From a virus: a stretch of DNA of 64,000 bases. Below are positions 1-64,000 of the stretch, one piece after another. The first letter of the stretch is position 1; the number at the start of each line of letters is the position of its first letter. Under the pieces are notes generated by a model, which was not told the origin of the DNA, did no database searches, and worked only from the letters and a program-made list of their open reading frames with translations. The stretch spans positions 1-64,000 of the IMG/VR virus record IMGVR_UViG_3300032313_000840. One strand, written 5' to 3'. A program made the translations under genes and the position numbers.

Positions 1-1
1 A

Positions 2-268
2 TATACTTTTATTGCAACAGATAATGGAAAAATAGTTACGTTTAACAATGGTTCCACTATAACAGTCACAGTGCCCACTGGACTTCCGGTTGGATTTAAT
101 TGTACGGCAATTCAGTTGGGTGCAGGACAAGTAGGATTTACTGCAGCGTCCGGCGTTACATTAAATAGTTATTTGTCTCAGTATAAGATTCTTGGACAGC
201 ATGGTGCTGCAACTTTAATTTCCTATACAACAAATGTTTATAATTTGTCCGGTAATTTGACTATATGA
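2..268 (+). CDS. Tail fibre / structural protein, C-terminal part (5' truncated)
   Basis: The reading frame is open from the window edge to a TGA at 266-268, so only the last 88 codons are seen. The visible part is rich in Thr, Val, Gly and Asn, with alternating hydrophobic residues typical of beta-structured fibre or head-decoration domains. It ends in an ATGA overlap with the LamG gene, so the two are translationally coupled. The next two genes also look tail-fibre associated. The family cannot be named from this fragment; a tail-fibre C-terminus is the best reading from composition and position. Confidence 0.55.
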   Translation, partial: YTFIATDNGKIVTFNNGSTITVTVPTGLPVGFNCTAIQLGAGQVGFTAASGVTLNSYLSQYKILGQHGAATLISYTTNVYNLSGNLTI

Positions 269-1017
269 TAATTCCTTCCAATTCCATAGGATGTGTTGCT
301 GGGTTTGAACCATTTTCTCCAAGTGGTTTAGTTATTCATGTTGATGCCAATAATAGAAATAGTTATTCGGGTTCTGGTACTGCGTGGATTGATTTAAGTG
401 GTTTAAATAATAATTTTACACTAACAAATAGCCCTACATTTGGAACAGTAAATAACGGAAGTTATTTTCAATTTAATGGAACCAATTCCTATGCTTTATG
501 TCCAACAAATGCAAGTTATAATGCATTGACAACTATGACCACAGAAATTTTATTTGCAGATGATAATATTTCTGGTACTCAAGCACTTTATGGTGATGGT
601 TCTGGTGTTATAGGAGCTAATCAAGGATTTGGTGTGGTAGTTTCTAGTACGGGTGGTGGTGTTATAGGAACAAGAGATGCTACGGCATTTTCAGGTGCCT
701 CAATTACTGCTACTTGGAGATACAGTGCGGGTAGTTATCTTTGGAATCATTATGTAATAACTTGGACAGTGTCTGGAAGTACAGTAAGTGGAAACTGGTA
801 TTTAAATAATAGTGCGCCAACAGCATGGACTGTTTCTAGAAATAGCATTTCTTCTACATCCCCATTGTCAATAGCAGCAAGACCGGGATCAGGAAGTGCA
901 TTAACAGCATTTTTTAGTGGTAGAATTGCTCTTTTTAGAATGTATAATAAAATAATAGATACTAATGAAATAACAAGAAACTACAACCAATATAAATCAC
1001 GATATGGATTACCCTAA
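265..1017 (+). CDS. LamG / concanavalin-like tail adhesin protein
   Basis: This 250-aa protein begins with a short leader and then, from about residue 20, a typical phage LamG-type jelly-roll domain. The motif GLVIHVDANNRNSY is followed by a WIDLSG segment, a YFQFNGTNSY strand and a C-terminal GRIALFRMYNKII strand. Such concanavalin-like domains bind carbohydrate and are common in tail fibres and baseplate-attached proteins. It starts in an ATGA overlap with the fibre fragment upstream. There is no signal peptide. The domain call rests on motif pattern; the ligand is unknown. Confidence 0.75.
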   Translation: MIIPSNSIGCVAGFEPFSPSGLVIHVDANNRNSYSGSGTAWIDLSGLNNNFTLTNSPTFGTVNNGSYFQFNGTNSYALCPTNASYNALTTMTTEILFADDNISGTQALYGDGSGVIGANQGFGVVVSSTGGGVIGTRDATAFSGASITATWRYSAGSYLWNHYVITWTVSGSTVSGNWYLNNSAPTAWTVSRNSISSTSPLSIAARPGSGSALTAFFSGRIALFRMYNKIIDTNEITRNYNQYKSRYGLP

Positions 1018-1258
1018 TCACTATTATCTAATTTTTGATGTAACCGAACTTCCTTTGGTGGATTTTGATTTTGTATTGGAAACTTCTATAGATACGGTTA
1101 GAAAATCTTTAGATGAAACCAAAACATTTGTTAAATGGGAGGGAGACACTCCCGATTTTGTATTAAATATGCAAACAAAACAAGGTCCATATACATATGA
1201 AGAAATTTTAAATATTTTGAACACAGAAGACTGGACATATCCTGAAGACTTGATATAA
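1004..1258 (+). CDS. Small protein after the fibre genes, possible fibre assembly factor
   Basis: This 84-aa acidic protein overlaps the end of the LamG gene by 14 nt and has many aromatic residues. Features include the central segment DTVRKSLDETKTFVKWEGD and the C-terminal PYTYEEILNIL. Small proteins of similar pattern follow tail-fibre genes in marine T4-like phages, and I infer a chaperone or assembly role only from this position. No catalytic motif is visible. Confidence 0.55.
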   Translation: MDYPNHYYLIFDVTELPLVDFDFVLETSIDTVRKSLDETKTFVKWEGDTPDFVLNMQTKQGPYTYEEILNILNTEDWTYPEDLI

Positions 1259-1259
1259 T
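1232..1259 (+). promoter_or_regulatory. Sigma70-like promoter of dut (leaderless)
   Basis: TGGACA (1232-1237), 16-nt spacer, TATAAT (1254-1259), then 6 nt to the ATG at 1266. The predicted +1 falls on the start codon. Confidence 0.6.
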
Positions 1260-1265
1260 ACGCAT

Positions 1266-1787
1266 ATGCTTCTAGAATATTTTAAAGACAATCCATACAT
1301 TCCAGATCCAAATTTTCAGACCAAGATGGCAGCATGTTTTGACCTTGCCGCATATATTCCAAGGAATGAGAAGGTCAAAGTTTACTCTGGCAAGGAATGC
1401 ATGGATGTCTCCCCAATTTATGACTCCGAGAAGGAAGACTCCTATGTCTGCCTGATGCCCGGAGAAAGGGCTCTAATTCGCACAGGCTTGACTTTTAAGC
1501 TGCCCGATGGATATTCCCTACGTCTACACCCTCGGTCAGGGATGGCCCTTAAATACGGTCTTACGCTGACAAATTGCGAAGGCGTAGTTGACGAGGATTA
1601 TACCTACGAGACCAAACTTATTATGATGAATACCAATAGCAAGGATTCTATCAAAATTTATAATAAGGACCGTGTGGCTCAGGCAGAACTAGTTGTCTAT
1701 GAGCAGCCTTTGTTGGCTGAAATACAAATAAGACCTGGTTTGAAGACAGATCGGGTTGGTGGGTTTGGGTCTACCGGAGAACGTTAA
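1266..1787 (+). CDS. dut: dUTP diphosphatase (dUTPase)
   Basis: This enzyme hydrolyses dUTP to dUMP and pyrophosphate, keeping uracil out of phage DNA and feeding dUMP to ThyX. The 173-aa chain shows the trimeric dUTPase motifs in order: the early AAYIPRNEKV segment, PRSGMALKYGL (motif 2), GVVDEDY (motif 3), RVAQAELV (motif 4) and the C-terminal Gly-rich GGFGSTGER (motif 5) that closes over the active site. There is an insert of about 25 residues after motif 1. A TATAAT box six bases before the ATG suggests leaderless expression, separate from the fibre genes. Confidence 0.93.
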   Translation: MLLEYFKDNPYIPDPNFQTKMAACFDLAAYIPRNEKVKVYSGKECMDVSPIYDSEKEDSYVCLMPGERALIRTGLTFKLPDGYSLRLHPRSGMALKYGLTLTNCEGVVDEDYTYETKLIMMNTNSKDSIKIYNKDRVAQAELVVYEQPLLAEIQIRPGLKTDRVGGFGSTGER

Positions 1788-2476
1788 TTTCTTTGGCGTG
1801 TAGGTGCAAACATTAGCATTGCAAATCCTGTAAGCACCACTGGTCCCGGTGTGGGCGTACTAATAAAATAACCAGTATCTATTCCATAATATTCACCAAA
1901 TCCATAATTGTTTCCTAAAGCAAGTGTGTTGCTATACACATCAAATGGTAATAGACTTGGTGAAAAAAATACAGAATAGTTATCCAAAAATTGTGTAGAA
2001 GTATTTACTACATCCATTGGCGGCAATGGCTCAAAGACTGAATCTTTAGTTAGTGAAACCAAAATTTTATTTGGAATTTTGGCTTCTACAATGTTTACAG
2101 GAATTTCTGGGTCTTCTTTTTTTGGTAGACGAGTGAGTTCATCAATTATTTCATATTTTTTGACAAATGATTTGTCAATATAATTTGGAATTAAAAATGG
2201 TCTAATTGGATTCCATGTATGTTTTTCATTTTTTTTATTTTCTTCTTGTAGTGTTTCTTCTTTGGAATCTTTTTTATCTTCTACAGCAGACATTGCAGAG
2301 TTTACAGTATTGACAGAAGCCATCAAAGCTTTGGCTCCTTGTTCTCCCAATAAAGTTATAGACACAGTGCATACAATAGTCATTGCGTAAAGCTTCTTTT
2401 GAAGTTTTTTTACGTTTTCTTTTGCTTCTTCACATATTAGAAAGCAAGATTGGCAGATATGCGATTTAGTGCTCAT
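1784..2476 (-). CDS. Membrane protein with a PEP-CTERM-like C-terminal tail
   Basis: This 230-aa protein has no recognised catalytic domain. An N-terminal CQSCFLIC cysteine cluster is followed by a hydrophobic segment at about residues 30-50, a charged Glu/Lys region, and a folded middle. The tail is PTPGP, a hydrophobic stretch, then APTRQRN, the three-part layout of exosortase (PEP-CTERM) sorting signals. I chose the start at 2476 because AAAGGA precedes it; an upstream in-frame start has no such signal. Its stop overlaps the end of dut from the other strand. It leads a minus-strand cluster of envelope-type proteins. Confidence 0.6.
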   Translation of the reverse strand: MSTKSHICQSCFLICEEAKENVKKLQKKLYAMTIVCTVSITLLGEQGAKALMASVNTVNSAMSAVEDKKDSKEETLQEENKKNEKHTWNPIRPFLIPNYIDKSFVKKYEIIDELTRLPKKEDPEIPVNIVEAKIPNKILVSLTKDSVFEPLPPMDVVNTSTQFLDNYSVFFSPSLLPFDVYSNTLALGNNYGFGEYYGIDTGYFISTPTPGPVVLTGFAMLMFAPTRQRN

Positions 2477-2553
2477 AGTAAAGTCCTTTCGTTCCCCAAT
2501 CACGACAAGACTAATTTAAAATCGCAACTTGCAAATAATCTTAATTATTTAGA

Positions 2554-2856
2554 TTATTGTGGGTCTATTGAGACCTGTTTTACTTCTGATTTTATAAGAG
2601 TGCTGCTTGGTTCTTGTTCAAGGCAATTGATCGGCTTATTGATCAAGTTTCTATATCCCCACATCAATCCAAGCAATGCCACGGGACCATACCAGAACAA
2701 CCAACCATAGGATTCAGTTGTTGATCCTGGTGCAGCAATCTTATCTTTCAAAGCCATCATTACTACATTGTCGCTAGTATTGTCTGGAACAATGAAAGGT
2801 TGAGTAGAGCATCCTGCTAAAACCATCAGTGCAATTATAGATGTTAAAAATTTCAT
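2554..2856 (-). CDS. Small lipoprotein with a transmembrane segment
   Basis: This 100-aa protein begins with a lipoprotein signal peptide: the hydrophobic stretch ends in LAGC, so Cys16 would be the lipidated residue after signal peptidase II cleavage. A second hydrophobic segment, WLFWYGPVALLGLMW, lies at about residues 52-66, followed by a charged tail. A lipid anchor plus an internal TM would suit an envelope-spanning role such as a spanin, but there is no sequence proof. AAGGAG precedes the ATG. Neighbours are a candidate holin and a membrane-anchored GAF-like protein. Confidence 0.65.
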   Translation of the reverse strand: MKFLTSIIALMVLAGCSTQPFIVPDNTSDNVVMMALKDKIAAPGSTTESYGWLFWYGPVALLGLMWGYRNLINKPINCLEQEPSSTLIKSEVKQVSIDPQ

Positions 2857-2866
2857 TATATGCTCC

Positions 2867-3301
2867 TTATTTTGTTGTTGCTGCAGCAGTTCCGAAGTAG
2901 AAACCTACGATACTCAATAGAATCTCTCTGTTCTCAGAAGACCAGAAGAATCCATTGATCTCAACGAATCCTTTCTTGGCAGTTGCTGGAATCAAACCAA
3001 ACAAAGCCTCTGGATTTTTTACATCAACTTCTACGAATGTTGGGACACCGAAGAATGGAAGAATAAATGGAGCAGCAAAAGCTCCAAACAAGACTGTGAG
3101 TACGATGATTTGTCTTACAACACGGCCAGCATCAAGTGGAACTCTTTCTGCAGCCTTGTTTTGATTTTCTGTAGTTTGTTTATTCGCTTGAATAAGTTGG
3201 TTGAACATTTCCTTTTGATCTGCGCTCTTCTGAGCCATGAACTTGAAAAGGAAGCCAGTCGCCCCGCCCGCCACCATACTAATCAATTCTGGAGAAAACA
3301 T
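2867..3301 (-). CDS. Multi-span membrane protein, candidate holin
   Basis: The 144-aa protein has an N-terminal amphipathic/hydrophobic segment (SMVAGGATGFLFKFM), a charged Gln/Lys/Asn stretch, a strong TM at about residues 64-87 (IIVLTVLFGAFAAPFILPFF) and a C-terminal hydrophobic segment (ILLSIVGFYFGTAAA). Size and topology resemble phage holins, but similar proteins of unknown function occur in marine T4-like phages, and no endolysin is visible in this window. It sits between the lipoprotein and the GAF-like gene on the same strand. Confidence 0.5.
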   Translation of the reverse strand: MFSPELISMVAGGATGFLFKFMAQKSADQKEMFNQLIQANKQTTENQNKAAERVPLDAGRVVRQIIVLTVLFGAFAAPFILPFFGVPTFVEVDVKNPEALFGLIPATAKKGFVEINGFFWSSENREILLSIVGFYFGTAAATTK

Positions 3302-3309
3302 AATTTACC

Positions 3310-3903
3310 TCAATTCTTTTGGTGTGAAAGTTGTAGTTCAATCGAATTACGAATAGATTGGAAAATATCCATAAAATTCTTTTCTTGAATCAAAATTGGT
3401 TCAAAATCTTTGTGCCATTGCACCAACACAAAACCAACATTTATTCCTTTATTTTTTAAAGGCAAGCAAGAAAAATGTGAAATGTTTTCATCATCAAAAA
3501 AATGTCTTGCATGACTATCTGCCTGCATAGAGTCAACACAATGAATATTTGCTTTATTTTGAATAATTTTGTTTAACAAAGGAACAAACAAAGAACACTG
3601 AGTACCTTTAAGTTTGCCTACTTGAGATATATAACCTTTATGAGAAGATTCATGGGTTATTGAAAATTTCATCATAGAGATGCCATCCATGAAATATTCT
3701 CCATTGTGTAGTTGAAGAACAGTTGCCCTCATGCTGCGAGCTTCAAGTCGGAGTTCTGTAAGAAGCTCATGAATTTCTGTATGAATTTCTATGAAATTAT
3801 CAGTTTTTTTCTTAGATTTGAAAAAAGATTTAATTCCAAATCCTAAGCCGAGTAATCCTGCTACTCCATATGCTGTTTTTTCAAAAATTTCCATATAATC
3901 CAT
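3310..3903 (-). CDS. Membrane-anchored GAF-like protein
   Basis: This 197-aa protein has an N-terminal hydrophobic anchor (about residues 9-27, ending in KSFFKSKKK), a helical linker, then a globular domain with the pattern LQLHNGEYFMDG, SLFVPLLNK and GFVLVQWH. The alternation of strands resembles a GAF-type ligand-binding fold. A TATAAATA box lies 20 nt upstream with a GGAG between it and the start, so late transcription of this four-gene cluster is likely. The function is unknown. Confidence 0.5.
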   Translation of the reverse strand: MDYMEIFEKTAYGVAGLLGLGFGIKSFFKSKKKTDNFIEIHTEIHELLTELRLEARSMRATVLQLHNGEYFMDGISMMKFSITHESSHKGYISQVGKLKGTQCSLFVPLLNKIIQNKANIHCVDSMQADSHARHFFDDENISHFSCLPLKNKGINVGFVLVQWHKDFEPILIQEKNFMDIFQSIRNSIELQLSHQKN

Positions 3904-3923
3904 TGATAAACTCCATGTCTTAA

Positions 3924-3931
3924 TATTTATA
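3924..3931 (-). promoter_or_regulatory. T4-type late promoter
   Basis: TATAAATA on the minus strand, 20 nt before the ATG at 3903, with a GGAG ribosome-binding site between them. It is one of the few late promoters here with a conventional leader. Confidence 0.6.
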
Positions 3932-3932
3932 T

Positions 3933-3960
3933 TTGACAGGGCGGCAATATGTGATAGAAT
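3933..3960 (+). promoter_or_regulatory. Sigma70-like promoter of the replication operon
   Basis: TTGACA (3933-3938), 16-nt spacer, TAGAAT (3955-3960), with the ATG at 3969. The predicted +1 is within two bases of the start codon. It is divergent from the late promoter at 3924-3931. Confidence 0.75.
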
Positions 3961-3968
3961 GAGATTCT

Positions 3969-4292
3969 ATGATGACAAGAGAACAATTATTTAAATTACA
4001 CGAAGAAATTTGCAAGGAAGCCATCGAACTTATGCGTAAAAAGAACAATGATTACGCATCTGGCGCAGATCCTTTCATGAATTTCCGAAGAGCGGAATAT
4101 TTAGGTTTTGCAACTGCAGAACTTGGTGTTCTTATTCGTATGACCGATAAGATGTCAAGAATCTCCACTTATTTGAATAAGGGAGAACTTTCATTGCAGA
4201 ATGAGAGTGTTTATGATGCAATTGTTGACCTAATTAATTACAGTGTTATACTTGCAGGGCTTCTCAAAGATAGAGAACCCAAGAAAGACTAA
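3969..4292 (+). CDS. Nucleotide modification associated domain 1 (Nmad1/DUF1599) protein
   Basis: The 107-aa chain matches the Nmad1 (DUF1599) pattern: KKNNDYASGADPFMNFRRAE, then GVLIRMTDKMSRIS and a helical DAIVDLINYSVILAG. The family occurs in phages and was named from association with nucleotide or DNA base modification genes; the reaction is not established. It is the first gene after a strong promoter and overlaps the DNA polymerase start by one base, so it is co-expressed with replication. Start 3969 or the next ATG at 3972 are both possible. Confidence 0.8.
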   Translation: MMTREQLFKLHEEICKEAIELMRKKNNDYASGADPFMNFRRAEYLGFATAELGVLIRMTDKMSRISTYLNKGELSLQNESVYDAIVDLINYSVILAGLLKDREPKKD

Positions 4293-6799
4293 TGAAATTT
4301 TATACTGCCTGTGCTTTGAAGGGGAACAAGGTTCTTGTTCGTGGCTATAACAATGGTGTTCGATTTACCGATACCATTGCTTACAAGCCATCCTTATACA
4401 TCAAATCCGATAGCCAATCCAAGTACAGGACTCTCAACAATGTTAACGTCAAACGCATGAAGTTTGACACGTTGTATGATTGCCGTCAATTCCTAGACCA
4501 ATACAGAGACCTAGATGATTGCCCGATTTATGGAAACACTGATTTCGTCACTCAATATCTCATGGAGACTTATCCGACTGAGGTGGAATACGATCTTTCC
4601 AAGATCAAAGTAGCCTACCTAGACTTGGAGTGTGAAACTGAGGGAGGCTTTCCAGATCTAGACAACCCAAATGAACGAATCAACCTTGTGACTATTCGTA
4701 TCTGCGGTGTCAACTATGTTCTTACTATGAAGCCACTCACCTTGCCAGACTGCAAGGTTGTTATGGTTACATCAGAGAAGGAACTGATCAAGAAGATCTT
4801 CGATATCCTTGCTAAGGAAGACATAGATATTCTTACAGGATGGAACATCAAACTCTTCGATATGCCCTATATAATAGGTAGGGCAAAGCTTTTCTTTGAG
4901 GAAAAAGAGATTCAGAGTTGGATGCCGTTTGGTTTGATGAAGATGCGTGAGACTAATATTGGTGGCAAGGATTATAAACTCTTTGAGTTTCCCGGCTACA
5001 CGATCCTAGACTACATGGATCTTTATAAGAAGTTCAGGCTTGTTCCCCGAGAAAGTTACGCTCTTAACTTTATTGCAAAGGCGGAACTAAATGCTCAAAA
5101 ACTGGATTACAGCGAGTATGGATCTTTGCGGGAGTTCTATACGAAAGATTTTCAAAGGTTTGCGGAGTATAACGTCCAAGATGTCGTGCTGGTTGAACAG
5201 CTTGACAATAAGCTCCGACTGATTGATTTGGCGATCTCCATTGCCTACGAGGCAAAGATCACATTTGATACGGTCTTCTTCGCCACTCGGATTTGGGAGA
5301 CCATTTGCTGTGACTATCTTGCCAAGCAATACATCGTTCCACCTCTAAAGACCAAGTATGCCAAGGATGAGCAGTTTGTTGGTGCATATGTCAAGGAAGT
5401 TGTACCGGGACTCTACAAGAACATAGTCAGTTTTGACGCAACCAGCCTGTATCCATCCATCATCATGTCATGGAACATTTCTCCTGAAACTTGCATTCAC
5501 AAAGATTCATCACTCAATGCTGATGATTTCCTTCGCAGCAAGCGTAAGGAGATTCCAGATATTATTGAAGATGCTGAAAGCCAGGATGCATGTGTTACCT
5601 GCAATGGTTCTTTCTTTACCCGTAAAATCAAGGGCTTTATTCCAATCCTTATTGAAACCACTTTCAATCAGCGTAAGGAAGCCAAAAACAAGATGATGGA
5701 ACTGAAGAAGGAATATGAGGAAACCAAAAACAAGGATCTTCTTCCTCGTATATCTGCTCTAGATATTCGTCAGACCGTAAAGAAGATTTTGGCAAACAGC
5801 CTGTATGGTTGCCTTGGTAATCCTGCATTTACATATTCATCTCCTGAACTGGCTACGGCAGTTACCGTGACTGGGCAAGTCATCATTCGTACTGCTGAGA
5901 ATTCCATGAATGACTATATCAACAAGGTCATGAAGAATGAAGAGCCCAAAGATTATGTTATTGCAGTCGATACCGATTCTGTTTATTTGAATCTTGATGA
6001 AGTTATCACAAAGGTTTCCAGCAAGACTCCAATTGAAGATATCACTTCTTTCGTAGATGACATTTGTGAAAACAATATTCAAAAGCAACTAAACAAGGTC
6101 ATGAAAGATTTGACATGGATGCTTGGTTGTACTAATAACAAGATCTCCTTCAAGCGTGAAGCAATTGCTTCTGCAGGAATGTTTATTGCCAAGAAGCGAT
6201 ATGCATTGCTTGTACACGACAATGAAGGAATTAGATATGCTGAACCTCAATTGAAGATCATGGGACTTGAGACTGCAAGAAGCAGCACTCCTGCAGTCGT
6301 CCGCGATAAGTTGAAGGACTGCATCATGATCATCCTGACCAAGACCCCCGAGGAGTTGCGCGAGTTTGTGAATATATTCTCTGATGAATTTATGAAGATG
6401 CCTATAGAAGATGTCGCTGCTCCTCGGGGTGTCAAGGGTATCAGCAAATATACTGATTCCTCAGACATCTATAAGTCTGGTACTCCAATTGCCACCAAGG
6501 CTGCATTGTTACACAATGCATACACCAAAAAGATAAAGTTGGATAAGGAGATTCCACCGATCAAGGAAAACGACAAGATTAAGTTTGTTTTTGTCCGTGT
6601 TCCCAATCCTTATGGCATGGGTGGCAGAGATGCCGTGATGGGTTTCATCGGCAAGCCTCCTCCACAATTTAATCTTGAAAAATATATTGATCGAAAGAAA
6701 CAATTTGAAAAAACTTTTGGTGAGCCTTTAGACAATATTTTACAAGCCATCAAGTGGTCTATAAATGAACAAGTCACACTTGAATCCTTCTTTGGTTGA
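4292..6799 (+). CDS. DNA polymerase, family B (T4 gp43-like)
   Basis: The 835-aa replicative polymerase has all family B landmarks. Exonuclease motifs are Exo I YLDLECE (about residue 110), Exo II TGWNIKLFDMPYIIGRA and Exo III YNVQDVVLV. Polymerase motif A is DATSLYPSII, motif B is KKILANSLYGCLG and motif C is DTDSVYL. Exo and Pol acidic residues are intact, so proofreading and synthesis should both work. It is slightly shorter than T4 gp43. No intein or intron interrupts it. It lies directly downstream of the Nmad1 gene in the replication operon. Confidence 0.97.
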   Translation: MKFYTACALKGNKVLVRGYNNGVRFTDTIAYKPSLYIKSDSQSKYRTLNNVNVKRMKFDTLYDCRQFLDQYRDLDDCPIYGNTDFVTQYLMETYPTEVEYDLSKIKVAYLDLECETEGGFPDLDNPNERINLVTIRICGVNYVLTMKPLTLPDCKVVMVTSEKELIKKIFDILAKEDIDILTGWNIKLFDMPYIIGRAKLFFEEKEIQSWMPFGLMKMRETNIGGKDYKLFEFPGYTILDYMDLYKKFRLVPRESYALNFIAKAELNAQKLDYSEYGSLREFYTKDFQRFAEYNVQDVVLVEQLDNKLRLIDLAISIAYEAKITFDTVFFATRIWETICCDYLAKQYIVPPLKTKYAKDEQFVGAYVKEVVPGLYKNIVSFDATSLYPSIIMSWNISPETCIHKDSSLNADDFLRSKRKEIPDIIEDAESQDACVTCNGSFFTRKIKGFIPILIETTFNQRKEAKNKMMELKKEYEETKNKDLLPRISALDIRQTVKKILANSLYGCLGNPAFTYSSPELATAVTVTGQVIIRTAENSMNDYINKVMKNEEPKDYVIAVDTDSVYLNLDEVITKVSSKTPIEDITSFVDDICENNIQKQLNKVMKDLTWMLGCTNNKISFKREAIASAGMFIAKKRYALLVHDNEGIRYAEPQLKIMGLETARSSTPAVVRDKLKDCIMIILTKTPEELREFVNIFSDEFMKMPIEDVAAPRGVKGISKYTDSSDIYKSGTPIATKAALLHNAYTKKIKLDKEIPPIKENDKIKFVFVRVPNPYGMGGRDAVMGFIGKPPPQFNLEKYIDRKKQFEKTFGEPLDNILQAIKWSINEQVTLESFFG

Positions 6800-6807
6800 G
6801 GTATAAT
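6780..6807 (+). promoter_or_regulatory. Sigma70-like promoter (leaderless)
   Basis: TTGAAT (6780-6785), 16-nt spacer, TATAAT (6802-6807), six bases, ATG at 6814. It overlaps the end of the polymerase gene and fixes the start of the next gene. Confidence 0.75.
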
Positions 6808-6813
6808 ACAAAT

Positions 6814-7065
6814 ATGGGTGAAATTAAATATACACAAAGTCCGCAATTGACTAAACAAGACATTGATTTTGATGAACTTCTTACAGACATAAGAAAAGAC
6901 ATGAAAAGACCTAGATATCAGTCAAAGCATACTCATGTAGATTTTGAAGTATTCAAACTAAAAGATGCAATAATTAAGCAATTGCAAGAAGAAAATGCTG
7001 CTTTGAAGGAAGAGATTGCAGATCTTAAGATGGATCTCAAGACTTTCATTGAAATGGAAAGTTAA
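6814..7065 (+). CDS. Small coiled-coil protein
   Basis: This 83-aa protein of unknown function has an acidic N-terminal half and a C-terminal coiled coil (KLKDAIIKQLQEENAALKEE with heptad leucines). I place the start at 6814 rather than an upstream in-frame ATG because a TATAAT box ends exactly six bases before it, the spacing seen at many other genes here. It lies between polymerase and uvsX, so a replication accessory role is possible but not shown. Confidence 0.6.
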   Translation: MGEIKYTQSPQLTKQDIDFDELLTDIRKDMKRPRYQSKHTHVDFEVFKLKDAIIKQLQEENAALKEEIADLKMDLKTFIEMES

Positions 7066-7068
7066 GAA

Positions 7069-7350
7069 ATGATAAAGAAATTTAAATCTAGATACGGTGA
7101 TGAACGAATTCTCACACTTCTTGAAGACGGATCTTACAAGGTCGAAGGTCGGACTCTATATACTCGCCACGGTGATGGGCTATTTGATTTTGAAGGTGGC
7201 CCATGCTATATTGTTGGCGATAGACTACTTGACGTTGATGATGAACTAATCATTGATTCTTTAAAGGTTGATCAGAGCGTAGACAAAGAAGACTACGCTG
7301 CTGTTATTATTAATACAAGAAAGGCCAAGCGTGGCAAGTCCAAAATCTAA
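7069..7350 (+). CDS. Hypothetical protein in the replication block
   Basis: This 93-aa protein begins three bases after the previous stop. The first two thirds are beta-rich with repeated Gly (GDERILTLLEDGSYKVEGR, then DGLFDFEGGPCYIVGDR), and the tail is basic (KAKRGKSK). I do not recognise the family. Its end overlaps the next gene's proposed start by 20 nt, as is usual in this tightly packed operon. Confidence 0.55.
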   Translation: MIKKFKSRYGDERILTLLEDGSYKVEGRTLYTRHGDGLFDFEGGPCYIVGDRLLDVDDELIIDSLKVDQSVDKEDYAAVIINTRKAKRGKSKI

Positions 7351-7699
7351 AAAGAATAAGATGCCCAAGTTGCTCAGATATCGTCGTCTGTATGATGTTC
7401 TCACGGAATCTGAAACAGATTTCAAGAGCCGCATCACTGGGATGCCCGTATATCTTTTATTGAGTGAACATAGATTGATTTGTGAACAATATGGTGTAGA
7501 ATCATTTAAGGTCAATGATCAATTGACTGACAGAGTATCTAAAATTTATGATAGACTGTCTATTGTTCAAAAAGAAATCATGCAGACCTTTCATAACATG
7601 AACGATCAGTTGATGATATCCGATTACTACGCCGATCAGGCATACGCACAGAAAGAAAAGGAAAAGAATGTCGAAGTATCTACAAAATCTACTAAGTAA
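7331..7699 (+). CDS. Hypothetical helical protein upstream of uvsX
   Basis: This protein is up to 122 aa. The frame opens with a GTG at 7331; the first ATG is at 7361 (MPKLLRYRR), so the true start is uncertain. The sequence is mostly helical and charged, with a Lys-rich tail (KEKEKNVEVSTKSTK). Its 3' end overlaps uvsX by 32 nt. No domain is recognised. Conserved position between polymerase and recombinase suggests a replication or recombination accessory. Confidence 0.5.
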   Translation: MASPKSKKNKMPKLLRYRRLYDVLTESETDFKSRITGMPVYLLLSEHRLICEQYGVESFKVNDQLTDRVSKIYDRLSIVQKEIMQTFHNMNDQLMISDYYADQAYAQKEKEKNVEVSTKSTK

Positions 7700-8696
7700 A
7701 ATTAACAACCCCGATGCATCAATCGTTGCCGATGGTATCGATGGAGCAGATGTAACTGGGTTCATTGACACGGGCTCCTATGTATTGAATGCCCTGCTGT
7801 CTGGCTCTATATATGGTGGGCTTCCCAACAACAAGATTTCTTGTCTGGCTGGAGATCCCGCAACTGGAAAGACTTTTTATGCAATTGGAATGGCTACGCA
7901 GTTCCTTAAAGACCACAAAGATGGGCTTGTCGTATACTTTGACACGGAACAAGCGGTCACTTCAGACATGTTTGAATCCCGAGGAATTGACACCAAGAGA
8001 ATTGCGGTTGTTCCTGTTGCAACAATCGAAGAGTTCAGGACTCAGGCTCTCCAGATCGTCAATGAAGTTAATGAGACACCTGAAGAAGAACGCAAGCCAA
8101 TCTTTATGGTTCTTGATTCTCTGGGAATGTTATCGACAAAGAAAGAAATGAGCGACACTGCTGAAGGCAAAGATGTTCGTGACATGACCAAGGCACAGGT
8201 CACCAAGGGTGCTTTCCGTGTTCTTACAATTAAGCTTGGCAAGGCTAAGATTCCTCTTCTTCTTACCAACCACACTTACCAAGTAATTGGTTCTTATGTT
8301 CCTACCAAGGATCTCAGCGGTGGCGTTGGTCTGAAGTACGCTGCTAGCAACATCATTATGCTTTCCAAAAGCAAGGACAAGACAGACGAAGGCGTAGTTG
8401 GCAATTTTATTAAGTGCACCAATTATAAGAATCGTTTTGTCAAGGAGAACATGCATGTTGAGACTCGCCTTAACTATACTTCTGGCCTCAGCCGTTACTA
8501 TGGCTTGACGGAGTTTGCAATCAAGTATGGTATCTTTAAAAAGGTATCTACCCGTGTAGAACTTCCAGATGGTAGCAAGGTGTTTGAGAAGAATATTGAT
8601 GAAGAGCCCGAGAAGTACTTCACCAAGGATATCCTAGATAAGTTGGACGCACAGATTCAAAAGGAATTTAAGTATGGAAAAGGCTCCGAAGTATAA
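7668..8696 (+). CDS. uvsX: UvsX/RecA-like recombinase
   Basis: The 342-aa ATPase forms filaments on single-stranded DNA for strand exchange and recombination-dependent replication. Residues about 62-69 are the Walker A motif GDPATGKT, VVYFDTE is the following beta strand, PIFMVLDSLG is Walker B, and LLLTNHTYQVIG corresponds to the RecA L2 region. The N-terminus (ITGFIDTGSYVLNALL-like) matches the phage RecA core layout. AAAAGG precedes the ATG. It is followed in overlap by a conserved small gene and then by helicase and primase, as in other T4-like phages. Confidence 0.93.
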   Translation: MSKYLQNLLSKINNPDASIVADGIDGADVTGFIDTGSYVLNALLSGSIYGGLPNNKISCLAGDPATGKTFYAIGMATQFLKDHKDGLVVYFDTEQAVTSDMFESRGIDTKRIAVVPVATIEEFRTQALQIVNEVNETPEEERKPIFMVLDSLGMLSTKKEMSDTAEGKDVRDMTKAQVTKGAFRVLTIKLGKAKIPLLLTNHTYQVIGSYVPTKDLSGGVGLKYAASNIIMLSKSKDKTDEGVVGNFIKCTNYKNRFVKENMHVETRLNYTSGLSRYYGLTEFAIKYGIFKKVSTRVELPDGSKVFEKNIDEEPEKYFTKDILDKLDAQIQKEFKYGKGSEV

Positions 8697-9000
8697 ATTT
8701 TTACCAGATGATTCAAAGGACATTTCGCAGACATGTCCTATCATAATCACTGAAGGAAAGTTTGAAGGAATTGTTTACCGTTATGGTAAGATTTCATTTA
8801 ATGAAACTGAAACAGGTGATTTAAATGTCACCATGGACATCGAAATGATTACATCCCCTGATAATTTTAATCAACAAGATAAAGATTTTACAGATTACGT
8901 TGGTGAGATATTTGTTGATATTGTTGAGAACCAAGCCGAAGTTGATACGACCCAAGATCTTGAAGCAGATGTTCACGAAGATCCTCTGGACAACGCCTAA
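8674..9000 (+). CDS. Conserved hypothetical protein after uvsX
   Basis: The 108-aa acidic protein overlaps the uvsX end by 23 nt. The fold is predicted beta-rich in the first 75 residues (GIVYRYGKISFNETETGDLN), followed by a very acidic Asp/Glu tail like a nucleic-acid-mimicking or protein-contact tail. Similar small genes sit behind uvsX in marine T4-like phages. The function is unknown. The helicase promoter lies within its last codons. Confidence 0.6.
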   Translation: MEKAPKYKFLPDDSKDISQTCPIIITEGKFEGIVYRYGKISFNETETGDLNVTMDIEMITSPDNFNQQDKDFTDYVGEIFVDIVENQAEVDTTQDLEADVHEDPLDNA

Positions 9001-9014
9001 AATAGTGATATACT
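8987..9014 (+). promoter_or_regulatory. Sigma70-like promoter of the helicase gene (leaderless)
   Basis: TGGACA (8987-8992), 16-nt spacer, TATACT (9009-9014), AAAAAC, ATG at 9021. Confidence 0.65.
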
Positions 9015-9020
9015 AAAAAC

Positions 9021-10439
9021 ATGGAAACAGTTATTCTAAAGAACTTGGTCCTCAATGAGGACTATGCTCGCAAAGTTGTCCCGTTCCTTCAAGATGAATA
9101 CTTTCACGACAAGGCCGAGAAAACGGTCTTTAATATCGTGAGCAAGTTCATTCTGAAGTACAACAACATTCCAACCAAAGATGCTATTCTCATCTCTCTA
9201 GGAGATGAGAAGGGTCTTGGAGAAATGGAATTCAAGAAGTGCTCGTCTATTGCAGACGAAATGTACAAGGAAGGTGAGAAGTCAGACACCAACTGGCTTG
9301 TGGAGAACACCGAAAAGTTCTGCAAAGAAAAGGCCATCTATAATGGTATCATGGCCTCCATCGGTATCATCGAAGGCAAGGATAAGGAGCAGACTCAGAA
9401 TGCAATTCCTGAGATCATGTCTAAGGCTCTTTCGGTATCCTTTGATACAAGAGTCGGCCACGACTTCCTTGAAGATGTGGATGAGCGTTATGAATATTAT
9501 CATCGCGTTGAAGAGAGAACTCCGTTCGATCTGGAAATGTTTAATGTCATTACCAGAGGTGGTGTACGCAAGAAGACGCTGAACGTTGTCATGGCCGCAT
9601 CTGGTGTTGGTAAGAGTGCATTCCTCTGCCATCACGCAGCAGCCTGCCTATCTCAAAACATGAATGTTCTGTACATCACGCTTGAGATGGCCGAAGAGGA
9701 AATCGCCAAGCGCATTGACGCCAATCTTCTTGATACAGACATGCATGTCCTTGAGCAGATGCCTCTCAAGCAGTACGAGAGTAAGGTTGACAATCTTAAG
9801 CGTACCTGCCGTGGTAAACTGATCATCAAGGAATATCCCACTGCTGCTGCAAACGTGACTCACTTCAGAGTGCTCATGGAAGAACTGAAGATCAAGAAGA
9901 AGTTTGTGCCTGATGTCATCTTTGTAGATTATCTGAACATTTGCTCTTGTGCTCGTTTCAAGATGGGCAACGGCATGAATAGTTACACCTACGTCAAGGG
10001 CATTGCAGAAGAACTTCGTGGTATTGCCAAGCAGTTCAATGTTCCTCTGTGGACGGCTACTCAGGTCAACCGTGAAGGTGCGAAGAGCAGCGACATGGAG
10101 ATGACAGATACATCTGAAAGCTTTGGTCTACCTCAGACTGCAGACTTCTTCTTTGCTCTGATTGAGAATGAAGAACTTGCGGAAGCCGGCCAACTGGTTG
10201 TTAAGCAACTGAAGAACCGTGGTAATGATACCACTAAGAACCGTAAGTTTCTTATTGGTGTAAACAAATCTAAGATGAAATTCTACGATGTTGACAACTC
10301 CAGCAACAATCTTGTTGAAGCCAATAATACTGGTGAAGAAGGATTTGGTTCAGGTTCAGATCCAATTGCGTTTGATCCAAAATTTGGTAAGAAGAAGAAC
10401 AAGGCAGTCAATTGGACTTTTGAAGACGCTGCAAAATGA
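9021..10439 (+). CDS. Replicative DNA helicase, DnaB/T4 gp41 type
   Basis: The 472-aa hexameric helicase unwinds DNA ahead of the polymerase. An N-terminal helical domain (1-150) precedes the RecA-like core: Walker A MAASGVGKSA (about residue 192), the EMAEEEIAKRI segment, Walker B DVIFVDYLNI, ATQVNREGAKSSDM with the conserved Gln, and VKQLKNRGND near the arginine finger. The C-terminus is Gly/Lys-rich. It overlaps the primase gene by four bases (ATGA), matching the physical coupling of gp41 and gp61. Confidence 0.94.
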   Translation: METVILKNLVLNEDYARKVVPFLQDEYFHDKAEKTVFNIVSKFILKYNNIPTKDAILISLGDEKGLGEMEFKKCSSIADEMYKEGEKSDTNWLVENTEKFCKEKAIYNGIMASIGIIEGKDKEQTQNAIPEIMSKALSVSFDTRVGHDFLEDVDERYEYYHRVEERTPFDLEMFNVITRGGVRKKTLNVVMAASGVGKSAFLCHHAAACLSQNMNVLYITLEMAEEEIAKRIDANLLDTDMHVLEQMPLKQYESKVDNLKRTCRGKLIIKEYPTAAANVTHFRVLMEELKIKKKFVPDVIFVDYLNICSCARFKMGNGMNSYTYVKGIAEELRGIAKQFNVPLWTATQVNREGAKSSDMEMTDTSESFGLPQTADFFFALIENEELAEAGQLVVKQLKNRGNDTTKNRKFLIGVNKSKMKFYDVDNSSNNLVEANNTGEEGFGSGSDPIAFDPKFGKKKNKAVNWTFEDAAK

Positions 10440-11422
10440 GCATATATATTGATAAGAAATATGTGAACATGGTTTCTGGAGCCCTTCAGAAGTTTAAGTG
10501 GAAGAAAGACAACCTAGCCACCTGCAGATGTTTCGCATGTGGTGACTCAAAGAAAAATAGATCCAAGACAAGGGGATATTTCTTTGAGAACAAGGGAAAA
10601 TATGTTTACAAATGTCACAATTGCGGTATTGCTTGTAATTTATATTCTGTTCTTGAAAGTGTCAGCCCATCTCTCTGCAAAGAGTATGCGTTTGAAAACT
10701 TCAAGGACAAAAATCCAGAGCCGATTGAACGAGAGAAAACAGTTGTGCGTCAACCTATGTTTACGAATCTCGGAACCCGGCTTGACTTGCTCGACCCAAC
10801 TCATAAGGCAGTAAAGTATGTTAAATCTAGAGAAATTCCTGAAGAAAAGTATTGCAATTTTTATTACTGCTCTGATTTCAGTCGGATCATGGCGGATTTT
10901 GACCGTGAAGGAACCAAGGAAGACAGACTCGTCATACCGTTCTATGACGAGGATGGGTCACTACTTGGCGTACAGGGGAGATCCTTTGAAGAAAAGAAAG
11001 ACTCCATTAGATACATCACGCTCAAAAAAGACGGCGAAGAACGGCTTTGGTACAACCTAGATAAAGTAGACCCTCGGGAAACTGTATATGTTACTGAGGG
11101 TCCGATTGACTCCATGTTCATTCCAAATGGAGTGGCGATGCAAGGTGCTGGTTGGCTTGATACGATGCCTGCAAAGATTGCAAAGTCAAAGATTGTGTTT
11201 GTGTTTGACAACGAGCCTAGAAACTTTGAAATTGTCAACCTGATTGGTAGATATATTGACGCCGGACGAAATGTAGTAATCTGGCCCGAAGAAATAGAAA
11301 AGAAAGATGTCAATGATATGGTAAAGGTCTATGGAACCAATTTGACCATAAAATTGATTATCAACAATGTTTATTCTGGACTAAAAGCCAAAATGAAGTA
11401 TACTTACTGGAAGAAGGTTTAA
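10436..11422 (+). CDS. DNA primase, T4 gp61 type
   Basis: The 328-aa primase makes RNA primers for lagging-strand synthesis. The N-terminal zinc-binding domain has CRCFACG at about residues 29-35 and CHNCG at about 62-66. The TOPRIM core carries VYVTEGPIDSMF (catalytic Glu) and the downstream VFVFDNEP acidic motif. The order zinc finger then TOPRIM is as in bacterial DnaG and phage gp61. It is translationally coupled to the helicase upstream and followed after one base by a small acidic gene. Confidence 0.93.
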   Translation: MSIYIDKKYVNMVSGALQKFKWKKDNLATCRCFACGDSKKNRSKTRGYFFENKGKYVYKCHNCGIACNLYSVLESVSPSLCKEYAFENFKDKNPEPIEREKTVVRQPMFTNLGTRLDLLDPTHKAVKYVKSREIPEEKYCNFYYCSDFSRIMADFDREGTKEDRLVIPFYDEDGSLLGVQGRSFEEKKDSIRYITLKKDGEERLWYNLDKVDPRETVYVTEGPIDSMFIPNGVAMQGAGWLDTMPAKIAKSKIVFVFDNEPRNFEIVNLIGRYIDAGRNVVIWPEEIEKKDVNDMVKVYGTNLTIKLIINNVYSGLKAKMKYTYWKKV

Positions 11423-11423
11423 A

Positions 11424-11651
11424 ATGGATGATAATGAAGACATGACAGAAGAAGATATCTTAAAGGCCAGTGAAGCCTATCTTACTTTTGTGCAGCGATT
11501 TGGTGAATACGTAAAAGAGATGGACCCAGGTCTGTGGTCCCGAGCACGAGAATACGCTGCGGACTTTACAAAGATTGATGGTGTGAGAGTTGAACTTGTA
11601 GATGAGGATGAAGATGACACAGATTCAGAACATAAAAATGGAGCAGACTAA
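11424..11651 (+). CDS. Small acidic protein
   Basis: This 75-aa protein is strongly acidic at both ends (DDNEDMTEEDILKASE; DEDEDDTDSE) around a helical middle. It starts one base after the primase stop and overlaps thyX by 14 nt, so it is part of the same transcript. No domain is recognised. Confidence 0.55.
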   Translation: MDDNEDMTEEDILKASEAYLTFVQRFGEYVKEMDPGLWSRAREYAADFTKIDGVRVELVDEDEDDTDSEHKNGAD

Positions 11652-12324
11652 GTACTTTGTCCTAGATCACGGACATGTTGATCTAGTGGACTATATGGGT
11701 TCTGATCTGAGTGTTGCAAATGCAGCCAGAGTTTCTTTCAATAAAGAAAGTTATATGGCAGATGACGGTTCTCTCTTAGAGAGAGACGCAAAGCTTATTC
11801 GCTATCTTGCAAAGCACAATCACTTCACTCCATTCTGTCATGCACAGATTAGTTTGCGCATCAAGTGCCCAATCTTTGTTCGTGCACAACTTGGCAAGCA
11901 TCAGATTGGTCTTGTGATGAATGAGGTCAGCCGTAGGTACGTCACCTATGAGCCCGAGATCTATACTCCACTGTGGAGAAGTTCTCCTACTGATGGAGCA
12001 AAGCAAGGCAGCAGTGGTCCAATTGAAGATATGGATACATGCATCAAACTTCGTCAGGAGTATGATGGTGTTGCAAAGGAATGTTTGGATCTTTACAATA
12101 AACTTTTGGCCGATGGTGTTGCACCTGAACAGGCGCGTTCAATATTGCCACAAGGAACTTATACGGAATTTGTGTGGACTGGTTCTCTCTATGCATTTGC
12201 CCGCGTTTATAACTTGAGAATCGATGCACATGCTCAATGGGAAATTCAGGAATATGCAAAAGCAATTGACAAATTAATTGCTCCTCTTTTCCCGGTTTCG
12301 TGGCAGACATTAACGTCTAGATAA
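11638..12324 (+). CDS. thyX: FAD-dependent thymidylate synthase ThyX
   Basis: The 228-aa enzyme makes dTMP from dUMP using methylene-tetrahydrofolate and FAD. The ThyX signature region reads KHQIGLVMNEVSRRY at about residues 86-100. The usual RHRxxS part is altered (K-H-Q) but NExSxRY is kept, a pattern I associate with phage ThyX. Further family marks are the early NAARVSF and the C-terminal LPQGTYTEFVWTGSL and HAQWEIQEYA. The start at 11638 overlaps the preceding small gene. Together with dUTPase and NrdJ it supplies thymidine nucleotides. Confidence 0.92.
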   Translation: MEQTKYFVLDHGHVDLVDYMGSDLSVANAARVSFNKESYMADDGSLLERDAKLIRYLAKHNHFTPFCHAQISLRIKCPIFVRAQLGKHQIGLVMNEVSRRYVTYEPEIYTPLWRSSPTDGAKQGSSGPIEDMDTCIKLRQEYDGVAKECLDLYNKLLADGVAPEQARSILPQGTYTEFVWTGSLYAFARVYNLRIDAHAQWEIQEYAKAIDKLIAPLFPVSWQTLTSR

Positions 12325-12329
12325 TCTAT

Positions 12330-13223
12330 ATGTCTATTATTTTTACAGGCGGTAGTGGGTTTTTAGGTAAAACATTTAAAGACTACAATTTTACTGCAAA
12401 TTATTTGAGTTCGAAAGATATTGATCTTAAAGATCAAAAATCTACATTTGAATATTTATTTGCACAAAAGCCAAATTGTATAATTCATGCAGCAAATAAA
12501 GTTGGTGGTATTTTAAAAAATAGCCAATGTATGTATGAATTTTATCATGATAATCTATTAATGAATACAAATGTAATTGATTATTGTGTAAAAACGAATA
12601 CAAAATTAGTTTTAATGAGTAGTACTTGTGTTTATCCTAAAAATGCAAGCAGCTATCCAATGACAGAAAATATGCTTCATAATGGATTGGCAGAAGAAAC
12701 AAATTTAGGATATGCTTTTTCTAAAAGAGCCGCAGATATTCAACTATGGTCTGCCAATAAACAATATGGATATAGCAACTATACTATATTTTATTTGAGC
12801 AATCTTTATGGAAAGCATGATCATTATTTTTCTAAAGATTCTCATTTTGTTTCATCATTCATAAGTAAAATACTTTCTTCAGAAAATAATACAATTGAAA
12901 TGTATGGAACTGGTGCCCCATTAAGACAATTTACATATTCAGATGATATTGTAAAAATAACAAAATATTTTATTGAAAATAATATATTGGGATCATTTAA
13001 TATTTCAACTCCAGAAAATTTGTCTATTCGCACCATGGCAGAAATCATTTTGGATAAATTTAATATTAAAAAAGAATTGTCATTTAATGGTACATTGGAT
13101 GGAGTTTTTAGAAAAGACGTTTCATCTGAAAAATTGTTGACTATGATGCCAAATTTTCAATTTACAAAATTCAGTGAAGGTATAGAAAAATTAGCAAAGG
13201 ATATTACATGTTTTGGAATTTGA
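12330..13223 (+). CDS. NAD(P)-dependent sugar epimerase, GDP-L-fucose/colitose synthase-like
   Basis: The 297-aa short-chain dehydrogenase has Rossmann motif TGGSGFLG at residues 6-13, the GDP-fucose-synthase hallmark SSTCVYP, and catalytic Tyr/Lys in GYAFSKRAAD. GDP-fucose synthases epimerise and reduce GDP-4-keto-6-deoxymannose; the close relative ColC acts on the 3,6-dideoxy product to give GDP-colitose. The next gene is ColD-like and overlaps it by 16 nt, which favours the colitose role. Coding sequence is very AT-rich. GDP-4-keto-6-deoxymannose would have to come from the host. Confidence 0.82.
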   Translation: MSIIFTGGSGFLGKTFKDYNFTANYLSSKDIDLKDQKSTFEYLFAQKPNCIIHAANKVGGILKNSQCMYEFYHDNLLMNTNVIDYCVKTNTKLVLMSSTCVYPKNASSYPMTENMLHNGLAEETNLGYAFSKRAADIQLWSANKQYGYSNYTIFYLSNLYGKHDHYFSKDSHFVSSFISKILSSENNTIEMYGTGAPLRQFTYSDDIVKITKYFIENNILGSFNISTPENLSIRTMAEIILDKFNIKKELSFNGTLDGVFRKDVSSEKLLTMMPNFQFTKFSEGIEKLAKDITCFGI

Positions 13224-14341
13224 TGCCCAAAGAAAATATAAGTGAATATGAACGTAAAGAGTTGTCTAATTTCATTTTGAATACAGACAAATATACTCAA
13301 GGCCATTATGTAAAACAATTTGAACAGGAATGGTCAAATTGGCAAGAATGCAAGTATTCTGTATTTGTAAACTCAGGTTCTTCTGCTAATTTGATGTTAG
13401 TAAAATCTTTGTATGATTTATATGGTCCTGGTGGTATGATTTGCCAAGCATGTACTTGGCCAACAAATATCAATCCAGCAATGCAATTAAAGGAAAGTAC
13501 TTTTTTACAACTTTGTGACAATAATTTAAACAACTTTGGTTTTGATATTGAACAGTTAAAAAATTATATTGTTTCTTTGAAACCAGATTACTTGTTTTTA
13601 ACTCATATTCTTGGATTTAATGGTGCTACCGAGGAACTTATTGCTCTATGCCAAGAAAACAATATCAAAATTATAGAAGATTGCTGTGAATCTCACGGTG
13701 CATTGTTCAATGGTAATAAAGTAGGAAATATTGGTTTGGCCGGAACTTTCTCGTTCTATTATGGTCATCATATAACGACTATTGAAGGTGGTATCATTTC
13801 AACAAATAATGAAGAATTGTATCATCAACTACTTTTGAATCGATCTCATGGATTTTTAAGAGAACATCCAAATAAGGAAGCGATAGAAACTTCATGCGAC
13901 CGTAGATTTACATTTTTGACAGATGGATTTAATTTTAGAAATACAGAAATAAATGCATATCTTGGTATAATGCAATTAAAAAAATTGGATAATAATATAA
14001 AGGTTAGAAATAGTAATTATAACTATTATATTTCAAAATTGGACCCATCAAAATATGAGACTAATTTTAATTCAAATGGAATAAGTTCATTTGCAATGCC
14101 CATTATATCAAAAAAGAATAATATTAAAGACTTGTCATCCAAATTAACTGATGCAGGTATAGAAAACAGACCATTTATTGCCGGAAATCTATTTAAACAA
14201 CCATATATGAAAAAAGTAAATATGTACAATAGTTTTCCAAATGCAGACTATCTGCATAATAATGGATTATATGTTGGCAATAACCAATTTGTAGAGTATA
14301 CTATGATTGATAAATTGTTATATATTCTTAATAATGAATAA
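13208..14341 (+). CDS. ColD-like PLP-dependent sugar 3-dehydratase (DegT family, Lys replaced by His)
   Basis: The 377-aa DegT/DnrJ/EryC1-family enzyme has the fold marks NSGSSANLM (about 55-63), IIEDCCESHGA (PLP-ring contacts) and the active-site loop FSFYYGHHITTIEGG. Aminotransferases of this family carry the PLP lysine in SFxxxK; here His187/His188 stand there. This substitution is known from ColD, GDP-4-keto-6-deoxymannose 3-dehydratase, and related deoxygenases. With the fucose-synthase-like gene upstream, GDP-L-colitose synthesis is the most economical reading. An aminotransferase role is unlikely without the lysine. Confidence 0.85.
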   Translation: MFWNLMPKENISEYERKELSNFILNTDKYTQGHYVKQFEQEWSNWQECKYSVFVNSGSSANLMLVKSLYDLYGPGGMICQACTWPTNINPAMQLKESTFLQLCDNNLNNFGFDIEQLKNYIVSLKPDYLFLTHILGFNGATEELIALCQENNIKIIEDCCESHGALFNGNKVGNIGLAGTFSFYYGHHITTIEGGIISTNNEELYHQLLLNRSHGFLREHPNKEAIETSCDRRFTFLTDGFNFRNTEINAYLGIMQLKKLDNNIKVRNSNYNYYISKLDPSKYETNFNSNGISSFAMPIISKKNNIKDLSSKLTDAGIENRPFIAGNLFKQPYMKKVNMYNSFPNADYLHNNGLYVGNNQFVEYTMIDKLLYILNNE

Positions 14342-14498
14342 AAGTAAAAAATTAAAATATTTGGTACTATATGATTTTTATAGAAAACCATATTTTATAA
14401 CAGTTTACAATAAAAAAGAATTAAAATATGTTAAAAGTATTTTAAAAGACGGAGAAGTATACAAAATTTTAAATACAACACCATTTATAGGATGGTGA
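14334..14498 (+). CDS. Small hypothetical protein
   Basis: This 54-aa Lys/Tyr-rich protein (NKSKKLKYLVLYDFYRKPYF) overlaps the end of the ColD-like gene by 8 nt and shares its AT-rich composition, so it belongs to the same transcript. The function is not recognisable. Confidence 0.5.
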   Translation: MNKSKKLKYLVLYDFYRKPYFITVYNKKELKYVKSILKDGEVYKILNTTPFIGW

Positions 14499-14503
14499 AT
14501 TAA

Positions 14504-14511
14504 TATAAATA
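14504..14511 (+). promoter_or_regulatory. T4-type late promoter upstream of nrdJ
   Basis: TATAAATA followed by a 25-nt leader containing AGGA before the nrdJ ATG at 14537. Confidence 0.5.
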
Positions 14512-14536
14512 AGAAACACTTACTTAGGATTTAACT

Positions 14537-16426
14537 ATGGCAGAAATTTTATCACCATTTCAATCGTTTATTTTCATCTCTCGCTACTCTCGCTGGCTCA
14601 ACGACCAAAATCGTCGTGAGACTTGGGATGAATGTGTAGACCGTTGGTGGAAGTATTTTACTGGTAAGGTTCCACAACTTGCTGAACGTCCAGATGTAAA
14701 GGAAGCAATTCTCAATCTAGAAGTTCTTCCTTCCATGCGCAGCCTCATGACTGCTGGTCCTGCACTGGACCATGACAATACTTGCTTGTACAATTGTTCT
14801 TATCTACCTATTGATTCCATTGATTCATTTGCAGAACTGTTTGTTGTTTTGATGAATGGAACTGGAGTTGGTTATTCTGTTGAACGTCAATACACAGATA
14901 AGCTTCCAACCGTATCAAACAAGATTGTAAAAGATTTTGATAATGTAATTGTAGTCGAAGACTCAAAGGAAGGTTGGGGAAATGCAATCAAGACCATTTT
15001 TGCAAACCTTTATGAAGGCAAGCATCCTAAGTGGGATCTTTCAAAGATTAGACCTGCTGGTGCACGACTTAAGACTTTTGGTGGTCGTGCTAGTGGGCCT
15101 GCTCCTCTAGACAATCTATTCAAGTTTGTCGTGAAGATTTTTTACAACGCACAAGGACGCAGACTGACTGCTCTTGAATGCCACGATGTTTGCTGTGCTA
15201 TTGCGAATGCAGTTATCGTTGGTGGGGTTCGTCGTTCTGCCATGATCTCGTTGAGTGATCTTGCTGATCGTGAGATGGCACTCTGCAAGAGCGGTGCATG
15301 GTGGGAGCAGGCTGGCTTCCGTTCATATGCCAACAACTCTGCTGTGTATCGTGGGCGTCCTCCAATGGGTCAATTCCTTGAAGAGTGGACCTCGCTATAC
15401 AATAGCCACAGTGGTGAGCGTGGAATGATCAATCGTAAGGCACTACAGGAACAGGCTGCAAAGTCTGGCCGTGATCCAGACTGCGAGTATGGCACCAACC
15501 CATGCTCAGAGATCATTCTTAAGCCATTTGAATTCTGCAATCTTTCTACAGTCGTAGTTCGTCAAGACGATACTGCAGCAACACTGAAGAAGAAGATTGA
15601 GATCGCTACAATCATTGGTACTGTTCAATCTACCTTTACCAACTTCCCATACCTTCGTCCAGAGTGGAAGAAGAACTGTGAAGAGGAAAGACTGCTTGGC
15701 GTATCTATGACAGGTATTTTTGACAACAAGCTTACCAGTGGTTTGGAAGGCAAACCAAAGCTTGTTCGTCTTCTTGAGACTCTTCGTGATCATGCGACTG
15801 CGACGAATCTCAAGTGGGCAGAGAAGTTGGGAATCAATCCTAGCAAGTCAGTTACTTGCGTGAAGCCTGAAGGCACTACATCGTGTTTGGTGGACTCTGC
15901 CTCGGGTCTGCATCCTCGCTATGCGGATTATTATTACCGCAGAATTCGTCTGGACAAGAAAGATCCTCTGTACAATTTAATGAAGGATCAAGGCGTCCCG
16001 TGCGAGGATGATGTCATCAACCCAACTTCTACTGCCGTCTTTACGTTTGCGATGAAGGCTCCAAAGGGAACCATGACCACTGAGGAACTTCGCGCACTTG
16101 ACCATCTTGATTTGTGGAAAACTTATCAAGAGCACTTCTGCCATCACAAGCCATCAATCACCGTCAACTACAAGGACTCTGAATTCCTTGAAGTCGGCAA
16201 CTGGCTTTGGGAAAACTTTGATGTCGCAACAGGCATCTCGTTCCTTCCCGGTGGTGACAGTCATACCTATGCTCAGGCACCCTTTGAGCAGATTGATTCT
16301 GCAACCTATTCAGCACATCCTAAAGTTAAAGTTAACTTTAAAGATCTGTCTAAATACGAGGCAGAAGACAATACTGAATCCGCAAAGGAATATGCTTGTA
16401 GTGCAGGCGGATGTCAGATAGTGTAA
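14537..16426 (+). CDS. nrdJ: Ribonucleotide reductase, adenosylcobalamin-dependent (class II)
   Basis: The 629-aa enzyme reduces ribonucleotides to deoxyribonucleotides using a B12-derived radical and needs no separate radical subunit. Visible marks are NGTGVGYSVERQY, GPAPLDNLFKF, GGVRRSAMISLSD, the substrate-site NPCSEIILKPFEFCNLS with paired cysteines, VKPEGTTSCLVDSASG, and the redox tail ending CSAGGC. Length and motif set fit the monomeric NrdJ of cyanophages and lactobacilli. A late-type box and AGGA lie upstream, and the stop is followed at once by tRNA-Asn. Activity depends on host cobalamin. Confidence 0.94.
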   Translation: MAEILSPFQSFIFISRYSRWLNDQNRRETWDECVDRWWKYFTGKVPQLAERPDVKEAILNLEVLPSMRSLMTAGPALDHDNTCLYNCSYLPIDSIDSFAELFVVLMNGTGVGYSVERQYTDKLPTVSNKIVKDFDNVIVVEDSKEGWGNAIKTIFANLYEGKHPKWDLSKIRPAGARLKTFGGRASGPAPLDNLFKFVVKIFYNAQGRRLTALECHDVCCAIANAVIVGGVRRSAMISLSDLADREMALCKSGAWWEQAGFRSYANNSAVYRGRPPMGQFLEEWTSLYNSHSGERGMINRKALQEQAAKSGRDPDCEYGTNPCSEIILKPFEFCNLSTVVVRQDDTAATLKKKIEIATIIGTVQSTFTNFPYLRPEWKKNCEEERLLGVSMTGIFDNKLTSGLEGKPKLVRLLETLRDHATATNLKWAEKLGINPSKSVTCVKPEGTTSCLVDSASGLHPRYADYYYRRIRLDKKDPLYNLMKDQGVPCEDDVINPTSTAVFTFAMKAPKGTMTTEELRALDHLDLWKTYQEHFCHHKPSITVNYKDSEFLEVGNWLWENFDVATGISFLPGGDSHTYAQAPFEQIDSATYSAHPKVKVNFKDLSKYEAEDNTESAKEYACSAGGCQIV

Positions 16427-16433
16427 TTCACTT

Positions 16434-16506
16434 TCCTCGGTAGCTCAGTGGTAGAAGCATTCGCCTGTTAAGCGAAATGTCGCTGGTTCGATCCCAGCCC
16501 GAGGAG
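16434..16506 (+). tRNA. tRNA-Asn (anticodon GTT)
   Basis: The acceptor TCCTCGG pairs with CCGAGGA. Anticodon stem TTCGC/GCGAA encloses the loop CTGTTAA, and the T arm is GCTGG-TTCGATC-CCAGC. CCA is not encoded (GCA follows). It begins 7 nt after the nrdJ stop. Confidence 0.95.
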
Positions 16507-16518
16507 CATAAAATAAAA

Positions 16519-16546
16519 AATTCCACCCCACAAGGGTGGAATTTTT
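16519..16546 (+). terminator. Intrinsic terminator after nrdJ/tRNA-Asn
   Basis: Stem TTCCACCC/GGGTGGAA with a 5-nt loop and a T run on the plus strand; the flanking A run makes it potentially bidirectional. Confidence 0.85.
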
Positions 16547-16547
16547 A

Positions 16548-16555
16548 CATAAATA
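16548..16555 (+). promoter_or_regulatory. T4-type late promoter for a non-coding RNA
   Basis: CATAAATA followed by 5 nt; with the spacing seen at late genes the +1 would be G16561. No start codon follows. The sequence downstream folds instead (next entry). Confidence 0.55.
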
Positions 16556-16560
16556 TTTTA

Positions 16561-16647
16561 GGCAGAGGTGGTGGGTATTCCACGCAGTCCTTTTGGAATG
16601 GTCGAAGTATATTTCATCAGACTGCTAAAGAACCACCACTTCTGACC
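16561..16647 (+). ncRNA. Pseudoknotted structured RNA candidate
   Basis: This 87-nt stretch without a plausible ORF lies between two late promoters. A 12-bp stem (one G-U) joins 16563-16574 (CAGAGGTGGTGG) and 16633-16644. Inside it ATTCCA 16577-16582 pairs with TGGAAT 16594-16599, and the loop of that hairpin holds GCAGTC 16584-16589, which can pair with GACTGC 16620-16625 to form an H-type pseudoknot. The predicted start of late transcription is the first base of the structure. The family is not recognised; a 5' regulatory element of the RuvC-like gene is an alternative. Confidence 0.55.
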
Positions 16648-16651
16648 AAGG

Positions 16652-16659
16652 TATAAATA
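16652..16659 (+). promoter_or_regulatory. T4-type late promoter of the RuvC-like gene
   Basis: TATAAATA with 3 nt to the ATG at 16663 or 12 nt to the in-frame ATG at 16672. Confidence 0.65.
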
Positions 16660-16662
16660 TAT

Positions 16663-17211
16663 ATGTTCCATATGTTAATCGGCATTGATTACTCTATAAC
16701 CTGCCCCTGTCTTTGTCTTTATGATGAACGTAGGGAATTTAAATTTGAAAATTGTTTCTTTTATTATTTGACCAATACAAAGAAATATGCTGATAAAATT
16801 GCCCCAAATATTACCGGGGAATCTTTTCAGGAATATCATATTGATGTGGACAGATTTGACAGTATATCTGACTGGGCCATCAATCTTTGTATTGGGGCCT
16901 CAGAGGTTGCCGTAGAAGGCTATTCTTTTGGCTCTAAAGGCCGTGTATTCAATTTGGCAGAGAACATGGGGATTCTGAAGCACAAGCTGTACAAACAGGC
17001 TATACCGGTCACCATAGTCGAACCTTCCAAAGTTAAAAAATGTGCCACTGGGAAGGGAAATTCAGACAAACTTGCAATGTACGAAGCCTTCAAAAATGAA
17101 ACAAAGACCGATCTATTGACGGTCTTTGGTCAAAAAACTTTGAGTAATCCTGTTACAGATGTTATTGACAGTTTTTATATTTTAAAATCTTTGGTCAATA
17201 ACAAAAATTAA
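16663..17211 (+). CDS. RuvC-like Holliday junction nuclease
   Basis: The 182-aa RNase-H-fold nuclease has the RuvC acidic residues in order: LIGIDYS (first Asp, residue 9), EVAVEGYSFGSKG (Glu), and DVIDSFYI near the end (paired Asp). PSKVKKCATGKGNSDK matches the basic DNA-contact loop. In T4-like phages lacking gp49, such an enzyme would resolve recombination intermediates before packaging, which fits its late promoter. The start may be 16663 or 16672. The last base pairs overlap the convergent zinc-ribbon gene. Confidence 0.88.
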   Translation: MFHMLIGIDYSITCPCLCLYDERREFKFENCFFYYLTNTKKYADKIAPNITGESFQEYHIDVDRFDSISDWAINLCIGASEVAVEGYSFGSKGRVFNLAENMGILKHKLYKQAIPVTIVEPSKVKKCATGKGNSDKLAMYEAFKNETKTDLLTVFGQKTLSNPVTDVIDSFYILKSLVNNKN

Positions 17212-17510
17212 TATGCTCGGCCATTTCTAAAATCTGAAGATCTATCCAATCTTTCATGGAATCTCTTTGGAACTTGGCCACTTGTTTTGATTCTATCAAT
17301 AACTTCTTTCCATGCACTGCCATTTACTTTGGCCGGTGACATTGTAGAATCGAATTGTATTGCATTTGCCTGTACAGACCAGTTCTTTTGAATTTTCTTC
17401 TTCTTGCATTTGGGGCATGGCTTCTTCATAGGAAGATCATGGTCTTTCATCAAATGAGTTTCTTCAAAAGTATGATCACAGTTTTCACAAATGTAAGAAT
17501 AATTAGGCAT
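17208..17510 (-). CDS. FmdB-like zinc-ribbon protein
   Basis: The 100-aa protein begins MPNYSYICENCDHTF, the FmdB/CxxC regulatory-protein zinc ribbon, with the second pair CPKC at about residue 33. The remainder is a helical basic region. Such small zinc ribbons are frequent in phages; their role is unknown. It overlaps the HNH gene start of the same strand by 8 nt. Confidence 0.8.
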   Translation of the reverse strand: MPNYSYICENCDHTFEETHLMKDHDLPMKKPCPKCKKKKIQKNWSVQANAIQFDSTMSPAKVNGSAWKEVIDRIKTSGQVPKRFHERLDRSSDFRNGRAY

Positions 17511-18000
17511 ATTTGTCTCTCTTAAAACTAATTAGCATGTGTTCAAAAAGGAATCCATAACTTGGTTCCTTTGGTTTATTTCTTAAAGGCATTTTTGCAT
17601 CTTTTGGATTTCGATTGCCTTTTTTTAGATTACAATCTTTGCATGCTGCTACCATGTTAGTCCATGTAGAGCCACCACCTTTTGAGCGGGGAGTCACATG
17701 GTCAATCGTTGCAGTCTTATCACAAAGTTCAATACCACAATATTGGCAGCAATAACTGTCTCTTCTCAAAATATTTTTACGAGATGCTGCCGCCTTCTTA
17801 TATGGCAACTTGACATAATATTTTAAAATTAAAACTTTAGGAATCTTGACAATCTTTGAAACAGATACAACTTCATAGCATTCGGCTGAAGTTTCATCTC
17901 CGTACACTTTGTCACGACTTAATAGTTTAAAAGCTTTACCAATAGTGATAATATTGAGTGGGCTATTATCTTGGTTTAACAGGAGTACCTGTTTCTTCAT
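17503..18000 (-). CDS. HNH endonuclease (free-standing)
   Basis: The 165-aa nuclease has an N-terminal half with a basic beta-rich region and the HNH core CQYCGIELCDKTATIDHVTP then WTNMVAACKDCNLKKG, i.e. two CxxC zinc pairs plus DH and N. The start at 18000 (MKKQVLLLN) is placed by a late-promoter box CATAAATA ten bases upstream. Upstream in-frame ATGs exist but would run through the divergent promoter. It may be a homing endonuclease or a host-DNA or packaging nuclease. Confidence 0.88.
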   Translation of the reverse strand: MKKQVLLLNQDNSPLNIITIGKAFKLLSRDKVYGDETSAECYEVVSVSKIVKIPKVLILKYYVKLPYKKAAASRKNILRRDSYCCQYCGIELCDKTATIDHVTPRSKGGGSTWTNMVAACKDCNLKKGNRNPKDAKMPLRNKPKEPSYGFLFEHMLISFKRDKYA

Positions 18001-18010
18001 ACCTTTTAAG

Positions 18011-18030
18011 TATTTATGTAAATCTAAATA
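18011..18030. promoter_or_regulatory. Back-to-back late promoters
   Basis: TATTTATG (18011-18018) is CATAAATA for the minus-strand HNH gene at 18000, and TCTAAATA (18023-18030) serves the plus-strand gene at 18041. Both have exactly ten bases to their ATG. Confidence 0.6.
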
Positions 18031-18040
18031 TTTCATAGCC

Positions 18041-19441
18041 ATGGATAACATCAAAGATAGACAATTTTATTGGGAAGTCAAGCAATTCTTCAACGGAAAG
18101 CCTGAAAACAATGTTCCTGCACAACCAAAGCCTTCTTTGAAGGATGCAGTATCTGGAGTGTTAAAAGAAAACAATCCATATAAGCAAACAAACTTTAGCA
18201 ACAACCAAACTTCTGTGAATGCTGCTCAGAATGCCATGAAGAATCTTGGTGCTATGGATGCAGCAAACAAGCCATCATGTGTTGCATATACAAAGAATGC
18301 AATCAAGAATCCATTCAATTTAAATGAAGGATTTTGGGATGCTCCATCTATGGCTGCTCCAGGGGCATTAGAAGTTGAAGATAGAAGAAGACAAGCAAGA
18401 GCAAACAGCACACAACAAAATTTTGGTTCTCCCACTGCTCCTAAAACCGCCGGACAACAACAATTAGAAAGAGACGCAGCATCTGGTAAACCAGGAACAC
18501 AAAGGCAAGCATATTATTCCAGTGCTCCTCTTGTACAAGATTCAATTGACAAATACAAAGAACAAAATACAGCACAACAGCCAGTAAATACTGATAATAG
18601 ATCATTCTTTAAAAAAGCAGCAGATCAGGCTAACAATCCAGAAAAATATGATTTAGGTGTTGTCGGTAAATTATCAGCAAATGTAGCAAATTTTGTAGGT
18701 GGTTTAGCTGGCCAAAATATTAAAGCAAGAGAATCTACAGGCACGGCAAGTACAGATAAATCAGGTAATACTGTATTTAATCCAACACCAGTTCAAACAC
18801 AAACATCTAAGACTGCTTCTACAACAACACCAGTTCAAGGCCAGTCTCAGGCACCAGATGCTCAAACTAAAGTACCAGTTCAGGGTCAACTACAATCTGT
18901 TCCTGCGAAGAATCAACCTACTGCAACCAGCACAACCCCATATACGCGCCAATATGTATCAAGTGAACCTGAGGGACAGCCAAAGCGTGGTCCCGGTGGT
19001 GGAATAATTGCACCTCCAGTTTCTCTGGACGATAGAAAAGCAAGTGATATGCCCGGTGCTTATCAAGATAAACGTCTGCAGGTAATGCTCGATCTTCCTC
19101 CAATTAAAAATGATATTCGTCTTCCCAATATGAAAGGTGGACCATCTTTAGCACAAAGAACACAGCCAATGGTGAGTGCGGGCCAATATAGAGGAAGCTC
19201 AAATATGGGTATGGCTACCAGACCAAATCGCCCAGAAGCAATGACTCTTCAATCTGCCATGGCTCAACAAAATCAACAAGCCACCAGAAATACATTGGGA
19301 CAAATGGGCGCGGTTCAAGGAACTGCTAATTCTTCAACTGGCTTCCAAGGTTCTGTATTACCTCCTGCTGGTCAACTTACTAGCATGGGAACCCAAAAGG
19401 AAAATGAGTTTAAATACTCCAGAGGATCGCGTTTAGCCTGA
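18041..19441 (+). CDS. Low-complexity late protein (Gln/Thr/Pro-rich)
   Basis: The 466-aa protein is mostly disordered with repeated Gln, Thr, Ala and Pro, including several variants of TxxTPVQxQ (for example VFNPTPVQTQTSK). A helix at the N-terminus (DNIKDRQFYWEVKQFFNG) is the only clearly ordered part. I place the start at the ATG at 18041 following a late-type box, not at an upstream ATG inside the opposite gene. It is probably a virion or core component; no enzyme motif is seen. Confidence 0.65.
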   Translation: MDNIKDRQFYWEVKQFFNGKPENNVPAQPKPSLKDAVSGVLKENNPYKQTNFSNNQTSVNAAQNAMKNLGAMDAANKPSCVAYTKNAIKNPFNLNEGFWDAPSMAAPGALEVEDRRRQARANSTQQNFGSPTAPKTAGQQQLERDAASGKPGTQRQAYYSSAPLVQDSIDKYKEQNTAQQPVNTDNRSFFKKAADQANNPEKYDLGVVGKLSANVANFVGGLAGQNIKARESTGTASTDKSGNTVFNPTPVQTQTSKTASTTTPVQGQSQAPDAQTKVPVQGQLQSVPAKNQPTATSTTPYTRQYVSSEPEGQPKRGPGGGIIAPPVSLDDRKASDMPGAYQDKRLQVMLDLPPIKNDIRLPNMKGGPSLAQRTQPMVSAGQYRGSSNMGMATRPNRPEAMTLQSAMAQQNQQATRNTLGQMGAVQGTANSSTGFQGSVLPPAGQLTSMGTQKENEFKYSRGSRLA

Positions 19442-19451
19442 GGAAATTATT

Positions 19452-19814
19452 ATGCTAAGAAACATACTAATAGAAAAAATTCTCTGCGAACGTTATCAAA
19501 CTAAAACAGAAAAAGATTGTGGTTGTAAAAAATTAATTGAAGAAGCAGAAGCTACTACATCTGATGATGTTACTAATCAAATTATTTCATGGGTTGCGAA
19601 AGGATTAATTGGTGCACAAGCAGCTGGTCAGCTAATATCAGATGTAAGCAAACTTTTGAAACCATATAATCCACCAGAATCCAGCGATAGATATTCACCG
19701 ACAGACACCCCGAGTGTACGTTTGATTCAATCAGATCCCGGTCTAAAAACTCCAAGAAAGTCAAAAATCAAGGAATTTGGTCAAGCATCTGGACAAGTTA
19801 TTTCCCCTTCATAA
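19452..19814 (+). CDS. Small late protein of unknown function
   Basis: The 120-aa protein starts 10 nt after the previous stop with GGAAATTATT before the ATG. The N-terminus has CGCKK, the middle is a hydrophobic helix (IISWVAKGLIGAQAAGQLI), and the C-terminal third is Pro/Ser-rich and basic. The hydrophobic segment could associate with membrane or with other core proteins. No family is recognised. Confidence 0.55.
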   Translation: MLRNILIEKILCERYQTKTEKDCGCKKLIEEAEATTSDDVTNQIISWVAKGLIGAQAAGQLISDVSKLLKPYNPPESSDRYSPTDTPSVRLIQSDPGLKTPRKSKIKEFGQASGQVISPS

Positions 19815-19823
19815 TATCTGTGA

Positions 19824-19829
19824 TATAAT
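19824..19829 (+). promoter_or_regulatory. Minus-10 box of the exonuclease gene
   Basis: TATAAT with five bases to the ATG at 19835; no convincing -35. It fits the leaderless spacing. Confidence 0.45.
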
Positions 19830-19834
19830 ATAAT

Positions 19835-20503
19835 ATGACTGTGAATTTATCTAAACAATTTAAACATAATTTAATAGAATCTAATGTTACCTTATCTGAA
19901 GTACAGAAAGAAGGTAAGAGATTTTATAGCACTCCAGATGGTGAGTTTCCAAGCGTAACGACTGTTGTTGGCTACGGCAAGCAACAGTTTTTTGCTGAGT
20001 GGAGACGAAAGAATCCTGAAGAAAGCCGTAGAGTAACATCACGTGGAACAAAGTTTCATAGTATTATAGAAACTTATATTCGTAATGAGCCTTTAGACAT
20101 GGAAAATATGTTTCCAAACTTCAAGGCTCTTTTTAATTTAATAAAACCTGCTCTTGACAATATAGACAACATAGCAGCAATAGAAACTCCACTATGGTCA
20201 AAAATTCTTGGTCTGGCAGGAAGAACAGATTGCATTGCTGAATACAACGGCAAACTTTCTATTATTGACTTTAAGGCGAGCACTAAAGAAAAACGTAAGC
20301 AAGATATTGAAAATTATTTTCTACAGGCAACAGCCTATGCTTTAATGTATCAAGAGAGAACTGGTGTTATAATACAAAATTTTGTGATACTGATTGCATG
20401 TGAAGATGGGCTATTCCAAGTATTTGAAGACAATCCCATCAAGTATGTAAAGAAGTTAAAAAAGGCAATCAACCATTATAGGAAAGAAAATGGAATACAT
20501 TAA
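19835..20503 (+). CDS. PD-(D/E)XK exonuclease, RecB/MGME1-like
   Basis: The 222-aa nuclease has the MGME1/phage exonuclease layout: YSTPDGEFPSVTTVVG at the N-terminus, RGTKFHSIIETY (conserved His/Glu), GLAGRTDCIAEYNG, then the catalytic LSIIDFKAS (Asp and Lys of the PD-DxK site) and the helix QATAYALMYQE. It probably degrades single-stranded or host DNA, or processes ends in recombination. A TATAAT box lies five bases before the ATG. The end overlaps the next gene by 14 nt. Confidence 0.87.
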   Translation: MTVNLSKQFKHNLIESNVTLSEVQKEGKRFYSTPDGEFPSVTTVVGYGKQQFFAEWRRKNPEESRRVTSRGTKFHSIIETYIRNEPLDMENMFPNFKALFNLIKPALDNIDNIAAIETPLWSKILGLAGRTDCIAEYNGKLSIIDFKASTKEKRKQDIENYFLQATAYALMYQERTGVIIQNFVILIACEDGLFQVFEDNPIKYVKKLKKAINHYRKENGIH

Positions 20504-21065
20504 TATAAGAACACCACAAGAAGAAGTGAACCGCAAAGGATCCAGATGGTGGATCAAAATGAATGACAATTCCAAAGCAAAAGCCTGCAGAGAAGATTTT
20601 GTCAAAACATATGGTGGATTCTTTAAGCAAGAAGCAAAAATCTGGATTTGGGTTTCTCCAGTTGTTGAACAAAACGGCTACTGGTTGAAAAATATCATTA
20701 CAAATGAAAAGGTATTTTTTACCAGTATGGCTGAGTTTGGAAGACAGCATGGACTCACTTCAGTAAAAATTTGTGAACTATTAAATGGTAAAAGGAAGAC
20801 CTACAAGGGGTGGACGGCTTCTGAGGTCCGCGCAATCAAAGAAACTACCGGACAGCATATAAAGGCAAAGGAACCTAAAAAGAAGAAGATAATGGTTCCC
20901 AAGATAGTCACTCTTCAGAATATTGATACTGGTGAAGTTATCGTTGTCATCAATCTTAAACAATTTGCTAAGCAACACGGCATTTTTCCTGCAAATTTGT
21001 ATAAATTGGTGAACGGAAAAGCCAAAACTGTCAAAAACTTCAAATTATTTACTCCCCTATCTTGA
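20490..21065 (+). CDS. Stand-alone NUMOD-like DNA-binding repeat protein
   Basis: In this 191-aa basic protein two similar segments of about 45 residues are visible: NEKVFFTSMAEFGRQHGLTS...LLNGKRKTYKGW and GEVIVVINLKQFAKQHGIFP...LVNGKAKTVKNF. The pattern matches the nuclease-associated modular domains (NUMOD1/3-like helix-turn-helix) of homing endonucleases, but no nuclease domain is present. It may be a remnant of a homing enzyme or a repressor-type binder. It is co-transcribed with the exonuclease. Confidence 0.7.
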   Translation: MEYINIRTPQEEVNRKGSRWWIKMNDNSKAKACREDFVKTYGGFFKQEAKIWIWVSPVVEQNGYWLKNIITNEKVFFTSMAEFGRQHGLTSVKICELLNGKRKTYKGWTASEVRAIKETTGQHIKAKEPKKKKIMVPKIVTLQNIDTGEVIVVINLKQFAKQHGIFPANLYKLVNGKAKTVKNFKLFTPLS

Positions 21066-21085
21066 ATAGCATGCTTCTTTTGGTT

Positions 21086-21093
21086 CATAAATA
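21086..21093 (+). promoter_or_regulatory. T4-type late promoter
   Basis: CATAAATA, six bases before the ATG at 21100. Confidence 0.7.
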
Positions 21094-21099
21094 TTTTAA

Positions 21100-23424
21100 A
21101 TGAACTTCAAGACCTTATTGCAAATTATTAACGAAGAGTCCCGAGAACGCGCCGATTCATTTAGAACTACTGGCGAGGCTGTTTCCAAGGAAAAGGCCAC
21201 AGATAAAGCCGGGGACTATAAAGCCAAGGATGCTGCTCGTAAGCGTGAAGAACGCTCCAGACAAATTCCTAGAGATAGAAAATCTAAGGCAGAACTTCTT
21301 AAGGATATTGTCATTGTAAAAACAAAGTCCGGTAGAGTTCAGATTATCTTCAAAGATTCATTTAACAAAGAACAACACGAAGATTTGACAAAATCCGGTT
21401 CTATCACTTTTGAAGAAGCTAAAAAGATTGCTGGCGATCCTAACTTTGAACAAACTCGTGCATCTAAACTTCTCTTGGGCAATATGAAAGAAAAGCCAAA
21501 AGAAGAAAAGAAAGAAAAAGCACCCGAAGCCGAACAAGAAGATAAGCCACGCAGACTTTCAAAGAAAGAAATGTTTACTGCGATGACTCAAATGTCCGCA
21601 GAGCAATTGGCTGCATTGCCCCCAGAGGCAAGAGAAGAATACTTCAAGTCTCAAAGAAATCCACCAACAAATAAAGAATACGACAACAATAGCTTCGAAG
21701 GATTGAGTATTCAATTTGGTATTAGCCCTATTTCTTCCTTGCCTTTCAACCAACAAGTACTAAATGCTATCTTGTTCTTGAGCAAACTGAAGGTTGGTGC
21801 AGGTCAGCAAGAGATGCAAACTTTTGCTACACTAAATCCTGCTTCGACGGACTTTACCAAGAGAGCATATCTTCAAGCCAATAAAATTCTTTCACAGATT
21901 GGTGATGAATGTCTCACTAATCTTATTTCTGCAACTGAAAGCGGAAGCAAACAAATGTATTCCGAAGGCTCAGTTGACATGAAGTGTGGTGAATATAGAT
22001 TTAAGATTGAAGCTGGTGGTGAATTCAGCGTATCAACAGATAAACTAAATCAAAGCAATAAGCTATTCAAAGGTATTCTAGCAAATTCAATCAATGCAGC
22101 GCTATCAGACCCAAGAATAATGGAATCTGATCCCGGTGTTAAGAAGATGCTTGCCAATATCAATCAAAGCAAATCAAAAGTCTCAAACATTTTGATTTCA
22201 AATGAAGCATTGCCAATAATTTTGCAAAATGAAAAGTACGTTCAACAGTTGCAAAATACTCCAGTTGTGCTCGGTGATGGAACTGAATCTGGAACCATTC
22301 TTGATGCAGAAGGAAATCTAAATCCTGCAGCATCATTGGAAAACTTGAATAATATTGTTCAAAAAGCCAGTAAGGGAATCTTCAAGAAGGATATGGATAC
22401 TGGAAAGTCGGCAGTCGGTAATTACATTGCCTCTTCCATACTTCGATCATATTTGAGAGGTGATGGGCTCAAGGATCCAAAAGAACAACCAAATCATTTG
22501 GTAACAGCCAATGGTGTTTTTGCACTTTCTGATGACTATATTCAAGAGATTTCCAACAATGCAGTTCTGAATGCAAAACCTTCTGAGACTCCATTAGATG
22601 GCGACAATATTTCAAACTTTAAAGGAAAGTCTGTCGAACAATTGAAAAAATGGCGTTCTATCATTGAAACAAAAGAAGAAAAAGGTAAAGAAAAGACTCC
22701 TTCATTGAAGGAGTTGATGATAGACATCAATACACTCAATCCAATGGAGATTGCTTCAAATTATCTACAAGCAAACATGGATTTTGATTTTGATGCCAGT
22801 TTGATCCCTGGATTTAAACCCGATGATCTAAATGCCGTAGAATACAACTATGTTCGTATTGGCAACAAGGTTACCAAAATACCAGTAACCCGTGCAGATA
22901 AACTTTCAAATCAATTGTTGGGCGAAACATATTTGTTCTTGAACAGCATGTTGGTAGAATCCTTATCCAATAACTTTGTTCTTTCATCTTTGGTAAAGGT
23001 AAACTTATTGACTTCCAATGAAGCCAATATCCTTGAACAATCCACCATGCTTACAGAAAGCGATAGCAATCCACTCAAAGAGATGCTGGATAAGGTTATC
23101 GAAAGAGCTACTGCCGTTCCTTTCAAAATATCTCTTCTTGAACAAATTCTTGAAGAATACAAGAGGGATTACAAAATGGAATACCGTAACTACCACGGAA
23201 AACCAAAACAAAAGAAAGAACGTGCAGCTAGAACCCGTGCCAGAGAACTTATGATCAAAAAAGGTCGTGCCAAAAGAGGCGATGGAAAAGACATTGACCA
23301 TAAAAAGCCCCTGAGATCCGGTGGTTCGAATGGCATAAATAACTTGCGCAAGCGTGAAAAGTCTGACAATAGATCAGACAATGGTCATCATAAAGGTGAG
23401 AAACAAAGCAAGGATTGGAAATGA
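21100..23424 (+). CDS. Large late virion-type protein with HNH-like C-terminus
   Basis: This is a 774-aa protein. The N-terminus MNFKTLLQIINEE resembles the capsid-targeting peptide shared by other late proteins here. A charged Lys/Glu linker (about 100-165) leads to a large helical domain. The last 70 residues are very basic and end in DIDHKKPLRSGGSNGINNLR, an HNH-like His/Asn arrangement typical of a small phage module usually encoded alone. It has its own late promoter. It is likely packaged in the virion; the target and activity are unknown. Confidence 0.65.
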   Translation: MNFKTLLQIINEESRERADSFRTTGEAVSKEKATDKAGDYKAKDAARKREERSRQIPRDRKSKAELLKDIVIVKTKSGRVQIIFKDSFNKEQHEDLTKSGSITFEEAKKIAGDPNFEQTRASKLLLGNMKEKPKEEKKEKAPEAEQEDKPRRLSKKEMFTAMTQMSAEQLAALPPEAREEYFKSQRNPPTNKEYDNNSFEGLSIQFGISPISSLPFNQQVLNAILFLSKLKVGAGQQEMQTFATLNPASTDFTKRAYLQANKILSQIGDECLTNLISATESGSKQMYSEGSVDMKCGEYRFKIEAGGEFSVSTDKLNQSNKLFKGILANSINAALSDPRIMESDPGVKKMLANINQSKSKVSNILISNEALPIILQNEKYVQQLQNTPVVLGDGTESGTILDAEGNLNPAASLENLNNIVQKASKGIFKKDMDTGKSAVGNYIASSILRSYLRGDGLKDPKEQPNHLVTANGVFALSDDYIQEISNNAVLNAKPSETPLDGDNISNFKGKSVEQLKKWRSIIETKEEKGKEKTPSLKELMIDINTLNPMEIASNYLQANMDFDFDASLIPGFKPDDLNAVEYNYVRIGNKVTKIPVTRADKLSNQLLGETYLFLNSMLVESLSNNFVLSSLVKVNLLTSNEANILEQSTMLTESDSNPLKEMLDKVIERATAVPFKISLLEQILEEYKRDYKMEYRNYHGKPKQKKERAARTRARELMIKKGRAKRGDGKDIDHKKPLRSGGSNGINNLRKREKSDNRSDNGHHKGEKQSKDWK

Positions 23425-23666
23425 GTAAGGCTAAGAAGTTGGTAGAAAAAATCTTTGAGAAGTCTCAGTATTCTCATTTGTATAAAAAAGAGTCCACTGT
23501 TGCCAATACCATAACAGAAAGTTTTCATTCTAGCAGCAAAAAGCTTGGAAAATGGGATGAGGTATCGAAATGCTTTGTAAGCAAAATAATGAAATCTTTG
23601 AATGAACACACTTATAATCCCAATCTATATGGGTTGATGGATATAAACAAGGATAAAAATAGATAA
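23421..23666 (+). CDS. Small basic late protein
   Basis: The 81-aa protein overlaps the previous stop (ATGA, start at 23421). The N-terminus SKAKKLVEKIFEKSQYSHLY is helical and basic; no known motif. It is translationally coupled to the large protein upstream, suggesting they act together. Confidence 0.55.
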   Translation: MSKAKKLVEKIFEKSQYSHLYKKESTVANTITESFHSSSKKLGKWDEVSKCFVSKIMKSLNEHTYNPNLYGLMDINKDKNR

Positions 23667-23669
23667 ATA
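23662..23669 (+). promoter_or_regulatory. T4-type late promoter with ribosome-binding site
   Basis: GATAAATA followed by AGAGGAAGCC and the ATG at 23680; one of the few late genes with a recognisable Shine-Dalgarno. Confidence 0.65.
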
Positions 23670-23679
23670 AGAGGAAGCC

Positions 23680-24240
23680 ATGAAATTTAAACAATTACTC
23701 ACAAAAATTCAATCCCTACAAGAAAACGCTCCTGAAGAAACAGAAGGTGGTGGTCTTTTCATTGGTGATCCCCAAGGAAAGAAGGGCCCAAGTGCCCTAA
23801 CCAACAAGGGAACATTCAATCTCAAACTTCCTCGTTCTTTGGATGCAATCAATGCAATGCTCCAAGGCTTCTCTTCCAAGGATTATATCGATCCTGATGA
23901 AGTAGTAGCAATCATCAAGCAGAAGTTGAACCACTTTGGCTTTGACTTTGAGATGAGAAACAGCCTTCAAGACGGTGAAAATGTCTTCCAACTTGTTCAA
24001 TATGGAAGCCCCCAACTCGGAGTCTATGGTCAAAACCCATATGATGATGTTAATGAGAAGGGCTTCAAGCAAGGTGATGGCATCAAGGAAAAACTAGGTT
24101 ACTCTCTGGACATGGTTGTAAATGTACAAAAGGGTTCTAACATGCTTCGTAAGATAAACGTGATGATCGTCCCCGCTATGGACGACAGTATAAGAGATGT
24201 TGATAATGGTACAGACCCCGGTTGCGGTTGCCAACACTAA
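23680..24240 (+). CDS. Late protein with capsid-targeting-like N-terminus
   Basis: The 186-aa protein begins MKFKQLLTKIQSLQENAPE; an L-x-E site at residues 13-15 resembles the T4 prohead-protease cleavage consensus. The remainder is a soluble mixed fold ending in CGCQH. No enzymatic motif is recognised. It lies between structural genes, has a late promoter and probably is a virion or assembly protein. Confidence 0.6.
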   Translation: MKFKQLLTKIQSLQENAPEETEGGGLFIGDPQGKKGPSALTNKGTFNLKLPRSLDAINAMLQGFSSKDYIDPDEVVAIIKQKLNHFGFDFEMRNSLQDGENVFQLVQYGSPQLGVYGQNPYDDVNEKGFKQGDGIKEKLGYSLDMVVNVQKGSNMLRKINVMIVPAMDDSIRDVDNGTDPGCGCQH

Positions 24241-24247
24241 TAATGTA

Positions 24248-24649
24248 ATGAATTCAAAACAATCCTTGACAGAAGATAATTTTTTGGACTTCTGCAAGGA
24301 TTGTTATTTCAATCCTGAGTGTTCAGGTAAGAATGAATTTATTGATGATTTGAAGCGAATTAAGTACATAAAAAGACTTATACAGAAGATTCATAAACAG
24401 AAAACCCTGAAGTCTATTCGGGAAAGACTGATTCTGAACCATCTTATAATTTTAAGAAATGTGTTCGGGGAAGAAAAATCAGCTAGAATTTTGTTTTTCA
24501 GACTTGAGCCAAGACTTCATTCTTATTTGAAGTCTTTCTTGGTTTATTTGGAATTCAATCTTCAAGGTATACCAGAAACAGACTATAAACTTCTGAATAC
24601 TGATGTCAGAGTGGATAGAAAATTGTTTCTGATGGATTCCGAGAAGTAA
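24248..24649 (+). CDS. Conserved T4-like phage protein (DUF7207-like)
   Basis: The 133-aa helical protein has the pattern NFLDFCKDCYFNPEC, FIDDLKRIKYIKRLIQKI, IRERLILNHLIILRNVFG and RILFFRLEPRLHSYLKSFLVYL. This pattern recurs in marine T4-like phages near neck and tail genes; I recall it as the DUF7207 type. The function is unknown. I take the ATG at 24248, eight bases after the preceding stop, rather than an earlier start inside that gene. Confidence 0.7.
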   Translation: MNSKQSLTEDNFLDFCKDCYFNPECSGKNEFIDDLKRIKYIKRLIQKIHKQKTLKSIRERLILNHLIILRNVFGEEKSARILFFRLEPRLHSYLKSFLVYLEFNLQGIPETDYKLLNTDVRVDRKLFLMDSEK

Positions 24650-24650
24650 A

Positions 24651-24658
24651 TCTAAATA
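24651..24658 (+). promoter_or_regulatory. T4-type late promoter
   Basis: TCTAAATA, six bases before the ATG at 24665. Confidence 0.65.
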
Positions 24659-24664
24659 TTTTAT

Positions 24665-26191
24665 ATGAACTATGGTTCTCTAGTCCCCTCATTCTATTTT
24701 TACAAGTTTGCTGAGTCAATCAGCCAACCATATACATCTTTTGCAGCCTATAGAGCTGGAGCCATTGATGCCAATGGTAATCTAGTGAAGCCCGAGAGCA
24801 GCATAGATCCATATGAATACTTCATCATCAAATTAAAGAAGATCTTTGAGCAGCTTCCTCCGGGTCTCACAAAGTATCAGTTGGCAAACTATACATCCGC
24901 CTTGAATTATTTTGCTGAAGAAGCAGAAAAGTTCAACATCGAGAAAGAACATTATATTGCATTGGTCGAAGGTATTCTTGCAGCCCAATGTGGCCCCGAA
25001 GCAAGTTACATCGAACTATTAGAAGACATGAGTGCAGGTGGAATGGCTGTTGCTGGTGATTCGGCTGGTTACAATACTGGTGGTGTTTCAGGCTTTGATC
25101 CCGTAATGGCTCCAATGCAAAGACGTAAACCAGTCACGGATGAAATGTTCCATATGTTTGATGTTTCTGACAATGATTTTTCAAAAATATCAAATAATCA
25201 AATGAATGATATTGAGTATCTTCGTAGATTTGGAATTCGTAATCCTGATTCTACCCTGATCGTAAGAAATAGCAAAGATGGAAATCTTTATACTGTGCCC
25301 AAAAAAAAGAAATTAAAAGAAGAATATAATTTAGATTTTTTGTTTGAAGAAAGTGCAGTTGCAGACTATACAGATAAAACAACTGATAAAGATAAAAATG
25401 TTGCAGTATTGACAAATGCACAAGAATCAAATTATGACATACCAGAACATCTTCATCCAAAAGTAGCTGATTTCATTAGTACATCTTTAAATATGAAATA
25501 TAGAACTAAAGATAATCAAGATGCTGGTCGTATAGTTGATAGGAAAGATTCTCATAGTACAGAACTTCATGCCAGAATGCTTTTATTTGCCGGCGGTTTG
25601 GAAGATATTTCAAAAATACCTGATACGGCAAAAAGACATGAGACATTTTCAAATTTTATTAATGCAGTTCATGTCGGAAGACACAAGAATCCTTCTGTTT
25701 CAGATCAACGTTCCAAAGAAAAACACCCAGATGCATGGGCGTATCACCCTGAACATGGTGTAATAGGAGCAGAAATTAAAACTGATAGATACGAAGGAAG
25801 TTTTCCAACTAAACTTTCAAATACCGCATCCTCGGAACAAATAGAACAAGAAAAACAACGGAATATAAGTAACATCCAAAGTCAATGGAAAAATGGAGTT
25901 GTTGTTCAAAGAAAAGCTTCTGGCAAATTCTTTAAAGTTTCACCCGAAAATATTACAGGACTTTGGGCTGAACATCCTGCACGTATTAAATCAAGAAAAC
26001 GTGGAAGCTCTGTTAGACAAGAAAATAAAGAAACTGCAGGAAATGTTTTAAAAATAAAATCTCTCAGAAGTCTGACATCAAAAAGAGAAGATCCATTAAA
26101 AATAAGTAATCAAACTATAGAATTACTTAAACAGCATACAAATGCAGAGCACCATGATTTGTTAAGCGGAATACTTGGGGTTCATGTATAA
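24665..26191 (+). CDS. Large late protein, probable virion component
   Basis: In this 508-aa protein, residues 1-110 form a Tyr/Ala-rich helical domain (FYKFAESISQPYTSFAAYRA), followed by a Met/Gly-rich linker. The C-terminal half contains charged segments including DRKDSHSTELHARMLLFAGG, AWAYHPEHGVIGAEIKTDR and a basic tail. The AWAY...GVIGAEIKTDRY region with spaced Glu and Lys could be a nuclease-like core but is not convincing. A strong terminator follows at once, closing this late operon. Confidence 0.55.
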   Translation: MNYGSLVPSFYFYKFAESISQPYTSFAAYRAGAIDANGNLVKPESSIDPYEYFIIKLKKIFEQLPPGLTKYQLANYTSALNYFAEEAEKFNIEKEHYIALVEGILAAQCGPEASYIELLEDMSAGGMAVAGDSAGYNTGGVSGFDPVMAPMQRRKPVTDEMFHMFDVSDNDFSKISNNQMNDIEYLRRFGIRNPDSTLIVRNSKDGNLYTVPKKKKLKEEYNLDFLFEESAVADYTDKTTDKDKNVAVLTNAQESNYDIPEHLHPKVADFISTSLNMKYRTKDNQDAGRIVDRKDSHSTELHARMLLFAGGLEDISKIPDTAKRHETFSNFINAVHVGRHKNPSVSDQRSKEKHPDAWAYHPEHGVIGAEIKTDRYEGSFPTKLSNTASSEQIEQEKQRNISNIQSQWKNGVVVQRKASGKFFKVSPENITGLWAEHPARIKSRKRGSSVRQENKETAGNVLKIKSLRSLTSKREDPLKISNQTIELLKQHTNAEHHDLLSGILGVHV

Positions 26192-26213
26192 AACCCCCTT
26201 TCGGGGGCTTTAT
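26188..26213. terminator. Intrinsic terminator between convergent genes
   Basis: Stem AAACCCCC/GGGGGCTTT with loop TTTC, located exactly between the stops of the convergent genes at 26191 and 26213; it can serve both strands. Confidence 0.85.
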
Positions 26214-26428
26214 CAATCCTGAATAAAGTTCTTACAGCACTTTGGCTTTGTGCATCCAGAGTTTGCTCTGGCTTCATTGATGATCTTATTGTGGGCATCT
26301 TCCCAACCAGCAAGCCATTCTTGCCAGTATACGGAATTAGATTCAAAAATGTTGGAAGTCTTGTCGCCGCCATTCATTCTAGTATCATAACCCTTTTTAT
26401 ATGCTGAACCTGGAACGTAATCTGTCAT
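26213..26428 (-). CDS. RMF-like small protein
   Basis: In this 71-aa protein, AYKKGYDTRMNGG followed by WQEWLAGWEDAHN resembles the ribosome modulation factor/Rmf-like pattern (GYxAxxxG...WxxGWxxA), and the tail carries CTKPKCC. RMF pairs ribosomes into inactive dimers in stationary cells; a phage version might act on host ribosomes, but the similarity is short. AAGGAG precedes the ATG and its start overlaps the preceding gene's stop. Confidence 0.5.
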   Translation of the reverse strand: MTDYVPGSAYKKGYDTRMNGGDKTSNIFESNSVYWQEWLAGWEDAHNKIINEARANSGCTKPKCCKNFIQD

Positions 26429-26859
26429 GGCTTCTCCTTTGGATCAATTGGAACCATTACGATTTGACTAAGAAGCTTGTCAAGAGCCTTAACGTGAGCA
26501 CGTTGCTCAGTAATGTTTAGATATCCACGAATCTCAATAAGCTTCTCATAATCTTCACGAGAGAAGGTAGTCGTGGTCTTTGCGGGCTGTGACTTCTTCA
26601 TTGGACGACGATTGTTCATGGGATTCTTGGGTTTAGAATTATTCTTGCTCCATTCCTTCATGATGTCATCAATGTTCAGGTACTCTTTCATGCTCTCAGT
26701 GAAGTCTTGCCCACTGTTGATGTCATTCCACATCTTGCGGAACTCGGGGCTCATGTTGCCATAGAAGAAGAACCCATTGGGATTATTGTTTGGGTTGTTG
26801 GCGTCATCATCATCGCCATTCTGCCAGTTCTTGAAATCATTAAAATCTGAATTATTCAT
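26425..26859 (-). CDS. Asn/Asp-rich hypothetical protein
   Basis: In this 144-aa protein the N-terminal third is low-complexity Asn/Asp (NGDDDDANNPNNNPNG); the C-terminal third is a helical segment (REDYEKLIEIRGYLNITEQRAHVKALD). The stop overlaps the next gene's start. GAGGAAAGAT precedes the ATG. Function unknown. Confidence 0.6.
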   Translation of the reverse strand: MNNSDFNDFKNWQNGDDDDANNPNNNPNGFFFYGNMSPEFRKMWNDINSGQDFTESMKEYLNIDDIMKEWSKNNSKPKNPMNNRRPMKKSQPAKTTTTFSREDYEKLIEIRGYLNITEQRAHVKALDKLLSQIVMVPIDPKEKP

Positions 26860-26867
26860 ATCTTTCC

Positions 26868-27167
26868 TCAGTTAGTGTCAAAAATTTGTTCGTAAACCAA
26901 CTTGCCCCGATTGTCTGTAACAGAGACATATCGAACGTGACGGCTCATTGCATCACTGATATTTAGTGGATCCTTTGGACCAAATGCCATGTGCTTGATC
27001 CAAGCAGGGCATCCACCAAGGGAAATACGAACTTCGGCACCAGTTGCATCAGTACCATAAAAATCAAATGCAGCCTTCTCACCATCATAATAGGTGAAGA
27101 AGCAATCGATAGAATCATACTTCTTGCGAACATCCGCAAGAGTCATTTCTGTAGCGGTCTTAGCCAT
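26868..27167 (-). CDS. Hypothetical protein
   Basis: This 99-aa mixed alpha/beta protein includes YDSIDCFFTYYDGEKAAFDF and HVRYVSVTDNRGKLVY; no recognised family. It overlaps the upstream basic gene by 8 nt (its ATG lies inside that gene's last codons), so expression is coupled to the late promoter at 27351-27358. Confidence 0.6.
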   Translation of the reverse strand: MAKTATEMTLADVRKKYDSIDCFFTYYDGEKAAFDFYGTDATGAEVRISLGGCPAWIKHMAFGPKDPLNISDAMSRHVRYVSVTDNRGKLVYEQIFDTN

Positions 27168-27333
27168 TAGGCAATCTCACTTGCTTGACTGAAATAGGTA
27201 GTTGGCCATTCGCGTCAAGCGCACGAAGAGTACCAACTTTAGCCTCCATGAGGCTCTTGTGACGGTTATTACGAAGACGGGTCTTACGCTTTCTATGCGT
27301 CCGAGAAGTTACACGTTGTTTTGAATTAGGCAT
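27160..27333 (-). CDS. Small basic protein (57 aa)
   Basis: This protein was found by reading the minus strand. It starts MPNSKQRVTSRTHRKRKT and ends QLPISVKQVRLPNG. The first 25 residues are Arg/Lys-rich as in a ribosomal or nucleic-acid-binding tail. AGGAG lies upstream of the ATG and a CATAAATA box lies 17 bases before it. Co-transcribed with three further small genes. No family is recognised. Confidence 0.6.
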   Translation of the reverse strand: MPNSKQRVTSRTHRKRKTRLRNNRHKSLMEAKVGTLRALDANGQLPISVKQVRLPNG

Positions 27334-27350
27334 ATGAATAGTATACTCCT

Positions 27351-27358
27351 TATTTATG
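27351..27358 (-). promoter_or_regulatory. T4-type late promoter
   Basis: CATAAATA on the minus strand, 17 nt before the ATG at 27333, with AGGAG in between. Confidence 0.6.
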
Positions 27359-27367
27359 GCCTGTCAA

Positions 27368-27394
27368 ATAACAAAACCCCTTTTGAGGGGGGTT
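27368..27394 (-). terminator. Intrinsic terminator of the tmRNA coding piece
   Basis: On the minus strand AACCCC/GGGGTT closes an 8-nt loop, followed by TTTTGTTATTTG. Confidence 0.75.
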
Positions 27395-27555
27395 CAGGGT
27401 CGATTCAGATGCGGGAGACCAAACCCCACTGCTTCAAGCAGCCATTGCTAATTGGTTAGCAATTATTTTTTGCAACTGTTTATTTGCGACACTTGTTACC
27501 CGTGTCGGGTATCTCCTTCTTCATTACTTTGCGCCAATCTATTCCTTTCGACCCC
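27395..27555 (-). ncRNA. tmRNA coding piece with proteolysis-tag reading frame
   Basis: After the 5' acceptor strand comes pseudoknot PK1. ACCC 27510-27507 pairs with GGGT 27501-27498, and GACAC 27506-27502 pairs with GTGTC 27492-27488. The resume codon GCA (27487-27485) follows directly. The tag frame 27487-27434 encodes ANKQLQKIIANQLAMAA and ends in TGA, itself in a CTGCT/AGCAG hairpin. The tag is longer than the 10-residue E. coli tag and ends in AMAA, close to the ALAA that ClpXP recognises. The 3' end is taken at the following terminator and is approximate. Confidence 0.87.
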
Positions 27556-27651
27556 GGTGACCCGAAGCCTAGGACTTCGGGAAATGCCCCGCTGCTACGA
27601 GGACTTGATTCGCCGTTTTCAGAGGATTGCAGATTCTCTGACTTAGGCTAA

Positions 27652-27715
27652 TGGAGTCGGGGGGATTCGAACCCCCGTCTTGTACGCATTTCAATCCAAT
27701 ATCAACAATACCATT
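27652..27715 (-). ncRNA. tmRNA acceptor piece (tRNA-like 3' domain)
   Basis: The T stem GGGGG/CCCCC (27676-27672 and 27664-27660) closes the canonical loop TTCGAAT. It is followed by the 3' acceptor strand CGACTCC and discriminator A27652. CCA is not encoded. Upstream TGCGT can pair with GCGCA of the coding piece (P2). The 5' end is approximate because tRNA-Tyr ends at 27724. Confidence 0.8.
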
Positions 27716-27723
27716 TTATTTAG

Positions 27724-27805
27724 TGCGAGCTGAGGGATTCGAACCCCCGTAGGCGATGCCATCTGATTTACAGTCAGACCTCGTTGGCCACTTGAGTAAA
27801 CTCGC
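27724..27805 (-). tRNA. tRNA-Tyr (anticodon GTA)
   Basis: Acceptor GCGAGTT pairs with AGCTCGC; anticodon loop CTGTAAA between TCTGA and TCAGA; long variable arm; T arm with GGTTCGAATCC. CCA is not encoded. Confidence 0.93.
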
Positions 27806-27962
27806 TAAAGTCGGGCATTGAATCCTTTTTCCAGCCCTGATCAAGGTCTGGGAAGTATAGTACTAGCCCTGCGCGTTCTTCTAAGGTATTCCGCGCCCCA
27901 CCTCTGATTACTGCTAGGGTATCAGTTATCCCTATACAGTTTTATAGTCTTTAATTGTCAAA
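27806..27962 (-). other. Unexplained structured stretch between tRNA-Gly and tRNA-Tyr
   Basis: These 157 nt have no ORF. On the minus strand it opens with TTGACA (27961-27956) right after tRNA-Gly and contains nested inverted repeats: CTGAT...ATCAG, GCGCG...CGCGC and CCAG...CTGG. It may be a structured RNA, a tRNA-processing spacer or a decayed tRNA. I could not fit it to a cloverleaf. Confidence 0.35.
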
Positions 27963-28034
27963 AGCGGGAGAAGGGATTCGAACCCTCGACACTTGGTTTG
28001 GAAAACCAACACTCTACCACTGAGTTACACCCGC
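27963..28034 (-). tRNA. tRNA-Gly (anticodon TCC)
   Basis: Acceptor GCGGGTG pairs with (C)TCCCGC; D arm with AGTGGTAGAGT; anticodon stem TTGGT/ACCAA around TTTCCAA; T arm GAGGG-TTCGAAT-CCCTT. CCA is not encoded. Confidence 0.93.
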
Positions 28035-28040
28035 AAAAAT

Positions 28041-28166
28041 TTACTTCTTAACCTTTTTTGCCTTCTTCTTTTTCTTGAAGATTGCTTCAAAATTCTTACC
28101 ATATTGCTCCAAATTTACAGGTCTTGGAGAACTTCCTTTTCCAGCACCATGTGATCCGTAATCCAT
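28041..28166 (-). CDS. Small Lys-rich protein (41 aa)
   Basis: This minus-strand gene reads MDYGSHGAGKGSSPRPVNLE, then QYGKNFEAIF and a poly-basic tail (KKKKKAKKVKK). Short proteins with the GKGxSPRP and NFxxIF pattern occur in marine T4-like phages; their function is unknown. A full TTGACT-N16-TATACT promoter ends six bases before the ATG, which fixes the start. The stop lies 7 nt from tRNA-Gly. Confidence 0.7.
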   Translation of the reverse strand: MDYGSHGAGKGSSPRPVNLEQYGKNFEAIFKKKKKAKKVKK

Positions 28167-28172
28167 GCCACT

Positions 28173-28200
28173 AGTATATATCATGGATACATTAAGTCAA
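28173..28200 (-). promoter_or_regulatory. Sigma70-like promoter (leaderless)
   Basis: TTGACT (28200-28195), 16 nt, TATACT (28178-28173), 6 nt, ATG at 28166. It lies back to back with a late promoter for the plus strand. Confidence 0.8.
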
Positions 28201-28201
28201 A

Positions 28202-28209
28202 TATAAATA
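28202..28209 (+). promoter_or_regulatory. T4-type late promoter
   Basis: TATAAATA, five bases before the ATG at 28215. Confidence 0.75.
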
Positions 28210-28214
28210 TTTGT

Positions 28215-29273
28215 ATGGCTCATAATTTATCTTCAGATCAGCAATATTTGTTATCGATGGTTCAACAGAACAATCCAGAAATTTTGTCTAAATTTTTGAA
28301 TGAAGTGACACAACAAGAAAGAGAAGAATGGCAAGCAGCTAAAGAAAACCCACTAGGCGCAGTTCAATTGGCAAAAGCTCGTAAAGATATTTTGCACGCT
28401 ACTCCAGACCAAAGAGCTGCATTAGCTGCTTCTGATGCCAAAGAAGCAAAAAGACAAGCTTCTGCCGCAGAACATTATCAGGATGTATTTGCCAGCATAC
28501 CAGAGAATCCTAGTGAAATGACACCGCAACAGGCTGCTGAAGTAGCAATGTATAAAACTATGACTAATAAAAAACTAGGTGGGAACACAGCTAGAAAATT
28601 AAAAATAGCTGTTGAAACTAATCCTGATATTGATGTAGATAATGTACTTTCAAAAACAAATGATCACTTTCTTAGAACACAATCGGTACAGACTGGCAAT
28701 CCTCCAGTTCCCAGTACACAAAATAAAGTAGCTTTGCGTTACCAAAAGAAAGCTGAAGAAAATGCACTTCCACTAGGAGATAGACCAATTTCTCCTTTCT
28801 ATAAAACAACTCGTAATGAATTTCAAGCACAATTTGGAAGAGACTTTGATGCATCAGGTGGTGCAACTCCAGCAAATATGAGAGGGTTGGTAAATATTAA
28901 AACAAATTTGGCGGGAAGATTAAAAGATATTGAAACTGGTTGGCAAGATAAAATGTCATGGGAAAAACAACTTGCTGCTGCTGGTAAATATAAAAACCAA
29001 TTTGCAAAAATGGCAGCATCATTGGTAGCCAAAGGAGAAGCCGAAAAAGAAAATCCAGTTTACGATTACATACCAAGCGATTTTGATGTTCCCGAAGTTG
29101 GAAATCCAGGAGAACCCGAGGGAATGGAACGCACCCTTCCAACTAAGCCTGTAGATACTGGCCGCAAAACAGAATGGCTTTTTAGTGGTATTGGTGAACC
29201 TTTGGCTGGAGATAAACAAGCCTCAAATCTATCTGGTAAATCAGTAAACCAAAAAATCAGTAGAATAGCGTAA
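28215..29273 (+). CDS. Late Ala/Lys-rich protein
   Basis: The 352-aa protein is predicted largely helical and low in Cys. The N-terminal helix includes NNPEILSKFLNEVTQQE, with an L-x-E site in the first 40 residues. Repeated Ala/Lys/Glu stretches (DQRAALAASDAKEAKRQASA) follow, and a Pro-rich C-terminus. No known domain. The exact late-promoter spacing and neighbours argue for a virion or prohead-core protein. Confidence 0.6.
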   Translation: MAHNLSSDQQYLLSMVQQNNPEILSKFLNEVTQQEREEWQAAKENPLGAVQLAKARKDILHATPDQRAALAASDAKEAKRQASAAEHYQDVFASIPENPSEMTPQQAAEVAMYKTMTNKKLGGNTARKLKIAVETNPDIDVDNVLSKTNDHFLRTQSVQTGNPPVPSTQNKVALRYQKKAEENALPLGDRPISPFYKTTRNEFQAQFGRDFDASGGATPANMRGLVNIKTNLAGRLKDIETGWQDKMSWEKQLAAAGKYKNQFAKMAASLVAKGEAEKENPVYDYIPSDFDVPEVGNPGEPEGMERTLPTKPVDTGRKTEWLFSGIGEPLAGDKQASNLSGKSVNQKISRIA

Positions 29274-29283
29274 TTTAAGAAAA

Positions 29284-29291
29284 GATAAATA
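29284..29291 (+). promoter_or_regulatory. T4-type late promoter
   Basis: GATAAATA, five bases before the ATG at 29297. Confidence 0.75.
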
Positions 29292-29296
29292 TTATT

Positions 29297-29950
29297 ATGA
29301 AAAACAAAGGTTATTATAGCTGGATTCATGCCATCAATCAAGCTGGCTTACAAGCCCAACAAAATGGGCGTGATATGCTCAATGAAGCCAAGGCTGGAAA
29401 GATTACAGATTCTGCCAAGAAAGCTATTATCCAAGCTCAGTTGAGTCCAACACCTGCAAAAAAATTAGGTAGTCATATTGACGATGTATACATGGGTAGT
29501 AAGGGTGCACCATTAATTACGGATCCTGTACATGCGAGAGAAGTTGCTGGAGCCGATGAAAAAGTATATGATGAACTTAGAGCTAAACAAATACGAAATG
29601 AAATTACAAATCCAACTCCAGCATCTATAAGTTCTGGAAAACATAGATCTGTTAGATCCGAATTTGGTGTGGAAGGTCCACATTCTGGTACAGAAGAAGT
29701 TCCATATGGAAAATTACCTTACTTTGCATGGGCTCATGATTCTAAACCAACTGATGTTGATGGAGATGGTGATGCCGATGCTAAGGATGTAATACTAGAT
29801 GTATCTGATAATGTAATCGGTGATGAAGAAACCCCAGAAGATAAGTACGAAAGAGACGAAGAAGCTCGTCGCTTGAGTGATTATAGCGGACGTACTGGAG
29901 AGATGTACGAATCACTATCTCAGAAAATCAATAGAATTTTGAAGGGTTAA
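29297..29950 (+). CDS. Late protein with Asp-rich calcium-type loop
   Basis: The 217-aa protein starts MKNKGYYSWIHAINQAG, with MLNEAKAG at about residues 28-35. A central DVDGDGDADAKDVILD segment resembles an EF-hand or dockerin calcium loop. The rest is charged and helical. Its stop overlaps the convergent gene by four bases. Probably a virion protein; a metal-dependent structural role is an inference from the Asp-rich loop. Confidence 0.6.
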   Translation: MKNKGYYSWIHAINQAGLQAQQNGRDMLNEAKAGKITDSAKKAIIQAQLSPTPAKKLGSHIDDVYMGSKGAPLITDPVHAREVAGADEKVYDELRAKQIRNEITNPTPASISSGKHRSVRSEFGVEGPHSGTEEVPYGKLPYFAWAHDSKPTDVDGDGDADAKDVILDVSDNVIGDEETPEDKYERDEEARRLSDYSGRTGEMYESLSQKINRILKG

Positions 29951-30153
29951 AGATCAGGATACCCGATCTCTCGGGACCATTCCCATTCTTGCCATAATAA
30001 TTTAGCAAATTCGTCGTCAGGATCATGACGACGAATTTCTATTTCTGCGATACCTTGTGCTGAGATGGCAGCATCCATTTCCCAAGATAACCAAAACCAT
30101 TCCTTGGGCCGTAGTATCTGATTAGTTATCAGACAACGGATTTCTTTTGGCAT
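29947..30153 (-). CDS. Small hypothetical protein
   Basis: This 68-aa protein reads MPKEIRCLITNQILRPKEWF, then a Trp-rich acidic remainder (LLWQEWEWSREIGYPD). It starts one base after the stop of the next minus-strand gene, so it is cotranscribed from the late promoter at 30436-30443. The family is not recognised. Confidence 0.55.
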   Translation of the reverse strand: MPKEIRCLITNQILRPKEWFWLSWEMDAAISAQGIAEIEIRRHDPDDEFAKLLWQEWEWSREIGYPDL

Positions 30154-30154
30154 A

Positions 30155-30427
30155 TTATAACAATATAAATGCGCAAACACCATTAATTGTAGTAACGGCA
30201 TATGCTTCAATTGGAATGATGTCTTGGCGAACAGTTGCAGAGTTATAAGTTATAGGAATATTAAATGTTGCTCCTGCTGATGGTCTGGCAGGATCTCCTG
30301 AAAATGCCCAAAAAGTTAAACCTGATGCTCCTGAACTAGCAATATTGGTAATTAATAAACCTTTATTTTTTGGAAGTCTGGCTGCGTTTGCGGTTGCACC
30401 GATTATTTGAGTATATTTGTCGTACAT
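30155..30427 (-). CDS. Small beta-rich late protein
   Basis: The 90-aa protein is rich in Thr, Ser, Ala and Ile with alternating hydrophobicity (GLTFWAFSGDPARPSAGATF), as in small decoration or head-fibre proteins. The start at 30427 is chosen because a TATAAATA box lies eight bases upstream; an in-frame ATG further up lies before that box. A decoration role is an inference from composition only. Confidence 0.6.
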   Translation of the reverse strand: MYDKYTQIIGATANAARLPKNKGLLITNIASSGASGLTFWAFSGDPARPSAGATFNIPITYNSATVRQDIIPIEAYAVTTINGVCAFILL

Positions 30428-30435
30428 GTTATTAA

Positions 30436-30443
30436 TATTTATA
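30436..30443 (-). promoter_or_regulatory. T4-type late promoter
   Basis: TATAAATA on the minus strand, eight bases before the ATG at 30427. Confidence 0.7.
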
Positions 30444-30472
30444 ATAACATATAACAACCTTTATAAAGGCAC

Positions 30473-30751
30473 TTATTCAAATTTCATATCCCAAAATTTG
30501 TCTAATTCTTCTTTGGTTTTGGCATAAGAGGCTATCCATATGCAATGCCAAACTTCACCATTCTGTTTGAGCACTCCCACCTGATATCCAGAATCGATGC
30601 TGTACTGAACAGCCCTGACAATATAAGGTGTCTTTTCCTTTACTTCATTTATGAAGTTTTGAACATAATCGGGATAGATTACTTCAGGAAGTTTGGGAGC
30701 CTTTTTAATTTTGCGTTTTGGTTGAGTGGAAGTTTTTCTGATTCTTGGCAT
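30473..30751 (-). CDS. Small basic hypothetical protein
   Basis: In this 92-aa protein the first 25 residues are basic (RKTSTQPKRKIKKAPKLPEV). The rest is a compact Trp/Tyr-containing fold (IDSGYQVGVLKQNGEVWHCI). The start abuts the divergent late promoter of the plus-strand gene at 30765. No family is recognised. Confidence 0.6.
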   Translation of the reverse strand: MPRIRKTSTQPKRKIKKAPKLPEVIYPDYVQNFINEVKEKTPYIVRAVQYSIDSGYQVGVLKQNGEVWHCIWIASYAKTKEELDKFWDMKFE

Positions 30752-30759
30752 GATAAATA
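30752..30759 (+). promoter_or_regulatory. T4-type late promoter
   Basis: GATAAATA, five bases before the ATG at 30765; this sets the start of the next gene. Confidence 0.75.
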
Positions 30760-30764
30760 TTTTT

Positions 30765-30968
30765 ATGAAACAAGTAAGTGAAGGTAATGTTTACAATATG
30801 GAAACTTCTTACATGGGTCCAAATAGATCAAAAGTTGGTCTGCAAGATTGGTCCACTGAAGTTCGTAAACAATTGATGCAGCATCTGTCTGATAAGTCGC
30901 CCGAAGAAGTTGAGAAAATCATTAAAGCAACATTTGGAGATGTGTTAGACAAGCCCAAGGGTCTTTGA
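30765..30968 (+). CDS. Small late protein (67 aa)
   Basis: This protein reads MKQVSEGNVYNMETSYMGPN, and the C-terminal half is a charged helix (RKQLMQHLSDKSPEEVEKII). The late promoter five bases upstream chooses this ATG over one further upstream. Its 3' end overlaps the convergent gene at 30945-31136 by 24 bp. Function unknown. Confidence 0.65.
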   Translation: MKQVSEGNVYNMETSYMGPNRSKVGLQDWSTEVRKQLMQHLSDKSPEEVEKIIKATFGDVLDKPKGL

Positions 30969-31136
30969 CAATTTTTTATTGTTTCCTTTGAAGTGGCTAT
31001 CAAAATAATCCTTTAATTCTTCTTTTCTTTTCAAGAATTTGTTGTATTCTTTTGTAGTCTCTTTTCCATCGGTTTCAAGTCTACCAAGTTTGTACATGGT
31101 ATGGCCATATTCGTAGATGAGTTCTTCTAGATCCAT
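30945..31136 (-). CDS. Small coiled-coil early protein
   Basis: In this 63-aa protein, LEELIYEYGHTMYKLGRLET and KEYNKFLKRKEELKDYFDSH form a charged two-helix hairpin. A full leaderless promoter lies upstream. No function is recognised; the type of helical hairpin is common in phage inhibitors and adaptors. Confidence 0.65.
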   Translation of the reverse strand: MDLEELIYEYGHTMYKLGRLETDGKETTKEYNKFLKRKEELKDYFDSHFKGNNKKLSKTLGLV

Positions 31137-31142
31137 GAATAC

Positions 31143-31170
31143 ATTATACCCTACCGGGGAAACGAGTCAA
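31143..31170 (-). promoter_or_regulatory. Sigma70-like promoter (leaderless)
   Basis: TTGACT (31170-31165), 16 nt, TATAAT (31148-31143), 6 nt, ATG at 31136. Confidence 0.85.
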
Positions 31171-31176
31171 GAAAGG

Positions 31177-31184
31177 TATAAATA
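31177..31184 (+). promoter_or_regulatory. T4-type late promoter
   Basis: TATAAATA, five T residues, ATG at 31190. Confidence 0.8.
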
Positions 31185-31189
31185 TTTTT

Positions 31190-33340
31190 ATGACGCATCC
31201 GAATAATGATTTTATCAAGAGATTTTTGGGGGAAGACAAAGTATCTCCAGAACAGCAGAAGGCTTTGTTGAAAAAACAAAGAATGGAAAATTACTATAAG
31301 TCTCTTGAACAAAAAAATATATTAGTTGAAGAAGATAAAAAAGCAATTGATTATACTACTCGTAAGATTTTTTCAAATACCAAACCAAAAACATTGGTAG
31401 ATCTTCAAGAGGCAAAAAAGGCTGCTGCACAGTGGATTGAAAAATTAACACCATATGGTGTGTTCTTTTACAATAAGGAACAAGATGTATGGATGAACAA
31501 TTTTGGAGTAATTAAAAAGACTCTTGATGAACTTATTCAAATGGTACGTTCTGGATATGAAATTGTTTCCGGAGATTCTTCCACATCCTCTGAAGTAACA
31601 ACCTTACAATCATTCTTTTCAGATAGTGGGTCAAAATTAGCTCTATTTAATTCTTTGGAAGAAACAGTATCGGTGTATGGCATATCATATTCACCAGCCG
31701 TTTCTACCACACTTTTAAATATAGTTAACATAGGTGGTATTCCTTTTAGTGGATCTTCAAATGAAAAATGTTTTGTTTCCGATGATGGGGATTATTTAGT
31801 TCTTTCATCTCCAAATAATAATTCTGTATATTTCTTTGATGTAAATGACGATGCACTGTTGCAGACAATAACCGAAGACCAACCTTTGTTTGGATCTTTA
31901 ATTGCTGTGGATAAAGATTTTTATGGTATTGCAATAAGTAGCACATATTTAAATCGCAATCCTAACGTGTATGATACAAGATTAAGTGCTCTGGGGGCAT
32001 CATCAAAAGTTTCATATTATGAAAGAAATTACGATTCTTTGGCTCCAGCATCTTTTAAAAGAGTACATAGTCATAATGCATATGGCATAATGAGGAAAAC
32101 TGGTATGGAGAGAGCAAATGAGTTTTTGTTTGCTCAAAACTCCGTATCAGATCAATTTGTAGACACTGGTGTTTTTAGATCAAGTGATTTAACGTGCAAA
32201 GGATATAATTTTGCAATTGCTGCCGTAGGACTTACAGCAGATCAGATAAATTATAAATCATTTTCTTATAACTATGACTCTCAAAGATATCTACCTTTAA
32301 GCACCTATACTGATTTGTCTGGTTTAAGTCAAGGAAGTGCTCAAATGAGACTGCAATATATCAATGGTCCATCCGCAAGTCCTGCGGTACCAACTGATGT
32401 ACAATCAGCAGCTTTATTGCAAATTTTAAATTTACCTTCAGTAAAACAATTTAGCATTGTTAGAAACATAGATGGAAATTATTATAAAGATAAGTCTTAT
32501 TATATGCCGGGATGCCAAGCTCCAATTTTGACTTACAAAAACTATGCATATAATAATTTTAAAAATCAATACGGTATAACTTACTTTAATCAAAATATTG
32601 TAGGAACATTTGCAGAAAAATCATTTATACGTGGAAATGGTCAAACAATATCAAGCTATGCCCCAGTAATTGAAGAAGAAGTAATAAATACAAAAGTTGG
32701 AATAAATGATACACATACATACCATGTTTCTCAACTTGTAACGCAAAGATCTACAAACAATATTAAAAATATTAGAATATACAGATTTTCAAATACAAAC
32801 GCAGCTGGAACTAATACTTTTCATTATCAGGATTATTCAAGGCCATCATTAGTTTCTGGTGTTACTGCAGATCCATCTTTAATAGTAAATGGTCTTATAA
32901 AAATACTTTATAAAACTTCTGATGCTTCTACTTTAGAAAATTCATTTTTTACACAGTCATCATTAACAAATGACCAAAAAACCCAACTTGGTTTAGTTGC
33001 AACCAAATCTTATTTATCCGATCCTACTGGATACTCTACTTCTTCTGAATTTGCATATCCAATAGATCAATCTGGTATAATAGATGGAAATATACAAAAT
33101 ATATATGTTAGCAATGATAATATTTTTATAAATTTTGAAAATAAAACTTTAGTATTTAAAATATTTTCAACTGGAGCAAATATTCAAAAACCTTTAATTT
33201 ATCAAACTACACTAACTGAATCACTTTATACGTATAATTTTACATATTCTGGTACAGTTAGTTATTTTTCTAAAGAAAATAAAATTTACAAATATAATGA
33301 TTTTACTTTGAGTATTGATTTAATAGGGACAATAGGATAA
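31190..33340 (+). CDS. Large late protein, beta-propeller-like tail component
   Basis: This is a 716-aa protein. The N-terminal 110 residues are charged and helical (NDFIKRFLGEDKVSPEQQKA, with L-x-E at residue 15). From about residue 130 on it is Ser/Tyr/Asn-rich beta sequence. Blocks such as CFVSDDGDYLVLSSPNNNS and FGSLIAVDKDFYGIAISS resemble WD/propeller blades. It is followed after three bases by the hydrolase-bearing gene, so both probably belong to one tail appendage. Very AT-rich coding. Receptor binding is inferred, not shown. Confidence 0.6.
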   Translation: MTHPNNDFIKRFLGEDKVSPEQQKALLKKQRMENYYKSLEQKNILVEEDKKAIDYTTRKIFSNTKPKTLVDLQEAKKAAAQWIEKLTPYGVFFYNKEQDVWMNNFGVIKKTLDELIQMVRSGYEIVSGDSSTSSEVTTLQSFFSDSGSKLALFNSLEETVSVYGISYSPAVSTTLLNIVNIGGIPFSGSSNEKCFVSDDGDYLVLSSPNNNSVYFFDVNDDALLQTITEDQPLFGSLIAVDKDFYGIAISSTYLNRNPNVYDTRLSALGASSKVSYYERNYDSLAPASFKRVHSHNAYGIMRKTGMERANEFLFAQNSVSDQFVDTGVFRSSDLTCKGYNFAIAAVGLTADQINYKSFSYNYDSQRYLPLSTYTDLSGLSQGSAQMRLQYINGPSASPAVPTDVQSAALLQILNLPSVKQFSIVRNIDGNYYKDKSYYMPGCQAPILTYKNYAYNNFKNQYGITYFNQNIVGTFAEKSFIRGNGQTISSYAPVIEEEVINTKVGINDTHTYHVSQLVTQRSTNNIKNIRIYRFSNTNAAGTNTFHYQDYSRPSLVSGVTADPSLIVNGLIKILYKTSDASTLENSFFTQSSLTNDQKTQLGLVATKSYLSDPTGYSTSSEFAYPIDQSGIIDGNIQNIYVSNDNIFINFENKTLVFKIFSTGANIQKPLIYQTTLTESLYTYNFTYSGTVSYFSKENKIYKYNDFTLSIDLIGTIG

Positions 33341-33343
33341 TAC

Positions 33344-35566
33344 ATGGCATTTATATCTAATTTAATATCAACGGCAGTTCCACATAATGTCGCATATGCT
33401 ACATCCGAATGGCCTTATACAACCAATGATACATTGCTTTGTACAGATCCAATTTATTTTGCAACAAATTTAACTTTATTAAATTCCTATAGAACTACTG
33501 CAGGAGTATCTACGATATCTTCTTCCAGTATTAATGCAGGGAATGTTTATGTGTTAAAAGTATTTTTATGTGCTAGCATTGATGGAAGTTTAAATTTTGT
33601 GAATGTTGCGGCAACACAATCCTCTAATTTAACTTCCAGCAATTTATCATCCAACATTTTTTCTCAATCACTTTCTTCATTATTTCAAAATTTAAAGCAT
33701 AGTGATTTATGTGCTTCTATGACTCAAGAAGAAATTTTGCAATTATGTCGTGAATACAAAATTATTTTTAGAATTACATCACAAAGTTCTCCAGTACTCA
33801 CACAGTCTGTTCAAGATGGTGATATTGTACAGGATTTTAAATTAGTTTTAGACATATCTTCTGCCGGCCCTTATGAGGTTGAATTTGAATGGCTTGATAT
33901 GCTTAGTCCTTTTGATTTTACTGAAGCTGAAAGATATGCCATATATAAAAGTAATTTTAGACTTCCTGGGGCAGAAGTCCAAAGATGTTTTTACCCTAAA
34001 AATATTTCTTCTTTGACTGGCGTTCCCATTGCTATATTAATGCACGGTGGAGGCCATCAAAGTCAAATGTATGATTCATACGGTAGCCTATTAGCATCAT
34101 ATGGATATTTTGTAATTCAACCTACTTTTGGTGCTCCCGGAGATTATAGTGGAAGATTTTTTGGTATCTTAAAACAATTAAAAGAACAAATATCAAAAAT
34201 TAAATCTGGAATTTTTTCAGGAAAGTTAAATTACAATAAAATTGTTTTATTTGGACATAGTGCAGGTGGTGCAGCTGCTTGTAACGCAATATACTATTTG
34301 CAAGAAAATATAATAGTACCACCAGTTAGCGGTTTATCTTTTTCTGATATTTTATGTGGTATATTTTTAGAACATGCAAACCCAACCGTTCCTATTTTTT
34401 ATAATAGCCCAGGATTTACATATGCCAATATTCCTTCTATTACAATCACAGCATCTCCTTCTACAACAAACAATGCAACACCACAGTATTTTTTAAATGT
34501 AAAAGAATTAAGATCTCCTGCTTCTGCAACAGATTCTTTTAAAGCACATATTAATGTAAGACATACAGCCCATGATGATCTTGGACATCCAATATGCAGT
34601 ACTCAATTATCAGTATTTTCTCCCCAAATAGAAGCAGCACCAAATGGTTCTGGTGGAATAACTTCTATAGGATATTATGTGACAGGAACAGGATATGTAT
34701 TTAACTCATGTACACCAACATTAGATTGGGTATCCCAAAATGTATTAAAGTATATAAGTATTATTTTTAAAAATAAAATTACTAATTTATTAAATAATAG
34801 TTCGAATGACTATTTGCCTTCAACAGTACAAAATTTACAAGCTAGTGCAACTATTCACCCTAAAATGACTTTAGGGTCAAATTTGTTTAATATAGATGCA
34901 TTGGCAAATACTGGTGGATTTTGTGCAGGTACCACGTATGATTTTATTAAAGAATCGTATAAATCAGACTCAACATCCACCACAAATGATTTTGTTGGAT
35001 TAATAAATTCAGAATATGCAGGTGCAGTAAATTTTAGTGATTATGTAAATCTTTATTATGATAAAGGTAATGTAGTTTTTGGTTATGACGGAACTGGAGA
35101 AAAAGGATTTACATATGCATATTCGGCTGGTTCGCCATTAGATCTTACTATAAGTAATACTGCAAAATATTTAAATGTTGTTGTAGGGCTAGCAGCATTA
35201 ACATATCCAACTTCTACTTTAACAGATGTATTATCTCAAACCTTTTATAATCATTTTTGTATACATGCTACAGATATAAACGGTCAGTCTTCTATAGTAA
35301 ACAGCAAACAAAGAAACATGGGTATTCCAAATTCAAATAAAGATGGATATGCTTATTCAGATGGAGCATATATTAATAATTTAAATATTTCATCTTCTTA
35401 TATGCCTGGAACAAATTTAGCATTTAATCTTCAAGATTTTAAAATAATAAATCCAAATATTGATCTTACACAAATAACAAATCTTCGATTGCGATTTAGT
35501 CCAACACATGGAACTTCTGCATTAAGTTACAATAGATTTGTATATAATGGGATATTTTTAAGTTAA
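33344..35566 (+). CDS. Virion-type protein with alpha/beta-hydrolase (esterase) domain
   Basis: This is a 740-aa protein. After a beta-rich first 200 residues comes an alpha/beta-hydrolase core. LMHGGGHQ at about 232-239 supplies the oxyanion hole, then FVIQPTFGAPGDYSGR, and the nucleophile elbow LFGHSAGGAAA with Ser306. HDDLGHPIC near residue 409 is a candidate for the catalytic His. The C-terminal half returns to a beta-rich structural region. Sandwiching of an esterase between structural domains, next to a propeller-like gene, suggests a tail-associated enzyme that deacylates host surface glycans. The substrate is unknown. Confidence 0.72.
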   Translation: MAFISNLISTAVPHNVAYATSEWPYTTNDTLLCTDPIYFATNLTLLNSYRTTAGVSTISSSSINAGNVYVLKVFLCASIDGSLNFVNVAATQSSNLTSSNLSSNIFSQSLSSLFQNLKHSDLCASMTQEEILQLCREYKIIFRITSQSSPVLTQSVQDGDIVQDFKLVLDISSAGPYEVEFEWLDMLSPFDFTEAERYAIYKSNFRLPGAEVQRCFYPKNISSLTGVPIAILMHGGGHQSQMYDSYGSLLASYGYFVIQPTFGAPGDYSGRFFGILKQLKEQISKIKSGIFSGKLNYNKIVLFGHSAGGAAACNAIYYLQENIIVPPVSGLSFSDILCGIFLEHANPTVPIFYNSPGFTYANIPSITITASPSTTNNATPQYFLNVKELRSPASATDSFKAHINVRHTAHDDLGHPICSTQLSVFSPQIEAAPNGSGGITSIGYYVTGTGYVFNSCTPTLDWVSQNVLKYISIIFKNKITNLLNNSSNDYLPSTVQNLQASATIHPKMTLGSNLFNIDALANTGGFCAGTTYDFIKESYKSDSTSTTNDFVGLINSEYAGAVNFSDYVNLYYDKGNVVFGYDGTGEKGFTYAYSAGSPLDLTISNTAKYLNVVVGLAALTYPTSTLTDVLSQTFYNHFCIHATDINGQSSIVNSKQRNMGIPNSNKDGYAYSDGAYINNLNISSSYMPGTNLAFNLQDFKIINPNIDLTQITNLRLRFSPTHGTSALSYNRFVYNGIFLS

Positions 35567-35586
35567 TATCTTTAAATTTATTCAAA

Positions 35587-35594
35587 TATAAATA
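35587..35594 (+). promoter_or_regulatory. T4-type late promoter
   Basis: TATAAATA, five bases before the ATG at 35600. Confidence 0.8.
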
Positions 35595-35599
35595 ATATT

Positions 35600-36361
35600 A
35601 TGAAACACCTTGAACAATATTACCGTAATCTTTCCGAGCAACTTGAGCGCCAAATTGCCATTCTTGAAGCCAAACTCAAGGATAAGAAGAAGGGCAAGAA
35701 AGAAAAGTTAGCCGGTAAGGACTATGACAAGGACGGAGAACTTGAAACTTCTAAGGAAGAGCACAGGGGTGCTGTTGACAATGCAATTAAGAAGGCTGTT
35801 GCCAAGAAGAAGGGTGTTCTCAAAGAAGGCCGCGAAGTCTCAACCGGAAACATCGTATATGGTGGCTTCCCAAGAGTCATGAATGAATCCCAAGAATCCT
35901 ATCTGGTTCCTGTTCAGTCAACCCCAAATTCAGGTGCGCTTCCACCCCAAAAGCCAACCAATTTGATGCCAATGGATAATAATAGTAATGGTATACATGA
36001 TAAATTAGATGCAATAACATGGAATGCGAAAGCATATGGCACACCATATCCATCAGAATCATTTGCTGCTGCTGCTTCAGCTGCCATAGCTGCTGGTGAT
36101 GCAGTAGGAAAGCTTCATGCTACTGCCAGAACTGCAATGGGTCCAAATTACCAAGAAAGAGGATTTTTAAAAGATCCAGCATTTTTAGCTGCACGTGAAA
36201 AACAATTAGCAGCAGAAGCAGCAATGAAAGCACATCCACATTATGGTGAAGCCCAAAAAGGTCATCCATCAACTCGTAGAGGTCCTTTAACAGATGAAGA
36301 AAGAACTGAAATGCGTGGTTACGGAATGCCCGGGTCTGGTTCTAGATGGACTGGCGACTAA
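35600..36361 (+). CDS. Late protein with coiled-coil leader and calcium-like loop
   Basis: This is a 253-aa protein. The N-terminus MKHLEQYYRNLSEQLERQIA is a coiled coil closely related to those starting the genes at 58923, 61379 and 61408. It is followed by a Lys-rich segment and DYDKDGELETSKEE, an EF-hand-like loop seen in marine T4-like structural proteins. The C-terminus is Ala/Gly-rich. It is probably a prohead-core or virion protein delivered by its N-terminal module. Confidence 0.65.
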   Translation: MKHLEQYYRNLSEQLERQIAILEAKLKDKKKGKKEKLAGKDYDKDGELETSKEEHRGAVDNAIKKAVAKKKGVLKEGREVSTGNIVYGGFPRVMNESQESYLVPVQSTPNSGALPPQKPTNLMPMDNNSNGIHDKLDAITWNAKAYGTPYPSESFAAAASAAIAAGDAVGKLHATARTAMGPNYQERGFLKDPAFLAAREKQLAAEAAMKAHPHYGEAQKGHPSTRRGPLTDEERTEMRGYGMPGSGSRWTGD

Positions 36362-36388
36362 TCCCCTGTAAAGATCGCAAGGTCTTTC

Positions 36389-36425
36389 GACCCCTTCTAA
36401 TCTCTGCGCAGAAGGGGTTTTTCTT
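36389..36425 (+). terminator. Intrinsic terminator
   Basis: CCCCTTCT (36391-36398) pairs with AGAAGGGG (36410-36417), followed by TTTTTCTTT. Confidence 0.85.
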
Positions 36426-36427
36426 TC

Positions 36428-36435
36428 CATAAATA
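36428..36435 (+). promoter_or_regulatory. T4-type late promoter
   Basis: CATAAATA, five bases before the ATG at 36441. Confidence 0.75.
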
Positions 36436-36440
36436 ATTCT

Positions 36441-37295
36441 ATGATCAAGGCTGTAGGCGACAAATTTTATGTTATGGACTCCACAGGTAAAAAAATACTG
36501 GGAAAACATGCCTCTAAGAAGAAAGCAATTGCCCAACTACAGGCCATTGAAATCTCAAAGCACAGAAATGAATCAAGAATTTTAAGATTTTCTGAATATC
36601 TTTCAGAAAGCCTACAGACTCTTCAATATCATGATGTATTGAATCCAGATCTTTGGGATGGTTTTGAACTCAAGGATGATGTAAGACAAAAGTTGCTTGA
36701 GATAGGTGATGAATGGAGCCATTGGGCCAAATTGCCATTACATGCAATCAAGGATTATATTTTTGTTGGAGGCAATGCAAACTTCAATTACACACCTCAG
36801 TCAGATGTCGATCTGCACATTCTAATTGATTCAAAGGTTATTGCTGACTGCCCAGAGTTTATTGAAGATTACTTCAATGACAAAAAGGATTTGTGGAAAC
36901 TCAAACATGACATATCAATCTACGGCCATCCCGTAGAGATTTATGCACAAGATATAAACAACAAGATTCCAGAGAATCAAGGAGTCTACAGCCTGACAAA
37001 GAATGAATGGCTGTCCAAACCAGTTCATTTAGATATTGATATAAACAACATTGCCAATGATACTGATGTCGAAGAATTAAAAACCAAAATAGATTCTTTG
37101 ATTGCACAAAATGCAGACACCACAGAAGTTCAAGAACTAAAAGATCAGATCAAGGCAATGCGTGGCCAAAGCATCTCTGCAAAGGGAGAGTTTGGTGAAG
37201 GCAATCTGATCTTCAAAGAACTTCGTAATCTTGGATATCTTGACAAGATGAACGATTATATCGAATTGAATAGAGATAAAAAATTATCTCTTTGA
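36441..37295 (+). CDS. Predicted nucleotidyltransferase-fold late protein
   Basis: The 284-aa protein has three parts. Residues 1-45 are a small basic domain (VGDKFYVMDSTGKKILGKHA). Residues about 46-55 carry a LRFSEYLSES stretch like the capsid-targeting peptides of other late genes. The main domain has the Pol-beta-type signature FVGGNANFNYTPQSDVDLHI, with Gly-Gly and the DxD metal pair. Nucleotidyltransferases of this fold modify RNA, proteins or small molecules; the target is unknown. Late expression and the motif suggest a packaged enzyme. Confidence 0.68.
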   Translation: MIKAVGDKFYVMDSTGKKILGKHASKKKAIAQLQAIEISKHRNESRILRFSEYLSESLQTLQYHDVLNPDLWDGFELKDDVRQKLLEIGDEWSHWAKLPLHAIKDYIFVGGNANFNYTPQSDVDLHILIDSKVIADCPEFIEDYFNDKKDLWKLKHDISIYGHPVEIYAQDINNKIPENQGVYSLTKNEWLSKPVHLDIDINNIANDTDVEELKTKIDSLIAQNADTTEVQELKDQIKAMRGQSISAKGEFGEGNLIFKELRNLGYLDKMNDYIELNRDKKLSL

Positions 37296-37556
37296 TCAAC
37301 GTTCGACTGCTTCAACCCAATCTTGGTGCACTAGATGATTTCCTTGAAATCCATCTTTGATCTTTGATAGATCCCAAAGAATCACATCACCTACTTGAAT
37401 GTCTTCAGTGAGTTTGTTGCCGACTGCCAATACCTTTGCACGAATGATCTTGTATTTAGATCTCTCTTGAAAGATAATTCCGGCTTCAGTGGTTTTTTCT
37501 CCACCAACCAAAGACTTTGCGACGATCCACTTGCCGATAGGTTTCATATTACTCAT
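37296..37556 (-). CDS. GroES/Cpn10-like co-chaperonin
   Basis: The 86-aa protein matches Cpn10 in order: MKPIGKWIVAK, GEKTTEAGIIFQE (mobile-loop position), IIRAKVLAVG, VGDVILWD and a C-terminal VHQDWVEAVE strand. T4 gp31 and related phage co-chaperonins cap host GroEL to fold the major capsid protein, which is the likely role here. The start at 37556 is preceded by AAGAAAG. It ends one base from the convergent nucleotidyltransferase-like gene. Confidence 0.85.
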   Translation of the reverse strand: MSNMKPIGKWIVAKSLVGGEKTTEAGIIFQERSKYKIIRAKVLAVGNKLTEDIQVGDVILWDLSKIKDGFQGNHLVHQDWVEAVER

Positions 37557-37557
37557 A

Positions 37558-37668
37558 TTATTTCTTTCTTGAATCACTAATCATGCACCAGATGCCATAA
37601 CCGATTAACCAAAAACCAGGAATGGATGCAACAGTACATATTAATAATACTATAATTTTCTCAGTCAT
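37558..37668 (-). CDS. Small membrane protein (36 aa)
   Basis: This protein reads MTEKIIVLLICTVASIPGFW, then LIGYGIWCMISDSRKK, a single TM segment with positive-inside tail. The ATG lies two bases after tRNA-Gln, whose acceptor strand GAGGA is at the right distance to act as its ribosome-binding site. Its stop is next to the GroES-like start. Function unknown. Confidence 0.6.
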   Translation of the reverse strand: MTEKIIVLLICTVASIPGFWLIGYGIWCMISDSRKK

Positions 37669-37670
37669 AA

Positions 37671-37741
37671 TTCCTCAGATAGGATTCGAACCTATACAAA
37701 GAGATCCAAAGTCTCTGGTGCTACCATTACACTACCGAGGA
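37671..37741 (-). tRNA. tRNA-Gln (anticodon TTG)
   Basis: Acceptor TCCTCGG/CTGAGGA; anticodon stem AGAGA/TCTCT with loop CTTTGGA; T arm ATAGG-TTCGAAT-CCTAT. No CCA. The 5' half overlaps the last 15 nt of the SpoU gene and the 3' end abuts a coding start. Confidence 0.93.
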
Positions 37742-38275
37742 GTGAATTTTAGCGCAATAATTATTCATAATAATTGAACTTGCGCAACCAACATTGATGC
37801 TTCTTACAGATCCGTACTGAGGGATATACAAGACATCATCACACATACTTAGCACATCCGTAGGAACGCCAATTTGTTCCTGCCCAAAGATCATAATATA
37901 ATGCACATTTGGATCAAAGTCAAATGCATTTACATCCTTGGCTTCAGGAATGTTGTCTATTCCAATTAGTCTGACTGGTCCTGATTCTTGCTTGGATTCA
38001 AAATAAGATCCAAGATTATCAATACTTCGTACATGATAAAAATTGGTATAATGGTGAGTACCAACAGTACCACGACGATCATATTTTTTATGCCCATAGA
38101 TTACTACTTCTTTCGCAAGAAACGCATTAGCATTTCGAATGACCGTGGCGATATTAAAGTCATTGCCAATATTGCAACACACAACACTGAAGTTATGTCT
38201 TTTAGTATCAAGGTCAGCCCTGATTGCATCGTCGTTCCAATAATGGTAATGATCAATAATATTACGAGTTTCCAT
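37727..38275 (-). CDS. SpoU/TrmH-family RNA 2'-O-methyltransferase
   Basis: The 182-aa SPOUT enzyme has NIGNDFNIATVIRNANAF (motif 1, with the N and R residues), the middle IFGQEQIGVP (motif 2) and YIPQYGSVRSINVGCASSI (motif 3, knotted SAM site). Family members methylate ribose 2'-OH in tRNA or rRNA. It lacks an extra RNA-binding domain, as in TrmL/TrmH-like proteins. Its 3' end overlaps tRNA-Gln in the same orientation, which makes tRNA a natural but unproven substrate. Confidence 0.88.
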   Translation of the reverse strand: METRNIIDHYHYWNDDAIRADLDTKRHNFSVVCCNIGNDFNIATVIRNANAFLAKEVVIYGHKKYDRRGTVGTHHYTNFYHVRSIDNLGSYFESKQESGPVRLIGIDNIPEAKDVNAFDFDPNVHYIMIFGQEQIGVPTDVLSMCDDVLYIPQYGSVRSINVGCASSIIMNNYCAKIHSSVV

Positions 38276-38714
38276 CGGTCTTCTGCCAATTATTCAAAAT
38301 CCAACTTGAAGAATTTTTCTTATCTTCTCCACCAACTCCAAACATGAAAGAAAGATTATTGTCTTGATAATCCATCTCAGGAATGTTTTTTCCATTTCTA
38401 TCTCCACCATTGGCAAAGATAATATGGGCATCGGGATATTTCATTCTCACTCTGTGAATTGCATCTTTTGCACTATTGTCAGAATCATCAAAGTCAATAA
38501 CTTCATCAACTCCCTTAATGTTCTGCATGATGGTTGCTCTTTCCTCAAATGGTAAGAAACTTTTACCTTTTTTTCTTACAAGCCATTCGTCGGAATTTAC
38601 TCCAGCGATTAGATGTGTTCCATGTTTACGTGCAGCAGCAACATATGCAATGTGACCACTGTGAACTGGATCAAATCCACCTGTAATCAAAACGATTGTT
38701 AAACTTTTATTCAT
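38262..38714 (-). CDS. Cytidylyltransferase-like nucleotidyltransferase
   Basis: The 150-aa protein has the HxGH-type start TGGFDPVHSGHIAYVAAA and a ribose/triphosphate loop region ANGGDRNGKNIPE. The core pattern fits the RfaE-C/TagD/NadM nucleotidyltransferase fold that joins NMP to a phosphorylated sugar, polyol or cofactor. The substrate cannot be fixed; a heptose or glycerol-phosphate donor would fit surface-sugar metabolism. It overlaps the SpoU gene by 14 nt. Confidence 0.82.
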   Translation of the reverse strand: MNKSLTIVLITGGFDPVHSGHIAYVAAARKHGTHLIAGVNSDEWLVRKKGKSFLPFEERATIMQNIKGVDEVIDFDDSDNSAKDAIHRVRMKYPDAHIIFANGGDRNGKNIPEMDYQDNNLSFMFGVGGEDKKNSSSWILNNWQKTDGNS

Positions 38715-38731
38715 TGTGGTTAATTACTTTC

Positions 38732-39175
38732 TTATTCCACAACCTCATAGCCATTCTTGATTCTAACTTCTTCGCAAAATGTATGACAATCAATTGCAGA
38801 TCTGCATAGTTTTCCGGGCTTTCCGGTAACCTCACAAATCTTGTAAGATTCATCTTCTGCAGTATCAATCAACTTTCGAACATCATGATATAGTTTGTCA
38901 TTGTCTGTGTTCATCATGTAATAGAACCGAAGACCACCAAACTTTTCTTTGATCTGAAGAAGCATGAACATAGGCTGTTCAGGATTTTCCTTGATATTCT
39001 TTCTCTCTTCATCAAGAAGAACAGAAAGATCAGAGCAGAGTTTATCAACAAGTAGATACCAACCACTTGGAAGATTATATGGCGAACTATGAACCATACC
39101 CTTGAAAACAGAAGGATAGTCTTCAATCAGTTTATCAATTGGATCTGCGTACTCTTTTAGTTCAATAGGATTCAT
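38732..39175 (-). CDS. Conserved phage hypothetical protein
   Basis: The 147-aa protein has the phage-typical pattern PSGWYLLVDKLCSDL, QIKEKFGGLRFYY and a C-terminal CEVTGKPGKLC zinc-like pair. Homologues with this signature are widespread in phages but uncharacterised. The start at 39175 is preceded by AAAGGA; four bases overlap with the next gene upstream. Confidence 0.68.
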   Translation of the reverse strand: MNPIELKEYADPIDKLIEDYPSVFKGMVHSSPYNLPSGWYLLVDKLCSDLSVLLDEERKNIKENPEQPMFMLLQIKEKFGGLRFYYMMNTDNDKLYHDVRKLIDTAEDESYKICEVTGKPGKLCRSAIDCHTFCEEVRIKNGYEVVE

Positions 39176-39372
39176 TCGTCTTTTCCTTTCCCCCAACCAG
39201 TTCCATGGTTGTAGGCAGTGATTATAGATTCCTTAGTCTCCAGTGCACAGTTACGCTGCACACGGAGTACACGAATTTCTTCTGCGGCATCTCGGCAAAC
39301 TTCAAATACTTCTCGGTTTGCATCGTGCCACTTATCGGCCATATTTCTCAAACGTAGTTCAATGTCTTTCAT
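39172..39372 (-). CDS. Small hypothetical protein after tRNA-Glu
   Basis: This 66-aa, most lik helical protein (RNMADKWHDANREVFEVCRD) begins eight bases after the 3' end of tRNA-Glu on the same strand. 3' processing of the tRNA would leave an almost leaderless mRNA. Function unknown. Confidence 0.6.
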   Translation of the reverse strand: MKDIELRLRNMADKWHDANREVFEVCRDAAEEIRVLRVQRNCALETKESIITAYNHGTGWGKGKDE

Positions 39373-39380
39373 AGGTTTAG

Positions 39381-39455
39381 TGATCCTGACGGGATTCGAA
39401 CCCGTGTTGTGGCCTTGAAAGGGCCGCGTCCTTGACCAGACTAGACGACAGGACC
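39381..39455 (-). tRNA. tRNA-Glu (anticodon TTC)
   Basis: Acceptor GGTCCTG/CAGGATC; anticodon loop CTTTCAA between GGCC and GGCC; T arm ACGGG-TTCGAAT-CCCGT. CCA is not encoded. Confidence 0.93.
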
Positions 39456-39461
39456 ATTGTA

Positions 39462-39626
39462 TTAGTCAAACTTTGCGCGAATTTCGTTAGCGAGGAAGGC
39501 GACCATCATACCAATAATGCTGCCAACCAATGCACCTTCGTAGTTAAAGTGATATGCCATGCCAATCATGTTAATCATGGCAAGAAGAGTCAGAGGAACG
39601 GTAAGTTTGTTGATTACGGTTTTCAT
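39462..39626 (-). CDS. Small membrane protein (54 aa)
   Basis: This protein has two hydrophobic segments (VPLTLLAMINMIGMAYHF and ALVGSIIGMMVAFLA) and a charged C-terminus. A promoter with TATACT ending six bases before the ATG at 39626 decides this start over an in-frame ATG that overlaps the -10 box. tRNA-Glu follows 6 nt after the stop, so promoter, membrane protein, tRNA and next gene form one unit. Confidence 0.65.
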   Translation of the reverse strand: MKTVINKLTVPLTLLAMINMIGMAYHFNYEGALVGSIIGMMVAFLANEIRAKFD

Positions 39627-39632
39627 GCCTTC

Positions 39633-39660
39633 AGTATACACCATATAGAACCCCTGTCAA
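39633..39660 (-). promoter_or_regulatory. Sigma70-like promoter (leaderless)
   Basis: TTGACA (39660-39655), 16 nt, TATACT (39638-39633), 6 nt, ATG at 39626. Confidence 0.85.
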
Positions 39661-39661
39661 A

Positions 39662-39669
39662 CATAAATA
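39662..39669 (+). promoter_or_regulatory. T4-type late promoter
   Basis: CATAAATA, seven bases before the ATG at 39677; back to back with the preceding minus-strand promoter. Confidence 0.7.
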
Positions 39670-39676
39670 TTGTAGT

Positions 39677-39982
39677 ATGAAGTCTTTTAAAGAATTTCTT
39701 ATTGAATCTTCGGCTGCATGGCAACGCTCAGAGGGCAAAGATCCTGAAGGGGGCCTGAACCGTAAAGGTGTTGCATCTTACCGTAGAGAGAATCCTGGCT
39801 CAAAACTCTCCATGGCCGTGACAACCAAGCCATCCAAGTTAAAGCCAGGATCAAAAGCCGCAAAAAGAAGAAAATCCTTCTGCAGCCGCATGAAGGGTAT
39901 GAAAGCTAAACTTACTTCTGCAAAGACCGCAAGAGATCCCGATTCAAGAATCAATAAGTCCTTGCGTAAATGGAATTGTTAA
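39677..39982 (+). CDS. DUF6321-like basic late protein with capsid-targeting-like N-terminus
   Basis: This is a 101-aa protein. MKSFKEFLIESSAAW is followed by the phage DUF6321-type module: WQRSEGKDPEGGLNRKG, SYRRENPGS, KLKPGSKAAKRRKSFCSRM, and a C-terminal RDPDSRINKSLRKWNC. The module is extremely basic and looks DNA-binding; its function is unknown. The L-I-E stop of the leader resembles a prohead-protease site, suggesting the basic module is freed inside the capsid. Confidence 0.75.
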   Translation: MKSFKEFLIESSAAWQRSEGKDPEGGLNRKGVASYRRENPGSKLSMAVTTKPSKLKPGSKAAKRRKSFCSRMKGMKAKLTSAKTARDPDSRINKSLRKWNC

Positions 39983-40089
39983 TTTTTACTTTCTTTGAAG
40001 TAAATTAAAACTTCTGCAATTCCCAAAGCAATTACTGGTAGAAACGTAGCCCCAGCAAACCACCAAAATGGTACGGTATGTTCTACCAT
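39979..40089 (-). CDS. Small membrane protein (36 aa)
   Basis: This protein reads MVEHTVPFWWFAGATFLPVI then ALGIAEVLIYFKESKN: one TM and a short charged tail. It starts in TAATG overlap with the gene upstream. Its stop overlaps the end of the convergent late gene. Function unknown. Confidence 0.55.
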   Translation of the reverse strand: MVEHTVPFWWFAGATFLPVIALGIAEVLIYFKESKN

Positions 40090-40244
40090 TAGACTTCACA
40101 TCCAGTCTTCTTTTTCTTTGTAAGAAAATATTTTATCATTCCTTCGATCATTCCAAAGATCATCAAAGGAAATATAATCATGAAACAAAGAGTGAGTACA
40201 GAAACTCTTTTAAATTCTTCAATGAAAAGATCAATGGATCGCAT
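40089..40244 (-). CDS. Small membrane protein (51 aa)
   Basis: The protein reads MRSIDLFIEEFKRVSVLTLC followed by a TM (FMIIFPLMIFGMIEGMI) and a Lys-rich tail. The ATG lies inside the last codons of the phosphoesterase gene, so the three genes are translated as a coupled set. Function unknown. Confidence 0.55.
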   Translation of the reverse strand: MRSIDLFIEEFKRVSVLTLCFMIIFPLMIFGMIEGMIKYFLTKKKKTGCEV

Positions 40245-40989
40245 ATGTGTCCAGTTTTAAAGATCCATCTGAATCTTCATAAAGAAATGTGCAGTTGTCT
40301 TTTTCTGTCCAGCAGCCACAGTTGGCATATGTAATATTATTTACAGTATACAACTTAGGTTCGTGCAAATGACCACAGACAACTCCATCATATTTTTTTT
40401 CCTTGGCGTATTTGATAACAACGCTTTCAAAGCTTTCGATAAACTGGGCTGCTCTCTTTACTTTAATCTTCACATACTTTGAGATAGACCAGTATCTCAT
40501 TCCCATCATTCTTCTGCACCAATTGAACCAATCATTGATTTCCAATATTAGTTCATATGCATAATCACCAAGTTTGTAGATATAGGAACTGACAGGAAAC
40601 TTTGTAAGAAAGTCAAACTGATGTCCATGAAGAATAAGAAACTTCTTTCCTGAAGAAGTAGTATATTCTTCTCGTTCACTCAAACTGATATTACCAAAGA
40701 TATGATGGCCTGAAAACTTTGCCATGAACTCATCATGATTTCCATAGATGTAATGAATCTTTGTTCCCTTGCGAGAAAGTTTGAGCAATCTTTCGATCAC
40801 TTCCATATGGTGATTTTGTTTCTCGGCATTCATTGAGAATGCCTGTTTGAATCTCCATATATCGATAATATCTCCCACAAGGAAGATATTATCAAATTCA
40901 TTATTTTTTAGAAAAGCAATAAGAGGCTTTGTCTTTGCTTTCTTGGAAGCCAAATGAAAGTCTGAAAGAAAGACAGTCTTGTAATGCAT
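40231..40989 (-). CDS. Calcineurin-like phosphoesterase, LpxH-related
   Basis: The 252-aa metallophosphatase has all motifs: FLSDFHLA (D-x-H), LVGDIIDIW (G-D-x-x-D), YGNHDEF (G-N-H-D), LHGHQFD and CGHLHEPKLY (G-H-x-H). The insert with ISKYVKIKVKRAAQFI is like the helical cap of LpxH-type UDP-2,3-diacylglucosamine hydrolases, acting at the inner membrane in lipid A synthesis. The substrate is not provable from sequence; a general phosphodiesterase is the alternative. Confidence 0.85.
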   Translation of the reverse strand: MHYKTVFLSDFHLASKKAKTKPLIAFLKNNEFDNIFLVGDIIDIWRFKQAFSMNAEKQNHHMEVIERLLKLSRKGTKIHYIYGNHDEFMAKFSGHHIFGNISLSEREEYTTSSGKKFLILHGHQFDFLTKFPVSSYIYKLGDYAYELILEINDWFNWCRRMMGMRYWSISKYVKIKVKRAAQFIESFESVVIKYAKEKKYDGVVCGHLHEPKLYTVNNITYANCGCWTEKDNCTFLYEDSDGSLKLDTYAIH

Positions 40990-40998
40990 TTCTAATAT

Positions 40999-41433
40999 TT
41001 ATCGCCGTCTAGAGAATGCAACCACGGAAGCCATCGCTACAAGCAATCCAATTCCCGGAGCAGGGACATGAGGATGGGGATCGTCAGTGAGTTCTTCAGG
41101 CACAAGATTCATGCAGACGTTTTCAATGCGGTCATACTGAATCGGAATAGTAAAGTCTTGGTCAACCATCTGAATGGTCTTGACAAGATTGCCATTGTTG
41201 TAAATCTTGTAGATCCAATAGCCTTCAGCCCTACCCATGAATAGATTGTTTCCAATAATCAACACTGGAACCGTAGGTAGATTGATTGCTTCCGTAGTCG
41301 GCACAGGCATTGTATAAGACAAATCAAAAGTCAGAGGCTTATCAAAGTGTTCTCCAAGATAAGTCGAACCCTGATAAACGGAACGGTCAATAACCTGACC
41401 GGACATATAAAGAGTAGAAACAGAAGTAATCAT
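40999..41433 (-). CDS. PEP-CTERM-like protein
   Basis: The 144-aa protein ends with the classic tripartite sorting signal: VPAPG (residues 123-127), a hydrophobic helix (IGLLVAMASVVAF) and SRRR at the very C-terminus. PEP-CTERM signals are cut by exosortase/XrtA systems in exopolysaccharide-forming bacteria. The body is beta-rich. No N-terminal signal peptide is visible, which is unusual because sorted proteins are normally Sec substrates. A leaderless promoter drives it. The function is unknown; display on the host surface or diversion of the sorting system are possibilities. Confidence 0.75.
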   Translation of the reverse strand: MITSVSTLYMSGQVIDRSVYQGSTYLGEHFDKPLTFDLSYTMPVPTTEAINLPTVPVLIIGNNLFMGRAEGYWIYKIYNNGNLVKTIQMVDQDFTIPIQYDRIENVCMNLVPEELTDDPHPHVPAPGIGLLVAMASVVAFSRRR

Positions 41434-41438
41434 ATTTT

Positions 41439-41466
41439 ATTATACCTTAATAAAGAAGACAGTCAA
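41439..41466 (-). promoter_or_regulatory. Sigma70-like promoter (leaderless)
   Basis: TTGACT (41466-41461), 16 nt, TATAAT (41444-41439), 5 nt, ATG at 41433. Confidence 0.85.
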
Positions 41467-41469
41467 GTA

Positions 41470-42072
41470 TCAATTAAAGAACTTTTCCAAAGAGTTATTC
41501 TCTACAGTTTGTACAGATTTAATTTCACTGATAAACCTGTCAATCGTATAAGATTTGGACAATTCCATGTGATCGTCAATTCCAAAAGTAATTAAAGGAC
41601 AGAAAAAATTATAGATATCATTTTTAACCATTTGATCGAATTGATCTATGACTTTATCAATAATTTTTTTGGGCATCAATAAATTGTTTTCTCTTTTCAA
41701 AGTGAAAACCATCAGATATCCCAATTTATATTCATTGTCATAATGTTTTACATCAATGGCAGAACCAATAGCCTCTTCTATTCTGTTTCCTATATTTCTT
41801 TTTAAATTTCCGTATGGGCTTGAGTTTTTATGGGCCGTTAAAATAAACTGAGATTGCTGTTGTGTTGCAATAGTCTTATACTCTATTGCAACTTTTTTCA
41901 ATGGGAAATGAATATCCCATTTTTTTGATCCTCTATACAATGTTTTTATTTTATCTTCAGTAATTGAATTGCAGTTTACTTCTCTGTGTAAATGTGAATT
42001 GAGAGAGTTAAAATGTTTATTGCTAGTAACACGGACCTGAGTCCAATAATCATTTAAAAAACTCAGGTCCAT
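41470..42072 (-). CDS. XhoI/PaeR7I-like type II restriction endonuclease
   Basis: The 200-aa protein carries KKWDIHFPLKKVAIEYKTIA, a PD-(D/E)xK-type site with Asp53, Glu64 and Lys66. GNLKRNIGNRIEEAIGSAID then matches the downstream conserved block of the XhoI/PaeR7I family (family form: GNNFNNRTEEAIG-like). That family cuts CTCGAG, but the target of this copy is not deducible. No paired methyltransferase gene is adjacent. A phage enzyme of this type would most simply destroy host or rival DNA while phage DNA is modified or lacks sites. Confidence 0.72.
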   Translation of the reverse strand: MDLSFLNDYWTQVRVTSNKHFNSLNSHLHREVNCNSITEDKIKTLYRGSKKWDIHFPLKKVAIEYKTIATQQQSQFILTAHKNSSPYGNLKRNIGNRIEEAIGSAIDVKHYDNEYKLGYLMVFTLKRENNLLMPKKIIDKVIDQFDQMVKNDIYNFFCPLITFGIDDHMELSKSYTIDRFISEIKSVQTVENNSLEKFFN

Positions 42073-42075
42073 AAT

Positions 42076-42441
42076 TTATTCCATATCCGTTTTGCGAAAC
42101 TGATTATTATTGTCGTCAGCTTCCCAAACCATCCCGTCCATTTCATTATTGTCATTGGGTCCAAAGAATCCCAATGCGTTGTCTATATCTGCCTTATCGT
42201 CCAAAGCCTGCTGCTGCTTCATCTTCTCCATGCGCTCCGGTGTACGGAACTTCTTCATGAAGTCACACTTGCAATGGTCAAACTCACGATCATCAGCGTG
42301 AATGAGAAGCCCGTCCCATTCATTGCACCAATGCCATCCATCGTCAAGTTCCTGTGCGGTCAGCATGACGCTCTCATCGCCATTAAAGGGCTGCATGAGG
42401 TAGTTCCAACGCTCTTGAGTCATTTTGTGTTTGTCAATCAT
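42076..42441 (-). CDS. Acidic hypothetical protein
   Basis: In this 121-aa protein the start at 42441 (MIDKHKMTQERW) is the first ATG; a TTG 18 nt earlier is in frame. The sequence has WHWCNEWDGLLIHADDREFDHCKCDF, where spaced Cys/His could bind zinc, and an acidic C-terminus. Cotranscribed with the nuclease downstream (3 nt gap). Confidence 0.55.
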   Translation of the reverse strand: MIDKHKMTQERWNYLMQPFNGDESVMLTAQELDDGWHWCNEWDGLLIHADDREFDHCKCDFMKKFRTPERMEKMKQQQALDDKADIDNALGFFGPNDNNEMDGMVWEADDNNNQFRKTDME

Positions 42442-42448
42442 TGGAAAA

Positions 42449-42631
42449 TTACTTTCCAAAAGTAATGGTGATCTTCTCAGCCAATTGAACGCACAGCATC
42501 ATCATCATGAATGCCGTCCCAAGAAACATGACGGTGACGGCAACATCCACGAGGAAGCCCAACACACCCTGTTCGGGAAAGAGGCTGAGGGTTTTGGTGA
42601 CGGTCTTGGTGTTCTTTTTCTTGGTAGCCAT
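42449..42631 (-). CDS. Small membrane protein (60 aa)
   Basis: A basic N-terminus (MATKKKNTKTVTKTL) is followed by a long hydrophobic segment (GFLVDVAVTVMFLGTAFMMM) and a short tail: one TM. It shares its MATK start with the next gene upstream, suggesting duplication of the 5' end or a conserved translation start. Function unknown. Confidence 0.6.
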   Translation of the reverse strand: MATKKKNTKTVTKTLSLFPEQGVLGFLVDVAVTVMFLGTAFMMMMLCVQLAEKITITFGK

Positions 42632-42633
42632 GT

Positions 42634-42864
42634 TTATTTCTTTTCTGAATGATTGATAAAGTCGGTTTCGTGCTTGAGGAAATCATCTTCAACCACATAG
42701 ATGTTATGCGAGATCTTGTCCAACATATCTTGAATCTCAACCTGCGAGATGGTTCCATCCATGACATCATTACGCAGAAGATCAATCTGTTCAATGACGA
42801 TGGAAAGTTTTTCCATTGCTTTGAAGAAGCGCTTCGGGCTCTTGGTCTTGGTCTTGGTAGCCAT
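42634..42864 (-). CDS. Small helical hypothetical protein
   Basis: This 76-aa protein is charged and helical (EKLSIVIEQIDLLRNDVMDG; SQVEIQDMLDKISHNIYVVE). AAGGA precedes the ATG by five bases. It is part of the minus-strand run 41470-43304. Function unknown. Confidence 0.6.
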   Translation of the reverse strand: MATKTKTKSPKRFFKAMEKLSIVIEQIDLLRNDVMDGTISQVEIQDMLDKISHNIYVVEDDFLKHETDFINHSEKK

Positions 42865-42865
42865 G

Positions 42866-43129
42866 TTAGTCCTTGTTGTATTCCTGATTGGTCATACGAT
42901 TGATGCTACGAATATAGCCGTAACGACGACGAGCGCAAGCAACTATGCGCTTGTATTCCTTGGCGGTGCAGTAGAAGTGAAGGTCGAATGCCTTGCCTCC
43001 AATCATCATACCGGAGCCAACGAACATTCGACTGTAACGCTTTTCCAACCCACGGGAAATTTCAAAATAGTTTCCACGGTTGTACTGGAAAAAGTAGTGG
43101 TACTTGGGTTCTTTCTTGGTCTTAAGCAT
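42866..43129 (-). CDS. Hypothetical protein
   Basis: The 87-aa basic protein with start at 43129 (MLKTKKEPKYHYFF) is chosen for its AAGGAG; longer in-frame extensions run into the neighbour gene. Tyr/Arg-rich body (RIVACARRRYGYIRSINRM). Function unknown. Confidence 0.6.
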   Translation of the reverse strand: MLKTKKEPKYHYFFQYNRGNYFEISRGLEKRYSRMFVGSGMMIGGKAFDLHFYCTAKEYKRIVACARRRYGYIRSINRMTNQEYNKD

Positions 43130-43304
43130 TGTTGTTCTCCTTGTAGCAGTCCCAGCCGCGCACTGCTGCAGTCTCGCGGGGCGTATTACCAGTATCCAAG
43201 CCCTGCCAAACGCACACCTCCCGGCGAGCCTCATCGCGTTCAGCACGGAGTTGTTCAATTTCGTCAGCGATCTGTTGACCAGTAGTAGGTGGTTTGATTC
43301 TCAT
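43122..43304 (-). CDS. Small helical early protein
   Basis: This 60-aa protein has a coiled-coil segment (ADEIEQLRAERDEARREV) and a Trp-containing tail. The -10 box TATACT ends six bases before the ATG at 43304; an ATG at 43310 overlaps the spacing and is less likely. It heads the operon running to the XhoI-like nuclease. Confidence 0.6.
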   Translation of the reverse strand: MRIKPPTTGQQIADEIEQLRAERDEARREVCVWQGLDTGNTPRETAAVRGWDCYKENNNA

Positions 43305-43310
43305 GCCCAT

Positions 43311-43338
43311 AGTATAGCCCTTACCCAGCCGAAGTCAA
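43311..43338 (-). promoter_or_regulatory. Sigma70-like promoter (leaderless)
   Basis: TTGACT (43338-43333), 16 nt, TATACT (43316-43311), 6 nt, ATG at 43304. Confidence 0.85.
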
Positions 43339-43348
43339 GCAAGAGAGT

Positions 43349-43356
43349 GATAAATA
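43349..43356 (+). promoter_or_regulatory. T4-type late promoter
   Basis: GATAAATA, five bases before the ATG at 43362. Confidence 0.75.
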
Positions 43357-43361
43357 TCTAC

Positions 43362-43766
43362 ATGAAAAGTTTTAAACAATTTTTGCTTGAATCAACCAAT
43401 CTCTACGAAGAGAAGGATGCCTGCTACCGCCAAGCCATGAAGTCATACGGCAAGTGGTCAGCAAGAGCAGCCCAAGCCACCGCCAAGTGCCGCAAGGCCA
43501 AGGGTGATGTACGCAAGAGCAAGGAAGGGGCCAACCTCAAGCGTTGGGAGAAGGAAGATTGGAAGGATACCAAGTCAGGCAAAGATTGTGGTGCAGGGGG
43601 CAAGAATGAGTATTGCAGACCCACCAAGCGGGTCAGCAAAGAAACCCCCAAGACACGATCAGAGATGTCATCAAAAGAGTTGAAGAGCAAGAAGGCCGAG
43701 AAGTCAAGAGTGGGAATGCATGGGGCATCAGGAAAGAAAGTCTCACCAACAAAGAGAAGCACATGA
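43362..43766 (+). CDS. Basic late protein (DUF5872-like module) with capsid-targeting-like N-terminus
   Basis: This is a 134-aa protein. MKSFKQFLLESTNLYEEK is followed by a Lys/Arg-rich module, ACYRQAMKSYGKWSARAAQA and KRWEKEDWKD then CGAGGKNEYCRPTKRV, resembling the phage/virus DUF5872-type Cys-containing module, and a basic tail. It is likely DNA-associated. The L-L-E-S leader and its late promoter suggest packaging in the capsid. It overlaps the next gene by four bases. Confidence 0.7.
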   Translation: MKSFKQFLLESTNLYEEKDACYRQAMKSYGKWSARAAQATAKCRKAKGDVRKSKEGANLKRWEKEDWKDTKSGKDCGAGGKNEYCRPTKRVSKETPKTRSEMSSKELKSKKAEKSRVGMHGASGKKVSPTKRST

Positions 43767-44308
43767 AGAAATTTAAAGAATTTTTAAGTGAGGATGCACA
43801 GGAGTTCTCATCAGCCGGAACCAGCATCAACAAGAACAAACTTCCAACTGGCTACTCAACTGTGCATAAGAAGATTGGCTGGCAGAAGGGGACTACCCAC
43901 ATTGATATTGGTGGGGGTAAGTTTGACAATGGTGTAGAATTTTTACAAAATTTGGGAGTGAATGCTCATGTCTACGATCCCTACAACCGCCCAGCAGAAC
44001 ACAATCAGAAGGTCATGGAGACTGTAGGGAAAGAAGGGGCAGATACCGCATCTCTCTTCAATGTTCTGAATGTCATCAAGGAACCCGAATACCGCCATGA
44101 GGCTCTGAAAACTGCACATAGCACACTCAAGCCCGGTGGAAAAATATTCATTTCAATCTACGAAGGCGACAAGTCAGGCCAAGGAAAGAAAACCAAGAAA
44201 GATTCGTGGCAGAACAACGCCCCAACACAAGCATACCTAGAAGATGTAAGAAAGGTGTTTCCTAATGCAACAATGCAGCATGGAATCATACACGGAGTCA
44301 AACAATGA
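43763..44308 (+). CDS. Class I SAM-dependent methyltransferase-like late protein
   Basis: This is a 181-aa protein. The leader MKKFKEFLSEDAQEF is followed by a Rossmann methyltransferase: HIDIGGGKFDNGVEFL (SAM-binding glycine loop), VNAHVYDPYNR (acidic residue after strand 2), SLFNVLNVIKEPEYR (motif IV position) and LKPGGKIFISIYEG. Homologues are frequent in phages without a known substrate. Combination with a capsid-targeting-like N-terminus is notable: the enzyme could be injected with DNA. It is coupled by ATGA overlaps to both neighbours. Confidence 0.75.
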   Translation: MKKFKEFLSEDAQEFSSAGTSINKNKLPTGYSTVHKKIGWQKGTTHIDIGGGKFDNGVEFLQNLGVNAHVYDPYNRPAEHNQKVMETVGKEGADTASLFNVLNVIKEPEYRHEALKTAHSTLKPGGKIFISIYEGDKSGQGKKTKKDSWQNNAPTQAYLEDVRKVFPNATMQHGIIHGVKQ

Positions 44309-44478
44309 AGAAATTTAAAGAATTCTTAGAAAATTTTGAAGCATACATGGATAAGCCAAAGGGAAAGGGTTGGAGAAGTGCAAAATCAAAGATTGCACCA
44401 ACCACAGAGATTACATCTCAAGAGGACACCTCTCAAGAAGAGATAGCCAATGGATTGGACATGGAAGGTACGAAGTAA
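44305..44478 (+). CDS. Short late protein with capsid-targeting-like N-terminus
   Basis: This 57-aa protein reads MKKFKEFLENFEAYMDKPKG, followed by a basic stretch and a Ser/Thr/Glu tail. Its first eight residues are identical to those of the methyltransferase-like protein upstream. It starts in an ATGA overlap with that gene. Probably another packaged peptide; no enzymatic motif. Confidence 0.6.
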   Translation: MKKFKEFLENFEAYMDKPKGKGWRSAKSKIAPTTEITSQEDTSQEEIANGLDMEGTK

Positions 44479-44482
44479 GCGA

Positions 44483-45022
44483 TTATCTTTCCCAATAGAC
44501 TGTCTCGCCTCTTTCGTAAAATTTTAAATTATTCTTGGAATCTTCTTTCACGAAGTGCTTATCCTTCACCGTGAAGTGATTATTGGGAACAAGGGCAAAG
44601 TACCCACAGTCAAGCGTTATCAGACTCAAGGGCTTGTGTTCGGCTGGGTAGCGGGAATATCCGTCCTCCCAGTCGATTATTATTCCAGTATGTCTACCAT
44701 TCAACCCCGTATGAAAGACACTCACAGGTAGCCCCTCCAAGTAGGTTGTCATAAAAGTTTCAATATTATTGCCCATTCCACCCCAAGGTTGAATATTAGC
44801 ATTACTGTTATTATCAAAGACAGCAGTAGTGGACAAGGCACAAAGGGGAAGACCAGACCAATGTGCGCCAGATTCAAGAAGCACATGGCAGTATATTAAC
44901 TGACCCGGACGAGAATATACACCATGCCATATAGCAGGAGTATATCCATCAGGCATATTAGGTCCAAGAAAAGAATTTTTAACATTTACATATAAATGAT
45001 ATGGTAAAGTAGCATTTCTCAT
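44483..45022 (-). CDS. Hypothetical protein of unknown family
   Basis: This is a 179-aa protein. The start at 45022 (MRNATLPYHLYV) follows a TATATT box by eight bases; an upstream in-frame ATG overlaps the promoter. The sequence is beta-rich with many aromatic and His residues (GAHWSGLPLCALS, HTGIIIDWEDGYSRYPAEHK), compatible with a small metal-binding or carbohydrate-related enzyme, but I recognise no family. It is the last gene before the 1-kb non-coding region. Confidence 0.6.
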   Translation of the reverse strand: MRNATLPYHLYVNVKNSFLGPNMPDGYTPAIWHGVYSRPGQLIYCHVLLESGAHWSGLPLCALSTTAVFDNNSNANIQPWGGMGNNIETFMTTYLEGLPVSVFHTGLNGRHTGIIIDWEDGYSRYPAEHKPLSLITLDCGYFALVPNNHFTVKDKHFVKEDSKNNLKFYERGETVYWER

Positions 45023-45030
45023 TATAAAGA

Positions 45031-45058
45031 AATATACAATAAAATACAAGAAAGTCAA
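45031..45058 (-). promoter_or_regulatory. Sigma70-like promoter (near-leaderless)
   Basis: TTGACT (45058-45053), 16 nt, TATATT (45036-45031), 8 nt, ATG at 45022. Confidence 0.75.
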
Positions 45059-45180
45059 TGAACAAAGAGAGGGATATACAGGGGGGTAAAGGTGGGGGAG
45101 AGTGGGAGTGTGTGGGGTAAAGAAATTTTAAGAATATTTTGAGAAGATTGAGTTAGACCCCATCCCTCAAAGCCCCTTCG

Positions 45181-45250
45181 TTTGCCCTTTAACGCCCTTT
45201 AGAGCCCTTTTAAGCCCTTCAAGGCCCCTAGAGAGCCTTTAAAGCCCGTT
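45181..45250. repeat. Seven 10-bp tandem units (nnnGCCCTTT)
   Basis: From 45181 the sequence runs in consecutive 10-bp units: TTTGCCCTTT, AACGCCCTTT, AGAGCCCTTT, TAAGCCCTTC, AAGGCCCCTA, GAGAGCCTTT, AAAGCCCGTT. The period equals about one helical turn, so the GCCCTTT cores would lie on one face of the DNA. No ORF crosses it. Confidence 0.75.
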
Positions 45251-45259
45251 CGCCTATAA

Positions 45260-45900
45260 GGCATTCTAGCCTGTCAAGCAATTCTTAGAGATATTATACA
45301 ATTTTTAAGAAATTTTAGACAATTATAGAAACCGTCCATACAATCCTAGATACCGTCCAGGCAATCCAGGCTCTGTCCAGCTCAATCCCGTCCAAGGGGA
45401 GAGCAATTATTATAATTTCCAGAATACCGTCCTATATCCCGTCCAGACCATGTCCTGGTGTGTGCCATACGGTATACCCCCAGGAACCCCTGATAGTAGC
45501 CAGGATTTTCAGAAATTTTTGAATCCTGTCCTGAATCCCGTCCGCTAATATTTTCAATTTTATTTGAAACTTCCAAGGGACGGATAACCATGGCACCGGC
45601 CAGACCGATAACCACGAGTCCGATAAGTATAGCACCGATAACGGTCAACGTCCGATAACCCCCTGCCTCACATCTGACGATTATAGGACACAGAGGCTGG
45701 GGGGTTATCGGTCGCATGAACAGTCTGATAACTATACACCAGATCTGGGGGTAGTCAAGTACTAGACCACAAGTCCGATAAGACGTCTGAGCTGGAGCTC
45801 CTGGATCCAGGAACCCGGTCCAGTGAATTAATTAAATTATTATTCTGTCCCAGAGACGCTCGCCGGCCTCTCCCAGCTCCAGCTGCACGCCGTCCCGTCC
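45260..45900. repeat. Non-coding region rich in CCGTCCA and GTCCGATAAC motifs
   Basis: No credible gene is seen. Between 45320 and 45560 CCGTCC or CTGTCC occurs about ten times. Between 45580 and 45790 the motif [A/G]CCGATAA[C/G] or its complement occurs about eight times, both orientations. One solitary CTGATAGTAGCC half-site is at 45490-45501. The same motifs recur at 50086-50102 and 58195-58208. An origin, packaging or partition-type site is possible. Confidence 0.5.
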
Positions 45901-45924
45901 AGACTGCTAATATCGCCCCGTCCA

Positions 45925-45985
45925 GACTACTATCAGGGGACGCGGAAATAAATCAAATTTCCTCGGAGGAAATTTGATAGTAGTC
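45925..45985 (-). repeat. CTACTATCA composite terminator element, copy 1
   Basis: Arms GACTACTATCA (45925-45935) and TGATAGTAGTC (45975-45985) enclose an ATCAAATTTCC/GGAAATTTGAT hairpin that reads as a terminator on the minus strand, downstream of the VWA gene. Confidence 0.8.
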
Positions 45986-45999
45986 CAGGTACACAGCCA

Positions 46000-46031
46000 C
46001 CCAGGACTGGCTCTCTCCTTCCAGTCCTGGG
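46000..46031 (-). terminator. Stem-loop after the VWA gene
   Basis: Perfect 11-bp stem CCCAGGACTGG/CCAGTCCTGGG with a 10-nt loop, 27 nt after the stop of the VWA gene. Confidence 0.65.
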
Positions 46032-46057
46032 CGACCATGTATGAATTAAAAACGATC

Positions 46058-48235
46058 TTACCTGCCCTTGCGATCCCGGAACTTCATGCCCTCCGGGAAG
46101 CAGGGGAGTCCGTAGATCCCGGAGTCCATCTTGCGGATGGGCTGACCCGCCACGATGTCCACATACCGGGTGAGGAACACGCGGCTACCTGCCCGCTTGC
46201 CCATCGTCTTGATGAACTGGTTCTTCACCTTGGTGAAGTTACCTCCGGTGGCAATCGCCTCCTCGTCCTTGACGGGCTTCGGGGTCTGAATGAGGAAGTA
46301 CGAATCGTAGCCGGGGAAGGTATCTTCGTGCAGGACGAGGCATCCCTCCTTGAACGCTTCAGCCGCAGCCTTGTACCGCTCCGAATCTCCAACGGTCACA
46401 CCACCCTTGTAGTGATGGGAGATCGAATCGGCATTCTTCTGCTTCTCCTGTTCGCTCAAGCAGAACTGCTCAAAGCAGCGTTCCGTCAGGATACGAGTGG
46501 GCATCACATACATTCCAACGCATCGGGCGTTCAACTTGGTGCGGAGCGAATTGAGCATGGCGCAGATGACGCCATCGGGCAGATTCGTCCTGCCGTTCTT
46601 GTTGTCGATGACGGTGACCGTATCAAGGATCTCGTTCGTCACGGTGAGGGAAGTACCTTCGCCGTACCAGTAGACTCCATCCTCCTTGGAGGTGCTGATG
46701 TGGTTGGGGCAACCGTCCGTCACGACCATGATCGTGGGGATCTGAATGTTGTTCTCCTGCACCCATCCCGCCATAAACTGGGAAGTGAGGGCAATGCACT
46801 CCACCGTGGGCGTACCGTTCAGGGTGAGGTAACGGGAAGTGGGGCGGGTCTGCTGCACATAGGTTTCGTAGATGTACGCACACAGACGCTCACGCTTGGC
46901 CGCATCGTCCTTGGAGGAGGCAATGTTCAGCAGCCTAGCCGTCCCGATGTGCATACCCGTGGGGCAGTCACGATTCAAAGCCTGCGCGCACCATTCACGG
47001 TCGAACTCGTAGGAGAACTTGTCGGGGTTTTGCTTCCTCCATGCATCACACGCAGCCTGATACTCGGGATCAAGGTTGCCGTAGACATCGGTGTAGCCGA
47101 ACACCTCAAACGGGATCTTCGCCTTCTCGCAGAACCACACCAACTGGAGAACCTGAAGGTAGGCGTGGCCGATGGTCTGACCCATGCTGCCGCTGAAGTC
47201 AAGCATGAACACGATGCCGTGGTTCTTGCCGTCCTGCTTGACGATCTTCGACAGGAAGATATCGTCATGGGTGCGGTACTGGTGGAGGCGGTCAAGGTTC
47301 AGCATCCCGGTCTGCTTCGGACGCTCACGGCGGATCTCGTCCGCAGCCTTCTTGCGCTCAAACTGCGCGGCCATCTGACGGACGAACGCATCGGACTCAC
47401 GGACGAACTGGCGGTACTCCTCAAGGAGCAGCGGCCTGTTGCTGTTGCCCTCGTAGTCGTTGAGGATGGTTTCCGTGCTGATGATGTGCTTGGACAGATC
47501 CTTGACCCCGGTGATGGTGACCACCGCGTCCTGATACTGCGAACCGTCCTTGCGGCGGAAGTCACCGGGGACATCGTTCTTGTCGCCCATGATCTTGTCC
47601 TGCTCCTTCTCACCCTGCTTGCCACCCTTGGCAGCAGCAGCCTCCATCTCCTCGCGCATCTTCTTCATGGAGGGGTGGTCGTACAGGAACTTGGCGACCT
47701 CAAAGACCTGATCGAAATTGACCACACCGTCCACCATGTCCACGACCTCCTGCTCCGTCCCCTCAAAGGTCATGGGGATGAAGCCGGGGATGCCGAACTT
47801 GAAGTGAATGTTGAGACGATTGAGGAACCCGGCCTTCGCCAAGTCCATCTTCTTGAAGCCGAACAGGTCAAGGTCTGCGATCTCCTTGTAGCCAAGGAAG
47901 AAGTCACGGCGAGTGCCGGGGAACTTCTGCTTCATCAACTTCTCGATGCGGACATCTTCGATGATGTTGGCGATCCGCTGAAGGAGCATGGCGTTGTAGC
48001 CGTCCGCCTCCGCAGCCTTCAACAACTCCTCGCTGCGCTCGTAGGGAGTCCACATGGCGTGGCTGATCTCGTGGGCCACGAGCATGGTCTTGACGGTTTC
48101 GGTCACATCCCACATCGGCATGATGAGGTGACGCGACTTGACATCGAACGATGCGGTTTCAGCGTCCTTGGAGAAGGAGAACGAAATGTTCTCGGATGCG
48201 AGAGCCTTGGCAAAGATGGAGAGAGAGGTGTTCAT
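46058..48235 (-). CDS. Metallopeptidase-like/VWA-domain protein
   Basis: This is a 725-aa protein. Near the N-terminus VAHEISHAMW gives the zinc-peptidase motif HEISH at residues 55-59. A long charged middle leads to a von Willebrand A domain with MIDAS motif DFSGS at about residues 346-350 and VVTDGCPNH further on. This resembles VWA proteins with N-terminal putative metallopeptidase domain (DUF2201 type) that partner MoxR ATPases. The MoxR-like gene lies one gene upstream on the same strand. GC-rich codon use. The start at 48235 is fixed by a leaderless promoter. Role: probable remodelling or activation of a target complex. Confidence 0.82.
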   Translation of the reverse strand: MNTSLSIFAKALASENISFSFSKDAETASFDVKSRHLIMPMWDVTETVKTMLVAHEISHAMWTPYERSEELLKAAEADGYNAMLLQRIANIIEDVRIEKLMKQKFPGTRRDFFLGYKEIADLDLFGFKKMDLAKAGFLNRLNIHFKFGIPGFIPMTFEGTEQEVVDMVDGVVNFDQVFEVAKFLYDHPSMKKMREEMEAAAAKGGKQGEKEQDKIMGDKNDVPGDFRRKDGSQYQDAVVTITGVKDLSKHIISTETILNDYEGNSNRPLLLEEYRQFVRESDAFVRQMAAQFERKKAADEIRRERPKQTGMLNLDRLHQYRTHDDIFLSKIVKQDGKNHGIVFMLDFSGSMGQTIGHAYLQVLQLVWFCEKAKIPFEVFGYTDVYGNLDPEYQAACDAWRKQNPDKFSYEFDREWCAQALNRDCPTGMHIGTARLLNIASSKDDAAKRERLCAYIYETYVQQTRPTSRYLTLNGTPTVECIALTSQFMAGWVQENNIQIPTIMVVTDGCPNHISTSKEDGVYWYGEGTSLTVTNEILDTVTVIDNKNGRTNLPDGVICAMLNSLRTKLNARCVGMYVMPTRILTERCFEQFCLSEQEKQKNADSISHHYKGGVTVGDSERYKAAAEAFKEGCLVLHEDTFPGYDSYFLIQTPKPVKDEEAIATGGNFTKVKNQFIKTMGKRAGSRVFLTRYVDIVAGQPIRKMDSGIYGLPCFPEGMKFRDRKGR

Positions 48236-48241
48236 GCGCAC

Positions 48242-48270
48242 ATTGTAACCGATGCGGGGGAAGAAGTCAA
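48242..48270 (-). promoter_or_regulatory. Sigma70-like promoter of the VWA gene (leaderless)
   Basis: TTGACT (48270-48265), 17 nt, TACAAT (48247-48242), 6 nt, ATG at 48235. Confidence 0.88.
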
Positions 48271-48291
48271 CCCACAAACAAAGTTTATTTT

Positions 48292-48371
48292 GCGTCCCAT
48301 AACGTCCTGTCTGGCTACTATCAGGGCGTCCAATAAAATCAGAAAGCCCAGACGGGCTTTCTGATAGTAGC
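48292..48371 (-). repeat. CTACTATCA composite terminator element, copy 2
   Basis: GCGTCCCATAACGTCC (48292-48307), GGCTACTATCAG (48313-48324), hairpin ATCAGAAAGCCC/GGGCTTTCTGAT (48338-48365) and CTGATAGTAGC (48361-48371). On the minus strand the hairpin is followed by TTTTATT, a good intrinsic terminator. Confidence 0.88.
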
Positions 48372-48380
48372 TCACAGATG

Positions 48381-48411
48381 CTGCCTCTCCCCCCGCAAGG
48401 GGGGGAGAGGC
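48381..48411 (-). terminator. GC-rich stem-loop after the gene at 48422-48643
   Basis: CCTCTCCCCCC/GGGGGGAGAGG with a CTTG-type loop, between the stop codon and composite element 2. Confidence 0.65.
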
Positions 48412-48421
48412 ATGAACAGCA

Positions 48422-48643
48422 TCAGACGGTGACGGGAGCAATCAGAGGCGTCAGATCGTAGACGCCCTTGCTGTCCGTCTTGCAGTCCTTCAGCACCCAA
48501 GTCGGGATGCCCTTCATGTTGATGGACTGTGCGACTGCGAGGAGGTCGGCCTTGCTGAAGTTGTTGGTGTTACCGCCGTGAACGGTATCCGCGAACTGCT
48601 TGGCTGCGGCGACGAAACGATTGCGCTTGTTGAGGTATGGCAT
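48422..48643 (-). CDS. Small hypothetical protein in the MoxR/VWA operon
   Basis: The 73-aa protein reads MPYLNKRNRFVAAAKQFADT with a middle LLAVAQSINMKGIPTWVLKD. It lies 22 nt downstream of the MoxR-like gene, with AAGAAAG before its ATG, so it is cotranscribed and could be a third component of that system. No family is recognised. Confidence 0.6.
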   Translation of the reverse strand: MPYLNKRNRFVAAAKQFADTVHGGNTNNFSKADLLAVAQSINMKGIPTWVLKDCKTDSKGVYDLTPLIAPVTV

Positions 48644-48665
48644 TTTCTTTTTCTTTCTTTCTTGG

Positions 48666-50015
48666 TTAGGCGTTCATGGCGTACTGGGTGTCGGTGTCGG
48701 GGTTGGACAACTTATCCAACTGTGCTTTCAATTCTGCGATCTTCTTCTGCTCTGCGGTCAGAGAGTTCACCGGGTTGCTCACCGGGGCATCCTTCATCCC
48801 CTCCGGGACAGGGAGGATCGTGGGGTCGATCTTCGTGTAGAGGTTGAAGAACGCCTCCTTCGTGGACGCATCGAACCGCGTCAGCGTCAACTTGATGGCC
48901 TTCTCCTTGTCGCCAAAGATGGCGAACGCCTTGCACACTTCCTCCAAGCGGCGGGTGGTGATGATGTCATCCAGTCCGCCCTCCTTGAAGCCCATGCGGA
49001 TCGTTTCCGCCCACTTCGTGAGGTACTGGGCGAACTCCTTGTCCTCCTTGCCGTATGCCTTCATCTTGCGGATGATGATACGCGCTTCGATGGTGCGATC
49101 CGCGTAGTCCTGCTCAAACCAGTAGGAGAAGCGGTCAAGGAACGCCTCGTTCATGCAGCGCGTACCCACGAACCGATCAGACTCGCCCTTGCCCTTGGTG
49201 TTGGCAGTCGCCACCACATTGAAGCCGGAAGCGGGCTTGATGAACATACCGATCTTCTTGATGTAGATGCCCTTGCCCTCAAGCACGGGCTGAAGGCACA
49301 TCATGCGCTCCGTCCCGAGGTCGATCTCGTCCAACAGGAGGATAGAGCCGCGCTGCATGGCCTGAACCACGCCACCGAACACGAACTTCGTTTCGCCGTT
49401 GACGAGGCGGAAGCCACCGATGAGGTCATCCTCGTCCGTTTCGGCGGTGATGTTGACGCGAATGCACTCGCGGCCCGTGGAGGCGCAAATCTGCTCCACC
49501 ATCGTGGTCTTGCCGTTGCCGGACATACCCGTGATGTAGACGGGAGCGAACTGCTTGGAGGCGAGGATGGTGGAGATGTCATCGTGGTGACCCCACGGAA
49601 CGAAAGTCTCGTTCTTGACGGGGACGAGCGAAACATCGGAGGACGGCATGACGAGGTTGTAGGTGTTGCTGTTCATGTTGCTGATTGTATCACAAGTTTC
49701 GGAGGAAGTCAAGGTTTCGGAAGAAGATTCGGAAATATTTTCTTCCACGGTATCGGACTCTGCGGGATTGTATTCAAGCACGACCATCTCCGGGATGATG
49801 TACTTGCCACGACCTGCACGGCGGTTCTTGGGCTGAACCAGCCAAGCCGGGAGGACTCTGTAGGAATGCTCGCTACTAAGGGCATAGGACTGGCCAAGTG
49901 CCTCAAGGCATTGCTCACGGGTGTAGACTGCTTCCCCGATGGTCTGCGGAGTGCCGAACAGGATCTGAAGGGCATTGAGGAAGTTACGCTTGCGAATGTC
50001 GATGTTGCTGTTCAT
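48666..50015 (-). CDS. MoxR/CobS-like AAA+ ATPase
   Basis: This is a 449-aa protein. Residues 1-140 are an N-terminal adaptor with a basic MNSNIDIRKRNFL start. The AAA+ core has Walker A GMSGNGKTT (about 162-170), ETDEDDLIGGFRL, Walker B GSILLLDEID, VVATANTKGKGE (sensor 1) and RFSYWFEQDY with the arginine of sensor 2 nearby. CobS-type ATPases power cobaltochelatase with the VWA protein CobT; MoxR ATPases remodel complexes with VWA partners. The VWA-metallopeptidase gene downstream supports the second reading. The tail is a short coiled coil. Confidence 0.87.
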   Translation of the reverse strand: MNSNIDIRKRNFLNALQILFGTPQTIGEAVYTREQCLEALGQSYALSSEHSYRVLPAWLVQPKNRRAGRGKYIIPEMVVLEYNPAESDTVEENISESSSETLTSSETCDTISNMNSNTYNLVMPSSDVSLVPVKNETFVPWGHHDDISTILASKQFAPVYITGMSGNGKTTMVEQICASTGRECIRVNITAETDEDDLIGGFRLVNGETKFVFGGVVQAMQRGSILLLDEIDLGTERMMCLQPVLEGKGIYIKKIGMFIKPASGFNVVATANTKGKGESDRFVGTRCMNEAFLDRFSYWFEQDYADRTIEARIIIRKMKAYGKEDKEFAQYLTKWAETIRMGFKEGGLDDIITTRRLEEVCKAFAIFGDKEKAIKLTLTRFDASTKEAFFNLYTKIDPTILPVPEGMKDAPVSNPVNSLTAEQKKIAELKAQLDKLSNPDTDTQYAMNA

Positions 50016-50021
50016 GCCGCA

Positions 50022-50050
50022 ATCTTACCACACAATCTTTCTAAAGTCAA
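50022..50050 (-). promoter_or_regulatory. Sigma70-like promoter of the MoxR-like gene (leaderless)
   Basis: TTGACT (50050-50045), 17 nt, TAAGAT (50027-50022), 6 nt, ATG at 50015. Confidence 0.8.
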
Positions 50051-50085
50051 GTTTGGTCTGAAGATTTTTTATCCAGGTCCGATAA

Positions 50086-50167
50086 CCGGTCCGATAACGT
50101 CCACTACTATCATAATAATATAAACAGCCTCAGAAATTCGCTTAAAGGGCGAATTTCTGATAGTAGC
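50086..50167 (-). repeat. CTACTATCA composite terminator element, copy 3
   Basis: GTCCGATAACC and CCGATAACGTCC (50087-50102), CACTACTATCA (50102-50112), hairpin TCAGAAATTCGC/GCGAATTTCTGA (50130-50160) and TGATAGTAGC (50158-50167). The T tract is weaker here than in the other copies. Confidence 0.82.
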
Positions 50168-50177
50168 TCAAAGAAAC

Positions 50178-50199
50178 AACCCCCGCTTGCGCGGGGGTT
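50178..50199 (-). terminator. Stem-loop after the gene at 50242-50487
   Basis: AACCCCCGC/GCGGGGGTT with TTGC loop, between that gene's stop and composite element 3. Confidence 0.65.
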
Positions 50200-50241
50200 G
50201 GTATGAAAGGGAGTTTATCTCCCCGGCATCTCACCGGGTAC

Positions 50242-50487
50242 TTACACTCCCGTATTGTAGTAGTTCTTCTCGGTCTTGGACTCGCTGACCCTGCAAATCT
50301 TTTCAAGGGCCACGATGCGCTGCCACAACTTCTCTTGCTCAAGGTAGAGATCCTTGACCATCTCGTCTTGATGACGAACGATGCTGTTCAACTTCTCGTT
50401 CAGTCGAACGCGGAAGTAGGCGATGGCGAAGTAGGCGGCACCTGCGAGGGTGATGATGGTGACGAGCGTGTTGAGATCAATGTTCAT
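50242..50487 (-). CDS. Small membrane-anchored coiled-coil protein
   Basis: This is an 81-aa protein with an N-terminal TM (LVTIITLAGAAYFAIAYFRV) followed by a coiled coil (EKLNSIVRHQDEMVKDLYLE) and a polar tail. The topology, a membrane anchor plus cytoplasmic helix, is common in small phage proteins affecting host envelope or superinfection, but no function is recognised. It is driven by its own leaderless promoter. Confidence 0.65.
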   Translation of the reverse strand: MNIDLNTLVTIITLAGAAYFAIAYFRVRLNEKLNSIVRHQDEMVKDLYLEQEKLWQRIVALEKICRVSESKTEKNYYNTGV

Positions 50488-50493
50488 GTCTCT

Positions 50494-50521
50494 ATTATAC
50501 CTCTTGGTTTGGGGTTGTCAA
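50494..50521 (-). promoter_or_regulatory. Sigma70-like promoter (leaderless)
   Basis: TTGACA (50521-50516), 16 nt, TATAAT (50499-50494), 6 nt, ATG at 50487. Perfect consensus hexamers. Confidence 0.9.
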
Positions 50522-50589
50522 GTCTCGGACGGAAAAAAAGTTTCTTTTAGTTACAACATCTGACCTAAATATAAGGAGGTGTTATAACT

Positions 50590-50967
50590 ATGAGACCAAA
50601 GAAAAATTTTTGGAAATGTCAGGACTGTGGAGTGGAACTAAAACGGAAACAAGTTCGATGCCGTGGATGCCATGATATCAGGCATCCTGATATGACCATT
50701 GAAGAATCGGCTTATGGTGACAAAGGTTGGCCAAACACTTATGCACGTATCAGAGATAAGGCCAAGTATGTCGTTAAGCATCTTGAATGGACCTGCTGTC
50801 GCAATTGTGGGTATGACAAACATTTTGAAATTTGTCATATCAAAGCCATAAAAGATTTTTCAAAAGACACTTTATTAAGTGTAGTGAACGATCCTTCTAA
50901 CCTTGTTCCTCTATGCCCAAATTGCCATTGGGAGTTTGATAGAGGAATCTTAAAATTGGACGGGTGA
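50590..50967 (+). CDS. HNH endonuclease with N-terminal zinc ribbon
   Basis: In this 125-aa protein, an N-terminal zinc ribbon (CQDCGVELKRKQVRCRGC) is followed by a typical phage HNH core: WTCCRNCGYDKHFEICHIKA, then NLVPLCPNCHWEFD. AAGGAGG before the ATG gives it one of the strongest Shine-Dalgarno sequences in the window, unlike its leaderless neighbours, which suits a recently arrived homing-type gene. Its last 12 bp overlap the 3' end of the opposite-strand tRNA-Ile. Confidence 0.85.
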   Translation: MRPKKNFWKCQDCGVELKRKQVRCRGCHDIRHPDMTIEESAYGDKGWPNTYARIRDKAKYVVKHLEWTCCRNCGYDKHFEICHIKAIKDFSKDTLLSVVNDPSNLVPLCPNCHWEFDRGILKLDG

Positions 50968-51038
50968 GATTCGAACTCACGATGCCGAAGCGGGCAATTA
51001 TAAGTCGCCTGCTGCTCTCCACCGCAGCGCGCCGTCCA
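50956..51038 (-). tRNA. tRNA-Ile (anticodon TAT)
   Basis: Acceptor TGGACGG/CCGTCCA; anticodon stem GGCGA/TTGCC with loop CTTATAA; T arm GTGAG-TTCGAAT-CTCAC. It would read AUA codons, frequent in the AT-rich late genes. No CCA. Confidence 0.9.
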
Positions 51039-51148
51039 GTGGTGGAGCCTTCATACGGATGCTCCGGTGTCCGTGCAACCGTAGGTTGCCTCTATACGGT
51101 TGTTGTAGTTACCGCCAAACTCATTAATAATATATCTGATTGAGGTAC

Positions 51149-51176
51149 ATTGTACCACCTCTTTCTTGTTTGTCAA
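51149..51176 (-). promoter_or_regulatory. Sigma70-like promoter for tRNA-Ile
   Basis: TTGACA (51176-51171), 16 nt, TACAAT (51154-51149), about 105 nt upstream of tRNA-Ile; the transcribed spacer holds two small hairpins and no gene. Confidence 0.75.
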
Positions 51177-51177
51177 G

Positions 51178-51251
51178 CGTTCCCGGCAGGATTCGAACCT
51201 GCAACCTACAGATTAGAAATCTGTGGCACTATCCAGTTGTGCTACGGGAAC
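51178..51251 (-). tRNA. tRNA-Arg (anticodon TCT)
   Basis: Acceptor GTTCCCG/CGGGAAC; anticodon stem ACAGA/TCTGT with loop TTTCTAA; T arm GCAGG-TTCGAAT-CCTGC. No CCA. Confidence 0.93.
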
Positions 51252-51378
51252 AAATCGGAAGGGACTACTTCAACGGTACTAGGGGAAGAATGCATTTTTC
51301 TTTTAATACATTCCGCAAACCCACCGACCGTCTTCATACCCTTCCGGGTTGGGTGCCTTGAAGAAGGACACCCGGTAA

Positions 51379-51463
51379 TAGCGCGGGCGGGATTCGAACC
51401 CGCAATGTTTCTTATGTATCAGATTTTGAGTCTGACGTGTTTCGCCAGTTTCACCACCGCGCC
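51379..51463 (-). tRNA. tRNA-Leu (anticodon CAA)
   Basis: Acceptor GGCGCGG/CCGCGCT; anticodon stem TCAGA/TCTGA around CTCAAAA; long variable arm as in tRNA-Leu; T arm GCGGG-TTCGAAT-CCCGC. No CCA. Confidence 0.92.
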
Positions 51464-51471
51464 ATGTAGGT

Positions 51472-51500
51472 ATTGTATCATACCTTTGTTGTCTTGTCAA
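51472..51500 (-). promoter_or_regulatory. Sigma70-like promoter for tRNA-Leu and tRNA-Arg
   Basis: TTGACA (51500-51495), 17 nt, TACAAT (51477-51472), 8 nt to the tRNA-Leu 5' end. It lies within the last codons of the HNH gene. Confidence 0.82.
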
Positions 51501-51948
51501 GTCTCTTTTTGTTTCTGAAGTTATCGGTTGTTGAGTGACAGTTTGGGCAGAGAAGTTGAAGATTGGTTAGTTCGTTGTTCACTCTGTTGCCATCTACATG
51601 GTGAACTTCCAAAGCAATCGGAGACTGTAACCAAGTATCATTGTTGCAGGACTCACATCTATGTCCTCTCAATTTTACTAAATTGATTTTAAGTCTGTGA
51701 TTGTTTGTATACTGAGACCAATCTTTTTGCTGTGCGTCTTTATTCCATGCTTGGCCCTTCCAATGGCTAGTATCGATGGAATATTTTTGCAAATACTTTT
51801 TAGCAGTTTGGTAATTGCTTCCAGCCCTGCTGTCGTTCAATCCCAACTCTCTCAAGAATCCTGCAAGAGATGTAACTTTTGCAGCAATCTCGGCCAGTTC
51901 TTCTTTGGTCTTGCTCCCGATGGTGTTGTATTTCTTTCTCATAGGCAT
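51478..51948 (-). CDS. HNH endonuclease (free-standing)
   Basis: In this 156-aa protein, the N-terminal half is a helix-rich DNA-binding region (EELAEIAAKVTSLAGFLREL), followed by a CESCNNDTWLQSPIALEVHH and NRVNNELTNLQLLCPNCHST core, with CxxC pairs and HH/N/H. The family includes intron-encoded and free-standing homing nucleases. AGGAG precedes the ATG and a TCTAAATA box lies before it. It separates the tRNA-Lys unit from the tRNA-Leu/Arg unit. Confidence 0.85.
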   Translation of the reverse strand: MPMRKKYNTIGSKTKEELAEIAAKVTSLAGFLRELGLNDSRAGSNYQTAKKYLQKYSIDTSHWKGQAWNKDAQQKDWSQYTNNHRLKINLVKLRGHRCESCNNDTWLQSPIALEVHHVDGNRVNNELTNLQLLCPNCHSTTDNFRNKKRLDKTTKV

Positions 51949-51982
51949 AGGCTCCTATACCTATTTAGAAACCTATGCCATT

Positions 51983-52279
51983 CTAAAACAGATCGGGGGT
52001 GCTGTCAAGATTTTTCTTTTTGTTTTCCGTCAGCCCAAACTTCTCATGCAGTTCCTCGTAGAACTCTGCGTTGGGTCGAACCACCTGCTCGTGGAGTCGG
52101 TTGCCGTTGATGGCAATCTGCGCTCCCTCTACTGCATCGTAGTAGGCGGTGATCAGATCCTGTGGAGGGTTGGCATTGCCTTCAAGCCAATGTTCCATGA
52201 TCAGGTCTGCGACAATTGCAACCCTGTCGTACATCTGCAGGGCGAAGATTTTTTCATCGAAGTCTAGTGGGGTGTTCAT
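51983..52279 (-). CDS. Small hypothetical protein cotranscribed with tRNA-Lys
   Basis: This 98-aa helical acidic protein starts MNTPLDFDEKIFALQMYDRV; the middle LITAYYDAVEGAQIAINGNR. The start at 52279 is preceded by GGAGAAAACAAC. It lies 15 nt after tRNA-Lys on the same transcript. Shares the MNT start of island genes. Function unknown. Confidence 0.6.
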   Translation of the reverse strand: MNTPLDFDEKIFALQMYDRVAIVADLIMEHWLEGNANPPQDLITAYYDAVEGAQIAINGNRLHEQVVRPNAEFYEELHEKFGLTENKKKNLDSTPDLF

Positions 52280-52294
52280 GTTGTTTTCTCCGAA

Positions 52295-52367
52295 TGGGTC
52301 CGGTGGGACTTGAACCCACAACCAATAGATTAAAAGTCTACTGCGCTACCAATTGCGCTACGAACCC
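52295..52367 (-). tRNA. tRNA-Lys (anticodon TTT)
   Basis: Acceptor GGGTTCG/CGGACCC; D arm with AATTGGTAGCGC; anticodon stem TAGA/TCTA around CTTTTAA; T arm GTGGG-TTCAAGT-CCCAC. No CCA. Confidence 0.93.
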
Positions 52368-52375
52368 GAATGCCC

Positions 52376-52404
52376 ATTGTAACCGATGGGCTGCGGTTTG
52401 TCAA
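52376..52404 (-). promoter_or_regulatory. Sigma70-like promoter for tRNA-Lys
   Basis: TTGACA (52404-52399), 17 nt, TACAAT (52381-52376), 8 nt to the tRNA 5' end. Confidence 0.85.
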
Positions 52405-52405
52405 G

Positions 52406-52762
52406 TCAGGATTCGAAGTCCTCGTCCGCATCCGGGTCGAACGGGTAGTACTCCCGCTCCATCTGACCTGCGTACTCCTCGTAGGTCATCTCCATGACCT
52501 GTGCGATCATCATCATGAAGGCGGCGAAACCCAAGTGAATCTCGGGCACCCTTCCGTCTGCCTTCTCGGTCAACATCCAGTTGGTGACGTACTGGATCCC
52601 GTTGGCGACGATCATGCGCTGACCCTCGTCCTTGTAGAAGTTCGGGTGTTCACCTGCGAACTGCATCAGGGTCTTGACGACATCCAACGGGTCGGGCTTG
52701 AAAGCCCCCATGTCGATGTTCTTGCGGGTGAAGAAACCATCGTACTTGTTCTGCGGTGACAT
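52406..52762 (-). CDS. Small hypothetical protein
   Basis: In this 118-aa protein the central helical part is MIVANGIQYVTNWMLTEKAD and GFAAFMMMIAQVMEMTYEEY; the C-terminus is acidic (DPDADEDFES). AAGGAG precedes the ATG, and one base overlaps the stop of the upstream gene. Function unknown. Confidence 0.6.
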   Translation of the reverse strand: MSPQNKYDGFFTRKNIDMGAFKPDPLDVVKTLMQFAGEHPNFYKDEGQRMIVANGIQYVTNWMLTEKADGRVPEIHLGFAAFMMMIAQVMEMTYEEYAGQMEREYYPFDPDADEDFES

Positions 52763-52980
52763 TAGCGAATCTCCTTGAGGGTGGTGTGCAGGGACATGAC
52801 GAACTCGTATTCTTCTTCGGTGACCATATCAGGGCCGCTGATCTGCGTCAGGATGAAGTAGCCTTGAGCGAGGCGGGCAATGTCCTCATCGTACTCGGCC
52901 CAATCGGGGTGTTCGGTGACGAAGTTTGCGATCTCGTTGATGAGGTCGGAGATGTCGGTGGTGGTGGTGGGCTTTCTCAT
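52762..52980 (-). CDS. Small acidic early protein
   Basis: This 72-aa protein reads MRKPTTTTDISDLINEIANF, with a helical Asp/Glu-rich remainder. It follows a perfect TTGACA-N17-TACAAT promoter with six bases to the ATG. The stop overlaps the next start by one base. Function unknown. Confidence 0.65.
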   Translation of the reverse strand: MRKPTTTTDISDLINEIANFVTEHPDWAEYDEDIARLAQGYFILTQISGPDMVTEEEYEFVMSLHTTLKEIR

Positions 52981-53294
52981 GTCGGTATTGTAACAGATTC
53001 GGGGACTGGTGTCAAGGTCACGCTGTGAAAATGTTTTACTTGTTTTGCGTACCGGATGAAACTGTGCATCTTGTCATCCGGCAGTTCGACCGACATGTTT
53101 ATTGTGTAGGTGTCGATGCCGAAAACAAAACTTTGATCTACGTGCGTGTTCATTCGAACATCGAACATCCCGGTCGGATCTGCGAGGGCCAGGCATTGGA
53201 ACACACTCTTGACCATCTTCTGCAACCTGCGCTTATGCCATCCCATGGAATGGGTCAGCGGGGAATGCATCTCAATGGTGACGGTGGCGATCAT
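52977..53294 (-). CDS. Hypothetical protein
   Basis: This 105-aa beta-rich protein with basic N-terminal half (MGWHKRRLQKMVKSVFQCLA) and IDTYTINMSVELPDD. It overlaps the acidic gene upstream by four bases (ATGA), so it is translated by coupling. The promoter of the next gene lies within its 3' part. Function unknown. Confidence 0.6.
   Translation of the reverse strand: MIATVTIEMHSPLTHSMGWHKRRLQKMVKSVFQCLALADPTGMFDVRMNTHVDQSFVFGIDTYTINMSVELPDDKMHSFIRYAKQVKHFHSVTLTPVPESVTIPT
52987..53015 (-). promoter_or_regulatory. Sigma70-like promoter (leaderless)
   Basis: TTGACA (53015-53010), 17 nt, TACAAT (52992-52987), 6 nt, ATG at 52980. Confidence 0.88.
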
Positions 53295-53527
53295 TCGAAG
53301 TCTCCGTCATCGATGAAGTCGGGAACATCCCGGTCAAGGTCATCGTCGCCGTAGCAGTAGTCATCGTCAGAGTCGTACAGCCCGACCATGCGCTTGGCTT
53401 CTTCTTCGGTGTAGCCATCTTCCACCAGTTCAGCAACGGCTTCTTCCTCGGTAACATCGTCAAGGCAGGAGTCGTAGGCGTGATCGTCGTTGTCGTAGTC
53501 GCTGTCAATGTCGTAGGAGTTGTTCAT
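53291..53527 (-). CDS. Very acidic small protein
   Basis: This is a 78-aa, Asp/Glu/Tyr-rich protein (YDIDSDYDNDDHAYDSCLDD; DSDDDYCYGDDDLDRDVPDF). Such DNA-mimic composition is seen in phage anti-restriction or inhibitor proteins, but no specific family is recognised. The start at 53527 is fixed by the promoter six bases upstream. It is the first gene of a two-gene unit after composite element 4. Confidence 0.62.
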   Translation of the reverse strand: MNNSYDIDSDYDNDDHAYDSCLDDVTEEEAVAELVEDGYTEEEAKRMVGLYDSDDDYCYGDDDLDRDVPDFIDDGDFE

Positions 53528-53533
53528 GCCGGC

Positions 53534-53562
53534 ATGGTAACACAGGATCCAAGGGAAGTCAA
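53534..53562 (-). promoter_or_regulatory. Sigma70-like promoter (leaderless)
   Basis: TTGACT (53562-53557), 17 nt, TACCAT (53539-53534), 6 nt, ATG at 53527. Confidence 0.85.
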
Positions 53563-53582
53563 GAGAAAGAGAAAATATATTT

Positions 53583-53665
53583 GGCGTCCCATAACGTCCT
53601 GTCCGGGCTACTATCAGGGGGCGCATAAAAATCAGATTCCCTCAGAGGGAATCTGATAGTAGCCC
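53583..53665 (-). repeat. CTACTATCA composite terminator element, copy 4
   Basis: GGCGTCCCATAACGTCC (53583-53599), GGGCTACTATCAG (53605-53617), hairpin ATCAGATTCCCTC/GAGGGAATCTGAT with T run on the minus strand, CTGATAGTAGCCC (53653-53665). Arms are 13-nt perfect inverted repeats. Confidence 0.9.
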
Positions 53666-53804
53666 AAAGAACATGACCCACCCTAAAGAGGATGGGTCAG
53701 AGGTTTTGGAGGCTCGGTTACCTCCATGCCTTCTCCCGTTGCAACCGGAAGAATTGGTTTCAGGGCCCAGACCTAGGCCAACGCTCAAGCCCATCCCGTA
53801 TTTT
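53666..53804. other. Non-coding spacer with stem-loop
   Basis: No ORF is seen. TGACCCA...TGGGTCA (53674-53699) forms a hairpin next to composite element 4. The rest, up to the stop of the gene at 53805, holds a short GGGCCCAGACCTAGGCC palindrome-rich stretch. Confidence 0.5.
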
Positions 53805-54104
53805 TTAGTTCATGTTCAGCATCTTCTCCGTCTTGCGAGAGTATGCTCCGATCCCGTCGATCTTATCCTCACCGATCAGGATCCAGTCCTTCTTGATGAT
53901 GTCGAAGGCGCAGATGTAGCCTTCGATGGTGTGACGAGCACCAGTCGGCAGGTTGCCTCCCAGTTGCTTGATGAACACGGGGTCAGTCGTGATCTCACGC
54001 GAGGTTGGGGTGCCGTCCTTCTTCCTGAACGACACAAAGAGCGTATCGTTGTTGGAGAGAGCAACGCGAAGAATCGTGGACATCGGAAGTTCGGTGGTGT
54101 TCAT
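53805..54104 (-). CDS. Small hypothetical protein
   Basis: This 99-aa beta-rich protein reads MNTTELPMSTILRVALSNND then FVSFRKKDGTPTSREITTDP and GYICAFDIIKKDWILIGEDK, a compact OB- or SH3-like pattern, unassigned. The start at 54104 is fixed by the promoter; upstream in-frame ATGs lie beyond it. Function unknown. Confidence 0.62.
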   Translation of the reverse strand: MNTTELPMSTILRVALSNNDTLFVSFRKKDGTPTSREITTDPVFIKQLGGNLPTGARHTIEGYICAFDIIKKDWILIGEDKIDGIGAYSRKTEKMLNMN

Positions 54105-54110
54105 GTGGGT

Positions 54111-54139
54111 ATTGTACCTTGTGTGAGTGCGAAAGTCAA
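54111..54139 (-). promoter_or_regulatory. Sigma70-like promoter (leaderless)
   Basis: TTGACT (54139-54134), 17 nt, TACAAT (54116-54111), 6 nt, ATG at 54104. Confidence 0.88.
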
Positions 54140-54165
54140 GTGGCGTGTAGATTTCTTTTAAACTT

Positions 54166-54193
54166 CCTCCCGGCCCCTTGCGGGGCCGGGAGG
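54166..54193 (-). terminator. GC-rich intrinsic terminator
   Basis: CCTCCCGGCCCC/GGGGCCGGGAGG with loop TTGC; on the minus strand followed by AAGTTTAAAAG. It ends the two-gene unit 54211-54867. Confidence 0.75.
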
Positions 54194-54210
54194 CTACATG
54201 CACCACCATG

Positions 54211-54600
54211 TTAGATCGGGAGGTTGACATTGCCGAACTGGGCGAAGTGACGGTTGAAGCATTCCGTCACGATGTTCTCAAGCGGCATGATCCTGACGCC
54301 AGTCTCCTTGAAGGAGGCGTCCGCTGCCTGTGCGTAGTAGGACACCGATCCGTCACGGATGTTGTCCACGAACTCCTGCCAGTCCAAACCCAGTTCCGTC
54401 ACGATCATGTAGACGAGGGTCTTTTCGGCATCGGTGAACCAGTCGAACGGCAGGGACACGGTGATCTCGCACAGGGCGAGGGCGGCGTTGATCTCGGCGG
54501 GTTCGTTCTTGAACTCCGGCGTCTTGTTGGCGGTCAGGACGAGGGAAACAACGAGGTCATCGATCTTGGCGAGGCGGACGGGCTTGGTGGTGTTCTTCAT
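54211..54600 (-). CDS. Hypothetical protein
   Basis: This 129-aa helical protein starts MKNTTKPVRLAKIDDLVVSL; contains EITVSLPFDWFTDAEKTLVY. AAGGA precedes the ATG, and it follows the gene at 54619 by 18 nt, with a similar MKN(S/T)TT start, as if the 5' ends were copied. Function unknown. Confidence 0.6.
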   Translation of the reverse strand: MKNTTKPVRLAKIDDLVVSLVLTANKTPEFKNEPAEINAALALCEITVSLPFDWFTDAEKTLVYMIVTELGLDWQEFVDNIRDGSVSYYAQAADASFKETGVRIMPLENIVTECFNRHFAQFGNVNLPI

Positions 54601-54618
54601 GGTGGTGTTCCTTGTGGG

Positions 54619-54867
54619 TTAGGCGGCGAGAATCTTCTTGATGCGTTCGTCAGCACGGCGGGACATATCGGCGTCCAGTTCACGGGCCTTCTTCGCCTCC
54701 TCCTTGATGCGGCACAGGAGATACTGCAGTCCTTGGAGGTCGTTTTCTTCCATGTAGTCTGCGATGCCCTCCAAGTAGAGGAGCGAGGAGGCGAGGTAAC
54801 CGTAGGCGTAGGCGTGGTCGTGGGTGACGGAGGCGGGGATCTTGACGGTGGTGGTGCTGTTCTTCAT
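54619..54867 (-). CDS. Small helical early protein
   Basis: This 82-aa protein reads MKNSTTTVKIPASVTHDHAY, with a long charged C-terminal helix (CRIKEEAKKARELDADMSRR). TACAAT lies six bases before the ATG. Function unknown. Confidence 0.62.
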   Translation of the reverse strand: MKNSTTTVKIPASVTHDHAYAYGYLASSLLYLEGIADYMEENDLQGLQYLLCRIKEEAKKARELDADMSRRADERIKKILAA

Positions 54868-54873
54868 GTCGGT

Positions 54874-54902
54874 ATTGTAACAGGTCGGGGTGCGAAAGTA
54901 AA
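54874..54902 (-). promoter_or_regulatory. Sigma70-like promoter (leaderless)
   Basis: TTTACT (54902-54897), 17 nt, TACAAT (54879-54874), 6 nt, ATG at 54867. -35 deviates at one base from the other copies. Confidence 0.78.
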
Positions 54903-54937
54903 GGGGGACAGAAAGAATATTTCGCTTTCTGTCCCCC
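54903..54937 (-). terminator. Intrinsic terminator
   Basis: GGGGGACAGAAAG/CTTTCTGTCCCCC, 13-bp stem, after the gene at 54949-55212 on the minus strand. Confidence 0.75.
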
Positions 54938-54948
54938 CATGCAGGGGT

Positions 54949-55212
54949 TCAGGTGAGCGGGATTCCGTACTTCGCCTCAAGGGCTTCCTTCATGCCGGCG
55001 AGAACCTTCTCGCGGTTGCCCTTCAGACCGTACTCCTTCTTGGCGAGAGCGTAGCAGGAGACGCCACGGGTCAGGCGCATCGGGGTGCCACGGGCTGCGG
55101 TCTTGATTTCGAACTTCAGACCGTTGTAGATCATCAGTTCCCGGTAGGCGCAGATCTGTTCGGGGGTGTCGAGCATGATGCCGCCGTCGTTGTTGTTGGT
55201 GGTGCTGTTCAT
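54949..55212 (-). CDS. Small hypothetical protein
   Basis: In this 87-aa protein, the first 15 residues are Asn/Ser/Thr (MNSTTNNNDGG), then a compact basic domain (CYALAKKEYGLKGNREKVLA, ending EAKYGIPLT). The layout of the last 40 residues hints at a small helical nucleic-acid binder. The start at 55212 is set by the promoter. Function unknown. Confidence 0.62.
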   Translation of the reverse strand: MNSTTNNNDGGIMLDTPEQICAYRELMIYNGLKFEIKTAARGTPMRLTRGVSCYALAKKEYGLKGNREKVLAGMKEALEAKYGIPLT

Positions 55213-55218
55213 GCGTAC

Positions 55219-55247
55219 ATTGTAACACACCTCGGTTGAAATTGCAA
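55219..55247 (-). promoter_or_regulatory. Sigma70-like promoter (leaderless)
   Basis: TTGCAA (55247-55242), 17 nt, TACAAT (55224-55219), 6 nt, ATG at 55212. Confidence 0.82.
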
Positions 55248-55267
55248 ACGCAAAGAAAGAAATATTT

Positions 55268-55358
55268 GGCGTCCTATAACGTCCACTGGGCGGCGGGCTA
55301 CTATCACGCGCCGTCCAATAAAAAATCAGGAAGTCCCTAGGGACTTCCTGATAGTAGC
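55268..55358 (-). repeat. CTACTATCA composite terminator element, copy 5
   Basis: GGCGTCCTATAACGTCC (55268-55284), GGGCTACTATCA (55295-55306), hairpin ATCAGGAAGTCCC/GGGACTTCCTGAT with a six-T run on the minus strand, CTGATAGTAGC (55348-55358). Confidence 0.9.
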
Positions 55359-55499
55359 TCAGCCCTCGCTGGCCACTTCCCTTTTCCCCTCCCTCCGCGC
55401 CTTCCGGGGGTCCCGGCTCTTCTTGCCCCAGGTTTTGGAGCGAAGCCGGATTCCCTCCCGGAAGGCGTCATGGACGAATTTGGCTGGGCGGTGGTTCAT
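55359..55499 (-). CDS. Small very basic protein (46 aa)
   Basis: This protein reads MNHRPAKFVHDAFREGIRLR, then SKTWGKKSRDPRKARREGKR; about one third Arg/Lys. It starts in an ATGA overlap with the 188-aa gene upstream. Its stop sits directly at composite element 5. Likely nucleic-acid binding by composition; no family. Confidence 0.55.
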   Translation of the reverse strand: MNHRPAKFVHDAFREGIRLRSKTWGKKSRDPRKARREGKREVASEG

Positions 55500-56062
55500 T
55501 CGGCCTTCCCCCGAACGATGATCCACAGCAGGGCCTGCAGCGTGGCGGGGGCCATGCACACGGCACCCGTTCCGGCGATGGTGCGGATCGCGTCCGCGAT
55601 GGCCCGGTACTCGGTCGCGTTGGGCGCATCCTTGCCCAGTCCCGCAGCGCGGCACATCCACACATCCACGACCACCGCGTCACGGTCTCCGGCGATGGCA
55701 CGTGCGAACGCGTTGGTCTTCGGGCCGCGCAGGCCGTTGAAGCCCTGCCGGACGCATCGGTCGGCAGCGTCCACGTGGGAGCGGAGACCCTTCGGCGTGA
55801 TGCCCTGCGCGTACTGGTATGCCTTAGCCTTGTTGTGCGCCCACGTCACGCGGGGCGAGAATGCGGACACAACGGACGCGGACACTTCCATGCTCCACTC
55901 GGGGCGCAGTACGCGCAGCGACTCCGCGAAGTCTCCGGCCTCAACGTACCACTTCTGCGCGGCAGCGTAGTCGAAGAGGGTAGCCGATGCGAGGTGGCTG
56001 ATGAAGGATTCGATGGCGCGGGTGCGGACGGTTTCGTAACGGTTGGTGTGGGTGGTGCTCAT
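55496..56062 (-). CDS. Phage protein with helix-hairpin-helix-like pattern
   Basis: In this 188-aa protein, VSAFSPRVTWAHNKAKAYQY, GLRGPKTNAFARAIAGDRDA and VVVDVWMCRAAGL form the pattern of a conserved actinophage/phage family (DUF7178-like) that resembles HhH DNA-glycosylase cores, with an Asp after the GPKTxAF loop. The biochemical role is unknown. MSTTHTNRYETV is the N-terminus of the promoter-defined start; GC-rich coding. Confidence 0.65.
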   Translation of the reverse strand: MSTTHTNRYETVRTRAIESFISHLASATLFDYAAAQKWYVEAGDFAESLRVLRPEWSMEVSASVVSAFSPRVTWAHNKAKAYQYAQGITPKGLRSHVDAADRCVRQGFNGLRGPKTNAFARAIAGDRDAVVVDVWMCRAAGLGKDAPNATEYRAIADAIRTIAGTGAVCMAPATLQALLWIIVRGKAE

Positions 56063-56068
56063 GCGTAC

Positions 56069-56097
56069 ATTGTACCATGCCATGCCGGCTATGTCAA
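56069..56097 (-). promoter_or_regulatory. Sigma70-like promoter (leaderless)
   Basis: TTGACA (56097-56092), 17 nt, TACAAT (56074-56069), 6 nt, ATG at 56062. Confidence 0.88.
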
Positions 56098-56128
56098 TGG
56101 GTGGGGGCGGAATATTATAAATTCTTTC

Positions 56129-56223
56129 GCGTCCCATAACGCATCCAGGTGGGCCGGCTACTATCAGGCTCACCGCGTCCAGTCCCATAACATCAGCGGC
56201 CTCTGAGGCCGCTGATAGTAGCC
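56129..56223 (-). repeat. CTACTATCA composite terminator element, copy 6
   Basis: GCGTCCCATAACGC (56129-56142), GGCTACTATCAG (56156-56167), a second GTCCCATAAC (56182-56191), hairpin ATCAGCGGCCTC/GAGGCCGCTGAT, CTGATAGTAGCC (56212-56223). No T run follows the hairpin here. Confidence 0.85.
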
Positions 56224-56314
56224 CCGCCCCATAAACAACCTAGCCCCGAACGAATCGGGGCAGGGACGAATCCTTTTCGGTTGGTACGAGCACCACCTCG
56301 TTAGTTTATTGAAA
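56224..56314. other. Non-coding spacer with two stem-loops
   Basis: No ORF is seen. CCCCGA...TCGGGG near 56245-56262 and ACGAG...CTCGT near 56286-56302 form hairpins between the tRNA-like sequence and composite element 6. Confidence 0.5.
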
Positions 56315-56398
56315 GCGTAGTGGAGGACTTGCACCTCTGTTGCTCTGTATCAGATTGCTTTGATCAAAGCAACCCTAGCAGCCTGACGCTGGCTACGC
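56315..56398 (-). other. Aberrant tRNA-like structure (loop reads GAT)
   Basis: Minus strand: GCGTAG at the 5' end pairs with CTACGC at the 3' end. A CAGC/GCTG arm with a 5-nt loop occupies the D position. Stem TTGCT/AGCAA closes loop TTGATCA (anticodon GAT), and GAGG/CCTC closes a T-like loop TGCAAGT. The D loop is too short and lacks GG. It may be a degenerate or specialised tRNA. Confidence 0.4.
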
Positions 56399-56407
56399 GA
56401 AGTTTGG

Positions 56408-56638
56408 TTATTTGCGAGTGTTGCCCCGGTGGCCGTAGGCCACAAACAGAATCCCATCCGGGCTTCCTGCGAACAGCATCGTGAAGAAGCAGAGGAAGCA
56501 GGTGGAGGGCAGGAGCGCCCACCACAGCCATGCGTGGGGAGCGGGTTGGGTCAGCGCCCAGACCATCACGCCCGAAACGAATGAGCCGAGGAGGATGACG
56601 AGGGCAGAGAAGAGACGATTGCGAATGGTGGTGTTCAT
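56408..56638 (-). CDS. Small two-span membrane protein
   Basis: This is a 76-aa protein with hydrophobic segments at about residues 9-29 (LFSALVILLGSFVSGVMVWA) and 36-58 (WLWWALLPSTCFLCFFTMLF) and a basic C-terminus. It starts MNTTIRN after a leaderless promoter. The tRNA-like sequence begins 10 nt after its stop. Function unknown; envelope target likely. Confidence 0.65.
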   Translation of the reverse strand: MNTTIRNRLFSALVILLGSFVSGVMVWALTQPAPHAWLWWALLPSTCFLCFFTMLFAGSPDGILFVAYGHRGNTRK

Positions 56639-56644
56639 GTCGGT

Positions 56645-56673
56645 ATTGTATCAGTTCGTGGTGCGTATGTCAA
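56645..56673 (-). promoter_or_regulatory. Sigma70-like promoter (leaderless)
   Basis: TTGACA (56673-56668), 17 nt, TACAAT (56650-56645; here followed by ACCGAC), ATG at 56638. Confidence 0.88.
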
Positions 56674-56689
56674 GTGCGCCGAAAGAAAT

Positions 56690-57037
56690 TTAGTGATTGT
56701 TCTCCGGGCAGTCCGCCGGGATCGCCACTTCGATAACGTCCTCAATAACGAAGGAGCGGATGCCGCCACGAGTGTAGTCGTAGTAGACGGTGACCGTGGC
56801 GTCCCAGTCGTTATCGCTCTTGGCGATGGCGATCTGCTCCATGCTATCACCGAACGCGGCGACAAGCGTGGGGTTCCGCGTGGCGAGCCGGCATTCGATC
56901 TGCCCGTTAGCCTTCTTGTAGGTGACCTGCACCCACCCGGAGGCGAGGAGGGACATCATGCGATCATGACGCTCGGAGAGAGTGCCCGTGAAGAAGGGGA
57001 GGACGATGCGCGAACGATTGGTGCGAGTGGTGCTCAT
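56690..57037 (-). CDS. Hypothetical early protein
   Basis: This 115-aa protein starts MSTTRTNRSRIVLPFFTG; beta-rich C-terminus (DATVTVYYDYTRGGIRSFVI). It is divergent from the gene at 57182, and both promoters carry the same 33-bp upstream sequence. Function unknown. Confidence 0.62.
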   Translation of the reverse strand: MSTTRTNRSRIVLPFFTGTLSERHDRMMSLLASGWVQVTYKKANGQIECRLATRNPTLVAAFGDSMEQIAIAKSDNDWDATVTVYYDYTRGGIRSFVIEDVIEVAIPADCPENNH

Positions 57038-57043
57038 GGCACC

Positions 57044-57072
57044 ATTGTACCATAGACTGCTGCTGATGTCAA
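57044..57072 (-). promoter_or_regulatory. Sigma70-like promoter (leaderless)
   Basis: TTGACA (57072-57067), 17 nt, TACAAT (57049-57044), 6 nt, ATG at 57037. Confidence 0.88.
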
Positions 57073-57159
57073 CCCTTCGGAAAGAAATTTCTCAAAGTTT
57101 GTTCTAGGACTCAGGAGCACCGCTACAGAAATTTCTTTCCGAAGGGTTGACATCAGCAG
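57060..57159. repeat. 33-bp perfect inverted repeat carrying two divergent promoters
   Basis: Arms 57060-57092 and 57127-57159 are identical in inverted orientation and each contains the TTGACA box plus about 20 bp upstream of it. The 34-nt centre is unique. It duplicates a complete promoter upstream region for the genes at 57037 (minus) and 57182 (plus). Confidence 0.88.
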
Positions 57160-57175
57160 AGAAGTATGCTACCAT
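57147..57175 (+). promoter_or_regulatory. Sigma70-like promoter (leaderless)
   Basis: TTGACA (57147-57152), 17 nt, TACCAT (57170-57175), 6 nt, ATG at 57182. Confidence 0.88.
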
Positions 57176-57181
57176 ACTCAC

Positions 57182-57454
57182 ATGAGCACCACCACCACCG
57201 ACCCGAACGAATTCGAACACTTCCCCTGTGACTGCCACCGCCCCGAGCACGCCTACACGGATTCGTTGTGCCCGATGTGCGAGGAGAACGCGGAGCGGGA
57301 GCGCGAGGCCAAGCGCGAGGCCCGCAAGGCGCAGGATGACGCGGAGCGCGATGCCGACAACGCGGCATTCGGTGCGGCCTGCGCGAGCATGAGCCCCGAA
57401 GACTGGGACGCGGACAACGACTGGCTAGCCAGCGCAGGATGGGGGGAAATGTAA
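57182..57454 (+). CDS. Small zinc-ribbon-like acidic protein
   Basis: In this 90-aa protein, CDCHRPEH and CPMC near the N-terminus form a possible zinc site, followed by a long charged helix (EREREAKREARKAQDDAERD) and an acidic Trp-containing tail. Very GC-rich. The promoter-defined start MSTTTTDPNE shares the MSTT N-terminus of its divergent neighbour. Function unknown. Confidence 0.65.
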   Translation: MSTTTTDPNEFEHFPCDCHRPEHAYTDSLCPMCEENAEREREAKREARKAQDDAERDADNAAFGAACASMSPEDWDADNDWLASAGWGEM

Positions 57455-57495
57455 CCCCTATGGGAAGCCCGTGACCTGCAATGCCTAGCCAACCT

Positions 57496-57530
57496 GCCGG
57501 CCCCCTCAGAGGGGGCCGGCAGTGTTATTA
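57496..57530 (+). terminator. Intrinsic terminator
   Basis: GCCGGCCCCC/GGGGGCCGGC with TCAGA loop followed by AGTGTTATTAT; between the two plus-strand genes. Confidence 0.75.
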
Positions 57531-57551
57531 TAGAAATCTCTACCATGCAGG

Positions 57552-57580
57552 TTGCAATGCGCGGCCTGGTGTGGTATCAT
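57552..57580 (+). promoter_or_regulatory. Sigma70-like promoter (leaderless)
   Basis: TTGCAA (57552-57557), 17 nt, TATCAT (57575-57580), 6 nt, ATG at 57587. Confidence 0.8.
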
Positions 57581-57586
57581 ACCTGC

Positions 57587-57829
57587 ATGAGCACCACTCA
57601 GAACAACACGGCTGAAACCTCTCGCCCCTGCTGCTGCGTTTGCGGCGCTGATCACGTGGACGATAACGTTCGCGCTACCGAGTATGGCGCCATGTGCGTC
57701 ATGTGCGTTGAGGATGTTCGCGCAGACATGTGCGCGGACGCGCATGAGCGCGACATGGGCGACTGCTACTGGGACCGCGTTCGTGAGTGTGACTCGGATG
57801 CCTACGCGGACTCAATAGACCGGGACTAA
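57587..57829 (+). CDS. Small Cys-rich zinc-finger-like protein
   Basis: This is an 80-aa protein. CCCVCGADH and CVMCVED form two closely spaced zinc-ligand pairs, followed by an acidic His/Cys/Asp-rich tail (ADAHERDMGDCYWDRVRE). The start at 57587 is set by the promoter rather than an upstream in-frame ATG. Function unknown; RNA-polymerase or DNA-binding zinc proteins of this size are common in phages. Confidence 0.65.
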   Translation: MSTTQNNTAETSRPCCCVCGADHVDDNVRATEYGAMCVMCVEDVRADMCADAHERDMGDCYWDRVRECDSDAYADSIDRD

Positions 57830-57869
57830 CCCTCCCGCAAACAAATCAAATAAATTTCCACCGACCCCC

Positions 57870-57898
57870 TTGCAACCGAGGGGGCGGTGTGTTACAAT
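57870..57898 (+). promoter_or_regulatory. Sigma70-like promoter (leaderless)
   Basis: TTGCAA (57870-57875), 17 nt, TACAAT (57893-57898), 6 nt, ATG at 57905. Confidence 0.85.
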
Positions 57899-57904
57899 AC
57901 GCGC

Positions 57905-58072
57905 ATGGAAAGCACCACCCACATCGAAGAAACCACCCGCCCCGTTGAGGTTCGCCTCGCCCAGCGCCCGAAGAATCTCGGGCCGGATGCTGCCTGGATC
58001 ACCGAGGAAGGCGTTGAGTACGCGGAGGCGCCAGACGAGGACACCTACTGGGACTGGTACTGGGGCCAGTAA
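57905..58072 (+). CDS. Small acidic early protein (55 aa)
   Basis: This protein reads MESTTHIEETTRPVEVRLAQ, with an acidic aromatic tail (YAEAPDEDTYWDWYWGQ). Its promoter and terminator frame a single-gene transcript. No family; Trp/Tyr/Asp-rich tails of this kind suggest a protein-binding inhibitor, an inference only. Confidence 0.62.
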   Translation: MESTTHIEETTRPVEVRLAQRPKNLGPDAAWITEEGVEYAEAPDEDTYWDWYWGQ

Positions 58073-58087
58073 CCCCCCAGCCCACCA

Positions 58088-58120
58088 GATGCCCCCCGCG
58101 AAGCGGGGGGCATCTTTATT
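58088..58120 (+). terminator. Intrinsic terminator
   Basis: GATGCCCCCCGC/GCGGGGGGCATC with GAA loop followed by TTTATTATT. It closes the GC-rich island. Confidence 0.85.
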
Positions 58121-58402
58121 ATTAGAGGTAGGGGGGAGGGGGGTATAGGGTAGGGGGGATGTGTCCGAGTAGTAATTTGGGTCCCATACACGGGGGGGTT
58201 ATCGGACGGGCTAGCCCCACCGACCCCTTCTAATTTTCTCTAATATTCTCAAAAAAACTTTTTGGCCACCAAATATCTCAAAAACCTTTTTGACCCCCTA
58301 TTGTCAAATACCTCACATATAATAAAAACTTTTTGGCCCCCCTAAGCCTCTCAAAGTCCATTTATAAAACGACTCCCTTTTTCAAAATACATGGAATGCC
58401 AT
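58121..58402. other. Non-coding boundary of the GC-rich island
   Basis: No gene is seen. It begins with G-rich runs (58128-58160), carries one GGTTATCGGAC motif (58197-58207) as in the 45-kb region, and then three copies of ACTTTTTGG/ACCTTTTTG-type sequence at 58257-58265, 58289-58297 and 58328-58336, each beginning a T-rich tract. Confidence 0.45.
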
Positions 58403-58433
58403 AAAAAAAATTTGGGCCCCCGAAGGAGCCCAA
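58403..58433 (-). terminator. Intrinsic terminator of the late minus-strand operon
   Basis: TTGGGCTCC/GGGGGCCCAA-type stem with TTCG loop and an eight-T run on the minus strand. Confidence 0.85.
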
Positions 58434-58461
58434 AAGTTTATTCAAAAATTTTTAAGTTATT

Positions 58462-58923
58462 TTATTGTCCTGGAGTTCTATAGACAGGAATGTTATCAGT
58501 TGGATTGCTGTCATGCTTAGCAGCAGAACCACCAAGTCTTTCTTGTGCACCCATCATTCCTCTTGCAATCTCTGCCTGTCCTGCGGGAGTTTGTGAGTAG
58601 GCTTCAATTCTTGCTCTGGTTGCTGCTTCACGCTCAGTACGTCTGGCTGCATTCTCGGCTCTTGAATGTTTTGCATACTCATCCATGTTGGCAAATGGCT
58701 TTTGGCCTGCCTTGGTTCTGCGGGCGTTTACTTCACCAAGTTGTCTGGCTAGTTCGGCTGCTTTCTGTTCGGGAGTCATGGCTTTTCTTTCAGCAGCCAT
58801 TTCTTTGTGAATGCTGCTGTCTCCAGCATAGCCGGATGTTTCATTGAGAATATTCTCAAGATGGTTTACTTTGGCTTGTAGTTGTTCGCAGAGATTCTTG
58901 TAGTAATTTGTTAGGTAATTCAT
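58462..58923 (-). CDS. Late protein with coiled-coil delivery-like N-terminus
   Basis: This is a 153-aa protein. The N-terminus MNYLTNYYKNLCEQLQAKVN, continuing HLENILNETSG, is nearly the same as that of the protein starting at 61379 and related to those at 35600 and 61408. The rest is Ala/Arg/Glu-rich helix with no known motif. I N E T at residues 26-29 resembles a prohead-protease site. It follows the gene at 58943 by 19 nt with AAGAAAG upstream. Confidence 0.65.
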   Translation of the reverse strand: MNYLTNYYKNLCEQLQAKVNHLENILNETSGYAGDSSIHKEMAAERKAMTPEQKAAELARQLGEVNARRTKAGQKPFANMDEYAKHSRAENAARRTEREAATRARIEAYSQTPAGQAEIARGMMGAQERLGGSAAKHDSNPTDNIPVYRTPGQ

Positions 58924-58942
58924 AAATTTATTCTTTCTTGTT

Positions 58943-59431
58943 TTAGCGTAGGCGAATGTTAGATGGCTTTCTTCCTTGAGCGAAGAAATTTGCAGTCATT
59001 TCTGATGGTGTTGGAAATGGTCTTTGTAAGTTTCCAGAAAATTGATTTTGCTGTTGGGCTGATTGGACTTCTTCTGAAGAACCTTGATCATCCATGTCAG
59101 GACCATCAAAGTTGTCTGGATCCATGTTGTCACCCCATGGTTTTTCTGTGGGAAGCTGACTGAGCTTTACACCAGTCTTGATGCCTTGTGCTTCAAGTGG
59201 CATGGTAAGATCTTCGATTCCGGGCTTGAGTGCACCTGCTTGTGCAAATTTTGTATGAGCGGCTAGTGCGCCTTTGTGTCCGGGAAGTTGATTCAGTCTT
59301 GCTGCGTCTGTTTCCAATCTTCCGAGTCTTTCTGTTCTCTTTGCAAGTTCTTTCTGCATCATTGCAGTGTCACCTGTATCAAGTGCCTTCTTCAACCCGG
59401 ATTCCTGTAGATATTGAATGAATGATTTCAT
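58943..59431 (-). CDS. Late protein with capsid-targeting-like N-terminus
   Basis: This is a 162-aa protein. MKSFIQYLQESGLKKALDTG matches the MKSFxxxLxE leader of genes at 39677 and 43362, with L-Q-E at residues 8-10. The remainder is charged and partly disordered, ending in SNIRLR. GATAAATA five bases upstream of the ATG decides the start at 59431. Probably packaged in the prohead. Confidence 0.65.
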   Translation of the reverse strand: MKSFIQYLQESGLKKALDTGDTAMMQKELAKRTERLGRLETDAARLNQLPGHKGALAAHTKFAQAGALKPGIEDLTMPLEAQGIKTGVKLSQLPTEKPWGDNMDPDNFDGPDMDDQGSSEEVQSAQQQNQFSGNLQRPFPTPSEMTANFFAQGRKPSNIRLR

Positions 59432-59436
59432 GAAAT

Positions 59437-59444
59437 TATTTATC
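59437..59444 (-). promoter_or_regulatory. T4-type late promoter
   Basis: GATAAATA on the minus strand, five bases before the ATG at 59431. Confidence 0.75.
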
Positions 59445-59475
59445 AAAACCGAAAAATTGGAGGGGTGGCGGGTGG

Positions 59476-59483
59476 CCTAAATA
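59476..59483 (+). promoter_or_regulatory. T4-type late promoter with ribosome-binding site
   Basis: CCTAAATA, 18 nt including AAGGAGA before the ATG at 59502. Confidence 0.55.
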
Positions 59484-59501
59484 GTCTTTTAAGGAGATAC
59501 T

Positions 59502-59660
59502 ATGTTAGATAAGATTAAGAATTTTGTAAAGTCTGTTTCGTCCACCACTTGGATCGTCGTTGCCGTAGGTGTATTGGCTGTGGTTATTTTGACCCTAGCA
59601 AGCCGTACCAAGGCTCCCGAGGCTGCTCCTGCAGCCGTAGAGGCTCCTGCTGCCAAGTGA
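59502..59660 (+). CDS. Small membrane protein (52 aa)
   Basis: This protein reads MLDKIKNFVKSVSSTTW, then a TM (IVVAVGVLAVVILTLA) and an Ala/Pro-rich tail (EAAPAAVEAPAAK). AAGGAGA precedes the ATG. It is followed by a terminator at 59685-59710. A single-TM Ala/Pro-tail protein could be a small virion or envelope component. Function unknown. Confidence 0.7.
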   Translation: MLDKIKNFVKSVSSTTWIVVAVGVLAVVILTLASRTKAPEAAPAAVEAPAAK

Positions 59661-59684
59661 GCCTATAAGTCACTATAGAACAAA

Positions 59685-59718
59685 AAGGGATCCAAGAAAT
59701 TGGATCCCTTCTTATTTT
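59685..59718. terminator. Bidirectional terminator
   Basis: AAGGGATCC/GGATCCCTT with 8-nt loop, T-rich on the plus side (CTTATTTT) and A-rich before it, between convergent late genes. Confidence 0.75.
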
Positions 59719-59732
59719 GAATTTTGTTTAAT

Positions 59733-61379
59733 TTATCTAGTTTTAAATTTGGTGGACAACAATGTTTCCATATATGTGTTGTCTACGGCTGATTTGGAAT
59801 TTGGAAGTCTTCCGAATCTTCTTACAAACTCTTCTTGTGCAGCTTTTTGTGATGCATTTGTTTTTACGCTTTGGGCATATCTGGCTCTTGCCATGGAATC
59901 GTTTTCCAATGCCTGACCTTCCATATTTGATCCTTTGGGAGATTGCTCACCTGTCATTGTGAGAGGCATGGATGATGTTCTTGCATTACGATCTTGCCAT
60001 GCTTTAAAGGCAGAATCAAAGGATGAAACTTCTTCCTTGGGTGCTACTGCGGCTTGTGGGGCTGCAGGTGCCTTAGAAACTCTTTTGCCCATTCTGTTTG
60101 CATACATCTGAGCAAGTTGTCTTGAACTTTCTAATGCTCCTGCTGATGTTGCCGATGGAGATGCGGTTGGGATTTCTCCTTGGCTTGCTTTTGCAGCAGC
60201 ATCATTTGCATTTAACAATTGATTTAACATTTTTGCTTGACGGTTGAGTCTTGCAGTTTCTTCTGGAGTTTGACCAGAATTATCTTCGCTAAATCTATAA
60301 GTTCTTTCGCCACCAATGCCTAAGAAGCCGCCCTTCTTTGCTTCACGGCCTCCAAAGAATTTATGTCCTTCTCCTCTTTGCAAAGCAGTCTGTGCCATTG
60401 CAACTTGTTCTTCTGGAGATAGTTTACCCCAATCTTCAGATTCGGGAACAACATAAGTTGGTGCAGTGTGTTTTGGTCCACCAATACCAATTTCAGTAAT
60501 TTTATCTTCTTCGGCTTTTGGTTGTTCTGCTTGTGCTGGTTGCTTTGAATATTTTCTACCAAATACATCTCCACCAGTCATTCTAGCAGTATAGAGGTTT
60601 GCAAGTTGTTTTGCACTCTCTGTTGCTCCAGTTTGAACGGGAGCCTGTGCAGCAGGTTCACTATAGGCTGAATCTTCTTGACCTTCTGGATAGATTGGGA
60701 ACTGACCGCGTTCTACATCAATTCCCAAACCTCTTTCTTCTTTTGGAGCAGGTGTGGTTTTTGGTGCGGCAGCTGGTGCAGCAGATGGAGTAGAAACTCT
60801 TGCAGGAGCAGATGAAGGCGCAGTTGCTGGTTTAGCTGCCTTTGCTTGATTTTGTAAATTTACAACATAATCTTTTGCTTTATTATAAGCATCGACTCCT
60901 CTTTGAGCAACTTGAGTAGATGTCATGGAAGTGTCCATGGGTCTTCCGGCATCACCACCCAATGTGTCAATGACTCCACGGCGCATTGCTTCAATTTTAC
61001 GAGGATCTTCTCCAAGTTTCTGGGCGTATCTCTCAACCCAGTCACCAGCAACGCGATCAGTTTTATAATCTGATGATTGTTTGATAGATGGATCTAACTC
61101 TACCTTAGCACTTGCACCTTGTCTTCTGGCTAGTTCTGCTTGAGCATCTCTATATGCTTGGTTTTGCTTATCATCAGAAATTGCTGGACCAAATGCATTT
61201 GATCTCTTATTTTGTTTCATCTGATCACGAAGTTGTTCATCACTGAAAGTTTGTTGGCCTTGACCAGTACCACTAAAGGTTGATGCAGGAGCATCTTCAT
61301 TCAATAAATTTTTAAGAATGTTAATTTTGCTTTGATATTGTTCGCACAAATTTCTATAGTGGTTAGTTAAGTAATTCAT
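59733..61379 (-). CDS. Large low-complexity late protein with coiled-coil delivery-like N-terminus
   Basis: This is a 548-aa protein. MNYLTNHYRNLCEQYQSKIN continuing to NLLNEDAP is the shared coiled-coil leader. The rest is Ala/Gln/Pro/Thr-rich with long disordered stretches and two similar blocks, ESAKQLANLYTARMTGG and ESSRQLAQMYANRMGK, about 200 residues apart. TATAAATA lies five bases before the ATG at 61379, preferred over an in-frame ATG overlapping the promoter. Probably a prohead-core or injected protein. Confidence 0.68.
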   Translation of the reverse strand: MNYLTNHYRNLCEQYQSKINILKNLLNEDAPASTFSGTGQGQQTFSDEQLRDQMKQNKRSNAFGPAISDDKQNQAYRDAQAELARRQGASAKVELDPSIKQSSDYKTDRVAGDWVERYAQKLGEDPRKIEAMRRGVIDTLGGDAGRPMDTSMTSTQVAQRGVDAYNKAKDYVVNLQNQAKAAKPATAPSSAPARVSTPSAAPAAAPKTTPAPKEERGLGIDVERGQFPIYPEGQEDSAYSEPAAQAPVQTGATESAKQLANLYTARMTGGDVFGRKYSKQPAQAEQPKAEEDKITEIGIGGPKHTAPTYVVPESEDWGKLSPEEQVAMAQTALQRGEGHKFFGGREAKKGGFLGIGGERTYRFSEDNSGQTPEETARLNRQAKMLNQLLNANDAAAKASQGEIPTASPSATSAGALESSRQLAQMYANRMGKRVSKAPAAPQAAVAPKEEVSSFDSAFKAWQDRNARTSSMPLTMTGEQSPKGSNMEGQALENDSMARARYAQSVKTNASQKAAQEEFVRRFGRLPNSKSAVDNTYMETLLSTKFKTR

Positions 61380-61384
61380 AAAAT

Positions 61385-61392
61385 TATTTATA
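61385..61392 (-). promoter_or_regulatory. T4-type late promoter
   Basis: TATAAATA on the minus strand, five bases before the ATG at 61379; two bases away from the divergent late promoter. Confidence 0.78.
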
Positions 61393-61394
61393 AG

Positions 61395-61402
61395 CATAAA
61401 TA
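61395..61402 (+). promoter_or_regulatory. T4-type late promoter
   Basis: CATAAATA, five bases before the ATG at 61408. Confidence 0.78.
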
Positions 61403-61407
61403 TCTTT

Positions 61408-62760
61408 ATGGATCATATCACTCAACTGTACCAAAATCGTGCCAAAGTTCTACAAGAAGAAGTCAATCGTCTTGAAGCATTATTAGAGGCAGTGAAAGAT
61501 ATTGAAGTTGGAGATACTGAAGACGTTGAAGGTACTCCATCAAGAGAAATTTCTACACCAGCAGCTGGTGGTTCCAAAAAGAAAAAAGATGAAGATACAG
61601 CAGGACTTACAGATCAACAAATAGCACAATTACAATATGATCGTAATTTAGAAGCAGTTGGTAGCATAATTCCAAATACAATTAAAGGTGGTGTCGATCT
61701 AGCTAAATTAGCATACGACAATCCTAAGGGAACTCTTGCAGTTGGTGCGGGAGCTCTTGCTGGTCTTGTGGGACTAGATTATCTTACAAATAAAATAGCC
61801 AAAGCTGGAGCAAGGGCAGGCACAAATTTACCAGGGACTAGTAAAGTTCTTCAAGCAGGTTGGGAAATGCTACCACCTGCACGTATAGCTAGAGAAAAAG
61901 CCGAAAAAGCAATTGAAGCAGAAAGACTTGCAAAAGAAGCCGCAAGACAAGTTAAATTAGCAGGAGAAATGGGAGAATTGGATAGATTTGGTCAAACATT
62001 ACTTCCTGGTATCGATAGAGAAGCATATGATCCAAATACTTGGATAGAAGGTAGACCCCAAGGAATGGGTGCACCTAAAGAAACCCGTGGTATACCAGAT
62101 AAAGCTTTCGCAGCTGCTCGGCGTGTGGGTGGTGGAAATGTTCCTCTAGAACCAGAAACTTTAGCTAGATTAAGAAATAGAGCATATAGTGGGCTACCAA
62201 TAGGCGATCCTGAAGTGTGGAAAGAAGCTGGAGAAGGATTAAATGATTTGGTAATGACAGGTAAAGAAGTTGGAAAAAGAAGTGCTCAAATTGCCAAAGG
62301 TGCATTGGGTGCTGCAAGCAAAGGTTTAAACGCGATAGATCCATTATCATTGGGTGCAGAAGTCATTACACCACTTCTTGCAGGTAGTGAATTTGCTGCC
62401 GGTGTTGCAATGGCTCCACTTGCAATTGGTGCATTTACTTCAGAAGCCGGTAAAGGTTCCGATATAGTGGCACCGACTGAATATGAAATAAAAGCCAAAG
62501 AAGACTTGGCAAAAGAACAAGAAGAACAAAGAAAACAACAAGGGTTGGCTCCAGTAGATTCCATTACTTCTCCAACATCTTCTGTTGACGCTGCATCATT
62601 GGGTGCAGTTACAGTATCTCAACAAGATAGAGCGAAATTGGAAAGACAAGCAATGGGTGCAAAAACATCAACACCAAATTTAGATAGAATTCAAAAACAA
62701 AGAGAAATGTTACAAAGGCTTCAATCTGGGCCTAGAATGTTTGGTGGGGGTGTAAAATGA
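61408..62760 (+). CDS. Large late protein with coiled-coil leader and membrane-like segment
   Basis: This is a 450-aa protein. MDHITQLYQNRAKVLQEEVN continuing RLEALLEAV is a fourth version of the coiled-coil leader. A Gly/Ala-rich hydrophobic segment (GTLAVGAGALAGLVGLDYL) lies at about residues 108-126, and a second near 320-345 (ITPLLAGSEFAAGVAMAPLA). Helical Lys/Glu stretches join them. The two hydrophobic segments would suit an ejection protein that inserts into the host membrane, but this is inferred. It overlaps the next gene by four bases. Confidence 0.65.
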   Translation: MDHITQLYQNRAKVLQEEVNRLEALLEAVKDIEVGDTEDVEGTPSREISTPAAGGSKKKKDEDTAGLTDQQIAQLQYDRNLEAVGSIIPNTIKGGVDLAKLAYDNPKGTLAVGAGALAGLVGLDYLTNKIAKAGARAGTNLPGTSKVLQAGWEMLPPARIAREKAEKAIEAERLAKEAARQVKLAGEMGELDRFGQTLLPGIDREAYDPNTWIEGRPQGMGAPKETRGIPDKAFAAARRVGGGNVPLEPETLARLRNRAYSGLPIGDPEVWKEAGEGLNDLVMTGKEVGKRSAQIAKGALGAASKGLNAIDPLSLGAEVITPLLAGSEFAAGVAMAPLAIGAFTSEAGKGSDIVAPTEYEIKAKEDLAKEQEEQRKQQGLAPVDSITSPTSSVDAASLGAVTVSQQDRAKLERQAMGAKTSTPNLDRIQKQREMLQRLQSGPRMFGGGVK

Positions 62761-62942
62761 AAAGACTAGAAGATACAGTAAAAAAAGTATTGAACGAGAA
62801 TGCCAATAAACCTTCTCCTCTTGCAGAGATCTATAAGAGATCTGCAGAAAGAGTAAAGTTTTTAAATCCTGCTGCACAGACTGCTGATACCATCGCAGCC
62901 AAGTATGGCAATATGTTCAAAAAGAAATCTAATGGTACTTAA
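62757..62942 (+). CDS. Small late protein
   Basis: This 61-aa protein reads MKRLEDTVKKVLNENANKPS, basic and helical, with V-L-N-E at residues 11-14 similar to the cleavage-like sites of its neighbours, then a basic tail (GNMFKKKSNGT). It is coupled to the upstream gene by ATGA overlap. Function unknown. Confidence 0.6.
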   Translation: MKRLEDTVKKVLNENANKPSPLAEIYKRSAERVKFLNPAAQTADTIAAKYGNMFKKKSNGT

Positions 62943-63062
62943 GGTTACTCTATAGTATCTTTAGATATACTTCTGTAGTATTTCTTTATAATTTATCTAT
63001 AGTAACTTTAAAGTTTCTGTAAGTATATCATGTACTTAGAGGCTGTCAAGTAACAATAAATA
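62939..63062. other. AT-rich intergenic region with long imperfect inverted repeat and late promoter
   Basis: TTAAGGTTACTCTATAG (62939-62955) and CTATAGTAACTTTAA (62998-63012) can pair over about 15 bp with two unpaired bases. Between them are alternating TAGTAT/ATACTT repeats. AATAAATA at 63055-63062 is a late-type box, nine bases before the ATG at 63072. No gene is seen. Confidence 0.5.
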
Positions 63063-63071
63063 CTTTTGGCA

Positions 63072-63317
63072 ATGATTAACAAAACCGAGAACAAAATTGG
63101 AATTTTCTTGACCCTGACTTACAACAGTAAGAATGAAGACAAGATGATTTCAGATTACATTGCTGAAATTCAAAAATTGAAGAAGTATCCCTTCAGCAAT
63201 GTGTTTATCAAAATTCCAATATATATTCTTGAGAAGTTTTTGAATAAAACCAAAGAGCGTGATTTAATGTATAAAGAGCTTCAATTAAAAGATAAAATTG
63301 CAGTAATACATTACTAA
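63072..63317 (+). CDS. Small hypothetical late protein
   Basis: This 81-aa protein, MINKTENKIGIFLTLTYNSK, has a central DKMISDYIAEIQKLKKYPFS and a basic C-terminal half. The ATG at 63072 follows the AATAAATA box; a TTG six bases earlier is in frame. Its stop overlaps the next start by one base. Function unknown. Confidence 0.58.
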   Translation: MINKTENKIGIFLTLTYNSKNEDKMISDYIAEIQKLKKYPFSNVFIKIPIYILEKFLNKTKERDLMYKELQLKDKIAVIHY

Positions 63318-63988
63318 TGCCAATACAAAAACGAACAACTGGTGCAGACAATCAAGTATATTCAAACTATAACATTGAACCTACTCAATTAAGCCCTGTT
63401 GACTATAACCAAGAAGATCAACAAAAATATTTACTTGCTTCAATAAATGAAGCAATGAAAAAAGATCTGTTTGTAAGCAAATTCAATCTTGGTGAAAAAC
63501 AAAAATACAATGGTTCGGATGAACAGATCCAGACATATGAAAATCTTGAAAATTCGGATCCAACATATGCAAGATACATTGTATCTCAATATGGATCTTA
63601 TCAGAATTTTTTGTTTGTGAATCAAATTCAAAAAAACTTCGACAGTGTATTTGATCCAAGATACGATATCAAAACAGATGTTACTGTTTATACAAAAGAA
63701 AAAGCATATAAGAGCGACCATATATCACCAAATGAAATAATCATGGAAGGTCTGAGTGGAATTTGTACAATTGATTATTTGAAGAAAAATGGAAACAGTG
63801 ATAGGTTTATTGGTACTTTAAACAAAAATATTATTGATTCCAACAAATCTTCTGAAAGAGTTCAATTTTTCAGTCCTCTAAAAGGCAATAGAATTGTAAT
63901 GTGGAATTTGATCAAAAAAGATTGGTCTTCATTTTATGTTGGCGGTCTGATTCGATTTGTCCGTGATGACACAATCGGAATTGAATAA
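63317..63988 (+). CDS. Hypothetical late protein
   Basis: This 223-aa soluble protein is rich in Asn, Lys and Tyr, with TTGADNQVYSNYNIEPTQLS at the N-terminus and NRIVMWNLIKKDWSSFYVGG near the end. No known domain. Position downstream of the late cluster and AT-rich coding suggest a structural role. The window ends 12 nt after its stop. Confidence 0.58.
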   Translation: MPIQKRTTGADNQVYSNYNIEPTQLSPVDYNQEDQQKYLLASINEAMKKDLFVSKFNLGEKQKYNGSDEQIQTYENLENSDPTYARYIVSQYGSYQNFLFVNQIQKNFDSVFDPRYDIKTDVTVYTKEKAYKSDHISPNEIIMEGLSGICTIDYLKKNGNSDRFIGTLNKNIIDSNKSSERVQFFSPLKGNRIVMWNLIKKDWSSFYVGGLIRFVRDDTIGIE

Positions 63989-64000
63989 ATAATATTGATG

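Follow-up and report, generated by a model that had tools for sequence, protein, structure and literature searches.

PEP-CTERM-like C-terminal tails on a family of phage proteins without a signal peptide: phages may borrow a bacterial surface-sorting pathway

Protein sorting by exosortase is known from cellular genomes, and the LPXTG/sortase substrates of Gram-positive prophages share the idea that a phage gene uses a host sorting enzyme. In the description of the PEP-CTERM/exosortase (EpsH) system by Haft et al. (2006; PMC1569441), a signal peptide is present in 97% of PEP-CTERM proteins after start correction. Tripartite C-terminal sorting signals, which the phage tails considered here resemble, are also described for MYXO-CTERM/myxosortase and GlyGly-CTERM/rhombosortase (PMC11980579; PMC3237569), and PMC3087755 documents bacterial tail-anchored proteins with the N-terminus out. 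In titles and the starts of abstracts of the open PMC literature, which largely leaves aside subscription journals and preprints, we found no treatment of phage-coded PEP-CTERM proteins; in the passages of PMC12642866 that concern them, the PEP-CTERM genes are the cyanobacterium's own.

The DNA analysed here (“the window”) is a stretch of 64,000 nucleotides, positions 1 to 64,000 of the IMG/VR record IMGVR_UViG_3300032313_000840, a virus contig of 81,931 bp; the DNA polymerase of this record is 41% identical to those of Synechococcus phages, which we take to be T4-like. A first-pass annotation had reported a tail of VPAPG, 13 hydrophobic residues and SRRR on a 144-aa protein. We find this open reading frame, P0001, at exactly 40999-41433, and it lies on the minus strand, which had not been given:

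40999-41433, minus strand: P0001 coding sequence, 144 aa; small acidic body and C-terminal sorting-type tail, without N-terminal signal
41068-41433, minus strand: P0001 body, residues 1-122; predicted beta strands (low confidence)
41002-41067, minus strand: P0001 tail, residues 123-144; VPAPG, 13 hydrophobic residues and SRRR
41438-41444, minus strand: TATAATA promoter-like box, 4 nt before the P0001 ATG; late-type, leaderless-looking layout

The protein ends ...DDPHPHVPAPGIGLLVAMASVVAFSRRR, in which HVPAPG is followed by IGLLVAMASVVAF (the 13 hydrophobic residues) and by SRRR and the stop codon, while residues 1-121 of the body have a net charge of -8 and 5.0% K+R. The earlier statement that a Sec signal is missing holds: there is no hydrophobic stretch at the N-terminus, and the 36 bases between the stop of the upstream gene (41470) and the start codon of P0001 (41433) leave no space for an overlooked signal peptide. 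An AlphaFold model of P0001 is weak (pLDDT 60.9) and consists of beta strands with a C-terminal helix at residues 126-143; a fold search of the PDB with this model gave no match (best E 0.42), and PDB sequence searches with profiles of the family gave nothing significant. Weak, sub-threshold matches to the N-terminal model of MARTX (some 16 of 700 bits), to vanR-D (best E 0.026) and to an RbmA-like FnIII domain (best E 0.04) were dismissed, the last being a lead only. Elsewhere in the window, a permuted tmRNA gene (27434-27712, minus strand; Rfam RF04321, 75.2 bits; ARAGORN tag ANQLAMAA) adjoins genes for tRNA-Tyr and tRNA-Gly, and an island at 45200-58400, mostly 50-60% GC in a phage of about 38% GC, holds many small open reading frames together with peptidase-like (46058-48277) and AAA-ATPase-like (48666-50015) genes and matches to phrog_459 and phrog_249; parts of the island are kept in the sibling record G016 and a piece of it in G043.

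Single-sequence searches with P0001 returned nothing from IMG/VR and nothing from 50,697 phage records, and one with the homologue L057 returned nothing from the phage records. Relatives were reached only via a second tailed protein, P0002, and profile searches, and were found stepwise: three among 18 sibling records, 32 loci by profile, and finally 65 loci. With identical proteins collapsed before counting, the family comprises 59 distinct proteins at 66 loci (the window and 65 IMG/VR loci). The search patterns were placed in the body, outside the tail, so that the tails were not selected for. A strict tripartite rule (P-x-P/A, then hydrophobic, then basic), written after the tails had been seen, is passed by 53 of the 59 members from the wider search and by 30 of 30 distinct homologues in a narrower set; the remaining six have looser tails of the same kind, for example DVPAPGVLAILGIAAILTKNTFRKE and VPSPASIVILICSAIFSLRKTSRNA. 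Mean column identity among 30 members is 52%, and 8 of 9 invariant residues are in the body. P0001 is a member of a phage-specific family with small, acidic, probably beta-rich bodies and an exosortase-type (PEP-CTERM/PGAP-like) end. Some homologues have a Cys immediately before the tail motif. In 45 of the 59 members one Cys or more occurs in the roughly 26 residues that precede the tail, in some as CPDCP or CGRGNDC, and these residues would suit an oxidising, extracytoplasmic location.

A motif scan of the open reading frames in the window gave two matches only, P0001 and the unrelated P0002:

1784-2476, minus strand: P0002 coding sequence, 230 aa; N-terminal Cys motif, membrane segment, conserved C-terminal block and tail
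1787-1861, minus strand: P0002 tail, STPTPGPVVLTGFAMLMFAPTRQRN, from the motif scan

The relatives of P0002 in IMG/VR likewise have the N-terminal Cys motif, the membrane segment and the conserved block before the tail. The tripartite rule is passed by 10 of 20 of these proteins, the misses being two short tail-less relatives (L019 and L021) and eight with Asn/Gln or other helix variants. The next gene after the P0002 relatives encodes P212 (210-215 aa), whose N-terminus is Sec-like and whose C-terminus reads, for example, VVIPAPGSAALVAVAAICGYKKRRR; all 14 viral P212 proteins pass the rule, and a count of 18 includes four non-viral, tail-less body matches. The record of the window is without P212 at the site adjacent to P0002 and has there another open reading frame, presumably dUTPase-like. 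Beside P0002, at 2554-3903 (minus strand), lie a lipoprotein-like open reading frame (2554-2856) and two that match phrog_38283 and phrog_14038; these three genes are possibly an envelope or lysis cluster.

In all, four tailed families besides that of P0001 occur in the same or sibling phages, and three of them (P212, L082 and L055) have Sec-like N-termini. L082, a protein of 224 aa in record G039 with such an N-terminus, is unrelated to P0001 and ends APAPSAIALLGLAGIVGRRRR; its family is found at 30 viral loci (L110-L139, for example L131:3004-3669), with proteins of about 220 aa and very canonical APTPGAIALLGMAGLVGRRRR-type tails. L055, which is directly upstream of a P0001-family member and ends VPAPGCLPLLFGGSFIRSRRRN, belongs to a family at four loci. 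Tailed L055 relatives are carried by the viral contigs L142 and L143 (146,719 and 61,722 bp), and the one in L142 ends EAVPAPGAFALGMVSFVFGTSRRRK. Single genomes carry several unrelated tailed proteins: P0001 and P0002 in the window, P0001, P0002 and P212 in both G016 and G008, and members of the P0001 and L082 families together in G039. When the C-terminal 32 residues of 4639 distinct open reading frames were searched with an HMM made from the tails of the P0001 family only, the best outside matches were the tails of P212 (from 3e-8), P0002 and L082 (0.003); the L055 tail (E 0.6) was among chance-level matches.

For P212 the structure prediction is good (pLDDT 79.9), and its PDB fold matches are carbohydrate-binding modules (8xmz, E 5e-8; CBM61, CBM4, CBM22, CBM16); the modelled fold would suit a protein at a polysaccharide surface. 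When genome contigs were scanned with the P212 alignment, the body domain turned up without a tail at five loci, which lie in actinobacterial, Bacillota and Coriobacteriia records. On plasmids (13 records) the proteins similar to the body include isopeptide-forming fimbrial, SpaA and DUF11 proteins, and in phage records it was found in only four unannotated Listeria phage records; the L082 protein gave no match on plasmids.

These observations lead us to propose that phages may borrow a bacterial surface-sorting pathway. P0001 would be produced late in infection. As it has no Sec signal, its C-terminal helix would act as a reverse signal-anchor and insert the protein so that the body faces outwards and the RRR end stays in the cytoplasm. 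This orientation would bring the P-x-P-G motif to the inner membrane's outer face, open to binding and cleavage by a host exosortase, and the freed body would move on to the surface of the infected cell or into its exopolysaccharide layer and alter it, which could exclude superinfecting phages or change adhesion and release. The sibling phages' other tailed proteins, some with ordinary Sec-like signals, would follow the same route. Tails are exchanged between phage lineages, perhaps fitting the exosortase of a new host. We hold this course as a whole with belief and doubt in about equal measure.

The absence of a signal peptide is a property of the family. Among 30 members whose starts were set at the conserved Met, 12-residue hydropathy over residues 1-40 peaks at -0.02 to 1.65, against 1.71-2.75 in 14 P212 and 1.87-2.8 in 13 L082-family proteins; counted from the longest possible start, two of 59 members reach 2.0, in each case because of residues that precede the conserved Met. 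Set beside the 97% of PEP-CTERM proteins that have a signal, this counts against the exosortase reading. The bodies have 2.5-5.7% K+R (30 members; median 13% in 56 open reading frames of the window) and are net negative in 59 of 59, while the tails carry +2 to +6 in 30 of 30; by the positive-inside rule, this combination favours a body outside and an end inside. The virion-like surface proteins of the same phage are K+R-poor as well, which again counts against the exosortase reading. Body length in the family is 118-129 aa. The E. coli protein ProW is an example with a translocated N-tail of about 100 residues. For Oxa1/YidC about 50 residues are described as usual, segments over about 100 generally needing SecY (PMC7616256), so that bodies of this length present a difficulty for translocation without a signal.

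The same features would also suit a plain tail-anchored protein of the inner membrane, serving for example in superinfection exclusion or lysis timing, which never meets an exosortase and whose prolines break the helix before the anchor. It would need no signal peptide, the helix at 126-143 and the basic end agree with it, there are the N-terminus-out proteins described in PMC3087755, and the scores of P0001 itself are sub-threshold: 15.8 bits with the PGAP-CTERM model NF050189 (cut-off 25) and, for its record, 13.6 bits with PF07589 (cut-off 20.7), with no match in a Pfam scan of the protein. Taken alone, P0001 is unconvincing as a PEP-CTERM protein and the case rests on its relatives. The search with PEP-CTERM models that the first-pass annotation had proposed thus leaves P0001 itself below the cut-offs; within the family, 15 of 30 members match TIGR02595 at E<=1, 10 of 30 match PF07589, and one homologue, L026 (65% identical to P0001, ending DCPEPATGMLIALSGAVLFGRKRKS), is above the TIGR02595 cut-off of 16 with 19.1 bits. 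The P212 protein L073 reaches 16.1 bits with the same model; these two are the only ones over the cut-off among 10 proteins, which were picked by eye and give no rate. The tails of the L082 family, by eye the most canonical, score 13.1 of 16 bits in the member shown. The MYXO-CTERM and other models match some phage tails weakly, so that the models alone do not settle the sorting enzyme. Against a plain anchor stand the P-x-P/A that 53 of 59 members keep at the membrane border by the strict rule, the recurrence of the motif in unrelated families of the same phages, several of them with Sec-like N-termini, and the score of L026; we consider a plain anchor rather unlikely, though deserving of attention.

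Exosortase (PF09721) was found in none of 34 phage records, many of them fragments, so that an enzyme of the host would be needed. The P212 alignment scan of genome contigs revealed no host of the tailed phages, and a Phycisphaera plasmid gave no PEP-CTERM match; Planctomycetota might be thought of as hosts from a possible likeness to their tails, and we do not claim them as such. A tail on a small body that lacks the usual export signal, in phages whose 34 records show no exosortase, could also be a decoy that occupies or jams the host enzyme and so blocks the display of the host's own surface or polysaccharide-linked proteins. We think this improbable, since a mere decoy does not need bodies as well conserved as these (mean column identity 52%, 8 of 9 invariant residues) and the sibling proteins with Sec-like N-termini resemble real cargo. 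The carbohydrate-binding-module-like fold of P212, together with the lack of exosortase in the phage records searched, leads us to favour the display of phage cargo by an exosortase of the host, which would probably serve to change the surface of the infected cell.

The first-pass annotation had called P0001 an early protein, and here we differ from it: TATAATA stands 4 nt before the ATG, a placing shared with T4-late-like TATAAATA boxes at other genes of the window, and 4-5 nt before the start in two other genes. The sequence TATAAATA, which we take to be the T4 late box, occurs 8 times in the window, 6 times within 45 nt of the start of an open reading frame, and 4 of those are 3-5 nt before the start. 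These positions suggest late, leaderless-looking genes, and that P0001 is not early. Boxes of either type 3-5 nt before the start are found for the genes at 1266, 16663, 19835, 28215, 31190, 35600 and 40999.

A late-type box would also be expected of a virion component, with a K/R-poor beta body on the particle and a tail that binds the membrane or another virion protein; the K+R content of P0001 is nearly as low as that of the virion-like proteins of the window, among them the one encoded at 265-1014, which matches phrog_8510, a virion structural protein. The P0001 gene, however, stands amid matches to non-structural functions (phosphoesterase, GroES, nucleotidyl/adenylyltransferase), and a virion role leaves the same tail on Sec-like proteins unexplained; it seems to us an improbable function.

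How often such a tail arises by chance was gauged in several ways. When the last 30 residues of P0001 were shuffled 200,000 times, the tripartite arrangement arose 105 times; the rule matches five of 4571 unrelated open reading frames, L082 and L055 (real tailed phage proteins) being among these five, and a mean of 1.15 of 4571 shuffled C-termini. Conservation in the P0001 family is stronger evidence than these counts. Speaking against the exosortase reading, PF07589 is above its cut-off in none of the 34 phage records. An ordinary hydrophobic C-terminus or a chimeric contig, for which the weak PF07589 match might speak (at E<=10, 13 of 14 control genomes match too), is a reading that we give hardly any credence and that is refuted by the family, as 59 distinct homologues at 66 loci keep a tail of this kind and PF07589 at E<=0.1 matches 10 of the 34 phage records against 1 of the 14 controls.

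By sequence comparison, the tail of the P0001 family behaves as a module, swapped among phage relatives. P0001 is a mosaic. Over residues 1-100 its identity is 82% to L023 and 44% to L031, whereas residues 101-144 are 79% identical to L031 and 26% to L023, so that the tail shares its lineage with L031/L032 and the exchange point is near codon 100. MaxChi on codons, with L023 and L031 chosen as parents after these identities had been seen, used 168 informative sites and placed the breakpoint at about codon 100; L023 is matched at 100 of 112 sites before it and at 8 of 56 after it, a result reached by none of 2000 permutations. Between the homologues L026 and L027, identity is 99% in the body and 44% in the tail; 17 nucleotides differ among the 381 positions before the tail and 35 among the 72 within it (gaps counted). 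A chimeric assembly may lie behind this difference, the L026 contig being short; against this, the L026 tail is in frame and is the best PEP-CTERM match among the 10 scanned proteins. More tentatively, the tails may be interchangeable zip codes, in which one tail would be insertion signal, topology signal and exosortase substrate in a Sec-less protein, and recombination would swap tails to fit the exosortase that each host has, in which case the host could be read from the tail type; we find this idea possible and somewhat doubtful.

If phages supply their own exosortase cargo, infected cells would bear surface or matrix proteins made by the phage, of which some have a carbohydrate-binding-module-like fold. 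This would matter for superinfection exclusion, for the formation of biofilms and particles, and for the search for hosts of uncultured T4-like phages. The signal-less P0001 family would offer a clean test of whether a PEP-CTERM-type tail by itself brings a protein to exosortase.

To our knowledge, bacterial tail-anchored proteins have no conserved P-x-P-G motif. The phage tails differ from them further in being exchanged between lineages and common to Sec-like proteins, and are like them, as described in PMC3087755, in the missing N-terminal signal, the single C-terminal helix and the basic residues after it that predict an N-terminus out. With LPXTG/sortase neither motif, enzyme nor envelope agrees: the phages here are uncultured and T4-like, and P0001 reads HVPAPG, without LPXTG. 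The P0001 tail lacks the Cys that is invariant in the MYXO-CTERM signature motif, and has no Gly-Gly before the helix as in GlyGly-CTERM/rhombosortase. The likeness to PEP-CTERM/exosortase as set out in PMC1569441 extends to the C-terminal proline motif, single hydrophobic helix and basic end, to the several unrelated tailed proteins per genome whose bodies are mostly without known relatives, and to the composition of extracellular proteins; the tails here differ in being phage-encoded, without an exosortase gene alongside in any of the 34 records, and in motifs that are mostly PAP or PSP with G rather than PEP.
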